Source: Methyloglobulus morosus KoM1 (GTDB lineage Bacteria > Pseudomonadota > Gammaproteobacteria > Methylococcales > Methylomonadaceae). From it: a DNA stretch of 40,501 nt. Both the position numbers and the translations under genes were made by a program. The notes beneath the pieces were generated by a model. It was not told the origin of the DNA, did not search any database, and saw only the letters and a program-made list of their open reading frames with translations. This document shows positions 1 to 40,501 of this stretch, in pieces. Position 1 is the stretch's first letter. Each line of letters begins with the position of its first letter. Location: assembly GCF_000496735.2 (NCBI RefSeq), contig NZ_AYLO01000015.1, forward strand, positions 13,277-53,777, written 5' to 3'.

Positions 1-802
1 CCCGTAATGCCGCCTCGCCAGCCATTCGCACCGCGCCGGAAAACCCCCGGTCTCCGCCGATGACCAACACATGCCCGTGGTTGCCTTTATGCGAACTGCG
101 GGCGCGAGGAGGAAATTTTTTTTTGACGACACAATAAGTTGTTGTCGCCACATGCTGGAAAATTTCTTTAGGTACGCTTAAGGACGAGTACAGTATTTCC
201 CCGCAATAATCAGCCGCCATACCGGTATACAAACCTTGTTTCAAGCCGATAAAAGTAACCGTACATTCCGCTTTTACCGCACACCCCATAATGCTGCCGG
301 TATCGGAATTCAAACCGGACGGCACATCAACAGCGATAACATGCGCCCGGCTTTTGTTGATACACTGGATAGCTTGTGCGTAAATCCCGGTGATCGGTTT
401 GCTTAGCCCCGTCCCTAATAACGCATCAATCACCACATCGGCATTGGTTTCCACATCAGCTTCAAATGGCAGAACCGTTCCTTTGTCCTTAATGTAGTCC
501 TTATAGGCAATTTCCGCATTGCCTTTTAAGTCATTAGGATCGGAGACCGCGTAAACAATCACTTTCAAGCCGACGGCATGTGCGAGTCCGGCTATAATGT
601 AGCCATCGCCCGCATTATTACCGGAACCGCAAAAAACGCTAACGGATTTTGCATTGGGCCACTTGATCCGCAGGTGCCTAAAAACGGCATTCCCGGCTCG
701 ACTCATAAGTTCAATGCCAGGGATGCCGCATTCAGTCATCAGGAAGCGATCCAATTCCCTAACTTGAGCGGCGGTATATAGCTTTGTCGGTAGTTTATGC
801 AT
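1..802 (-). CDS. nnr: Bifunctional NAD(P)H-hydrate epimerase / dehydratase, partial (3' end outside window)
   Basis: Repairs damaged NAD(P)H: the N-terminal YjeF_N domain epimerises NAD(P)HX and the C-terminal kinase-like domain dehydrates it with ADP. I translated the minus strand from the ATG at 802-800 (MHKLPTKLYTAAQVRELD) and the frame stays open to base 1, giving 267 residues. Visible: the epimerase motif GSGNNAGDGY near residue 60, DVPSGLNSDTG near residue 150, and the start of the dehydratase domain, HKGNHGHVLVIGGDRG near residue 240. The gene diverges from queG with about 40 bp between start codons, the same arrangement as yjeF/yjeS in E. coli. Identity is secure; only the dehydratase active site lies beyond the edge. 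Confidence 0.93.
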   Translation of the reverse strand, partial: MHKLPTKLYTAAQVRELDRFLMTECGIPGIELMSRAGNAVFRHLRIKWPNAKSVSVFCGSGNNAGDGYIIAGLAHAVGLKVIVYAVSDPNDLKGNAEIAYKDYIKDKGTVLPFEADVETNADVVIDALLGTGLSKPITGIYAQAIQCINKSRAHVIAVDVPSGLNSDTGSIMGCAVKAECTVTFIGLKQGLYTGMAADYCGEILYSSLSVPKEIFQHVATTTYCVVKKKFPPRARSSHKGNHGHVLVIGGDRGFSGAVRMAGEAALR

Positions 803-842
803 GGTATCGTTAGTATTATAGCTATTTTTTAAACAACCCCTA

Positions 843-1898
843 ATGACCTTAAATAACCCAGACCTTATGGCTAGCCTGGCCGCACAAATCAAAACTTGGG
901 GGCAAGAACTGGGCTTTCAACAACTAGGCATCACGGATACGAATTTGTCCCAAGCGGAGACGCATCTGGGCAACTGGCTAGCCAACAACTTCCATGGCAG
1001 CATGGATTATATGCAAAGGCATGGACATAAGCGTAGCAGACCTGCATTATTGCATCCAGGTACACAGCGCGTTATTTCGGTGCGAATGGATTATTTGCCC
1101 GAACCTGAAAACCAAATGAATCAATCTCTTGAGAAGCCGCTTCTGGCTTATATTTCGCGTTATGCCCTAGGCCGCGATTATCATAAGTTGATGCGAAGCC
1201 GTTTGCAAAAGCTGGCTGATCGTATTCATGCTGAGATCGGTGATTTCGGCTACCGTGCTTTTGTCGATAGCGCACCCGTTTTGGAAAAAGCCTTGGCGGA
1301 AAAAGCAGGCCTAGGCTGGATAGGGAAACATTCTAACCTGATTAACCGTAAAGCCGGGTCATGGTTTTTCCTGGGCGAAATCTATACCGACCTGCCCTTG
1401 CCTGTCGATAAACCTGGCACAGAGCATTGCGGCGATTGTCGCGCCTGCCTGGACATCTGCCCAACCCACGCCATCGTTGCCCCTTATCAAGTTGATGCAA
1501 GGCGTTGCATATCGTATTTGACGATTGAATTGCATGGTTCGATTCCTGAAGAATTAAGGCCGTTGCTTGGCAACCGCATTTACGGTTGTGACGATTGCCA
1601 GCTTATCTGCCCCTGGAACCGATTTGCCAAACTCACTGCTGAAAAGGACTTTAATCCCCGGCATCGCCTGAATACCCAAGAATTACTGGACGTTTTCGCT
1701 TGGGGCGAACAAGAATTCCTGACTAAAACCGAAGGCTCTGCAATCCGCCGTATCGGTCATGAACGCTGGTTGAGGAATATTGCCGTAGCATTGGGCAATG
1801 CACCCAAGTCCGAAATGATTGTCAACGCGCTAAAAACAAAGCTCCAACATCCCTCTGAATTGGTGCGCGAACATGTTAAATGGGCTTTAGAACACTAG
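843..1898 (+). CDS. queG: Epoxyqueuosine reductase QueG
   Basis: Cobalamin-dependent reductase of the last step of queuosine synthesis in tRNA (epoxyqueuosine to queuosine), cytosolic. The 351-residue protein has the family length. It shows the two ferredoxin-like [4Fe-4S] motifs, CGDCRACLDICP (about residue 198) and CDDCQLICPWNR (about 250), the N-terminal GFQQLGITDT segment typical of the family and a C-terminal HEAT-like tail. The start at 843 has no clear ribosome site; ATG at 867 (MASLAAQIKTWG) is an alternative. It is first in a plus-strand run with SURF1 seven bases downstream. Confidence 0.95.
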   Translation: MTLNNPDLMASLAAQIKTWGQELGFQQLGITDTNLSQAETHLGNWLANNFHGSMDYMQRHGHKRSRPALLHPGTQRVISVRMDYLPEPENQMNQSLEKPLLAYISRYALGRDYHKLMRSRLQKLADRIHAEIGDFGYRAFVDSAPVLEKALAEKAGLGWIGKHSNLINRKAGSWFFLGEIYTDLPLPVDKPGTEHCGDCRACLDICPTHAIVAPYQVDARRCISYLTIELHGSIPEELRPLLGNRIYGCDDCQLICPWNRFAKLTAEKDFNPRHRLNTQELLDVFAWGEQEFLTKTEGSAIRRIGHERWLRNIAVALGNAPKSEMIVNALKTKLQHPSELVREHVKWALEH

Positions 1899-1905
1899 AG
1901 AACTG

Positions 1906-2616
1906 ATGAAATACCAACGCGCACCACTGATAGCTTACCTATGTCTTCTGCCTATCCTACTTGCCCTCGCTGTTTGGCAGCTCAACCGCGCCGAAGAAAA
2001 GCGGACATTGCTCCAATTACAAGCGCAACGGCAAACGGCACGGATATTAACATTGACGGCAGACATTCCGGCCAGTTCGGAAACACTATTATACAAGGAC
2101 ATTCAAGCCGTTGGCCGTTATGACAACAGCCACCAGTTTTTGTTGGACAATCAGGTAAGCAAGGGCAAAGTGGGTTATTTTGTGCTGACTCCATTCCGCC
2201 TGACAAACGAAAACAAGGCCGTTTTGGTTAATCGGGGTTGGTTGCCCATGGGTAAGCATCGATTGGATTTTCCTGACATCCGTGTTGATGGCAAGGAAAC
2301 CACTGTTGTCGGTCGAATCAACCGTTTTCCTATGGTCGGTCTTCAATTGGCCGGCGCTGAAATTCCTTCCGATAATTGGCCGGCCCTGGTGCAAGTTGTT
2401 GATACTAAAATTTTAGCCAAGCAGCTAGGTTATCCTTTATTCAACTTTCAGGTTGAACTGGATGAACGATCCGCAAATGGTTTTACTCGCGAATGGCAAA
2501 TGCCGCAAACCATGACACCTGAAAAACACCTCGCGTATGCGGTACAATGGTTTCTGTTGGCAATAACTCTCACCGTACTTTTTATTAAGTATGGTTTTAA
2601 TAAACCTCATGATTAA
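1906..2616 (+). CDS. SURF1 family cytochrome oxidase assembly protein
   Basis: Assembly factor for heme-copper cytochrome c oxidase, thought to help heme a insertion into subunit I at the inner membrane. The 236-residue protein has the SURF1 topology: one membrane segment at about residues 7-27 (ending in WQLNRAEEKR), a large periplasmic domain with the conserved VLVNRGWLP motif near residue 105, and a second membrane segment at about 208-228 after the HLAYAVQWF motif. It lies between queG and a Sco-like protein and overlaps the latter by eight bases, so the two are translationally coupled. Confidence 0.92.
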   Translation: MKYQRAPLIAYLCLLPILLALAVWQLNRAEEKRTLLQLQAQRQTARILTLTADIPASSETLLYKDIQAVGRYDNSHQFLLDNQVSKGKVGYFVLTPFRLTNENKAVLVNRGWLPMGKHRLDFPDIRVDGKETTVVGRINRFPMVGLQLAGAEIPSDNWPALVQVVDTKILAKQLGYPLFNFQVELDERSANGFTREWQMPQTMTPEKHLAYAVQWFLLAITLTVLFIKYGFNKPHD

Positions 2617-3205
2617 TCAACAAAACAAGAGCCGAATAATCGTCCTGCTACTATTCGGGATTGCAATAATTCCGTTTGCGATAGCGTGGCAATTTGGCGG
2701 AAAGGCACCCTTTATCGAAGGAAAGACCAACAAAGGCCAGCTTATTACGCCCGTCATCACCACTGAACGGAGCGATTTGATTGGATTGGACACCTTTTCC
2801 ACCGATAATATCGCCGAGCTTAAAGGCCATTGGGTGATGTTGAATGTGATCCCTCAAGCGGACTGCAATAGCGTCTGCTTGGATGCTATCCATAAGACCA
2901 AACAGCTTCGTTTGATGTTAAATAAGGACCTGCCGCGCACCCGACGGGCCGTGGTTTTTTTTAAAATAGTGTCGCCGGAAACGGCAAACCGATGGTTGCA
3001 AGATGATAAAGTATTGCTGAAAGTAAAACCCAGCATGGCATTGACAAAAAAAATTACCGAAATCAGGAACAACCCTATCCCGGACGGGATGTTGTTGCTC
3101 ATGGATCCATTGGGTAATTTAATGATGCAGTACGAACCGGGTTTTGACCCCTACAAAGTCAAAAGTGATCTCATGCACTTATTGCGAATTTCACAAATGG
3201 GATAA
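2609..3205 (+). CDS. Sco-like membrane-anchored thioredoxin-fold protein of the cytochrome oxidase assembly operon
   Basis: A 198-residue protein with one N-terminal membrane anchor (about residues 10-28) and a periplasmic domain carrying a single CxxxC pair, DCNSVC (Cys86 and Cys90), as in Sco1/PrrC copper chaperones and thiol reductases. It has LLLMDPLGNLMMQY near the C-terminus, like the strand after the Sco active site. I chose the ATG at 2609, inside the SURF1 stop region (ATGATTAA overlap), over an upstream ATG at 2591. Position between SURF1 and CtaA matches a small thioredoxin-like protein commonly seen in proteobacterial cox clusters. A copper or thiol role in CuA or heme assembly is inference; a conserved Sco copper-ligand His is not obvious. 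Confidence 0.7.
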   Translation: MINQQNKSRIIVLLLFGIAIIPFAIAWQFGGKAPFIEGKTNKGQLITPVITTERSDLIGLDTFSTDNIAELKGHWVMLNVIPQADCNSVCLDAIHKTKQLRLMLNKDLPRTRRAVVFFKIVSPETANRWLQDDKVLLKVKPSMALTKKITEIRNNPIPDGMLLLMDPLGNLMMQYEPGFDPYKVKSDLMHLLRISQMG

Positions 3206-3214
3206 TGGAAAAAA

Positions 3215-5146
3215 ATGTTTAGAAAAATAACGCTGTTCGGTACGGCTTTGGCGCTGTTGGTTATGGTGGCGGGTTCGCTTGCCCGGTTATTGGGATCAAC
3301 ACCGCTGTTTGATGCCATTCAACCTCAAGGTTTTCATTTCCAGACCGCCTATGCATTGGCTGCCGTTACCTTGACCGTATTGCTGATGTCCTGGTGGCAA
3401 ACCCATTGCCGTCCCGCCGCGATGACGGCAGCTTTGGGCCTAGCCGGCATGCTGGGCTTACAGATCGCGTTAGGGATAGGGATTCTAAAAATGCCAGACC
3501 ATAGCGTCCTTATATCAGGCCATTTATTGCTGGGTATGACGATTTTCTGGTCACTATTTTGGCTTTATTTGCGGACCGACCGCGGCATTTCACAATCTGC
3601 TGTACCGATGGGCCCCACTGGGTTTGCCCGCTTTTCGATAATGCTACTGTTTTTGCAGATTGCCTTGGGTAGTTGGGTCGGTGTTAACCATGCCGATCTT
3701 GCTTGTGTCGGCTTCCCGAAATGTAACGGGCAATGGTGGCCGCAAGCGGATTATCAAGGCCTGTTGAATGGCTTACTGACAGGCAACAACACACTATCCA
3801 TTGAGGCTCAGGTTGCCGCAAACTGGTTGCATCGGGTAGGTGCCATGCTATGTTTCATCATATTCAACGGATTGATGATGAGTGCGCTTTCGGCAAGGAA
3901 CTCCAAATCCGTAAGAAGATCTGGATTATGGTTAAGTTTTCTCCTTTTTGTGCAAGTGGCTTTGGGCGTTATCGGCTATCGATTTGCCATGCCGCTTTGG
4001 GTAGTCGTCGCCCATACCGTTTTTGCCGCTTTGCTCATGTTGCCGCTAATCGCGATTAGTTTTTATAGTCGCTTTGGTTTTGTTGAAGCCCTTCAGCCAA
4101 CAACGAAACTACCGCCTGAATTAGAAAAGTTCGAGACCAAGCCTGAGCCAAAAGAACGGGAAGCCACCGCGTTAAAGCCGGAAATTATTCCCGTTGCAGT
4201 AGAAGAACCTTATGTAGAACCCGCCCCCGAATCTCTCTACCTACGCCTTAAAAGCCAACTCGCACGAACCCGAACGGGCCTGGGCGGTATCCTTGCAAAC
4301 TTGGCCTTGGGACAAAAAGCCAACGAAGATTTGCTGGAAGACATCGAATCAAGCCTATTGATGGCAGACGTTGGCATTGATGTCACGACCAAAATCATCA
4401 ATCGCCTAACCCAAAGCTTAGAGCGTCAACAACTCAACGATAGCGATGCGCTAACCTCAGCCTTGAAACAGGAATTGCTCAGCATACTTGAACCTTGCAG
4501 TAAGCCGTTACGAATTCCCAAACAAGATAAACCATTTGTCATATTGGTTGTCGGCGTAAACGGTGTGGGCAAAACGACGACCATAGGCAAGCTTGCCAAA
4601 CGCCTGAAAGCTCAAGGCCACAAAGTCATGTTGGCGGCAGGAGACACGTTCAGGGCGGCGGCGGTGGAGCAATTGCAAACCTGGGGGCAGCGTAATGATA
4701 TTCACGTTGTCGCGCAACAGACGGGAGCCGATTCTGCGTCGGTCATCTATGACGGTATCCAATCCGCACAATCCAAAGGTGTGGATGTCCTGATTGCAGA
4801 TACCGCCGGACGCTTACACACCAAAGATAACTTGATGGAAGAATTGAAGAAGGTTAAGCGCATTATGGCCAAGCTGGACGAAACAGCGCCTCATGAAGTC
4901 ATCCTGGTTTTGGATGCCGGCACAGGCCAAAACGCCTTATCGCAAGCAAAACTGTTTAACGAGGCCGTAGGATTGACCGGACTCGTCCTGACCAAATTGG
5001 ACGGTACGGCAAAAGGGGGGGTTATTTTTGCTTTAGCCAAGCAATCCGGCATTCCCATCCGTTTTATCGGCGTGGGCGAAGGCATTGATGACCTCCAAGG
5101 TTTTAATGCCGAAACCTTTGTCGATGCCTTGTTCGTCAAAGACTGA
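3215..5146 (+). CDS. Heme A synthase (CtaA/COX15)-FtsY fusion protein
   Basis: One uninterrupted 643-residue frame joins two proteins. Residues 1-285 are a CtaA/COX15-type heme A synthase: about eight membrane segments, His41, His103, His206 (NWLHRVGA) and His267 as candidate heme ligands, and the loop cysteine pair in HADLACVGFPKCNGQWWP. Residues 290-335 are a Pro/Glu-rich acidic linker. Residues 340-643 are a complete FtsY NG domain: GVNGVGKTTTIGKL, DTFRAAA, DTAGR and TKLDGTAKGG. FtsY is the SRP receptor GTPase. Its usual N-terminal membrane-targeting region seems to be replaced by an integral heme-synthesis enzyme. The gene sits exactly where ctaA (after SURF1) and ftsY (before ftsE) would meet. 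Both domains look intact; an assembly or sequencing error that removed a stop cannot be excluded. Confidence 0.88.
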   Translation: MFRKITLFGTALALLVMVAGSLARLLGSTPLFDAIQPQGFHFQTAYALAAVTLTVLLMSWWQTHCRPAAMTAALGLAGMLGLQIALGIGILKMPDHSVLISGHLLLGMTIFWSLFWLYLRTDRGISQSAVPMGPTGFARFSIMLLFLQIALGSWVGVNHADLACVGFPKCNGQWWPQADYQGLLNGLLTGNNTLSIEAQVAANWLHRVGAMLCFIIFNGLMMSALSARNSKSVRRSGLWLSFLLFVQVALGVIGYRFAMPLWVVVAHTVFAALLMLPLIAISFYSRFGFVEALQPTTKLPPELEKFETKPEPKEREATALKPEIIPVAVEEPYVEPAPESLYLRLKSQLARTRTGLGGILANLALGQKANEDLLEDIESSLLMADVGIDVTTKIINRLTQSLERQQLNDSDALTSALKQELLSILEPCSKPLRIPKQDKPFVILVVGVNGVGKTTTIGKLAKRLKAQGHKVMLAAGDTFRAAAVEQLQTWGQRNDIHVVAQQTGADSASVIYDGIQSAQSKGVDVLIADTAGRLHTKDNLMEELKKVKRIMAKLDETAPHEVILVLDAGTGQNALSQAKLFNEAVGLTGLVLTKLDGTAKGGVIFALAKQSGIPIRFIGVGEGIDDLQGFNAETFVDALFVKD

Positions 5147-5170
5147 ACTTGTTAACGATTAAAACCAACC

Positions 5171-5827
5171 ATGCTCAAGTTTGAAAACGTCTACAAACGC
5201 TATGCCGAGACAGGTGATGTCCTGAAGAACGTCAACTTTCATCTTAAACAAGGCGAAATCGCATTCCTTACCGGACATTCCGGTGCGGGCAAAAGCACCG
5301 TGTTAAAATTGATTGCCGTGATGGAACGCGCCACGCGCGGCGATATCGTGTTGGACGGGCAAAAATTGAGTGCCATTAAAGAACGCCATGTGCCTTATAT
5401 CCGCCGAAAAATGGGCTTTATCTATCAGGATTACAAGTTGCTACAAGACAGGACGGTGTTCGATAATGTGGCTTTGCCTTTGGTGATTGCGGGTTACGGG
5501 CATCAAGAAGTCTCACGTCGGGTACGTGCCGCTTTGGACAAGGTCGGCTTACTAGGAAAGGAGAAAAAACTTCCGCTGGGCTTGTCGGGCGGGGAACAGC
5601 AACGTGTCGGCATCGCCAGGGCGGTCGTTAACAAGCCGCCGATGATTATAGCCGATGAACCCACAGGCAATCTCGATCCCGAATTGTCTGCCGAAATCAT
5701 GGCCTTATTTGAACAATTCCAGAATGTTGGCGTGACTATCCTGATTGCATCCCACGATATTTCCTTGATCCAAAAAATGAACCATCGCGTGCTGCAACTG
5801 GACCACGGCCAATTGGTAGTAGGTTAG
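5171..5827 (+). CDS. ftsE: Cell division ATP-binding protein FtsE
   Basis: ABC ATPase that, with FtsX, controls septal murein hydrolases at the divisome. The 218 residues match family length. Walker A is GHSGAGKST (about residue 36), the signature is LSGGEQQRVGIARA (about 138) and Walker B is MIIADEPTGNLDP (about 158); the H-loop is ASHD. It starts 24 bases after the FtsY-domain stop and ends three bases before ftsX, the conserved ftsY-ftsE-ftsX order. Confidence 0.96.
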   Translation: MLKFENVYKRYAETGDVLKNVNFHLKQGEIAFLTGHSGAGKSTVLKLIAVMERATRGDIVLDGQKLSAIKERHVPYIRRKMGFIYQDYKLLQDRTVFDNVALPLVIAGYGHQEVSRRVRAALDKVGLLGKEKKLPLGLSGGEQQRVGIARAVVNKPPMIIADEPTGNLDPELSAEIMALFEQFQNVGVTILIASHDISLIQKMNHRVLQLDHGQLVVG

Positions 5828-5830
5828 GCC

Positions 5831-6838
5831 ATGAAGCAGATTGACAGCTATCCGCATAAGCCCAAGACGGTAAAGCCCGATGTCCGCCAAACCCAAAGTG
5901 CGGGCGGAAACTTTACCGACCGCCTGAAAGCCTATCGCGACCAGCACGCACAGTCCTTTTTTTCTAGCCTTGGCCGCCTGTTTTCAACCCCCTTTACTTC
6001 GACAATGACGATAGGCGTGTTGGCACTTGCCATTGCTTTGGCCAGCGGATTTTACTTGGTCGTGGTCAATTTACAGCAATTAACTACCGGATTGGAAGCC
6101 AGCAACCAAATCTCCTTGTTTTTGCGGGATGAAATCTCAGAAGCCCACGCCAACAAATACGCCGACAACATCCGAAAAAAACCGAATATCCAGCACGTAA
6201 AAGTCATTACCAAAAAACAGGCGATGGCTGAATTCAAGGACTTTAGCGGCTTTGGCGATGCCATTGAGGTGCTAGAAAAAAACCCTTTGCCCATCGTGAT
6301 CGAGGTGTTGCCCAAAGATGCACTGGTAGACAAAGAAGCATTGACCCAGCTATTCGAGGACTTCAAACAATCCGCCGAGGTCGATTTCGCCCAAATGGAC
6401 ATGGCCTGGGTTGAGCGTTTACAGTCGATAGTGTCTACCGCGCGCCTAAGCGCAATCCTGCTGGCTATCTTATTGGGGTTGGCGGTGTTTTTTATCGCAG
6501 GCAACACCATACGCCTGGAAATACACAATCGGCGGCAGGAAATTATCATCGCCAAATTGGTCGGCGCGACCAATGGCTTTATCCAGCGACCATTTCTGTA
6601 TACTGGGTTTTGGATTGGATTTCTCTCCGGTGTCGCTGGCTGGTTTATTGCGACATCGATGTTACTGATTTTAAGGCAATCGGTCGAAAACCTTTCCGGT
6701 TTATATAAAGGTGCCTTTCATTTGATGTTTTTCAGTTATTCCGAGACTTTCTTTTTGCTAACCCTATCCACCACTTTAGCAGTCGTAGGCTCGTGGATAG
6801 TCTTGCATTTTCAAATCAAACAATTGCAGCCCGAATAA
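5831..6838 (+). CDS. ftsX: Cell division protein FtsX
   Basis: Inner-membrane partner of FtsE that relays ATP hydrolysis to periplasmic amidase activators. The 335-residue protein has a polar cytosolic N-terminus, a first membrane segment at about residues 60-80, a periplasmic extracellular loop (about 85-200), and three further membrane segments in a FtsX/MacB-type C-terminal domain, with the conserved NTIRLEIHNRRQEI motif after the second segment. It is the last gene of the plus-strand operon. rpoH, its usual downstream neighbour in many gammaproteobacteria, is 18 kb away here. Confidence 0.95.
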   Translation: MKQIDSYPHKPKTVKPDVRQTQSAGGNFTDRLKAYRDQHAQSFFSSLGRLFSTPFTSTMTIGVLALAIALASGFYLVVVNLQQLTTGLEASNQISLFLRDEISEAHANKYADNIRKKPNIQHVKVITKKQAMAEFKDFSGFGDAIEVLEKNPLPIVIEVLPKDALVDKEALTQLFEDFKQSAEVDFAQMDMAWVERLQSIVSTARLSAILLAILLGLAVFFIAGNTIRLEIHNRRQEIIIAKLVGATNGFIQRPFLYTGFWIGFLSGVAGWFIATSMLLILRQSVENLSGLYKGAFHLMFFSYSETFFLLTLSTTLAVVGSWIVLHFQIKQLQPE

Positions 6839-6980
6839 CCGGGTTGAGGATTTCAGGGAATAAGTGCAACACCTTAACGTATTGTAACCTTAACGCTTGA
6901 TTCCTTTTCTTTCGATCTGGCCTGTTGAGCCGTATTTATCACGTCAGAGTATTTTCATGACAGATTTTTTCGCTATCGCC

Positions 6981-7203
6981 TTAGACAAAGTTATCGGCAG
7001 TCGCTGCAAAATAGCCACAGGTTTTGCATAAGCCAAATGAATGCGACCGATTGGCTTTTTGTAAAGCCGCCAAAGTATCAGTAAAAGCCGTTTCATAATC
7101 CAAAGGATCATTTTGCTTCAACAGGGCGGAGCCTGACCCAATAGTTCCACTAGCTTGGCTTGTTCCAAAATTGCGCTGCCTTCCGACAGCAGCAAAAGAA
7201 GGT
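6981..7203 (-). pseudogene. Possible decayed C-terminal remnant of a MarR-type regulator
   Basis: The 380-bp gap after ftsX has no intact gene. On the minus strand two neighbouring frames read like the tail of a winged-helix MarR regulator. The first gives LLSEGSAILEQAKLVELLGQ, like the LTE.G..L..QA helix, then a stop at about 7127. One frame over, DYETAFTDTLAALQKAN is followed by FGLCKTCGYF, like the terminal CxxC(R)xF motif of one MarR subgroup, ending at a stop at 6981. This implies a frameshifted, 5'-truncated gene. It is a weak, motif-level call. I see nothing further in 6839-6980. Confidence 0.33.
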
Positions 7204-7228
7204 TGAATAAATGGATTTATTCACAACC
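7201..7228 (-). terminator. Likely terminator of the mxa operon after mxaL
   Basis: An imperfect hairpin overlaps the mxaL stop codon. On the minus strand the arms are GGTTGTGAATAAAT and ATTTATTCAACC around a two-base loop, with a two-base bulge, followed by TTCTTTT. The stem is AT-rich and the U tract is interrupted, so efficiency is uncertain. Confidence 0.45.
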
Positions 7229-8153
7229 ATAATGCTATGGTTAAGGACAATGCCAATATTGCCCACTGCCAGCGGATATCGGCCACACTATTTTTTACCA
7301 CTGGATAAATGTTGCTTGCCTCAAGTTTTGCAAGCATTGTTTGAGGTTCTGTGAGGTGAAGGTATTCAAATCCAGCCTCCAACGAGAGTTGCGACAAATA
7401 GCTTTCGTTCAATGCGCTTAGGTGTTCGGTTCCTATGGTTTCGGCACTCCCAAATGGCGCATTGCGGGCGTTGTAGCCTTCTATCTTTTCAGGGTTCAGG
7501 TCGGACTCCCCAAAAGCCGAACGGTGCGGGACATCTTCCACAGAGTAGAAACCTTCGCATTCGCCGCGTTGGTTATATTTCGGGATGGGTACGGGTTGCG
7601 TACCGCCGATACCGACAACCAAACCTTTCAACTTGTTTTTGACCGAAGAAAAGTCGGTTCGATAACGCGGATTTATCGGCGGCGCTTCATGCCCATCGGT
7701 CATGAACAAAAGTGTTTCTTTTCTATCCTTTAACATCTCCAGGGTTGAAAATAAACCGCTGGCAATACGGCTGTCGGCTGCCCAAGCCATGCGCCAATCC
7801 AATGCTTTAATGGCGGCATCAAGTTCGTTATGCCCCGTACAGACATCAATCGGGTCGAATAATAAGGTCGATCTTCGGTCGGTAAAAACACCTAGGCCCA
7901 ACTTTGATTCGCAGGGCAATTGCAGCAGCAATTCGCTTAACGTGTGCTTGACGAATTCAAGCCTGCTGACGGTTTTTTCATCCAGATGATAATCCTCTGC
8001 ATTCATGCTGCGGGTAATATCGACAATAGCGATTATTTGGTAGGTAGGCCGAGGTTCGATTTTGGTTGGATAAACAAAACTGGATAACATCGTAGCCAAA
8101 GCCAGTAGCAAAAACCAAAATCGGTAATCTTTGGCGATTTGACGATTCAACAT
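7221..8153 (-). CDS. mxaL: MxaL, von Willebrand factor A protein for methanol dehydrogenase maturation
   Basis: Last gene of the mxa operon. In methylotrophs the MxaACKL group is needed for calcium insertion or assembly of methanol dehydrogenase. The 310-residue protein has membrane segments near both ends (about residues 12-28 and 292-308) and a periplasmic VWA domain. The MIDAS-like motif reads DITRSMNAEDY (about residue 46), with Thr in place of the first Ser of DxSxS, followed by FMTDGHEAP near residue 150. The ribosome site AGGATC lies just before ATG. It is separated from mxaK by 171 bp containing two hairpins, unlike the other overlapping genes of the run. Confidence 0.88.
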   Translation of the reverse strand: MLNRQIAKDYRFWFLLLALATMLSSFVYPTKIEPRPTYQIIAIVDITRSMNAEDYHLDEKTVSRLEFVKHTLSELLLQLPCESKLGLGVFTDRRSTLLFDPIDVCTGHNELDAAIKALDWRMAWAADSRIASGLFSTLEMLKDRKETLLFMTDGHEAPPINPRYRTDFSSVKNKLKGLVVGIGGTQPVPIPKYNQRGECEGFYSVEDVPHRSAFGESDLNPEKIEGYNARNAPFGSAETIGTEHLSALNESYLSQLSLEAGFEYLHLTEPQTMLAKLEASNIYPVVKNSVADIRWQWAILALSLTIALWL

Positions 8154-8201
8154 GCGTGATCCTGCTTTTGTAAATGATTAATTTATAAAACTCAGATGTA
8201 A

Positions 8202-8291
8202 GTGTCGTAGTCTGTTCGTACCCAAAGGGCATAAATGCTGAGTATGTCGAGGCATGAGCGGACTACGACACACTCACCTAAAGAGTGAGTG
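8202..8291. repeat. REP-like palindrome plus second hairpin between mxaK and mxaL
   Basis: Perfect 11-base arms GTGTCGTAGTC (8202-8212) and GACTACGACAC (8261-8271) enclose 48 bases. Directly next to them a smaller hairpin pairs CACTCAC (8271-8277) with GTGAGTG (8285-8291). In the mxa transcript this would fold between mxaK and mxaL and could protect the upstream RNA or reduce mxaL expression. The CGTAGTC core also appears in the inverted repeat upstream of mxaF (17130-17224). Confidence 0.7.
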
Positions 8292-8324
8292 GTATTCGGA
8301 AAGACTCAACTGATTTTTCTAGGA

Positions 8325-8882
8325 TTAAGGCAAACCACGGGGAAATCCCGGCACAGTCGTCCAAAGCGGATTTTTAGGCTGTTGGCCATTTTCATCTTCA
8401 ATATTGACCCGATCCCAATCCGGCAATAAGCGCATGGCGGTTTCAAAGTTGTATTTGGCATCCCAAAATTGGCTATCCCTTTGTAATGCCTGTTTATAAG
8501 CCTGTTTTGCCAAGGTGACAGAAGTACGTGCTTCATCCAGCCGGGCGGCATCCACTTGGCCAATGGCTTGGTTCAAGTAGAGATTGCCTAAGTTATAACG
8601 GATTTTCGCCTGTAGCTGCTCATCGCCTTGATCGAGAATCGCACTTAACGTTGCCAAGGCATCTTCTGGCCGATGTTGTTTGACCAGATAAATCGCCCTA
8701 GCAAGCCGGACTTCGGGCGGGGCTAAACTGAGATTTGCTATGGAGGCATCGCGGCCTGCGAGCAACTCTTTGATTAACGCGTTTTTCTGAGATACGCCAA
8801 CCCATGACCCGCTTATAAGCATGGCCAACAATCCGCTCGACGCAAATGCAACCCAGATGAGTTGGTGGACAAAACGTTTCAT
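8325..8882 (-). CDS. mxaK: MxaK, TPR-like methanol dehydrogenase maturation protein
   Basis: A 185-residue protein with one N-terminal membrane segment (about residues 10-28) and a helical TPR-like domain facing the periplasm (RPEDALATLSAILDQ, then KIRYNLGNLYLNQAI, then QFWDAKYNFETAMRLLP). MxaK is required for active methanol dehydrogenase in Methylobacterium, but its biochemical role is unknown. It overlaps mxaC by four bases (8879-8882). The pattern of VWA protein, TPR protein, VWA protein resembles the Bat (BatA-BatB-BatC) arrangement. Identification rests on TPR content plus position in the mxaRSACKL order. Confidence 0.85.
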   Translation of the reverse strand: MKRFVHQLIWVAFASSGLLAMLISGSWVGVSQKNALIKELLAGRDASIANLSLAPPEVRLARAIYLVKQHRPEDALATLSAILDQGDEQLQAKIRYNLGNLYLNQAIGQVDAARLDEARTSVTLAKQAYKQALQRDSQFWDAKYNFETAMRLLPDWDRVNIEDENGQQPKNPLWTTVPGFPRGLP

Positions 8883-9865
8883 CCGATACGCACCTCAAAC
8901 AATTTCAGCATGAGCAGAAAGCCCAGCATTGCCGTTGCCCATTGATAACAAGCCTCAGTCAAATCGCGCTTAGGAATACGTTCGTAATAATGCAAAGGCC
9001 GATTTTCCAGTTGGCCTATATCATGGATCGCTTGCTGCATGGCTTTAGGGCTTTCCGCTTCGTAAGCTTGATAAGGTATGTTGAGGCTGCTAAAAAACAG
9101 GTTGAGATAGCGTTCCGGCATGGCATCTGCGGTATCGTCCCTAGGGTTTTCAGGGACGGCATTTAAGCCTGTGCTATTTTGGCTACGCAGAAAAATCCAG
9201 TACAAACGCACTTGGCTTTCCTTAAAAAGCTTACGCAATTCCAGTTCGCTGTCGGGATCGATAGCTGCCGCGCCGTCGGAAACCAATAGCAGCACCCGCG
9301 CTCCGGTCACGGGTTGCTGGCCGAAGAATGACAAGGCCATCGCCAAACCTTTGCTGATATTGGTATAAGCCAATGCAGGCGTTGACATCGCCGAGATAGC
9401 CGACTGGATGGCTTGCTTGTTTTCGGTCAATGGCATTACAAACAAGGGCGACGTACTGTAGGCGGCAATGCCTATGCGGTCTTGCTGCCGTTTGTCCACG
9501 AATTCCGATAATAAGCGTTTTGCCGCAAGCGATTTGGATTCTTCCACACCGTTCGGCGCTTTGCCCGCAAAGGTATTATCCATGCTGTTGCTCCTGTCCA
9601 AAAGCAGGACGATATGGGCACCGTGACCGACCCGCTCCATTTTCTGTTCTTTCAGGTAGATGCCGGATAAACCTAATATCAGTGCCGTAACGGTAGCCAT
9701 GCCGATTAACCTTAACAGTCCCGAGAAGAACATCGACAGCGGATCTGGCGGCAGCATAACAGGCCAGGAATAAGCTGTGGGTTTGATTCCGGTTTTGATT
9801 AACGGCAACAGCGTCAGCAACAACCCAGTTAATACCCAAGGCGTTTCAAAGGCAATGGCGGTCAA
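8879..9865 (-). CDS. mxaC: MxaC, von Willebrand factor A protein for methanol dehydrogenase maturation
   Basis: The 328-residue protein is BatA-like: N-terminal membrane segments (about residues 10-25 and 50-72), a VWA domain with a canonical MIDAS motif LLLDRSNSMDN (about residue 88) and LLLVSDGAAAIDPDSE (about 190), and a C-terminal membrane segment (about 308-325). MIDAS metal binding fits a role in calcium insertion into methanol dehydrogenase, as proposed for MxaACKL. It overlaps mxaA and mxaK by four bases each, so all three are translationally coupled. Confidence 0.9.
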   Translation of the reverse strand: MTAIAFETPWVLTGLLLTLLPLIKTGIKPTAYSWPVMLPPDPLSMFFSGLLRLIGMATVTALILGLSGIYLKEQKMERVGHGAHIVLLLDRSNSMDNTFAGKAPNGVEESKSLAAKRLLSEFVDKRQQDRIGIAAYSTSPLFVMPLTENKQAIQSAISAMSTPALAYTNISKGLAMALSFFGQQPVTGARVLLLVSDGAAAIDPDSELELRKLFKESQVRLYWIFLRSQNSTGLNAVPENPRDDTADAMPERYLNLFFSSLNIPYQAYEAESPKAMQQAIHDIGQLENRPLHYYERIPKRDLTEACYQWATAMLGFLLMLKLFEVRIG

Positions 9866-10773
9866 ACGCCACCCCGCTCAATTTTACGACAGTCAATGCA
9901 GAGTGCTTTTAATTGGAAAAACTCCTCTTCAGTGCAATATTTCCTGTCAGAAAAAAAATAGCGGTCAGAAAAAGCAAAAAACCAATCTATCTGGCCGGCT
10001 AGCTGTTTGAATTCCGGTTGTTTGGCATAAAAATCAGCCAAGCCATGCTTAAATAAGGGTTTGCTGTAGGTGTCATTAATGGCTTGGTGTATTGCTGTTA
10101 AGGCTTGATCGAGTTGTTGCCGAGTGAGTCCAGACATGTTTTTACAAGCAGTTTTAAAATGCTTCCGCTGTTTTGCCCAGGGAAATAACCCAAAGCAATA
10201 AGCCAGATAGAAACCGCTTGCTGCGAAAGTTACCAGAGTGATAGCTACGCCATTTTTATAGCTGCTCGTGTCAATTAAGTCAGGCTGGGCATCGGGCCTA
10301 AGATAAATCTTGCCTTCTTCTTTTCGGATTGCCAGTTCATGCAAGGGCGATAAGGTAAAATACCATTCGGGTACGGCTTGCTCGATTTTGTTGCCGTTTT
10401 GCTGAAAATACAAGGTAAATGCCGGAGTCTTCAACATCTTGACTTCCAGCGGCGAGTAAAAAATCTGATAGGTCAATTCGAGCAAATAACGCTTACCGTC
10501 ATCGGTTGCTTGTGTCGTCAACTTTGCGGTTTTCAGGTTAAGCCAGCGATTCTGATCTCCGGTAGCCGGAATGCTGTCTTGAATAATGTCCAATTGATGC
10601 CGGGTTTCAACGACAATGCGATGACGGATTTCATCACCGATGACATAGCCATAAGGCTTGGGCGCTTGAAGCTCAAAACGTGTGATCGGTTCTTGCAGGT
10701 TTGGGGAACAGCCCGTCATGGCTAATAATATCAACCAAAAGCGAATTAAGCGGAAACTTAAGTCCATCATCAA
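9862..10773 (-). CDS. mxaA: MxaA, lipoprotein for methanol dehydrogenase maturation
   Basis: A 303-residue protein with a lipoprotein-type signal (LLAMTGC, Cys at about 21), a periplasmic beta-rich domain (VIGDEIRHRIVVETRHQLD), a membrane segment at about residues 178-198 and a charged C-terminal domain. MxaA is one of the MxaACKL proteins needed for calcium-containing active methanol dehydrogenase; its molecular function is not established. Four-base ATGA overlaps join it to mxaS upstream and mxaC downstream. The call rests on gene order, topology and size rather than catalytic residues. Confidence 0.85.
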   Translation of the reverse strand: MMMDLSFRLIRFWLILLAMTGCSPNLQEPITRFELQAPKPYGYVIGDEIRHRIVVETRHQLDIIQDSIPATGDQNRWLNLKTAKLTTQATDDGKRYLLELTYQIFYSPLEVKMLKTPAFTLYFQQNGNKIEQAVPEWYFTLSPLHELAIRKEEGKIYLRPDAQPDLIDTSSYKNGVAITLVTFAASGFYLAYCFGLFPWAKQRKHFKTACKNMSGLTRQQLDQALTAIHQAINDTYSKPLFKHGLADFYAKQPEFKQLAGQIDWFFAFSDRYFFSDRKYCTEEEFFQLKALCIDCRKIERGGV

Positions 10774-11624
10774 CCCGCCAACTTATGAAAATAAGCGGTC
10801 AGGCGTTGTGCCTGAAAGTTGTCGATTATGAACAGCGGTTCTACACCGAAAGACCGAAATGCTTTCTGTAATTCGAGTTTACGTTGGGTGTATGCTTCGA
10901 TAATACGACACTTATAATTAGGACGTAGTAACAAGGTTTTGGTTTTGCCGGATTCCAGGTCTTTCAGCTTGACGATGCCCCAGTCCGGTAATGCCTGATA
11001 TTCGGATTCATCCCAGAATACGACCGGCACGACGATATGCTGTGTTAACTGTGCCATGAGCGCACTAATTTTCCCTAGCGGCATATAAAAATCCGAAGCC
11101 AGGAATAGCAATGACCGCTTGCTGGGTAAGACGGGCGATAACTGCCATAGGCTTTCGGCTTGGCTGGTAAAGGTGGCCTTAGCCAGCCGTTGGGCAAGTT
11201 CCGTTGCACTGCCAACACTTCGATTCGCCGCCAACAACCATTGCCGTTCCAGTTTTTTGCCGCAACCGATAAAAGTAAAACTGTCTCCAGTTTGTGTTGC
11301 GGATAACGCCGCCGACAAGACAAAATCGGCCAGTGCTTGTTGCCTGGAATGTTTCCCTTGATACCTCATGGAAGCCGACAGGTCGGCAATCAACACCACC
11401 GGAAGCTGGGTGTGTTGCTGGAATACTTTGACGCGATAGTTGCCGAAGGGATCCAATGCGCTGGCACGCAGGTCAAGGCGGCGTGGGTCGGGTCTTGCCA
11501 ATAACGAATCATGGCGAGTAAATAACTGGCCACTCCCTGCCATCTGCCCACGATGTGCGCCCAGTGACGGACGATGGCCTAATGGCGGTATTTTATAGAT
11601 AAAAGGTTCAACGCGTGCCGTCAT
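10770..11624 (-). CDS. mxaS: MxaS, DUF58/VWA-fold protein of the methanol dehydrogenase cluster
   Basis: A 284-residue soluble DUF58 protein. It has the family stretch GSGQLFTRHDSLLARPDPRR in the N-terminal half, a MIDAS-like VVLIADLSASMRY motif (about residue 77) and FLASDFYMP (about 173). DUF58 proteins almost always accompany a MoxR ATPase, here mxaR two genes upstream. Presumed role: cytosolic partner of MxaR in a chaperone-like complex that matures methanol dehydrogenase. It overlaps mxaA by four bases and starts five bases after the preceding membrane protein. Confidence 0.9.
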   Translation of the reverse strand: MTARVEPFIYKIPPLGHRPSLGAHRGQMAGSGQLFTRHDSLLARPDPRRLDLRASALDPFGNYRVKVFQQHTQLPVVLIADLSASMRYQGKHSRQQALADFVLSAALSATQTGDSFTFIGCGKKLERQWLLAANRSVGSATELAQRLAKATFTSQAESLWQLSPVLPSKRSLLFLASDFYMPLGKISALMAQLTQHIVVPVVFWDESEYQALPDWGIVKLKDLESGKTKTLLLRPNYKCRIIEAYTQRKLELQKAFRSFGVEPLFIIDNFQAQRLTAYFHKLAG

Positions 11625-11629
11625 CGTGG

Positions 11630-12316
11630 TTATTGGACAACAACCAAATAAACCAACAACCCAGTCGCTGCGGCATAAACTGGCGCTGCAATTCGGACAG
11701 GGATGCCCATCATCAAGCCGACTACACCGGAAAATGATTTGTCTTCGCGATTATAAATCGCTTCACCTAAAAGCCAAAGCAAGGAGTTGAATAAGGCAAG
11801 CACGATGATCGAACACAGCCCGACACCGCTGAACAAGAATGATTTTGAAGCCAGCATGGCGGTGCGGTCGCTGGCATGGAAATAGTTTGCTGCCAAAATA
11901 CCGACCATCAGCCCGCCCTCATCGAAAGCCACCAGAAAAAAGGTATAGGTAAACCGTCTGAGTGTAACGACAAATCCATGGACACTATCCAACTTAAGGG
12001 CAAGGTATTGGATAGGCAGGCACAGCGCAAACATTAACAAGCCGATTACCGTGAGCAGCACCCAGAAATTGAAACCGACCGCTTCGTTGACCGCTCCCGT
12101 GTAATAAGCGGCATAAGCGACCCCCGCATATTTGTCCAATGTCCCCGCCACAAACGAACTGACGAAGCCGACGCTAAACCACGTCAGATAGGTTTCGGTG
12201 AAATGGCCGATCCCCGCTTTTGGGATAATCAAGACTAGGTAATCTCGGATAGATTTCATTGGCAATACGTTTGCAGCGTGAGGTGCGGATGCCCCAGGGT
12301 TGTCTTTCATGTTCAA
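11630..12316 (-). CDS. Multipass membrane protein of unknown function between mxaR and mxaS
   Basis: A 228-residue protein with roughly five or six hydrophobic segments (about residues 45-70, 84-104, 118-140, 158-180, 200-226) and an Asn-terminated cytosolic N-tail. No known domain is recognised. It overlaps mxaR by four bases (ATGA at 12313-12316) and lies five bases before mxaS, so it is a true operon member inserted in the otherwise standard mxaR-S order. It could be an anchor for the cytosolic MoxR/DUF58 pair or a transporter supplying calcium or PQQ-related substrate; both are guesses. The predicted orientation and absence of a signal peptide say only that it is an inner-membrane protein. 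Confidence 0.75.
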   Translation of the reverse strand: MNMKDNPGASAPHAANVLPMKSIRDYLVLIIPKAGIGHFTETYLTWFSVGFVSSFVAGTLDKYAGVAYAAYYTGAVNEAVGFNFWVLLTVIGLLMFALCLPIQYLALKLDSVHGFVVTLRRFTYTFFLVAFDEGGLMVGILAANYFHASDRTAMLASKSFLFSGVGLCSIIVLALFNSLLWLLGEAIYNREDKSFSGVVGLMMGIPVRIAAPVYAAATGLLVYLVVVQ

Positions 12317-13332
12317 GGCGCGGCAATCTGGTTAAGGATACCGCTGACCAATTGCGGTAATATTTCATCTTTACGATAAGCATAACTGGGATTTAAAAAC
12401 AGCCGGTGCATCATGATGACGGGGAATACGGCTTGCAAATCTTCCGGGAATAACGCAGTCCGATTTTGCAGCCAAGCGCGAACTTTGGCGGCACGGATCA
12501 GGTAACTCATCCCTCTGGGACTTACGCCAGCATGGAGCAACTGTGGCATATCGACATCAGCCAGATTAATGCCAAATTGTTGTGGGTTTGACGTGGCTTT
12601 CCACAACGCCAATGCATATTTTCGCAAAGCAGGGCTTGCAATGACTGCCTGTTGAATGAGTTGAGCGATGTCGTTCAGTTGATAATGAGCGATCAGCCCT
12701 GGTTCGACGTTTTCAATCAGCTTATCGACATCATGGTAACGTGGGTCGAACATCAGTTGGTCCAGCAATACGTCATCATTGGGTGGATCAATCTTGATTT
12801 CCATCAAAAACCGGTCACGGGCGGCGGCGGGGAGCTCAAAGGTTTCTTCGCGTTCGACCCGGTTGCGGTCGGCAAAAACCTGGACATAAGGTAATTGGAA
12901 TTCTGTATTGAAGGCCGATACGCTACGCTCTGCCATGACCCGTAATAATAACGAATGCACTTGCGGACGGGCGCGGTTGATTTCGTTGAAAAAAAACGTC
13001 GAAAGCTGGTCGCCGTGCGTCAATAAAGGCCCTGGATCGACACAAGGCTTGGCATTCCTGTCCAAATAGGTGTAATAAATGAGGTCGGAGGGCATCAGGT
13101 CGATGGTGCCTTCAATGCGCTGATACTGGCCGCCCAAACCCCTTGCCAATGCTCGCAGCAGCGTGGTCTTGCCCACGCCGACATTACCTTCCAGCAAGAT
13201 ATGGCCACGGGTAAAAACCGCCGTAATAAGATGCCTGACTAAGGGATTTAATCCGATAACCGTCTGGTTAACCTGGTTTTCAAGTGTAAGTGCCTGGTTG
13301 CGCCAATCGGCGAGCTGATGTTCTACGGTCAT
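12313..13332 (-). CDS. mxaR: MxaR, MoxR-family AAA+ ATPase
   Basis: AAA+ chaperone-like ATPase proposed to act with MxaS in methanol dehydrogenase activation. The 339-residue form has Walker A GNVGVGKTTLLRAL (about residue 47), Walker B STFFFNEINRARPQ (about 115), arginine-rich sensor region AARDRF (about 175) and a C-terminal lid with SPRGMSYLIRAAK. I chose ATG 13332-13330 (MTVEHQLADW). An in-frame ATG 27 bases upstream lies in the loop of a terminator hairpin and has no ribosome site, so it is unlikely to be used. It is the first gene after that hairpin. Confidence 0.92.
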   Translation of the reverse strand: MTVEHQLADWRNQALTLENQVNQTVIGLNPLVRHLITAVFTRGHILLEGNVGVGKTTLLRALARGLGGQYQRIEGTIDLMPSDLIYYTYLDRNAKPCVDPGPLLTHGDQLSTFFFNEINRARPQVHSLLLRVMAERSVSAFNTEFQLPYVQVFADRNRVEREETFELPAAARDRFLMEIKIDPPNDDVLLDQLMFDPRYHDVDKLIENVEPGLIAHYQLNDIAQLIQQAVIASPALRKYALALWKATSNPQQFGINLADVDMPQLLHAGVSPRGMSYLIRAAKVRAWLQNRTALFPEDLQAVFPVIMMHRLFLNPSYAYRKDEILPQLVSGILNQIAAP

Positions 13333-13341
13333 AGTTTTTGT

Positions 13342-13376
13342 AAAAAAACTCCGGCGCATGGCGGATTGCCGGAGTT
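13342..13376 (-). terminator. Intrinsic terminator/attenuator between mxaI and mxaR
   Basis: On the minus strand a nine-base stem AACTCCGGC (13376-13368) and GCCGGAGTT (13355-13347) with a 12-base loop is followed by a run of U residues (13348-13342). This is a textbook Rho-independent terminator placed inside the operon. It would cut most transcripts after mxaI and let a fraction read into mxaR-S-A-C-K-L. Confidence 0.8.
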
Positions 13377-13408
13377 AAGGGTTTAGTCTTAAAAAACACT
13401 ACAAGATA

Positions 13409-13499
13409 GGAATTTGTTGGGAGATACCTCGCCGCAAATTCCAAGGAGAAACATGGGCAGTACCCGTGCCCATATCAAAAGGGAAATAACTAATTTCCC
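13409..13499 (-). repeat. Three tandem hairpins after mxaI
   Basis: Reading along the plus strand: GGAATTTG (13409-13416) pairs with CAAATTCC (13435-13442); ATGGGCA (13453-13459) with TGCCCAT (13467-13473); GGGAAAT (13481-13487) with ATTTCCC (13493-13499). The last overlaps the mxaI stop codon. With the terminator at 13342-13376 this makes four stem-loops in about 160 bases, suited to stabilising the 3' end of the mxaFJGI mRNA. Confidence 0.65.
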
Positions 13500-13771
13500 T
13501 CTACTTCATAAACAAACTTGCCGGTCTGGGAGAGTTGTTTCCAGCGCTTTTCGTTACGCGCTTCCATCTCTTTGATCGACTGGGCTTGTTTATTCAGTTC
13601 GTTAGGGTCGTGCTTGGGGTCGTACTTGCTGCCCGCGACCTGTTCTGGATAACCTGGCTTGGCTTCCCAGCAAACCCCGGGTTCTTTACAATTGGTTCCG
13701 TCATAAGCCATCACTTGAAAACTCAGGCTTAATGCGATTGCAGTTAATGTACTAGTCAATAAAGTTTTCAT
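13490..13771 (-). CDS. mxaI: Methanol dehydrogenase small (beta) subunit MxaI
   Basis: Small subunit of the periplasmic alpha2-beta2 PQQ methanol dehydrogenase. The 93-residue precursor has a signal peptide (about residues 1-22, cleavage after VMA) and a mature chain starting YDGTNCKEPGVCWEAKPGYP with the two cysteines of the conserved disulfide and a long Lys/Glu-rich helix (EMEARNEKRWKQL). This subunit occurs only with MxaF-type, calcium enzymes. It follows mxaG by 13 bases. Confidence 0.96.
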   Translation of the reverse strand: MKTLLTSTLTAIALSLSFQVMAYDGTNCKEPGVCWEAKPGYPEQVAGSKYDPKHDPNELNKQAQSIKEMEARNEKRWKQLSQTGKFVYEVEGN

Positions 13772-13784
13772 CTATTTTTCCTCA

Positions 13785-14264
13785 TTATTGTTTTAACCAT
13801 TCGGCCTTACTTTTATCGCCGGTATAAATCGAGCGGAGAAATGCCATGATTTGCAACATTTCATCGGTATTAAAGTTGACGTACTGCGGCCCCATCATGC
13901 CGTTCGCACCACCAAACAAAGTTTCAAACAAGCCTATGTCAGTGCCGTTACGCGGATAAGTCCAGTAATCGTCAGCCAAGCCTGGGCCTAATTTGCCTTC
14001 AGCCTCATGACCGTGACAACCGGAACATCCTGTCATATAAAGACTTTTGCCTTTTTCTTCGATGTCCTTCTTACCGTTGTAGGGGTTTTTTCCGTCTTTC
14101 ATGAATTGCTTAAAAGCGTCGGTATCGCCACCTTTTTTAGCAAAACTCATGTCCAAGGTTTCCCCGGTAATGGTATTACGGAGGGTTATCTCCGCAGAAG
14201 CAAAAGGACTTACCAATATCATGGTTACGCCGATACCCACCATTATTTTTGAAAGTTTTATCAT
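13785..14264 (-). CDS. mxaG: Cytochrome cL (MxaG), electron acceptor of methanol dehydrogenase
   Basis: Periplasmic class I c-type cytochrome that takes electrons from PQQ in MxaFI. The 159-residue precursor has a signal peptide (about 1-24, SPFASA cleavage) and one heme motif, CSGCH (about residue 79), followed by EGKLGPGLADDYWTYP, characteristic of cytochrome cL; a candidate axial Met is in NGMMGPQY (about 122). It lies nine bases after mxaJ and 13 bases before mxaI. Confidence 0.95.
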   Translation of the reverse strand: MIKLSKIMVGIGVTMILVSPFASAEITLRNTITGETLDMSFAKKGGDTDAFKQFMKDGKNPYNGKKDIEEKGKSLYMTGCSGCHGHEAEGKLGPGLADDYWTYPRNGTDIGLFETLFGGANGMMGPQYVNFNTDEMLQIMAFLRSIYTGDKSKAEWLKQ

Positions 14265-14273
14265 CTTATTTCC

Positions 14274-15137
14274 TTAATTATTTTTTGCCATCGCGGACTG
14301 GTCTTCCGTCACTAGCGGGATATTTTCCGCTTCCAGAATTTCTTCAATATCACCTTGCTTATCTTTAATAAGCGCATTCAATGCGTTCAATAATTCGCGG
14401 TCATCTTTACGAACACCCATTGAGGTACTGAAATGGTGTGGCACTTTCTGACCATCGGCACGGACGTTGTTGTCTGGAATCACCGTCATCGCCAAAGGCA
14501 CTGAAGATTCCTTAACATAGCGCGCCGCCGCCGGCCCCCAAAGCACAGCAACTTCGGCTTTACCTGAAGCGACTTCCGAAACTAACTTGGAATTTTCATA
14601 TTTCACATACTGGTTGCGCGGGGATTTAAAACCGACCAACTCATGCTGGTAATTGAACATATCGTTATAGCGTCCAATCGCCCGTAACATGGTTTCTGCC
14701 GGTGTACCTGGCATGAAAGCAATATTTTTGGCTTTCTTGATTAACTCGCCGTCCCAGTTTTGCGCTGAATCAGCATCTTGCTCTTTGGTAATGAAGACAT
14801 AACCCGAACGGTAATACGGCTCGGTGGTGGCAACGCGAGGATCGCCGGTATCCAAGCCCATCACCAGTTCGCATTGTTTCTTGTCCAGCAAGTCCCGGAT
14901 GAAATAACGTGGGTCTTTCCAACTGACATACTCAATCTTCCGTCCCAATCCCCTGCCAACGAATTCGGCCAGTTTGTTCTCAAAGCCTTCGCCTTTACTG
15001 TTGGAGTACGGCATTTCATTTTCCGCCGCGCAGACTTTTAATGGGATGCCCTGCTGCTTGGCTTCAACCTCTGGCAGTTGCGCACAGGCACTTAAGCCCA
15101 GCGAACTCAGTAGAACTAATGTTATTTTTGATGGCAT
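14274..15137 (-). CDS. mxaJ: MxaJ, periplasmic solute-binding-like protein of the methanol dehydrogenase cluster
   Basis: A 287-residue type-2 periplasmic binding-protein fold (SBP_bac_3-like), thought to help methanol dehydrogenase maturation. I chose ATG 15137-15135 because it starts a lipoprotein-type signal, LSSLGLSAC with Cys at about residue 18, and has an AGAG ribosome site. A longer open frame begins inside the upstream hairpin and is not credible. Typical features: LKVCAAENEMPYSN after the signal and LVMGLDTGDPRVATTEPYYR. It sits between mxaF and mxaG and is separated from mxaF by the 86-base palindrome. Confidence 0.93.
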   Translation of the reverse strand: MPSKITLVLLSSLGLSACAQLPEVEAKQQGIPLKVCAAENEMPYSNSKGEGFENKLAEFVGRGLGRKIEYVSWKDPRYFIRDLLDKKQCELVMGLDTGDPRVATTEPYYRSGYVFITKEQDADSAQNWDGELIKKAKNIAFMPGTPAETMLRAIGRYNDMFNYQHELVGFKSPRNQYVKYENSKLVSEVASGKAEVAVLWGPAAARYVKESSVPLAMTVIPDNNVRADGQKVPHHFSTSMGVRKDDRELLNALNALIKDKQGDIEEILEAENIPLVTEDQSAMAKNN

Positions 15138-15164
15138 GATTTTTCTCTTAAATCCAATAATGCC

Positions 15165-15250
15165 GTAGGATGTGCTGAACGAAGTGAAGCGCATCGTTCG
15201 CGTGAGTTTTGATCCTCGACCGATGCGCCTCGTACCTCGGCACATCCTAC
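15165..15250. repeat. REP-like palindrome between mxaF and mxaJ
   Basis: Outer arms GTAGGATGTG (15165-15174) and CACATCCTAC (15241-15250) are perfect inverted repeats, and inner arms GCGCATCG (15189-15196) and CGATGCGC (15221-15228) are too. The whole 86 bases would form a long hairpin in the mRNA right after mxaF. No U tract follows, so it looks more like an RNA-stabilising or processing element than a terminator. Sequence type resembles dispersed REP/REPIN elements. Confidence 0.85.
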
Positions 15251-15275
15251 ATTTGGGGTATTCCTAAATTAGGTC

Positions 15276-17084
15276 TTACAAAGAAAACACCATCACGCCG
15301 CCGCCCATTTGGGTGTGGTGCGCCAGCTCTTTGAAAGCGCCTACCGCACCTAAACCGGCTGTCGGGTCTTTCAGGTCGAACACCAAGCCAACACCAGGCC
15401 AGCCGCCGACACCGTAGTAGATGGCGACATATTGCTTACCATCATGTTTGTAAGTAATGGGGTGGCCAATTACACCGGAAGGCAATTTGAATTTCCACAG
15501 TTCTTCACCGGTCTCGGAATGACGCGCTTTAATCCAGCCGTCCAATGTACCGTAGAACACCAAGTCGCCCGCAGTCGCCATCGTGCCGCCCCAAACCGCG
15601 AATTTTTCCTGGACTTCCCATTTGAATTCCCCAGTTACGGAGTTCATGGCTTTGACTTGCCCTAATGTGCCTTTAGGCCCTGGGTACATATTCAAGGTTG
15701 CGCCTACGAAGAACTGTCCGGCGCGATAAGGCAACATGAACGGTTCCCAATCCATACAAATGTGGTTGATGCCCATGAAGAATAGCTTTCTGGCAGGATC
15801 ATAAGACTCTATACCTTGGTTGTGATAACCCATAGCCGACGGGCAAATGCCTTTGGCTTCATGGTCCATGTGGGTTGAATATTCAGGATCGCGTACCGGC
15901 AAACCGGTTTTTAGGTCAACGTGTTTCACCCAGTTTACGGTGTTGTCTATCTTGAATGCATTAACCAAAGTACCGTTTTCCCGGTTTAGGGTGTACACCA
16001 AGCCGTTACGGTCTGGATGGGTCAACAATTTAGTTTTTTTGCCGTCCACCATTTGCTCTGATAAGCCCATGTAGTTAACACCTGCATAATCCCACTCGTC
16101 GTGTGGTGTTTTTTGGTAACCGAATTTCGCTTCACCGGTATCGACATCACGACCCCAGATGGTCATTGTCCATTTGTTGTCGCCTGGACGCATGGTTTCG
16201 TTCCACGGCGCAGGGTTGCCTGAGCCGTAATAAATCATGTTAAGTTCAGAGTCGAACGCATACCAGCCCCAGTTGGTGCCGCCGCCGATTTTCCAGGCAT
16301 CGCCTTCCCAGGTTTTTAGCCCTAAGCCGAATTGGCCATAATGCGGATTGGCGCTGTTGAAGTCTTTCGCCAGCTTAATGTCTTCGTCAGGGCCTGTGGC
16401 ATAAACCCGCCATGCTTGCTTGCCGTCTTTGATGTTATAAGCGGTGGCGTAACCGCGTACGCCTAATTCAGCGCCGGAACTGCCCACAATCACTTTATCT
16501 TTGGCGACAAAAGGCGCAATGGTCAAGGTCGAACCCATTGCGATATCGGAGTTCTCCATTTTCCAGAGCAAATCCCCGGTCTTGGCATTTAGGGCCACAA
16601 TATGGCCGTCTAGCTGATTGAGGAAAATGGTTGCGGGATAGCCATCGCCTTGCGGCGCATAAGCCAAACCACGGTTAACGACATCGCAACACGCCACAGC
16701 GCGGGCGGCAGGATTTTGTTTGGGCTTGTATTGCCAGAGGATTTTGTCAGGCTCTTTAAGGTCGAGTGCGAAAATATTGTTTGGATAGGGCGTATGTACA
16801 TACATGATGCCATCAACAACCAAAGGCCCGCCTTCGTGGCCATTCAGCACGCCAGTAGAAAAGGACCACGCCACTTTCAGGTTTTTGACATTGGTGACAT
16901 TGATGTCGTACATGTCACTGAAATGGGTCGCACTGTAATCCTTGGTTTGCATGACCCAATTGGTATTCTGTTTGGACAGCTGATCCAATTCTTTGTTGGC
17001 ATACGCAGATTGTGTTGCGGTTAGCAGCAAGACCGCCAGCGTCGCCGTACCCCCCATATTCCGCGCAAATTTTTTAATTTGCAT
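15276..17084 (-). CDS. mxaF: Methanol dehydrogenase large subunit MxaF (calcium/PQQ type)
   Basis: Periplasmic PQQ enzyme oxidising methanol to formaldehyde, central to methane metabolism. The 602-residue precursor has a signal peptide cleaved after SAYA (29), which puts all known active-site residues at the standard mature numbers: adjacent cysteines 103-104 (ACCDVV), calcium ligands Glu177 (GAELG) and Asn261 (GSGNPAPW), and catalytic Asp303 (DEWDYAGVN). The residue two after the catalytic Asp is Ala, not Asp, so this is MxaF and not lanthanide XoxF. A strong GGAGGAG ribosome site precedes ATG. Eight-bladed propeller tryptophan-docking motifs occur throughout. It is the first gene of the operon. 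Confidence 0.98.
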
Positions 17085-17415
17085 ATATCTCCTCCAGTGT
17101 TTTTGTTATTCGCCCATTTTATAATGTAGGCGTAGTCCCAAAATGCCAGCAACGCCTAGTTAAATTGATAGGCGGCTTACTTGCAAAACGCATAACGAGT
17201 TATTAACGACAATCAGGACTACGCACTGGATATATGTTACTGAGGTCTATTGACCGAGTGTTACGGAAAAATCCCTTAAGTTATCGGGAATATTAGGAAA
17301 ATTAGGGCAAGAATAATTCCTTGCCAAAAATAACTTTGATTTCAGGAAAAATTCCCATGACTAAAGCCCCTATATAAAGGCATTATGTTTGTCTTGAAAT
17401 TTTAGGGTTCTTCAA
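17085..17415. promoter_or_regulatory. Divergent mxaF / mxaB regulatory region
   Basis: This 331-bp gap holds no gene. Visible structures: a palindrome GGCAAG-N8-CTTGCC (17306-17325), candidate regulator site; a hairpin TAGGCGT (17127-17133) with ACGCCTA (17152-17158) in the mxaF leader; and a wider inverted repeat GCGTAGTCC (17130-17138) with GGACTACGC (17216-17224). CTATATAAAGG before mxaB may be part of its promoter. I could not assign a convincing -35/-10 pair for mxaF. Control by MxaB is expected from family knowledge, not shown here. Confidence 0.5.
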
Positions 17416-18096
17416 ATGACGGCAAAAATCGTTGTGCTATTAGTGGACGACCATGCTGTCGTCAGGGCGGGTTACAAGACATTTTTGTCGTTATCCGATA
17501 AAGTAGGGATGATCTATGAGGCGGAACGAGGCGAAAGTGCTTGTCAACTCTACAACCAATACCAGCCGGATATCGTGATTATGGATCTCTCCATGCCTGG
17601 AATGGGCGGCTTTGAAAGCATACGCCGTCTAGTGAGCCGGGATGCGCATTGCAAAATCCTGGTTTCAAGCATTCATAACGAACTGGTTTATGTCACCCGC
17701 GTCATCAAAGCCGGCGCTAAAGGCTACATCACTAAAAATAATTCACCTGAAACTTTGATGGCAGCCGTCTATCAAGTTGCGTCCGGCAACACCTTTATTG
17801 AACCCGCTTTGGCGCAGCAACTCGCTATCAACGTGGCTTCGGAACGGGGCGTTTCCAATCAAATTGAAGAACTTTCACCTAGGGAATTCGATGTATTCTG
17901 TTTGTTGGCTAATGGGTTGACGACGCGGGATGCAGCGGAAAAACTCTGCCTGAGTTACAAAACCGTCTGCAACCATACGACAGCCATCAAAGAAAAGCTG
18001 GGGATAAAAACCTTGGCTGAGTTGGCCTTGGTCGCCACCCGCCAAGGGATTTTAGAAACCTTCGATCGAAGCTCAATGGCTATGCTCGAAAAATGA
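17416..18096 (+). CDS. mxaB: MxaB-type LuxR/NarL response regulator
   Basis: A 226-residue two-domain regulator. The receiver domain has the acidic pair Asp11-Asp12 (LLVDDHAV), phospho-acceptor Asp57 (IVIMDLSMPG), and Lys in GYITKN. The C-terminal NarL/LuxR helix-turn-helix spans about residues 155-215 (LSPREFDVFCLLANGL, LSYKTVCNHTTAIKEKL). MxaB controls mxa transcription and the mxa/xox switch in other methylotrophs. Divergent from mxaF with a shared 331-bp region. The NarL family pairs with HisKA_3 kinases, so the MxaY-type kinase at 18880 is the obvious partner. Confidence 0.87.
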   Translation: MTAKIVVLLVDDHAVVRAGYKTFLSLSDKVGMIYEAERGESACQLYNQYQPDIVIMDLSMPGMGGFESIRRLVSRDAHCKILVSSIHNELVYVTRVIKAGAKGYITKNNSPETLMAAVYQVASGNTFIEPALAQQLAINVASERGVSNQIEELSPREFDVFCLLANGLTTRDAAEKLCLSYKTVCNHTTAIKEKLGIKTLAELALVATRQGILETFDRSSMAMLEK

Positions 18097-18136
18097 TAGG
18101 AGTTTTGACCTATTATCCACGTGCTTTTCGAATACC

Positions 18137-18667
18137 TTATTTTTCAAACGTCTTTTTCAAGCCATCCAGGCCGTTTTTAAAATACGCGTTCATAGCTTTG
18201 ACGGCGGCTTCATCGTTTAAGTTTTCTGACGGGGTATTGCCGGTGTCGCCCCGGTAAAAACGACTTTTAATCGTGACCTCGCTGGCTCCTGGACTTGCAC
18301 CTTTTGTCACGCTCACGGTAACAGAGTAAGAACTGGTTGGCAGGGCTTTTACATTCTCCTTTTTTAAACGATAGCTATATTCATGGTCTTTGTCGCTGTA
18401 AAAATCCAGTTCATCGACGATTTCCTCACCGTTTTGGAAAGTTAGGGTGCGCGTACCACCAGACTCATGCTTGCCGTCACCCTTGCTGCCTTTAACATCG
18501 CCATGCCATTTTGAGAGTCCGCCAAAATCTTTGACAACATCCCAGACCTTATCCACGGGTGCATTGATAGAAACGCTTTCTTTGGCTTTCTGTGGAGTCG
18601 GCCCATGTGCCAGCATTAATGCCGGAAAAGTCAGTAAGAGAACGCCGATAAACGATGATTTTGTCAT
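18137..18667 (-). CDS. mxaD: MxaD, periplasmic SRPBCC-fold protein
   Basis: A 176-residue exported START/SRPBCC protein: signal peptide about residues 1-20 (LMLAHG), then ESVSINAPVDKVWDVVKDFG and GLSKWHGDVKGS, typical of polyketide-cyclase-like MxaD. In Methylobacterium MxaD aids interaction of methanol dehydrogenase with cytochrome cL. Here it is detached from mxaL and sits between mxaB and the sensor kinase on the opposite strand, convergent with mxaB (40 bp apart) and divergent from the kinase (212 bp). Confidence 0.87.
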   Translation of the reverse strand: MTKSSFIGVLLLTFPALMLAHGPTPQKAKESVSINAPVDKVWDVVKDFGGLSKWHGDVKGSKGDGKHESGGTRTLTFQNGEEIVDELDFYSDKDHEYSYRLKKENVKALPTSSYSVTVSVTKGASPGASEVTIKSRFYRGDTGNTPSENLNDEAAVKAMNAYFKNGLDGLKKTFEK

Positions 18668-18879
18668 AGCAGTGCGATAAGTCAGTTAGAGTAAACGGCT
18701 ATTATCGACAAACAATGGCAATCCTTATCATGGAACTTTCCCGATTATGGTTAGGATAATTTCATTTCCTCGAACTTGCCCGTCAACTATTTCGTTGCGG
18801 CTAAGGCTTTAATCAATAATGCCGCTATCGAGATAAATAGTTAGCCGTAGACAATTGTTTCCAATTTGAAGAGTAACCC

Positions 18880-20196
18880 ATGAGTTTAAGTTATCAGATT
18901 AACCTTAAAATTTTGCTGTCCTCGCTGTTAATCCTGTTTTTAGGCGGGGCAATTGCCATTTGGCAGGCCAGGAATTCGGTTGATAAAGAACTCAACGCCT
19001 CAGCCAGCCTTACCGAACACTTGATAACCTGCGGTTTGTCCCAGACGATAGCGGATCGTACCACTTGGCTGAATTGTTTCAGTTCGCTCAAGGAAACCCG
19101 TCACTTGACTATCGAACTTATGACACCTTCAGGTCAAGCTTTTGGTATCGGCAACAAACATAAGGTAAATGACCTTGTTGAATCACCGCCCTTTTGGTTT
19201 ATAAACCTCATTGGTAATAAACAGGCGACCATAGAAAAACTGATTGCGACCGCATCGGGTGATCAGTTCTCTTTGCGAATCCGGGCGAATCCGATTGATG
19301 AAATACAGGAAGTTTGGGAAGAAAGCCTCGCTTTCTTCTGCACTATCCTTTTACTTACCTTGCTGACTTTTTCGTCCGTTTATTTTGCCATCCATAAAAC
19401 GCTGGCTTCAATAAGGATCATTGTTGATACCTTACAACAAATCGAGACAGGCAACTACCAGCAACAATTGCCCGAATTCAACACCACCGAATATAACAGC
19501 ATTGCCAAGGCCGTTAATCACATGACAGGCAAACTACATCAAACACAATTGGAAAACCGCGCATTGGTAAAGCATTCTATGGAAATATTAGAAACCGAGC
19601 GCAAACAACTCGCGCAAGAACTCCATGATGAGTTAGGCCAATCACTGACGGCTATCAAAATGATGGCCGTCATAGCGAACCAAAAAAAGGATCAGATTGC
19701 AGAAATTTCGGCTTCAATTGCCAATAGCTGTGATGGCCTAATCAACATTGTCCGTTCCATCATGCATCGGTTGCATCCCTTAGTGCTGACTGAATTAGGG
19801 CTTAAGGCGGCCATCGAAGACTTATTGAATCATTGGGCAAGCAAAAACCCGGAAATCAAATTTCGTTTTCGTTGCGACGATGAGGTTGATACGCTAGGCC
19901 AAAAACTAAGCATCCAGATTTTCAGGGTCGTCCAAGAATGCCTGACCAATATTTTCCGCCACGCTGAGGCACAAGAATGTTCGGTCACCCTGGCAATGGT
20001 TGAGACCCCTGAACATCAAGTCCGGTTAACCGTGACGGATAACGGCAAAGGCTGCGATATCAACAAACTGACCAAAGGCTTTGGTATTCTTGGCATGAAA
20101 GAGAGAGTTCACAGCCTGGGCGGAAATCTCTCAATACAAAGCACCCTCAATAATGGGGTTCAGGTAAATGCCGTTATCCCTATTGTCGTTAACTAA
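18880..20196 (+). CDS. mxaY: MxaY/MoxY-type membrane sensor histidine kinase
   Basis: A 438-residue NarX-like kinase: membrane segments at about residues 8-28 and 151-171, a periplasmic domain between them of the LapD/MoxY N-terminal type, HAMP (about 172-224), HisKA_3 dimerisation domain with phospho-His249 in QELHDELGQSLTAIK, and HATPase_c with VTDNGKGCD and KGFGILGMKERV. MxaY in other methanotrophs mediates the lanthanide/calcium switch. The cognate regulator is probably MxaB, 780 bases upstream on the same strand. Symbol is inferred from context and domain layout. Confidence 0.82.
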   Translation: MSLSYQINLKILLSSLLILFLGGAIAIWQARNSVDKELNASASLTEHLITCGLSQTIADRTTWLNCFSSLKETRHLTIELMTPSGQAFGIGNKHKVNDLVESPPFWFINLIGNKQATIEKLIATASGDQFSLRIRANPIDEIQEVWEESLAFFCTILLLTLLTFSSVYFAIHKTLASIRIIVDTLQQIETGNYQQQLPEFNTTEYNSIAKAVNHMTGKLHQTQLENRALVKHSMEILETERKQLAQELHDELGQSLTAIKMMAVIANQKKDQIAEISASIANSCDGLINIVRSIMHRLHPLVLTELGLKAAIEDLLNHWASKNPEIKFRFRCDDEVDTLGQKLSIQIFRVVQECLTNIFRHAEAQECSVTLAMVETPEHQVRLTVTDNGKGCDINKLTKGFGILGMKERVHSLGGNLSIQSTLNNGVQVNAVIPIVVN

Positions 20197-20208
20197 TCTT
20201 TACAAAAA

Positions 20209-20733
20209 TTAACGTCTCTCTTCGGTTTCGTCACCGGCTTCCCAGTCTTCAACGGCAGTTTCTATGATCTTGCCTGTTGCCGCATCAACTTCGACTTTCG
20301 TTTCGATGCCTTTATCGCTCATGATGTCGAATTCATAGCTTGAGCCGCCATTTTCTTCAATTTCGTATTCCACTTCTTCGATTTTTCCCGGATACGCTTT
20401 GAGGGCAGTGGCCGCTGCATCCTCTTCAGTCACCTTTACATTTTTCTTGAATGCCTGACTCTTAGCGTCCGTGACTTCGGATTCCTTCTCAATAATTTTG
20501 CCGGTATCCGACTCGCACAAAAACTCCCATTCACCACGATTGACATCCGCGACCTCAATTTCGTAAACCGCTTTACCGGCCATATTCAGCTTTTCAAGTT
20601 TTATAATATAGCCAGGTTTCGATTTTTTAGCCGAATTGATGCACGTGTCTAATCCTTGATCGAGCGCCCAGCTATTTATCGAGAAATGGCTCAATATAAG
20701 GAAAAGGGAGAAGGAAAGAGTTGAAAGTCTCAT
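20209..20733 (-). CDS. Acidic periplasmic PepSY-domain protein
   Basis: A 174-residue exported protein: signal peptide about residues 1-24 (ending SINSWA), then two PepSY repeats (KLNMAGKAVYEIEVADVNRG with SDTGKIIEKE, and VEYEIEENGGSSYEFDI with DAATGKIIE) and a very acidic tail. I chose ATG 20733-20731, seven bases after GGAGG, over an upstream in-frame ATG. It converges with the sensor kinase with 12 bases between stops. PepSY proteins of this build include metal-binding ones, among them the lanthanide-binding LanPepSY of a methylotroph. Metal binding here is inference from acidity and context. Confidence 0.75.
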   Translation of the reverse strand: MRLSTLSFSLFLILSHFSINSWALDQGLDTCINSAKKSKPGYIIKLEKLNMAGKAVYEIEVADVNRGEWEFLCESDTGKIIEKESEVTDAKSQAFKKNVKVTEEDAAATALKAYPGKIEEVEYEIEENGGSSYEFDIMSDKGIETKVEVDAATGKIIETAVEDWEAGDETEERR

Positions 20734-20982
20734 AATCAGCCTCCGGGATTGAAACAGCAAATAAATTGTTTGTTACTATACAAGGAAATTGATTTGCACG
20801 TAAGAGAAGTCAAGGCATTATTCTTTATGATAGTTTTTGTGTGTAAGCGCAAAACAAAAACTCCTACTGGTACTTTTGGAGGTGTTTCACACAAAACCCC
20901 AATAGGTCGATTTGCCCCAAAACGGACTGACACAATTTAGTGGCACTCAACTATTTAATTACCCATTACCTTTTCCCTAGCG

Positions 20983-21342
20983 TCAAGAACCGCCATCCCA
21001 AGAGGCTGTTGCTGGTTTCATTAGCGTCTTGGCTTCTTCAACAAGCGTGGTTGCGGCATTAAAATCTCCGGTCTTGCCCGCTTTTTTGGCAGCCCTTAGT
21101 TTGGGCCTAAAGCGATCGATTGCCATTGAGTTGTCTCTTCGTATCGCTTCCGACAGCTTTAAGGCTGTATCAGCCAATTCCAGGAATGCATCCTTGTCCC
21201 TCTTCTTAGCCATTTCTGCCATATCATCGCAAAGGCTTCGTACTAATGTAAAATCTTCATTTACCGGAGAACCCGCTGCATGGGCATGACCCAGCAGAAA
21301 AAAGGCTAGAAAAAATACCGTACTTATTTTGATAAAACTCAT
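20983..21342 (-). CDS. Small exported helical protein, unknown function
   Basis: A 119-residue protein with a clear signal peptide (LAFFLLGHAHAAG, cleavage about residue 22) and a mature chain that is almost all amphipathic helix (LCDDMAEMAKKRDKDAFLEL, ALKLSEAIRRDNS, RPKLRAAKKAGKTGDF). A single Cys is seen in the mature part. The pattern resembles small four-helix periplasmic proteins found near c-type cytochromes, but I recognise no family with certainty. It lies between the PepSY protein and cytochrome P460 on the same strand, with gaps of 249 and 116 bp, so it may have its own promoter. The 249-bp gap downstream of it shows only weak inverted repeats. Confidence 0.7.
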   Translation of the reverse strand: MSFIKISTVFFLAFFLLGHAHAAGSPVNEDFTLVRSLCDDMAEMAKKRDKDAFLELADTALKLSEAIRRDNSMAIDRFRPKLRAAKKAGKTGDFNAATTLVEEAKTLMKPATASWDGGS

Positions 21343-21458
21343 TACTGCCCTCTATTAATATTAAATTTGAAAATGCCGCACATGTAAATTTTGACGCAAA
21401 AGGTGGGCACAAACGTCACGGTGGTAAGCTAATTGTTCTTTATTGATCCGCCGTCTGG

Positions 21459-21941
21459 TTAGTCACGGAGTCCGGAAAAAACATAATTTTTGCCTTTTTG
21501 TGGTTCATGACAGCCAAAGCAGGATTTGCCGCCGTCGTTGACCAGGCGTTCGGTTTTGCTATTACCGGTAAAGCCTTCAAATCCCCAACCGCCTGTCGAT
21601 GCGTATTTGGTTGAATCCTTGCGCATCACGCCGACCAGTTTGCGTTCCCCTTCTTGTATGGTTTTATCCTTTTCCTCGTACTTCAAAAGGTCAAAAACCA
21701 ATACAGAGCCGTCGTCATATTTTCCGCTTTTCAGGCCTTTTGCCGCTTTGCCATTGGCGTAGACGTGATGGATGCCCTGGAAGGGATTTTCTAAGGCATG
21801 TCCAGGTTGTATGAGCATGGATTTGGCGTGTAACCAATTCCTGTAACCTTCAGGAAAAGGTACGCCATCTTTCTGTGCGAAACTTAATGTTGTAATAGCA
21901 CACAACAACCCAGCCAAGATGATCGATGGTCTTGTTTTCAT
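21459..21941 (-). CDS. cytS: Cytochrome P460
   Basis: Periplasmic mono-heme enzyme that oxidises hydroxylamine (and NO) to protect methanotrophs and ammonia oxidisers. The 160-residue precursor has a signal peptide (about 1-22, TTLSFA) and one heme motif near the C-terminus, CFGCHEPQKGKNYVFS, preceded by the family's GGWGFEGF and DDGSVLVFDLLK segments. ATG 21941 was chosen for its GGAGG site; an ATG 21 bases upstream is not needed. Whether this is true P460 with the Lys-heme crosslink or the related cytochrome c'-beta cannot be decided by eye. It carries the same operator-like motif as haoA 34 bases before its start. Confidence 0.87.
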   Translation of the reverse strand: MKTRPSIILAGLLCAITTLSFAQKDGVPFPEGYRNWLHAKSMLIQPGHALENPFQGIHHVYANGKAAKGLKSGKYDDGSVLVFDLLKYEEKDKTIQEGERKLVGVMRKDSTKYASTGGWGFEGFTGNSKTERLVNDGGKSCFGCHEPQKGKNYVFSGLRD

Positions 21942-21974
21942 AAAATTACCTCCGGTAGTCAAGAAATGAGGATT

Positions 21975-21997
21975 TATAGTTTCGATACGAAACTATA
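21975..21997 (-). promoter_or_regulatory. Perfect palindromic operator candidate upstream of cytochrome P460
   Basis: TATAGTTTCG and CGAAACTATA are perfect ten-base inverted arms around three bases, 34-56 bases before the P460 start codon. A TATAAA at the proximal edge (21978-21973 on the minus strand) may be the -10 box, so a bound protein would block or remodel the promoter. A related 18-base motif lies upstream of haoA at the same distance. Confidence 0.65.
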
Positions 21998-22032
21998 GCT
22001 ACATTTTTAATCCTATTCCCAGGGTTTGTCAA

Positions 22033-22050
22033 TATAGTTTTTATTCGATA
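22033..22050 (+). promoter_or_regulatory. Second copy of the hao/P460 motif
   Basis: TATAGTTTTTATTCGATA on the plus strand. Its reverse complement matches the motif upstream of haoA at 17 of 18 bases. It lies about 90 bases upstream of the P460 start, just after the haoB stop, in opposite orientation to the haoA copy. Confidence 0.55.
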
Positions 22051-22107
22051 TTAAAATACCGTTCCTTACAAAGCCATTCCAATAGCGATCAAGTGAATTG
22101 TCTATGG

Positions 22108-23115
22108 TCACCAATCAATCTTGTATATCGACAAATAGCCGCCCCAGTGGCTTTGGTAAACAAGATTGACGTGTTCTGGAAGTTTTTTGAGGGAATCAAC
22201 AAACGGTAGGAGGCGTACGAGAAGGGAATTCTTTTCCGCTTCAGATGCTTTAGCAGTAGCCCAAACATGGTAGTTAAGGCCTTCTTTTTGGACTAGGTAA
22301 TTACTGTCGCCTTCCTCAACAGCCCACTGCTTAATCTGGGCTATGTCGCCGTGAAGGTTATCATGGGCTTGGAAAGTTTTTGAGGCGAATCCTAAAGGTG
22401 CACCGCCGTAATCGACCATTTCACCCAGGCGCATGAGCAAGTCATTGGTGACCAGCAAATAGATTGGCCGCGACTTCCCAAGCATCTGGCGCATTTCCGC
22501 TAAAGCCTTGCCGCTATCCATCGTCAACCAACGCGCCATGGTGGACAAGTGTTCACGTTCGGAATCTGAAGCTATCAGTAGGCTATCCTGCAAATGTTGC
22601 CATACCGGACTGACGAAAGTTTGCGCCGCCGGTTTGCTTGCCCAAGCGTCCCGACCACTCAAAAAGTGGATTCTTTGCCCATCGTCCCACCAGCTTAGTA
22701 TCAGTGCATCTTTGGGCGTGTTTAGGCTGATGGCGTTAGCCGCTTCCTGCCAAATTGATTGCCGAAGCCCTGTCGCGCTTGGCAATACGCTTTCCGTCTG
22801 CTTGCTTTTGGGGAAAAGCACGACGCGGTTTTCTCGGCCTTGGCTATCTTTATAATGTGCCAGCAAAAGACTGAAAGCATCCTTGCCATCCCGTTGGACA
22901 GTAAAGTTATCAACGGAATCTACTGAAAACGCACCCTGTAGATCAGATACTTGCCCTTGGAGAAGGGTGAATTTTAGCGGCGCTGGATTTGTTAGCGAAG
23001 CTTCCTTTTCACCAACAAAAGCGCCTCTCACTTGTTGGAACAGCATTGCGCTGCCGGTTAACAGCAGCGCTCCGCAACCCAATGACAATACACTTTTTTT
23101 GATAGACCAGTCCAC
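22108..23115 (-). CDS. haoB: HaoB, membrane-anchored protein of the hydroxylamine oxidoreductase cluster
   Basis: A 335-residue protein with an N-terminal membrane segment (about residues 9-28) and a long periplasmic domain without heme motifs. It directly follows haoA with four bases between stop and start, the conserved haoA-haoB pair of methanotrophs and ammonia oxidisers. Its function is not known; roles in assembly of HAO or in its membrane docking are proposed from linkage. Recognisable family stretches include LSWWDDGQRIHFLSGRDAW (about 145) and a conserved tail SHWGGYLSIYKIDW. The symbol depends mainly on context and size. Confidence 0.85.
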   Translation of the reverse strand: MDWSIKKSVLSLGCGALLLTGSAMLFQQVRGAFVGEKEASLTNPAPLKFTLLQGQVSDLQGAFSVDSVDNFTVQRDGKDAFSLLLAHYKDSQGRENRVVLFPKSKQTESVLPSATGLRQSIWQEAANAISLNTPKDALILSWWDDGQRIHFLSGRDAWASKPAAQTFVSPVWQHLQDSLLIASDSEREHLSTMARWLTMDSGKALAEMRQMLGKSRPIYLLVTNDLLMRLGEMVDYGGAPLGFASKTFQAHDNLHGDIAQIKQWAVEEGDSNYLVQKEGLNYHVWATAKASEAEKNSLLVRLLPFVDSLKKLPEHVNLVYQSHWGGYLSIYKIDW

Positions 23116-23119
23116 AAGG

Positions 23120-24739
23120 TTATTGCTCTTCTTTTTTAGTCTTGAGGACTAAATAGCCCACGTAAAGCCCAAGTATTATCAAGACGAAGGAGGCTAATAG
23201 TGTACCGAAATCAGTCTTCTCATTAGTGTTAGAAATAGACGCGGAGGCTTTCGCACCCGGATTATTTCTAGCTGCCTCCCGCAATTTCGTATCTTCATCC
23301 ATAATTTCGGCGTAATCGCGCATCAGTGAAGACCAGCCTTCAGTATAGGTATACCCGCCTGGATTGGCGTGGAATAACCCTTTGTAATGCTTGATCAAGT
23401 CATGTTCCCACATGTCCGCATAAATCCGTTCGACGCGGCTGGGGTTGTTGCCTTTCGCCCAAAACAGTTGGAAAAACCCGCCCGCCGCATCTTTTTCAGG
23501 CTTAGGCGGTATTGGGCGGTTAGTGCTTTGCCCGGTCAGCAACCCGTCCTTAAATAAGTTATTGATGACGCTTTTGGCTTCCTGTTCCACTTTTATCCCC
23601 TGGATGGTGCCTTTGTCGGCAGTATCCAGATAGGCTTTGGCAAAGCTTTCCGAATGGCACAATGTACAGGTTTGGATCCAGGCTTGCTTACGGTCTTCAA
23701 ACCACGGATGGTTAAGGTTATTCGCTATTTCAGGTGTCGGGTTGAATGCCCAACGCACTTTCCGCACTAAGTTATGGGAATATTCGCCGTGGTATTCGAA
23801 ATGGCAGAGCTGGCAGGTCGGTGCGGTGTAACCGCCCTTGGTCAGCGCGTCTTTGAGAGGGGCTTCAAAATTCCATTGGCTTTTGCCCATGGTCAGGAAC
23901 TGTGTGCCGTGCTTGGACAGCATGAAGTTTTCAAACTCATTATGGTCGGCGCCGTTGTGGCAGGTAGAGCAAGCTTCCGGTTGACGCGCTTCCGCCACCG
24001 AAAAGGTGTGCCGGGTATGGCAACCGTCGCATTTGTTCTGCTGGTAATGGCAAGAGTCGCAGCCTTGGGCGACTTCCCTTTCCGGCATTGCCGCCCAAAC
24101 GGCATTCTCAACGTTGGCTTCCCAATCAACGGCATGGGAAGGATGGCCTTTATCCCATTGCTTTTGCGGCCATTCCTGGTTTTTTTCGGATTCCGCTTCG
24201 GCAAATTCGTTTTGGTGGCAGGTACCGCAAGCAGCGCGGTCCGGCATGATTAGGTCTTTGGCATGGTCGATAGTCTTTTTGCCAACGCCGCCGTGGCAGT
24301 CGATACAACCGACTTGCCCAAGTTGTTGGCCTTGTTCCAACAAGCCGAGCTCGTGCAGGTTGTTTTCGACCTCTGTCAATTTTGCCTTTTTATAAGCGCG
24401 CACGTCGGTGTCGGGGATATTGCGGATTGCCGCCAGATTGCTGTGCACACTTTTTTTCCAGGCATGATAAGCGCCCGGTGTGGTGGCTTCGTGACAACCC
24501 ACACAATTTTCCTGGGTGAATTCACCCTGTATGTTTTTAGGGGGCGTATAAAAATCTTTTGGGTTCCAATATTTTTGGATCGGTATGGGTTGCCAATATT
24601 CACCGTGGCTGCCTTTACCGGGGTGGGTGTCGTAATAGTTTTTTTTGACCTGTTCGAAATCAGGTTTTTCTGCCCAGGCTGTTTGCCAATTTAAGCAGAT
24701 CATTAATGTCGCCAACAAACAAAGCAACATGGTTTTCAT
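23120..24739 (-). CDS. haoA: Octaheme hydroxylamine oxidoreductase HaoA
   Basis: Periplasmic enzyme oxidising hydroxylamine, which arises when methane monooxygenase acts on ammonia. The 539-residue precursor has a signal peptide (about 1-23, TAWA) and exactly eight heme motifs: CVGCH, CIDCH, CGTCH, CDSCH, CDGCH, CSTCH, CQLCH, CTLCH. The C-terminal part has NPGGYTYTEGWSSL, containing the candidate Tyr that crosslinks to the P460-type heme 4 of a neighbouring subunit. Unlike the soluble Nitrosomonas enzyme, it ends in a membrane helix (about 508-530) and a basic tail. It forms an operon with haoB and has an operator-like motif upstream. Confidence 0.95.
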   Translation of the reverse strand: MKTMLLCLLATLMICLNWQTAWAEKPDFEQVKKNYYDTHPGKGSHGEYWQPIPIQKYWNPKDFYTPPKNIQGEFTQENCVGCHEATTPGAYHAWKKSVHSNLAAIRNIPDTDVRAYKKAKLTEVENNLHELGLLEQGQQLGQVGCIDCHGGVGKKTIDHAKDLIMPDRAACGTCHQNEFAEAESEKNQEWPQKQWDKGHPSHAVDWEANVENAVWAAMPEREVAQGCDSCHYQQNKCDGCHTRHTFSVAEARQPEACSTCHNGADHNEFENFMLSKHGTQFLTMGKSQWNFEAPLKDALTKGGYTAPTCQLCHFEYHGEYSHNLVRKVRWAFNPTPEIANNLNHPWFEDRKQAWIQTCTLCHSESFAKAYLDTADKGTIQGIKVEQEAKSVINNLFKDGLLTGQSTNRPIPPKPEKDAAGGFFQLFWAKGNNPSRVERIYADMWEHDLIKHYKGLFHANPGGYTYTEGWSSLMRDYAEIMDEDTKLREAARNNPGAKASASISNTNEKTDFGTLLASFVLIILGLYVGYLVLKTKKEEQ

Positions 24740-24777
24740 AGCTCCCCCCTCAAAGATTGTTCTCGCCAGCTTTATTA

Positions 24778-24795
24778 TATCGAATCAAAACTATA
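24778..24795 (-). promoter_or_regulatory. Operator candidate and -10 box upstream of haoA
   Basis: Plus-strand TATCGAATCAAAACTATA lies 39-56 bases before the haoA start codon. It matches the copy at 22033-22050 at 17 of 18 bases and resembles the P460 palindrome at 14 of 18. On the minus strand a perfect TATAAT (24779-24774) overlaps its edge and is a good -10 box; no good -35 is seen, which suits an activator-dependent promoter. Confidence 0.6.
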
Positions 24796-24904
24796 AAGAA
24801 ACATAAATTTTAGCATTCCCTTACGTAAACGATTTCTTGGTCTCGATCCAACACTTCATTAACTGAATATCGTGAAACAAGTACCCCCAAAAAGGCGCGA
24901 AGGG

Positions 24905-25018
24905 TTATTTACCGAAATATTTGGTTACATCGCAATCATCTTGGTCGATTCCGTCTTCTGGCATAAAAACAATAAACCTTTCAATGAGCTGAACCCGACG
25001 ATCTAGCTCCGGGCTATT
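24905..25018 (-). other. Short reading frame in the haoA-rpoH gap, possible gene remnant
   Basis: The 420-bp haoA-rpoH gap contains one minus-strand frame that reads like protein: ELDRRVQLIERFIVFMPEDG followed by IDQDDCDVTKYFGK and a stop at 24905. Upstream the frame meets a stop and the only ATG gives 19 residues. It may be the tail of a lost gene or chance. No family is recognised. Confidence 0.2.
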
Positions 25019-25098
25019 TTTTCATAACGCAGATTGACGGTGAGCAGCAACCTATCGACTCTTAGGCTGTAGAAATCAAGTTGAACTTCCCACAATTA

Positions 25099-25125
25099 TT
25101 AGCACTCTTAGCAATCGAGTGCTAA
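25099..25125. promoter_or_regulatory. CIRCE element (HrcA operator) upstream of rpoH
   Basis: TTAGCACTC-N9-GAGTGCTAA is a perfect match to the CIRCE consensus, 34 bases before the rpoH start codon. CIRCE is bound by the heat-shock repressor HrcA and is usually found before groESL or dnaK operons. Its position in the leader or promoter implies that rpoH transcription is repressed by HrcA. Confidence 0.95.
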
Positions 25126-25159
25126 AATTATGGCATATCTTAACTTTTAGGAGTTGCGA

Positions 25160-26017
25160 ATGAGTGATGTGATTACTTTGCCCGTGAATTTGTCGGTTGG
25201 TACGTTTGATGCGTATTTGAATGTCGTTAGGCAAATGCCTAAATTGACTCCCGAGCAAGAGCACGAACTTGCGATTAGGTTTCGGGACACTGGCGATTTG
25301 GCGGCGGCGCGTGAATTGGTCATGGCAAACCTTCGTTTTGTCGTCCATGTCGCCCGTGGCTATAGCGGTTATGGCTTGTCCATGCCGGATATTATCCAGG
25401 AAGGCAACGTCGGCTTGATGAAGGCCGTCAAACGCTTCGACCCCGAGATGGGTGTGCGATTGGTGTCGTTTGCCGTCCATTGGATCAAGGCCGAAATCCA
25501 CGAGTTCGTTATCAAGAACTGGGGCATCGTCAAGATAGCGACCACTAAAGCGCAACGCAAATTGTTCTTTAACCTACGCAAATCTAAACAGGGTTTAGGC
25601 TGGCTGTCCAATGATGAAGCCACAAATATCGCCAATGACCTGAATGTAGAAGTCAGCGCGGTGTTTGAAATGGAAAAGCGTTTGGGTAGCAGGGATATGT
25701 CCTACGATTTGCCGACGGATGCAGAAACTGACGATGCAACCTTGGAACCTGCGAGCTATTTATATGAGCAAAACGACGACCCAGCGGTAATGCTCGAAAA
25801 TGCCGAGTGGCGAGGCCGCGAACAAAAACTGCTGTCAAAAGCCCTGGACACGTTGGACGAACGCAGCCTGGACATCGTTTCCAGCCGCTGGTTAGCGGAA
25901 GATAAGGCGACACTGCACGAACTTGCCGAACGCCATCAGGTTTCCGCTGAAAGAATTAGGCAGTTGGAACAGAACGCCATGAAAAAACTGCGTGAAGCGG
26001 TCGTTTTTGCAGCTTAA
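25160..26017 (+). CDS. rpoH: RNA polymerase heat-shock sigma factor RpoH (sigma-32)
   Basis: Sigma factor for heat-shock genes. The 285-residue protein has region 1.2/2 (MPKLTPEQEHELAIRF; NLRFVVHVARGYSGYGL; DIIQEGNVGLMKAVKRFDP), the RpoH box region (QRKLFFNLRKSKQ, about residue 130), and region 4 HTH (ATLHELAERHQVSAERIRQL). ATG 25160 (MSDVITLPV) lies six bases after AGGAG and is preferred to an in-frame TTG at 25154. Single gene with its own CIRCE-controlled promoter and terminator. In E. coli rpoH directly follows ftsX; here it does not. Confidence 0.96.
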   Translation: MSDVITLPVNLSVGTFDAYLNVVRQMPKLTPEQEHELAIRFRDTGDLAAARELVMANLRFVVHVARGYSGYGLSMPDIIQEGNVGLMKAVKRFDPEMGVRLVSFAVHWIKAEIHEFVIKNWGIVKIATTKAQRKLFFNLRKSKQGLGWLSNDEATNIANDLNVEVSAVFEMEKRLGSRDMSYDLPTDAETDDATLEPASYLYEQNDDPAVMLENAEWRGREQKLLSKALDTLDERSLDIVSSRWLAEDKATLHELAERHQVSAERIRQLEQNAMKKLREAVVFAA

Positions 26018-26037
26018 TATTTCAAATCAATCATTAC

Positions 26038-26070
26038 AAAGGCTTAGGTCGCAAGACCTAAGCCTTTTTT
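26038..26070 (+). terminator. Rho-independent terminator after rpoH
   Basis: A 13-base perfect stem AAAGGCTTAGGTC / GACCTAAGCCTTT with a GCAA tetraloop, running into T residues (TTTTTT to 26070). It starts 20 bases after the rpoH stop. Confidence 0.95.
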
Positions 26071-26184
26071 ATTGCCTCCTTGTTTTTGAGTCCATACTTG
26101 TGCCCTGAATATCGGCTCACGCGGAAGCTGTCGGGAACAGCGTTTTGGGGGCGAGGAATCCCTGCCGACATAACGGATTCGGCT

Positions 26185-26424
26185 TCAAGCCGGGTTCATC
26201 AATCCTAAAAGCGCATGGGCATGTTCCGCCGCTTCCAGCCCAATCGTCGTCAAATAGCCGCCGTCTTCCAGCGTCACCAACCCTTTGTCAAAAAGCCGCC
26301 GAGTTGCTTCTATCGTTGAAGGTGCGGCTGTGGTCGTGTGGACTTTTATGCCTTCCAGCGTCGTTGTCAGTTTATAGCGGACAAGAATGTTCAGTTCGTC
26401 CAGGTTCTCTTGGGTAAATTGCAT
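26185..26424 (-). CDS. TIGR02647-type small winged-helix-like protein
   Basis: A 79-residue cytosolic protein. MQFTQENLDELNIL, then IKVHTTTAAPSTIEATRRLF, then DKGLVTLEDGGYLTTIGLEA and AEHAHALL follow the pattern I recall for the short conserved gammaproteobacterial family TIGR02647. The segment RLFDKGLVTLEDGGYLT looks like the recognition and wing part of a winged helix, so DNA binding is possible but unproven. It stands alone, convergent with rpoH. The overlapping plus-strand frame at 26145-26417 is its shadow. Confidence 0.78.
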   Translation of the reverse strand: MQFTQENLDELNILVRYKLTTTLEGIKVHTTTAAPSTIEATRRLFDKGLVTLEDGGYLTTIGLEAAEHAHALLGLMNPA

Positions 26425-26660
26425 GTGCGGTCTCAGAAATAGGATTAGGGGTAGACTTGAATTAAACGGCCTACCTTGGACAATAGTATATGCGATAGCG
26501 GTAATGTCTTAAGAAAAATTGTCCGCAGTAATTCCAGTAATCGCAATATATACCAGATAAGCATGTCGTAACTGATTTTTCTGTGAAATTTTACCTTTTA
26601 ATGCACCCTTAATCGTACTATGATTGCAACAAGACAGAAATTTCCTTTAACGGATAAAGT

Positions 26661-29600
26661 ATGCACTATCTCCTTGTTCTATTACTGGTTTTATTTGCCC
26701 CATTGAGTTGGGCAGAGACGGTTATTGTCGATGAAACCTGCAACCATAAATATGGCGCTAAACTCGTTTCGTTGCAGGGTACGCTGTTAGTCGACCCAAA
26801 CCGAAAAGGCCACTGGCAACACGCACGGCTCAACCAAATGATTTGTGAAGGCAGTTGGGTCAAGGTTGACCCCAACAGCCGCGCTTCATTACGGCTATCC
26901 AACGGCATCATCCTACGCCTACACGAAGGTACAGTCGCCTCATTGGATGCCATTTCCCCCGAACAAGCCACCTTCTTGAACTTACTTAAGGGCTTTATCC
27001 ACTTTATTAGCCGTACCCCCAAGCTGCTTAAAATCAGCACCCCGATAGCCAATGCCGGCCCCGAAGGCACTGAATTTGCCATGAGCGTGGACGACACCAG
27101 CGCATCGCTCTGGGTTTACGAGGGCGGGGTCAAGTTTTTCAACGACAAGGGCAGCATCCACCTGAGTCCAGGACAAGGCGCTCAAGCCATGTTAGGCCAA
27201 GCCCCGCAAGCCAAAATCGACATCAAGCCGCAAGATGCCGTCAACTGGGCATTGTATTACCCGCCCGTATTGCCTTATCCCGATGCAACCGCCATTATCG
27301 ACAGTGGCATTCGTCAGGCCATACAGGATTACCGGCAAGGCCATGTCGATATCGCCTTACGCCAATTGGATGCATTATCGACGGAGCAACAAACGCCTTA
27401 TTTCCACAAAGTGCGCGGTGCCATGCGGCTTAGCGCTGGACAGGATAAGCTCGCCTTGCAAGACATTCAAGCCTTGCTGGCAATCAACCCTAACGATGCC
27501 GAAGCTTTGGCACTGAAATCGGTATTGGCGCTCACCCAAAACCGCAAAGACGAAGCCTATGCCTTAGCCACCCAGGCAATCACGGTCAATCCTCAATCCG
27601 CCAGCGCTTATTCGGCGTTATCTTATGCCGAACAAGGCCGCTTTAACTTGGACAAAGCCCAAGCCGCCGCCGACCACGCGGTAACGCTTGCCCCGCACGA
27701 TGCCATGGTGTGGGCACGTAAGGCCGAATTGCAACTGTCGCAAGGCTTAACGGAAGAAAGCCAACACGCAGCCGAAAAAGCCATCGCCTTGGATGCCAAC
27801 CTGGAGCGCACCCAAACCGTGCTGGGTTTTTCCTACCTGTTACGGATGGAAACCGATGCCGCCTTAGAAACTTTCAACAAAGCCATCCAATTCGATTCCA
27901 CCGCGCCCTTGGCGCGCTTAGGCCTAGGCCTAGCCAAGATCAGGAAGGGCGACCTGGAGCTAGGCCGCGAAGACCTGGAAACCGCCGCCATCCTCGACCC
28001 CAACAATTCCATCGTCAGGAGCTACCTGGGCAAAGCCTATTACGAAGAAAAACGTAGTCCTTTGGCGGAAGACCAATTCCGCTTGGCAAAAGAGCGTGAT
28101 CCCAAAGACCCTACGCCGTATTTTTATGATGCCATCAGTAAGCAGACCACTAATCGTCCGGCGGAAGCTCTGCAGGATATGCAGAAGGCGATTGTATTGA
28201 ACGATAATCGAGGGGTTTATCGGTCAAGTTTAGCCTTAGACAAGGATTTGGCGGCACGTAGTGCGGCACAAGGGCGAATTTACAGCGATTTAGGCTTTCA
28301 ACAGCTTGGTCTGGTTGAAGGATGGAAATCGGTTAATGCCGAACCATCGGATTATTCCGGTCATCGCCTACTTGCAGATTCATATTCTATACGACCGTCT
28401 TACGAGATTGCGCGTGTAAGTGAATTACTACAATCACAACTGTTACAACCGATAAATATAACGCCAGTACAGCCACAGTTAGCGGAAAGAAATTTGCTTT
28501 CTGCTCAAAGTTCAGGCCCCGGCACATTGTCTTTTAACGAATTCAATCCGATGTTCCAACGTGATCGCTTTACCTTACAAACGTCAGGTGTAGTGGGCAG
28601 CAACGATACCTATGGTGACGAAGTTACGCATTCTGGTTTATGGCGAAACCTATCTTATAGTCTTGGGCAATATCATTATCAAACAGAGGGATTCCGTGCA
28701 AACAATGATGTGAATGTAGATTTGTTCAATGGCTTTATTCAAGCGAGCATAACTCCAAGCCTCAGCGTTCAAGCCGAAATACGACATAAAAACACCGAGC
28801 GTGGCGATATAGATCTTAGGGCGGATGGTTTTTCTGATCCCACATTTCGGCTGGGAAGTGACAAAGATACCTATCGTGCAGGTTTACGCTATTCGTTCAA
28901 CCATAATTCAAACTTGATCGCTTCTTTTATTCATACAAATAGTGATTCTTTCCAAATTCTTACTTCTGAAAATGGTAAGCGTACTGATTCTATTTCCACT
29001 GGAGATCAGGGCGAAATTCAGCATTTGTTTCGCTCTGGCCTTATAGATACCGTCGCCGGTTTCGGCTTTTCTCAATCGGGCTTTACAAATGTAAACAAAC
29101 CTCTAAGTGGGACATCTGATTCACATGAAAACGGCTACTTATATTCTTATGTACATTATCCACATGATGTAGATTGGACGTTCGGTTTGAGTGTTGATTC
29201 TTTGGAATCAACTCCCCATAACCCCAAATTTTCTAAGCTGAAAAACAATCCGCTTAATCCAAAGTTTGGCATTATCTGGCGTGCCGAAAAAGGTACAATA
29301 GTTCGAGGGGCTGTGATTAGAACTTTAAAACGTTCGTTACTAACAAATCAGACGATTGAACCAACGCAAGTAGCAGGCTTCAACCAGTTTTATGACGATC
29401 TTACTTTAACCGATGCTTGGCTATACGGGCTTGCAATAGACCAAAAATGGGGTTCTCGACTCTTTGGTGGGTTAGAATATATTGCCCGGAATCTAAAATT
29501 GATATCAGAACATGTATGGCATGAGCGTTCATATCGAGCATACCTTAATTGGAATATTGCTTCCAAACTTTCCGCTAATTTTGCCTTTCATTTGGAGAAT

Positions 29601-29978
29601 TTCAATGGTGACAATGCAAATGTCCCGCTTTCGACAACAACTTATGACAGTAAAGCAGGTCTTCGATTTTTCGATCCGTCAGGTTTTTTCTGTAATTTGG
29701 AGGCTGAATATGTAAACCAGCGGACAGACTGGTCAGAAGGATTTGATGGCTCGCCTATCAGGCACAATGAATTTGTTTTGGTCAATACTGGAATTGGATA
29801 TCGCTTACCCAGGCGATTAGGTATTGTTCAACTGGATATCAAAAATATCTTTGATCAACAATTCAATTATCAAAGCCAAGGGGCTCGTTCTCCAGGGTTT
29901 AGCGATGATGCTGGAGGACAACCCCCGCCGTTCATTCCTGGAAGGACTGTATTTGCGCGGGTTACTCTAGCTTTCTAA
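26661..29978 (+). CDS. FecR-domain, TPR and outer-membrane beta-barrel fusion protein
   Basis: A 1105-residue exported protein. Residues 1-18 are a signal peptide (LFAPLSWA). Residues about 30-190 are a FecR-like domain (GSWVKVDPNSRASLRLSNG; ISTPIANAGPEGTEFAM; VYEGGVKFFNDKG; LSPGQGAQA). Residues about 215-520 are TPR repeats. Residues about 620-1105 alternate polar and hydrophobic like outer-membrane strands and end in Phe (TVFARVTLAF), a typical barrel end. Base composition drops sharply near 28110 (about residue 483), so the barrel half looks foreign to the front half. Function is unknown; a secretion or receptor barrel with a periplasmic sensing front is plausible. The 236-bp gap before it shows no clear promoter and only a weak ribosome site. 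Confidence 0.8.
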   Translation: MHYLLVLLLVLFAPLSWAETVIVDETCNHKYGAKLVSLQGTLLVDPNRKGHWQHARLNQMICEGSWVKVDPNSRASLRLSNGIILRLHEGTVASLDAISPEQATFLNLLKGFIHFISRTPKLLKISTPIANAGPEGTEFAMSVDDTSASLWVYEGGVKFFNDKGSIHLSPGQGAQAMLGQAPQAKIDIKPQDAVNWALYYPPVLPYPDATAIIDSGIRQAIQDYRQGHVDIALRQLDALSTEQQTPYFHKVRGAMRLSAGQDKLALQDIQALLAINPNDAEALALKSVLALTQNRKDEAYALATQAITVNPQSASAYSALSYAEQGRFNLDKAQAAADHAVTLAPHDAMVWARKAELQLSQGLTEESQHAAEKAIALDANLERTQTVLGFSYLLRMETDAALETFNKAIQFDSTAPLARLGLGLAKIRKGDLELGREDLETAAILDPNNSIVRSYLGKAYYEEKRSPLAEDQFRLAKERDPKDPTPYFYDAISKQTTNRPAEALQDMQKAIVLNDNRGVYRSSLALDKDLAARSAAQGRIYSDLGFQQLGLVEGWKSVNAEPSDYSGHRLLADSYSIRPSYEIARVSELLQSQLLQPINITPVQPQLAERNLLSAQSSGPGTLSFNEFNPMFQRDRFTLQTSGVVGSNDTYGDEVTHSGLWRNLSYSLGQYHYQTEGFRANNDVNVDLFNGFIQASITPSLSVQAEIRHKNTERGDIDLRADGFSDPTFRLGSDKDTYRAGLRYSFNHNSNLIASFIHTNSDSFQILTSENGKRTDSISTGDQGEIQHLFRSGLIDTVAGFGFSQSGFTNVNKPLSGTSDSHENGYLYSYVHYPHDVDWTFGLSVDSLESTPHNPKFSKLKNNPLNPKFGIIWRAEKGTIVRGAVIRTLKRSLLTNQTIEPTQVAGFNQFYDDLTLTDAWLYGLAIDQKWGSRLFGGLEYIARNLKLISEHVWHERSYRAYLNWNIASKLSANFAFHLENFNGDNANVPLSTTTYDSKAGLRFFDPSGFFCNLEAEYVNQRTDWSEGFDGSPIRHNEFVLVNTGIGYRLPRRLGIVQLDIKNIFDQQFNYQSQGARSPGFSDDAGGQPPPFIPGRTVFARVTLAF

Positions 29979-30081
29979 AGGAGATATCGAAAATTCTAAA
30001 TTTTTTTCAAAAAAACCTGAGAAATAATACATTTTTTCAGGTTTGGTACGTTCTTATTAAAAATATAACTGGAGAAAGACC

Positions 30082-30669
30082 ATGAATAACATAATTGCAA
30101 CACGAGGAAAAGAAATCATCATTTGCTTACTGATAGTAATATTAATATTAGTTATCTTTTTGTTAAAACCTTGCTCATCAATCGAGCCAAATGGTCCAAT
30201 CTCCCAAGCTAAACTCGATAACTTTAAAAAAATTCTTTTAGACTCTAAACAGAATGTACACGCCGTAGCGTTACTTGCCCCTAACCAAGGTGGCAAGCTT
30301 GTCATCTTTAATAAATTACTAGAACCCGTCCAGCCTTGTTTTACATCGCCCGATAAAATAAAACCAGGTGAAAGAATTAAAATCGAAGATGATTGTCTCA
30401 AAGCTGGACCAGCTGAAAAAGGAAAAAAACTGATAATTAAAGCTGAAGAAGGAAACGAACAGTTTATTGCACTTACACCCGGGGTCGCGATAGAAAATAA
30501 CGACGATTCAAATTCATCGCGTGATGAAAATAAAAAAGAGCTTGGTTCTATTAAAACAACAGCTACAAAAGATGATCATAGTACTTTTCTTTTTATTACT
30601 GAATTAGATAAGCGCCAGCATGTGACATGTCAAAATCCAAATGGATTACCTTGCCCCCCACACTATTGA
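30082..30669 (+). CDS. Membrane-anchored protein of unknown function
   Basis: A 195-residue protein with one N-terminal membrane helix (about residues 12-31, very Ile/Leu-rich) followed by Cys33 and a soluble, charged, low-complexity domain (VHAVALLAPNQGGKLVIFNK; KPGERIKIEDDCLKAGPAEK; NDDSNSSRDENKKE). Four Cys in the soluble part may form disulfides if it is periplasmic. Ribosome site GGAG precedes ATG. It is AT-rich like the barrel half of the upstream gene, 103 bp away, and the two may have arrived together. A stem AAACCTGA / TCAGGTTT (30013-30043) lies between them. No homologous family is recognised. Confidence 0.65.
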   Translation: MNNIIATRGKEIIICLLIVILILVIFLLKPCSSIEPNGPISQAKLDNFKKILLDSKQNVHAVALLAPNQGGKLVIFNKLLEPVQPCFTSPDKIKPGERIKIEDDCLKAGPAEKGKKLIIKAEEGNEQFIALTPGVAIENNDDSNSSRDENKKELGSIKTTATKDDHSTFLFITELDKRQHVTCQNPNGLPCPPHY

Positions 30670-30674
30670 GCCTT

Positions 30675-30757
30675 GTAGGGTGGGCAACGCTTTTCTGCCC
30701 ACCGTATATCTAATGCCTGGATTGTAAACGGTGGGCAAAAAAACCTGCCCACCCTAC
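30675..30757. repeat. REPIN (two inverted REP units) next to a RAYT gene
   Basis: Outer arms GTAGGGTGGGCA (30675-30686) and TGCCCACCCTAC (30746-30757) are perfect inverted repeats. Inner arms TGCCCACCGT (30696-30705) and ACGGTGGGCA (30728-30737) are as well. Each half is itself a small hairpin (TGGGCA / TGCCCA). This is the REPIN design: two REP units facing each other. It sits 50 bp upstream of a REP-associated transposase gene. Confidence 0.88.
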
Positions 30758-30809
30758 TTTTGTTGCTTTTGGTATAATCAAAACTGCCCTTTTACCGGTA
30801 CGTTTTGCT

Positions 30810-31253
30810 ATGTCACGTTATCGACGCGCCGATGTTCCAGGCGCGACTTACTTCTTCACCGTGGTTACTTATCGCCGCCGCCCTATCCTTTGTGATGATC
30901 CGGTTCGCGCGGCATTACGTCAAGCCGTTAAAACGGTGCAATCACGCCATCCCTTTACGGTTGATGCCTGGGTTTTGTTACCCGACCATTTGCATTGTAT
31001 GTGGACGTTGCCGTCGGACGATGCAGATTATCCACTACGTTGGGGTTTGATCAAACGTATGGTCTCTTTGGCGTGTGCCTCACATTATCACCGGGCGGAT
31101 TGGATGACGGCATCCAAAACGAAATACCGTGAATCAACTATTTGGCAAAGCTTCCGCGTCCTCCTCACCCCAACCTTCTCCCTTGAGGGAGAAGGGGCAA
31201 AAGCAGAACTTATGTTTTTTCACCTGATTGCTGCCTATCTAAAATATCCATGA
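30810..31253 (+). pseudogene. Broken REP-associated tyrosine transposase (RAYT/TnpA_REP)
   Basis: The first about 115 residues are a clear RAYT of the HUH/Y1 transposase family: MSRYRRADVPGATYFFTVVT, TVDAWVLLPDHLHCMWTLPS with the metal-binding His-Leu-His, and RESTIWQ. After IWQ the family's conserved tail (RRFWEH... YIHYNPVKHG type) is missing. Instead the frame runs into a palindromic repeat and ends in unrelated residues. The protein is therefore probably inactive. It lies downstream of a REPIN, the DNA substrate this family mobilises. Confidence 0.85.
31161..31195. repeat. Palindromic repeat interrupting the RAYT gene
   Basis: CCTTCTCCCT (31174-31183) and AGGGAGAAGG (31186-31195) are perfect ten-base arms with a two-base loop, preceded by CTCCTCACCCCAA. 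This is a common dispersed bacterial REP-like sequence. It starts where RAYT similarity stops, so its insertion, or a deletion next to it, probably broke the gene. Confidence 0.75.
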
Positions 31254-31823
31254 TTACTTACAGGTCTCAGTGAAAATTGAAATGGTGATGATTCTGCGAA
31301 CCCTTCAAATGCCACCACCTCGATAGATATGCACGATAGGCCTGGATACGCACCATCCCCCTACCCAATTCGTGTTCATAAGGAATCAAGGCTTCCAGCA
31401 CAGACCTATCGGTAAAAAACAAGCAACGTTCGGGGACGTTTATTGCTCTTCGATGATAGCTCGGTTGTTTTCTTTCAGGCGCTGAATACAAGGCTGAGGC
31501 CAGCAATTCTGCCGATATGGACAAGCACGTCTGACTCGGTTGCGGCCTGCATTGCTATAACATATTGATTGTTAATGCATAAAAAACTAGAACTTGCACC
31601 ATATTCCGCGAGAGTCGACAGCAAAAAACCGCTGTCGCTGGGATTCCAATGCTGGGGGAAAACCGTTAACCTGACGTGGCCAATGCGATGTCGGCTTATT
31701 TGGGGTAGTATGCACATAGCTGCAAAAAGCGCCGCCTAATTTCGCACTGCATGCCTCTTCACGCTAAAATGTCTGGCAGAAAACATGCCATCCCACATTT
31801 TCGGCGTGTTACAAGGAGAATTT
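31254..31823. other. Degenerate region between the RAYT remnant and the Tn3-type transposase
   Basis: No intact gene is supported. On the minus strand, 31475-31717 reads HVRLTVFPQHWNPSDSGFLL, then STLAEYGASSSFLCINNQYV, then IGRIAGL, which looks protein-like and may be a fragment of a gene cut off at its 5' side by the transposon. No start with ribosome site is present and I cannot name a family. I looked for a 38-bp Tn3-type terminal repeat beginning GGGG here and found none that matches the right side. Confidence 0.35.
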
Positions 31824-34814
31824 GTGAAGTGGCATTGGAACGAAGACGAACTGGCGATGCATTGGTCATTATCGATTGAGGAATTGGCATTGCTGCCAAG
31901 TCGTACCGATAGCGGTAGACTTGGATTTGCAATTCTATTGAAATTCTTTCAATTTCAAGGTTTCTTTCCCGGCAGTCAAAAAGGCATACCGCACGAGATT
32001 GCAGTCTACCTTGCGCTGGCAACCAATTCGGCGGTGGCAGATTTGAAAATTTACGAATGGGACGGACGCACCGGCCAGCGGCATCGCAAGAAAATCCTGG
32101 GCTTTCTGGGGCTACGTCGCCCATCAGGTGAGGATTTGCAAAAACTGCGCACATGGCTGACTGCTGAAGTCTTGGCGCTGGATGTTCCATTCGAGCGATT
32201 GCAGGAATTGGCTGTTGAGTGGTTCGCCCGGCAATCGCTGGCACCGCTTGATCCCAGCCCATTGGAGCGGTTACTTCGATCAGCTACTCATGCTTTTGAG
32301 GCTGAACTATTCCAATCCATCGCCAACCTGCTAAGTGCCGAAACCAAGACATCAATAGACAAATTATTGACGGTCGAAGAGCCAAACGTCAATGATGAAA
32401 ATGGTGCCATCGAAAATGCTTCCATCGTCAAAGACGGCGCTCTTGGTTTGTCGCACCTCAAATCCGACGCTGGCCGAATAGGCCTGGATAGCGTTTTGCA
32501 GGAGCTCGCCAAACTGGGCAGAATTCGCAAGCTTGCATTACCGAGTAAAGCATTGGCCGTACTTCCCATCAAATGGTTACAAAAATACCGTCGCCGAGTC
32601 GGGACCGAGTCAAGTTGGGAATTGCGACGGCATCCGCCGGAAATACGCTACGCCTTGGCAGCGGCGTACTGCTGGCAACGAGAGCACGAGATCATCGACG
32701 CATTGATCGATTTGCTAATTCTGGTCATTCACAAGATCGGTGTTCGCGCCGAAAATAAGGTCGAGCAAGAATTGCTCAACGATTTACGCCGTGTGCGTGG
32801 CAAAACCAATGTCTTGTTCAAATTGGCGGAAGCGGCCATCGATGAACCTGATGGCATCGTCAAGGATGTATTGTATCCAGTGGTCGGGTTGGAAACACTG
32901 AAAGACTTAGTCAAAGAATTTAAGGCCAGCGGCCCTGCCTATACCAAGGTGGTACATACGGTCATTCGCTCCTCATACAGCAATCACTATCGCCGGATGT
33001 TGCCGCAGATACTTGATGCGCTGGAATTCCGTTCCAACAACACCGCACACCGACCGGTGATTGAAGCCTTGGGTCTGCTCAAAACTTACCGCGACAGCAC
33101 GCAACAATATTTTTCTGCCGAGGATGTAGTGCCGATTGAGGGTATCGTCAAAGGCAAATGGCGCGACATAGTTGTGGAAAAAGACAAGAATGACAAAGAG
33201 CGTGTCAATCGCATCAACTATGAAATTTGTGTACTGCAAGCATTGCGCGAGCGGCTGCGCAGCAAGGAAATCTGGGTCGTTGGTGCCGAGCGCTTCCGTA
33301 ATCCAGATGAGGATTTGCCCGCCGACTTTAAAACCAACCGAGCTACCTACTATGAAGCACTCAAGCAACCACAGGACGGCAAGGCATTCATCGACGGGTT
33401 GAAGAAAACGATGACGGACGCCCTATGCATGTTGAACAAGGGAATGCCAAAAAATCCACGAGTCAAAATTCTTGATCGTGGCAAGAACCGTATTTGCATT
33501 ACTCCGCTGGATGCGCAACCTGACCCGGAAAACCTCAAGCACCTGAAAGCCGAAATATTTGAACGCTGGTCATCCACCAGCTTGTTGGATATCCTCAAGG
33601 AAGCCGATTTGCGGGTAGGTTTCACCGATTTGTTCCAGAGCAGCCGGCAGCGCGAAACGCTGGATCGTGATACCTTGCAACGGCGTCTACTACTGAGCCT
33701 CTATGCGTTAGGCACAAACGCCGGACTCAAACGAATTGCAGCGGCGGGACATGAGACGACTTATCAGGAATTGCGTTACGTGCGCCACCGTTTCATCCAA
33801 AAAAGTACATTGCGGGCAGCTATTTCCCAAGTCGCCAATGCGACTTTCGCTGTTCGCCTTCCAGAAATATGGGGTGAAGGCACGACCACCTGCGCGTCGG
33901 ACTCCAAAAAATTCGGCTCCTGGGATCAGAATTTGATGACCGAGTGGCATATTCGCTACGGCGGTCGTGGCGTGATGATCTACTGGCATGTCGAGAGCAA
34001 ATCGGTCTGTATCTACTCGCAACTGAAACGATGCTCCTCCTCCGAAGTGGCGGCTATGATCGAAGGTGTATTGCGTCATGATACCGATATAGATGTTCAG
34101 AAAAGCTATACGGACAGCCACGGGCAGAGCGAAGTCGGCTTCGCTTTTTGTCATCTGCTCGGCTTCGATTTGTTGCCACGTCTGAAAGCCGTCGCTTCAC
34201 AAAAGTTGTACTTGCCGGAAACAGACAGTTCCGGCAATTATTCCAATCTCACTGAGATTTTGACGCGTCCAATCAAATGGGATTTGATACACCAACAGTA
34301 TGATGAAATGATCAAATACGCAACCGCGTTGCGCCTGGGTACAGCAGAAGCCGAAGCCATTCTTCGCCGCTTTACGCGTGGCAACCTGCAATATCCGACT
34401 TACCAAGCATTAGCGGAACTTGGCAAAGTGTTGAAAACTATTTTCTTGTGCCGGTATATTGATTCGGAAGGGCTGCGCCGTGAGATTCACGAGGGTTTGA
34501 ACGTTGTAGAAAACTGGAACAGCGCCAATGGATTCATCTTCTACGGCAAGAGCGGTGAGGTCGCCAGCAACCGACTGGAAGATCAGGAATTATCGGTATT
34601 GTCGCTGCATTTATTGCAATTATGCTTGGTGTACGTCAATACCTTGATGATTCAGCGCGTGCTATCGGAAAAGCCCTGGTGTAACAGGATGAAAACTGCG
34701 GATTTGAGAGCACTGTCTCCGCTGATTTATAGTCATGTGAATCCGTATGGGCGATTTGATTTGGACATGAGTAAACGGCTCCCAATCGAAACTGATTTTG
34801 CGCTGGTGGCATAG
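31824..34814 (+). CDS. tnpA: Tn3-family transposase TnpA
   Basis: Large DDE transposase of replicative transposons. The 996-residue protein has the N-terminal DUF4158 domain ([40 protein letters not shown]) and the C-terminal Tn3 DDE domain ([59 protein letters not shown]). I chose GTG 31824, six bases after AAGGAGAA, rather than ATG 31785, because the family N-terminus begins at this point and 31785 has no ribosome site. Full length and apparently intact. Followed by a toxin-antitoxin pair and tnpR, all plus strand. Confidence 0.93.
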
Positions 34815-34998
34815 ATATAATCACCGAGCAAGGTTTTGTTGAGCAGATACCTTGTTGCGCAAACGGAGGTTTTTGAGAAGCCTTGATGCGTTATCTCTGA
34901 GATGCACAGGATCAAGGCTCTTCTATTCTCACAAATAGTTCTTGAAACTATATTCTCAATCCACTACTATGACAACGAGTTTTGATAAGGAGTCGAGC
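34815..34998. other. Inverted repeats between tnpA and the antitoxin; candidate res or promoter region
   Basis: AGCCTTGAT (34879-34887) and ATCAAGGCT (34911-34919) are a perfect inverted repeat around 23 bases. A smaller pair CAAGGT (34829-34834) and ACCTTG (34849-34854) lies just upstream. In Tn3 elements that carry a toxin-antitoxin pair, the resolution site and its regulated promoter usually lie near this junction. No canonical three-subsite res could be laid out by eye. Confidence 0.4.
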
Positions 34999-35229
34999 AT
35001 GGGACAACTAAATCGCATTACCCAAGCCCCCGATATGATGGGTGGCAAAGCCTGTATCCGTGGAATGCGCGTCACAGTCGGTATGATTGTGGGACAAGTC
35101 GGCGCTGGACACAGCATTGATGAAATTCTCGCCGACTACCCCTACCTTGAGCGCGAAGATATTATGCAGGCACTTCGTTACGCTGCCTGGTTAGCTGAAG
35201 AACGCGAGGTCGTACTGGCCTCCGCATGA
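34999..35229 (+). CDS. DUF433-family antitoxin
   Basis: A 76-residue antitoxin-like protein of the DUF433 (VapB45-like) family: MGQLNRITQAPDMMGGKACI, RGMRVTVGMIVGQVGAGHS, DEILADYPYLEREDIMQALR. I chose ATG 34999, six bases after AAGGAG, over the ATG at 34942. It overlaps the toxin gene by four bases (ATGA), giving coupled translation. Likely binds and neutralises the next protein and represses its own promoter. Its place between tnpA and tnpR fits toxin-antitoxin modules embedded in Tn3-family transposition units. Confidence 0.88.
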   Translation: MGQLNRITQAPDMMGGKACIRGMRVTVGMIVGQVGAGHSIDEILADYPYLEREDIMQALRYAAWLAEEREVVLASA

Positions 35230-35603
35230 AGCTGATCGTTGATATGAACCTGTCGCCACGCTGGGCCGGTTTGTTGGTCAAGTCGGGCATTGAGGCAGCA
35301 CACTGGTCAGAGTTAGGGGCGAACAATGCACCGGATTCTGAAATCATGACCTATGCCAGGGTAAATGATTATGTAGTTCTCACCCACGATTTAGACTTCA
35401 GCGCGATCCTTGCCGCCACACATGGCGAGAAGCCCAGCGTCGTGCAAATTCGCGCGGAAGATGTCAGTCCTGATGTTATCGGGTTGCAGGTCATCGCCGC
35501 TTTGCGGCAAATGGCAATCGAATTGGAGAACGGCGCATTGCTGACCGTTGAGCCGAATCGCACCCGAATGCGACTACTACCTTTGAACTGGTCTCTGGAT
35601 TAG
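35226..35603 (+). CDS. DUF5615 PIN-like toxin
   Basis: A 125-residue PIN-like (Mut7-C/VapC45-type) putative ribonuclease: MKLIVDMNLSPRWAGLLVKS with the first acidic residue Asp6, then HWSELGANNAPDSEIMTYAR and VVLTHDLDFSAIL with the second acidic cluster. The pairing with an upstream DUF433 gene is a known toxin-antitoxin combination. It ends three bases before the resolvase start, so TA and tnpR are probably one transcript. Confidence 0.88.
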   Translation: MKLIVDMNLSPRWAGLLVKSGIEAAHWSELGANNAPDSEIMTYARVNDYVVLTHDLDFSAILAATHGEKPSVVQIRAEDVSPDVIGLQVIAALRQMAIELENGALLTVEPNRTRMRLLPLNWSLD

Positions 35604-35606
35604 AAA

Positions 35607-36164
35607 ATGCTTATTGGCTATGCACGCGTCTCGACGCAAGATCAAAACCTTGAGCTTCAAATCGATGCCTTGACTAAGGCGGGCTGCAAGAAAATTTTCG
35701 ACGACAAAATAAGCGGCAGTCGTGCTGAGCGCCCCGGCCTGACCAAGGCATTGGAAATGTTGCGTGAAGACGATACCCTTGTGGTTTGGAAGCTGGACAG
35801 GCTTGGCCGCAGCGTCAAGAATTTGGTTAATCTGGTTGGCGAATTGCACAAGCAAGGTGTCCAGTTCAAAAGTCTCACCGATGCGATCGACACTGGCACC
35901 CCTTCCGGCCGATTTTTTTTCCATGTCATGGCGAGTTTGGCGGAAATGGAGAGAGAACTGACAGTCGAGCGTACCCGTGCCGGCCTCGAAGTCGCACGGC
36001 AACTGGGCCGAAAAGGAGGCCGTAAGAGGCAGATGACCGACAGTAATATTGAATCAGCCAAGAAATTGCTGGCTAACGGAGTGCCGCCCCGGGATGTGGC
36101 AAAGAATCTTGGTGTTTCAGTGCCCACTTTATATAGATGGATTCCAGCATCCACAAATACATGA
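35607..36164 (+). CDS. tnpR: Serine resolvase TnpR
   Basis: A 185-residue small serine recombinase that resolves cointegrates of the Tn3-type element. Catalytic domain: MLIGYARVSTQDQNLELQID (catalytic Ser9), DDTLVVWKLDRLGRSVKNLV and GRFFFHVMASLAEMERELTV. The C-terminal Hin-type helix-turn-helix is about residues 140-182 (MTDSNIESAKKLLANGVPPR; LGVSVPTLYRW). Complete and same strand as tnpA and the TA pair. Confidence 0.94.
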   Translation: MLIGYARVSTQDQNLELQIDALTKAGCKKIFDDKISGSRAERPGLTKALEMLREDDTLVVWKLDRLGRSVKNLVNLVGELHKQGVQFKSLTDAIDTGTPSGRFFFHVMASLAEMERELTVERTRAGLEVARQLGRKGGRKRQMTDSNIESAKKLLANGVPPRDVAKNLGVSVPTLYRWIPASTNT

Positions 36165-36349
36165 TAAGCACTCTAAAGCAGGCGCTGGCTTATACTATGT
36201 TTTTTATCTGACAGACCGTGCTCGACCCACAGCGGAAGTTGGCGAGACAAATATTTAACCGCTCCTAAGCGGACATCCAGGTTGGGCTCCTCTACGATTT
36301 TAGGAACGGGGGGCGCCCCGCAAAACGAGTGCCATTTTATATAGTGCAA

Positions 36350-36420
36350 ATTATGCGGACATAAGGGGCGAAGCGGAAGGCGATCCCGCTGTGTTTGTTC
36401 GCATAATCCGAAGCATTATG
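36350..36420. repeat. Paired TTATG/CATAA half-sites downstream of tnpR
   Basis: Two nested inverted pairs occur within 71 bases: TTATG-N4-CATAA (36351-36364) and CATAAT-N7-ATTATG (36402-36420). In addition ATTATGCG (36350-36357) and CGCATAAT (36400-36407) are perfect inverted arms of a larger structure. GC-rich GGGGCGCCCC lies just upstream (about 36310). The spaced half-sites resemble recombinase core sites (Xer dif-like arms) or a transposon end. The rest of the 290-bp gap between tnpR and the immunity gene shows nothing else. Confidence 0.45.
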
Positions 36421-36454
36421 TAACTTGGCGCGGGTTTGCCCGGACAACGCGAAC

Positions 36455-36745
36455 CTATGGCCTTATAGACTTACCAACTAATGCTTCAATGTCTTGTAAG
36501 GCCTTAGAAATAATTTTTTTATTTGCATCACTAAGATTTGTATTTGTGTTCAAGTTGGCAGCATTTACTTGCTCCATTTCCAAAACAATTGGAAATAGAG
36601 CATCTTTCCACTCTTGAATACCAATAGCGTCTGAAATTTCTTCAACTCGCTTTATAAGCGCATTTAAGTGAAGCAATCCAGCTCGATAATCTTCAATGGC
36701 TTTACGCAGAATACTAATCTGTCGATGTAAAAATTCGCTCATCAT
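36455..36745 (-). CDS. Probable immunity protein for the Rhs toxin tip
   Basis: A 96-residue all-helical cytosolic-type protein (HRQISILRKAIEDYRAGLLH; NALIKRVEEISDAIGIQEW; NKKIISKALQDIEALV). No known family is recognised. It starts four bases after the Rhs stop codon on the same strand and shares the low GC of the Rhs C-terminal tip, not of the Rhs core. That placement is the standard signature of the cognate immunity gene of a polymorphic toxin. Either of two adjacent ATG codons can be the start. Confidence 0.68.
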   Translation of the reverse strand: MMSEFLHRQISILRKAIEDYRAGLLHLNALIKRVEEISDAIGIQEWKDALFPIVLEMEQVNAANLNTNTNLSDANKKIISKALQDIEALVGKSIRP

Positions 36746-36749
36746 AAAC

Positions 36750-39533
36750 CTATTTAGGAATAACAGTAATCACTTGCCCATTTTCACCTGTCACTACAGT
36801 TACTCCATTATCGCCAGAGTGAACGGTCGTTCCAGGTTGGTTTCCAGGAGATGATTGTCCATTCCGAATGGCATCCTCGACAGGAGTTGGTGTTAAACCT
36901 CGCCCCTGCATTTGATCTAGTGCGTGACCGGTATAGTCTCTGCCATCAATATTTGTTGGCGCATTTGTTCCCCTGGGAACATCCATAGGCCCACCACGTT
37001 GACCTGTAGGCGTGCTTGGATGTTTGTCACCCGAATCACCATTGGCCTCATTAAAGAATTTCTTGATGCCGTTGACACAAATCTCAGCTATCTTTCTGCA
37101 TCGATCAGGATAAATGGCGCAGTATAGAGAACCTACTACAACTCCGCCGCCAATAACAACCGCGTCATCTACTCCTGCTATCAGTCCAGTTGGATCGGTG
37201 AAATTAACCGGGTTGCCCCCGACATAGGCATAGGTGTTGATCCCCCCCGCCAACCCGATCAGGTCGCTCTCATAATAAGTCCCTGTGCCGGGCGAGTAGT
37301 ATCGGTGGTTGTTGTAGTACAGCCCGGTCTCGGTGTCGTACAGCTGGCCGGGGAACCGGGGGTTGTAGACGAAGTTGCCCAGGCCGGACGGGTTCGGGTT
37401 GGGCTGGGCCGCGCCGAAGGGGTCGGCATTGTCCCACCGCCAGACCATCTGGTTGTCGCTGCTGCGGGTGATGACCCTGGGCGTGCCCAAGTGGTCGGTG
37501 AAGACATAGTTGACGCTGGTGCTGACTATGATGGGTTGGGTCACCACCGCGTCGGCGGCGACGCTGCCGAGGTTGGAGGTGGCGAGCTTTAAGGACGCAG
37601 TGAGGTTGCCCGGCCTGGCGACCGGCATCCCCAGGGCAATCCAGGTGTTGCCCCTGGCCCTTTGGTCCACGCTGGCCGTAAACGAGCCGTCCGCGCCGGT
37701 GAAGGTGTAGCTGGCGTTGCTGGCACGGGTGGCATCGGCCGTCCAGCGGACATAGAGATAGTACAGGCCGGGCGACTGCAACGCCAGGTTCCAGGTGAAG
37801 CTGTCGGTGGTCGCCGTGGTGGCGGCATGGGTCTGGTAGTTGGTGCCGTAATAGCCCGCAATGGCGGTGTCCACCGGCCACGGGCCAACGGCGGCGACGC
37901 TGCCGGTGGCAGTGTTGTCGATGTAAATGCTTCGGGGGCCGTCACCGGTGAAGCTTTGTTTCAGCACCGCAACGGGCAGGTCGCCCAGGTACACGGTCTC
38001 TTGCAGAGGGAGCCCACGGATGTCGTATTCGCCCAACAGGTGGCCTTGTTCGTCATAGCTGTACTGGGCGAACGTGTTGACGCTGTATTTTTTGACCCGT
38101 TGGCCCAGGCCGTCGTAGAGGTATTTGTTGACGAACCCCGTGGTGGTGTCGGTCACCGTTTGCAGCAGGCCGCGGTCGCTGTAGGCGTAACTGGAGGAAC
38201 CGTCGTTCAGGAGGTTGCCGGACAGGTCGTAGGTGCGGTTGGGTGCGCTGGCGGCGGTCTTGAGCAGGCGGTTGCTGAAGCCGTCGATGGTCTGTGTGTT
38301 GGTGCCGGTGGCGGTGCGGTTGCCGGTGGCGTCGTAAGCGTAGGCTTGGTTGCCGGCCGGGCCGGTGGTGCCGGTGACCCGGCCCAGGTTGTCATAGCTG
38401 AAGCCCTGGTCGAAGTTGGCCGGGGCGAAGGCGCCGGTGCCCGTGCCGGTGTGGGTATAGCCGGTCACCCGGCTGGCGGCGTCGTAATGCAAGGTGCGGA
38501 ACGTGCCGTTTTTACTTGGGTTGCCCAGGTGGTAGGAGGCGATGCGCCCGTCGAGGTCGTCGGCGTGGACCATGCCGCTCCAACTGGTCGGCGTGTGGTT
38601 GCCCCAGGCACCGGAATAGAACTGGCCGGACGGGGTGTACTGGATGCTGTTGAGGATGACGGTGGTGACGGCGGTGTTGGTGCCCAGGCCATTGCTGTTG
38701 GTCGGGTTGAGGGTAATGCCGCTGATCCGGCCGTTGGCGTCGTAGCTGTAGTTGATCCGGTTGCCGCTGGGGTAGGTGACGCTGGCCAGCTTGCCGTTGG
38801 CGGTGTCGGCGGTGCCATAGCTATAGCTGACGGTTTGTACCCATAAGGGCTGGTTGCCGGAGAGCGTCCGGGTCTTGGCGGTGACCCGCCCCAAGGGGTC
38901 GTAACTGTAGGTGGTCGACCCGGATTCGTCGTCGATGCGGGTCAGCCTGCCGATGTTGGCAGGGTTGCTGTTGCCGGTGCCGCCGTCGTAGGTGTAGACG
39001 GTGTCGGTGCCGGTGGGGTAGTCGGCCTTGGTCAGCCGATCCTGGGCGTCGGTGCTGTACAGGGTGGTCTTGCCCCGGGCATCGGTGCGGCTTTTAAGGT
39101 TGCCGGCGGCATCGTAGGTGGCGGTGGCCGCGCCGCTGTCGGGGCTGGCCGTGGCCGTGAGGTCGCCCAGGCCGGTGGGGCTGTAGGTGGTCTGGTTGGC
39201 CCGTGGGTCGTTGACCCAGGTCAATTGGTCCTGGCCGTCATGGTCGAGCTGGGTGTGGGGGCGGGCCTGGCCGCCGCCCGGGAGGGGTTGGAGGATGTCA
39301 GTGGCCCGGTCCAGGCTGTCGTAGCCGGTGTCGGTGGCCACGGGGTTGGTGGCGGTGTCGAGCGGGCTGGTGGCCTTGGTGGGGTTGCCTTGGGCGTCGT
39401 ACTGGTAATGGGTGGTGGTGTCCTGGACGGCCTGGGCGGATGCGCTGAAGCCGAGCAGGAGGGTCAGCAAGGTGGCCTGGAGGGCGGTTTGGGCACGCAG
39501 GGTTACGGCGATGGGGCGGTCAGTCGCTCTCAT
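36750..39533 (-). CDS. Rhs/YD-repeat polymorphic toxin with golvesin-like insert and C-terminal RNase-like tip
   Basis: A 927-residue protein with its own signal peptide (about residues 1-37, LLTLLLGFSASAQA). YD repeats run from about 40 to 520 (YQYDAQGNPTKATSP, YSYDPLGRVTAKTRT, YLYDGLGQRVKKYS). Residues about 533-668 form a golvesin-like beta domain (AIAGYYGTNYQTH; YYLYVRWTADATRASNASYT). The Rhs core signature follows (FTDHLGTPRVITRS; FPGQLYDTETGLYYNNHRYY; GLAGGINTYAYVGGNP) to about 785. The last 142 residues are a variable tip ending HALDQMQGRGLTPTPVEDAI and VVTGENGQVITVIPK, a pattern seen in BECR/DUF4258-like ribonuclease toxins. GC is very high up to about 37250 and drops abruptly in the tip. 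Confidence 0.88.
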   Translation of the reverse strand: MRATDRPIAVTLRAQTALQATLLTLLLGFSASAQAVQDTTTHYQYDAQGNPTKATSPLDTATNPVATDTGYDSLDRATDILQPLPGGGQARPHTQLDHDGQDQLTWVNDPRANQTTYSPTGLGDLTATASPDSGAATATYDAAGNLKSRTDARGKTTLYSTDAQDRLTKADYPTGTDTVYTYDGGTGNSNPANIGRLTRIDDESGSTTYSYDPLGRVTAKTRTLSGNQPLWVQTVSYSYGTADTANGKLASVTYPSGNRINYSYDANGRISGITLNPTNSNGLGTNTAVTTVILNSIQYTPSGQFYSGAWGNHTPTSWSGMVHADDLDGRIASYHLGNPSKNGTFRTLHYDAASRVTGYTHTGTGTGAFAPANFDQGFSYDNLGRVTGTTGPAGNQAYAYDATGNRTATGTNTQTIDGFSNRLLKTAASAPNRTYDLSGNLLNDGSSSYAYSDRGLLQTVTDTTTGFVNKYLYDGLGQRVKKYSVNTFAQYSYDEQGHLLGEYDIRGLPLQETVYLGDLPVAVLKQSFTGDGPRSIYIDNTATGSVAAVGPWPVDTAIAGYYGTNYQTHAATTATTDSFTWNLALQSPGLYYLYVRWTADATRASNASYTFTGADGSFTASVDQRARGNTWIALGMPVARPGNLTASLKLATSNLGSVAADAVVTQPIIVSTSVNYVFTDHLGTPRVITRSSDNQMVWRWDNADPFGAAQPNPNPSGLGNFVYNPRFPGQLYDTETGLYYNNHRYYSPGTGTYYESDLIGLAGGINTYAYVGGNPVNFTDPTGLIAGVDDAVVIGGGVVVGSLYCAIYPDRCRKIAEICVNGIKKFFNEANGDSGDKHPSTPTGQRGGPMDVPRGTNAPTNIDGRDYTGHALDQMQGRGLTPTPVEDAIRNGQSSPGNQPGTTVHSGDNGVTVVTGENGQVITVIPK

Positions 39534-40501
39534 TGCACACCCCCGGTGACGGTTTGCAGGCGGCCCAGGGCATCGTAGGCCCGGGCGATGTTGCGCCTGA
39601 GCACGTTGCCGGGGTCGGTGGCCGTCTCGTTGGTGCGGTTGCCCAGGTTGTCGAGGGTGTAGCTGACCTTGTTGCCCAGGCTGTCGGTGACGGACACCAA
39701 GCGGTGGGCGTTGTCATAGCCGTAGGTCAGGACGCTGGTGTCGGGGGCGGTGACGGTCTTCAATAATCCGGTGGGGTCATAGCCGTAGCTGGTGGTTTGC
39801 ACCAGGGTGCTGGCACTGTCCCGGGTGGTCAGGGTCTTCAGCCAGCCCCGGGGGGTGTAGGCCAGGGTGGTGACCACGCCGTTGGGGGCAGTCGTTTGGG
39901 TTAGCCTGCCGTTGCCGTCGTAGCTGTCGAAGGTGGTTTTCTGGCCGAGGGCGTTGGTGACGTCCTTGGGGTTGCCCCGGTTGCCCAACACGGGGTCGGC
40001 GACAGGGTAGTAGGTGGTGGCGGTGACGTCCGATACGTCGGTACGCGGGCCGTCGGCGGTGAGGACTTGGCCGAAATTGTTGTAGGTGTAGCCCCAGGTG
40101 CGGGCGGTGCCGGTGACGGTGGGGGTCAGGCCTACCACGCCGGCCGGGTCGGTGGTGGCCTGTTCGGTGCGGGACAGGACGTTGCCGGTCGCATCGTAGG
40201 TGTAGGTGGCCAACCGCTTGGGTTCGGCGACCTGTAAGGGCAGCCGGTACGTGCCATGCCATTGGGTGCTGACCTTGCGGGCGGGGGCGGGCAGGCTGGA
40301 CGCCGCCAGGTTCACCGTGCAGTCGGCGACGCTGGCCAGGCCTTCGACCCGGGCGGTCTCAAGGTTTCGGGACAGGTCGTAGGCATAGCACACCTTGTGG
40401 CCGTTGAAGTCGGTCCTTGAGGCGACGTTGCCGTTGGCATCGTAGGTCATGGCAGACGAGGCCGCACTACAGCCGGAGCCGCCGGGCTGGTCGGTGCCGG
40501 T
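39530..40501 (-). CDS. Upstream Rhs/YD-repeat protein, partial (5' end outside window)
   Basis: The frame is open to the window edge, giving at least 323 residues. YD repeats are evident: MTYDANGNVASRTDFNGHKV, YAYDLSRNLETARVEG, YTYDATGNVLSRTE, YGYDNAHRLVSVTDS, YTLDNLGNRTNETA, RAYDALGRLQTVTGGVQ. It ends with TGA that overlaps the start of the next Rhs gene by four bases, so the two are translationally coupled. It has no core signature or toxin tip. It looks like the front portion of a large Rhs protein whose back portion is encoded by the following gene. Very high GC, with many false antisense frames. Confidence 0.85.
   Translation of the reverse strand, partial: TGTDQPGGSGCSAASSAMTYDANGNVASRTDFNGHKVCYAYDLSRNLETARVEGLASVADCTVNLAASSLPAPARKVSTQWHGTYRLPLQVAEPKRLATYTYDATGNVLSRTEQATTDPAGVVGLTPTVTGTARTWGYTYNNFGQVLTADGPRTDVSDVTATTYYPVADPVLGNRGNPKDVTNALGQKTTFDSYDGNGRLTQTTAPNGVVTTLAYTPRGWLKTLTTRDSASTLVQTTSYGYDPTGLLKTVTAPDTSVLTYGYDNAHRLVSVTDSLGNKVSYTLDNLGNRTNETATDPGNVLRRNIARAYDALGRLQTVTGGVQ

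Follow-up and report, generated by a model that had tools for sequence, protein, structure and literature searches.

We conclude that the inverted repeat in front of rpoH in Methyloglobulus morosus KoM1 is probably (at a rough probability of 0.78) a functional HrcA operator placed on top of the rpoH promoters, which would be of the sigma-E type and/or the sigma-70 type. The window, i.e., the whole stretch of 40,501 nucleotides analyzed here, carries at 25099–25125 (forward strand) the sequence TTAGCACTC-TTAGCAATC-GAGTGCTAA, a 9-9-9 inverted repeat which agrees with the CIRCE consensus TTAGCACTC-N9-GAGTGCTAA without a mismatch and is separated from the rpoH ATG (25160) by 34 nt. The first-pass annotation had claimed a perfect CIRCE upstream of rpoH, and this is borne out. 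When up to three mismatches were allowed, the repeat was the sole match in the window, and no CIRCE occurred in any of 100 dinucleotide shuffles of the window. Judged by its sequence, which is also kept in relatives, the site looks like a real HrcA operator.

The gene behind it, rpoH (25160–26017, forward strand), encodes a heat-shock sigma factor sigma-32 of 285 aa, which was identified by the TIGR02392 profile (389.3 bits; cut-off 323.1) and by alignment with E. coli RpoH. It is preceded by a ribosome binding site AGGAG (25149–25153, forward strand) and followed by an intrinsic terminator-like hairpin with a T tail (26038–26067, forward strand). In the genome (183 contigs, 99.97% complete), this RpoH is the one protein above the TIGR02392 cut-off; a second true rpoH was considered, but the other three matches all fall below it. 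The alignment showed a stretch identical to E. coli, QRKLFFNLRK, the RpoH box. Since these residues are as in E. coli, control of the RpoH protein by chaperones and proteases probably remains, and HrcA would probably form an extra layer on top of it.

The genome further contains hrcA (PF01628, E = 3.8e-65), whose absence would have counted against HrcA control of rpoH, as the first gene of hrcA-grpE-dnaK-dnaJ, and also rpoE (TIGR02939, 306.8 bits; cut-off 236.15). A genome-wide scan for CIRCE, a check which the first-pass annotation had proposed, gave three sites at up to three mismatches, all perfect, located upstream of rpoH, hrcA and groES. A reversed control pattern gave two matches at up to three mismatches and none at two. 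Thus, the predicted HrcA regulon consists of three operons, one of them being that of the heat-shock sigma factor.

Regarding the genomic neighborhood, between 5831 and 25160 of the window ftsX (TIGR00439) ends at 6838 and rpoH begins 18 kb further on. The interval holds genes for a PQQ methanol dehydrogenase, moxJ, a response regulator, a histidine kinase, a cytochrome P460, haoB and a multi-haem cytochrome. The last three occupy 21459–24739 and suggest that putative hydroxylamine oxidation genes adjoin rpoH; the multi-haem cytochrome bears a remote resemblance to hydrazine dehydrogenase (128.6 bits vs. a cut-off of 900). On the other side, the next large ORF 3′ of rpoH (26661–29978) encodes a 1105-residue protein with FecR and TPR-repeat parts, and a Tn3-family transposase, a resolvase and RHS/YD-repeat genes follow at 31785–40450.

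Conservation within the order Methylococcales was assessed in two sets. The named set comprises the best 80 rpoH loci of 341 relatives (81 sequences with the window), titled as Methylococcales or Methylococcaceae methanotrophs, and in one case only as Gammaproteobacteria. A CIRCE with up to three mismatches was present in all 80 loci, and in 79 of them it lies 30–38 nt from the rpoH start; the exception is L062 (133 nt). The order sample comprises 151 genomes (our own and 150 others), of which all 144 with rpoH were examined, 30 via rpoH loci, 27 via joined coordinates and 87 via fetched stretches. Among those with joined coordinates, the CIRCE is within 60 nt of rpoH in 26/27, the remaining one being G006 at 171 nt. 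The far distances in L062 and G006 suggest an insertion or a wrong start. At rpoH, a CIRCE with at most two mismatches was found in 126 of the 130 genomes with hrcA vs. 5 of the 14 lacking it (Fisher p = 2e-8, the genomes being partly non-independent). Conservation in other methanotrophs, which the first-pass annotation had raised, is seen in the named set. Eleven genomes of the order have no CIRCE at all at this threshold; ten of these have no hrcA, and G014 has hrcA in two pieces. The five hrcA-negative genomes which keep the rpoH site have two to three CIRCE sites each, which would fit hrcA genes located in assembly gaps.

The same comparison was extended to 150 genomes over the class Gammaproteobacteria. 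Here, 144 have rpoH, 142 of them outside the order, and 111 of these 142 were read, picked by hrcA status and rank in the score list and not by CIRCE. The hrcA-negative group of 23 consists of 13 genomes listed as negative and 10 taken as negative from their absence among 108 positives. A site with at most two mismatches was detected at rpoH in 75/88 genomes with hrcA vs. 4/23 without (Fisher p = 1e-9; the genomes are mostly of different families, and the value is uncorrected for kinship). Among the 13 hrcA-bearing genomes in which the stretch read had no such site, five have a site with three mismatches. Mononucleotide shuffles, which keep the base composition, yielded 0/1440 sequences with a match at up to three mismatches. 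Three genomes have two rpoH matches: in G176 one copy has a CIRCE upstream and the other, which is the one counted, has none; in G292 no site was found at one copy, and at the second there is just a match with three mismatches; and in G071 (73% complete) both rpoH matches have a CIRCE. Most of the relatives with hrcA in this sampling of the Gammaproteobacteria share the predicted rpoH operator, and a CIRCE at rpoH particular to methanotrophs is ruled out by its class-wide presence. The putative HrcA-rpoH circuit is accordingly peculiar neither to the M. morosus KoM1 genome nor to methanotrophs. The HrcA control of rpoH suggested in the first-pass annotation finds good support in these comparative data: hrcA is present, the site is kept class-wide and it is usually missing where hrcA is missing. 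The accompanying statement that HrcA usually acts on chaperone operons needs to be qualified, as the class-wide counts place an operator at rpoH too.

Nine hrcA-negative genomes (five of the order, four of the class sample) retain a site with at most two mismatches, and one could suppose that the repeat does not regulate rpoH at all, having arisen by chance or being an inert relic. Against this stand the shuffled windows, the class-wide conservation and the association with hrcA, and we regard it as very improbable.

In the window, the CIRCE overlies candidate promoter elements of two types, which were absent from the first-pass annotation. A sigma-E type −35, TGAACTT (25082–25088, forward strand), matches GGAACTT at 6/7 positions and stands in the phase seen in the class-wide set. 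It is followed, 17 nt after GAACTT, by a sigma-E type −10, TCTTA (25106–25110, forward strand), made up of the TC of the left CIRCE arm, which belongs to the CIRCE regardless, and the TTA of the spacer. Sigma-E −10 elements are of the TCTGA/TCAAA type with a spacing of 16–17 nt. The window departs from the usual form in having TGAACTT and not GGAACTT, which PMC8103513 gives as the −35 sequence of E. coli RpoE, and a spacer of 17 nt, not the commoner 16 nt. A consensus scan also indicated a sigma-70 type −35-like hexamer, TTAGCA, in the left CIRCE arm (25099–25104, forward strand) and a sigma-70 type extended −10, TGC-TAAAAT, with a conserved final T, on the right arm (25120–25128, forward strand). 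TTAGCA and the −10 together match at 9/12 positions, and the region has two such matches vs. a shuffle mean of 1.7, i.e., within chance.

The phase of these elements was examined in 83 class-wide sites aligned on the CIRCE, from which three sites with three mismatches (L247, L290, L315) were excluded. GAACT or GAACC starts 15 nt upstream of the CIRCE in 47 sites and 16 nt upstream in 8 (together 55/83); in the interval from −19 to −9 it occurs in 58/83, vs. 1.56 expected over these 11 positions. A T and an A at spacer positions 1 and 3 were found in 42/83, giving TCTNA with the left arm, and this TCTNA across the border of left arm and spacer has the place and the form of a predicted sigma-E −10 behind a 16-nt spacer. 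Likewise, the final T of TAnnnT, located 3′ of the right arm and yielding an extended −10 TGCTAnnnT, is present in 74/83. Within one sample, the groES sites, used as a control, had the final T in 1/11, T-n-A in 0/11 and GAACT/C in 0/11, vs. 14/15, 7/15 and 8/15 for the rpoH sites; the hrcA sites, only two in number, gave 0/2, 1/2 and 0/2. Mismatches to the CIRCE are lopsided as well: A3 is replaced by G in 24 sites and the mirror position, T25, by C in 2; T25 is the first base of the sigma-70 type −10. From its sequence context, the CIRCE thus appears to be built into promoters which would be read by other sigma factors. The overlap changes the regulatory logic, as sigma-E could supply the polymerase and HrcA a veto.

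Less probable, though deserving consideration, is a simple HrcA operator overlying a housekeeping promoter; M. morosus would then use the sigma-70 type promoter alone, and its sigma-E motif would be a fading remnant. The TG before TAAAAT makes a good extended −10, and AATT 3′ of the CIRCE is conserved at 93–100% in the 44 of 81 rows profiled, in which the CIRCE lies no further than 33 nt from the start. Furthermore, GAACT/C is in place in 17/81 sequences of the named set, the window included, and missing in 64/81, where the CIRCE stays; at −15 or −16 it is found in 27/76 other sequences of the order. As the motif is this patchy in Methylococcales, sigma-E input is not general in the order, and the putative sigma-E part seems to have been lost in much of it while the CIRCE was retained. 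However, GAACTT is in phase in the window and, among the six named relatives nearest to it (L009–L014), in all but L011, and rpoE is present in the genome. We prefer the reading in which the operator overlies both predicted promoter types.

The repeat might also act mainly as an RNA hairpin (an ftsX terminator, an mRNA stabilizer or a thermometer) and not as a DNA operator. It would form a 9-bp stem if transcribed as a whole, ftsX lies directly upstream of rpoH in 69 of the 78 named relatives tested, and the repeat persists in the nine hrcA-negative genomes mentioned above. However, transcripts started at either of the proposed promoters would not contain the left arm, and the leader folded no better than shuffled sequences without the left arm (z of −0.03 and 0.61), with −0.83 when it was included. 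No Rfam match was obtained at E up to 1, the presence of the repeat tracks hrcA, and in the window the site is still perfect although ftsX is 18 kb off. An RNA-level function is accordingly improbable and not favored over a DNA operator.

Genomes without hrcA were inspected for what is left of the arrangement. In family f7, five of the six hrcA-negative genomes with rpoH (G019, G027, G039, G043 and G056; the exception is G013) keep GAAC[T/C]-N16-TCTTA at the old place, the rest of the CIRCE having decayed; in G027 and G043, a remnant with four mismatches is visible. In the hrcA-negative stretches of the class, a sigma-E-like motif was detected in 10/23, vs. 0/23 on the reverse strand. A CIRCE-like site persists in three of these ten (L290, L292, L294), and in two of the ten (L289, L297) the motif occurs only at least 129 nt upstream. 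E. coli K-12 has no hrcA, as seen in its use as a control in the PF01628 search, and no CIRCE was found at its rpoH (best match with eight mismatches over the start of the gene and the 217 nt before it). GAACTT-N16-TCTGA is located upstream of rpoH about 120 nt from the ATG and corresponds to the promoter P3. The E. coli gene thus resembles the class-wide set in having a sigma-E motif with N16, the commonest spacing in the class, and differs from the M. morosus gene in lacking CIRCE and hrcA and in the distance of the motif from the ATG (about 120 nt vs. 77 nt). The level of sigma-32 in E. coli depends mostly on translation and turnover.

P3 of E. coli rpoH is sigma-E dependent (PMC8103513) and P3 of Pseudomonas aeruginosa rpoH is AlgU dependent (PMC13104619). 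Taken together, the patterns in f7, in the hrcA-negative genomes of the class and in E. coli indicate that the operator tends to follow hrcA and that the sigma-E motif can outlive the operator. E. coli seems to have lost the CIRCE-promoter arrangement. We lean, by a modest degree, towards an ancestral Gammaproteobacterial rpoH promoter that was a composite of sigma-E elements, a sigma-70 extended −10 and an HrcA operator within about 47 bp, at which envelope stress and cytoplasmic misfolding met; P3 of E. coli would then be a remnant after hrcA loss, and the mainly post-transcriptional control of sigma-32 would be derived.

From the sequence itself, the presence of hrcA and rpoE, the three-site regulon, the conservation, the phasing and the site-hrcA association, we infer HrcA binding, promoter use, transcription starts and circuit behavior as follows. 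Transcription of rpoH would start from the sigma-E type promoter TGAACTT-N17-TCTTA and/or from the sigma-70 extended −10 promoter TGCTAAAAT. HrcA on 25099–25125 would cover the −10 of both and exclude the polymerase; as both promoters overlap the CIRCE, bound HrcA would shut both. According to the GroE-titration model, cytoplasmic protein damage occupies GroEL and HrcA activity is lost. Its release would derepress groESL, hrcA-grpE-dnaKJ and rpoH together, and RpoH would raise its own regulon, until the resulting chaperones restore HrcA and curb RpoH. Envelope stress would enter via sigma-E, subject to the HrcA veto, so that cytoplasmic and envelope stress may converge on a 47-bp element. The hierarchical circuit of the first-pass annotation, leading from HrcA release via RpoH to the regulon, is plausible and can reasonably be drawn from these data.

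Known systems share parts of this arrangement. Ueki and Lovley reportedly studied RpoH of Geobacter. The Bacillus-type HrcA/CIRCE system has the operator, the repressor family and the chaperone-operon targets in common with M. morosus; Bacillus is not known to have RpoH, and unlike there, the repressor is here also predicted to act on a sigma factor gene. The closest likeness is Geobacter sulfurreducens, for which a CIRCE at rpoH was predicted by Rodionov et al. (2004, PMC545781): the accessible part of that paper gives a perfect CIRCE at −51 of rpoH and the identical three CIRCE operons, hrcA-grpE-dnaKJ, groESL and rpoH. In contrast to our case, this is a prediction only, for one of the deltaproteobacteria studied, and that part of the paper makes no mention of a sigma-E promoter overlap or of an hrcA-loss comparison. 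Within the accessible portion of the open-access literature, outside of which most subscription papers fall, a CIRCE at rpoH was reported in PMC545781 only, and no report of a class-wide rpoH CIRCE or of the sigma-E overlap was found. Thus, the idea of a CIRCE at rpoH has been known since 2004, and the class-wide pattern, the fixed promoter phase and the sigma-E motif outliving the CIRCE are apparently new.

Textbook accounts of the heat-shock circuit rest on E. coli, an organism that has no HrcA. Should rpoH be controlled by HrcA in most Gammaproteobacteria with this repressor, from a promoter which also responds to sigma-E, the E. coli circuit would be a reduced case. The link between two stress systems would, if true, become testable on one short DNA fragment, and the loss of hrcA together with the CIRCE, with the sigma-E motif surviving in some genomes, would amount to a natural rewiring experiment.
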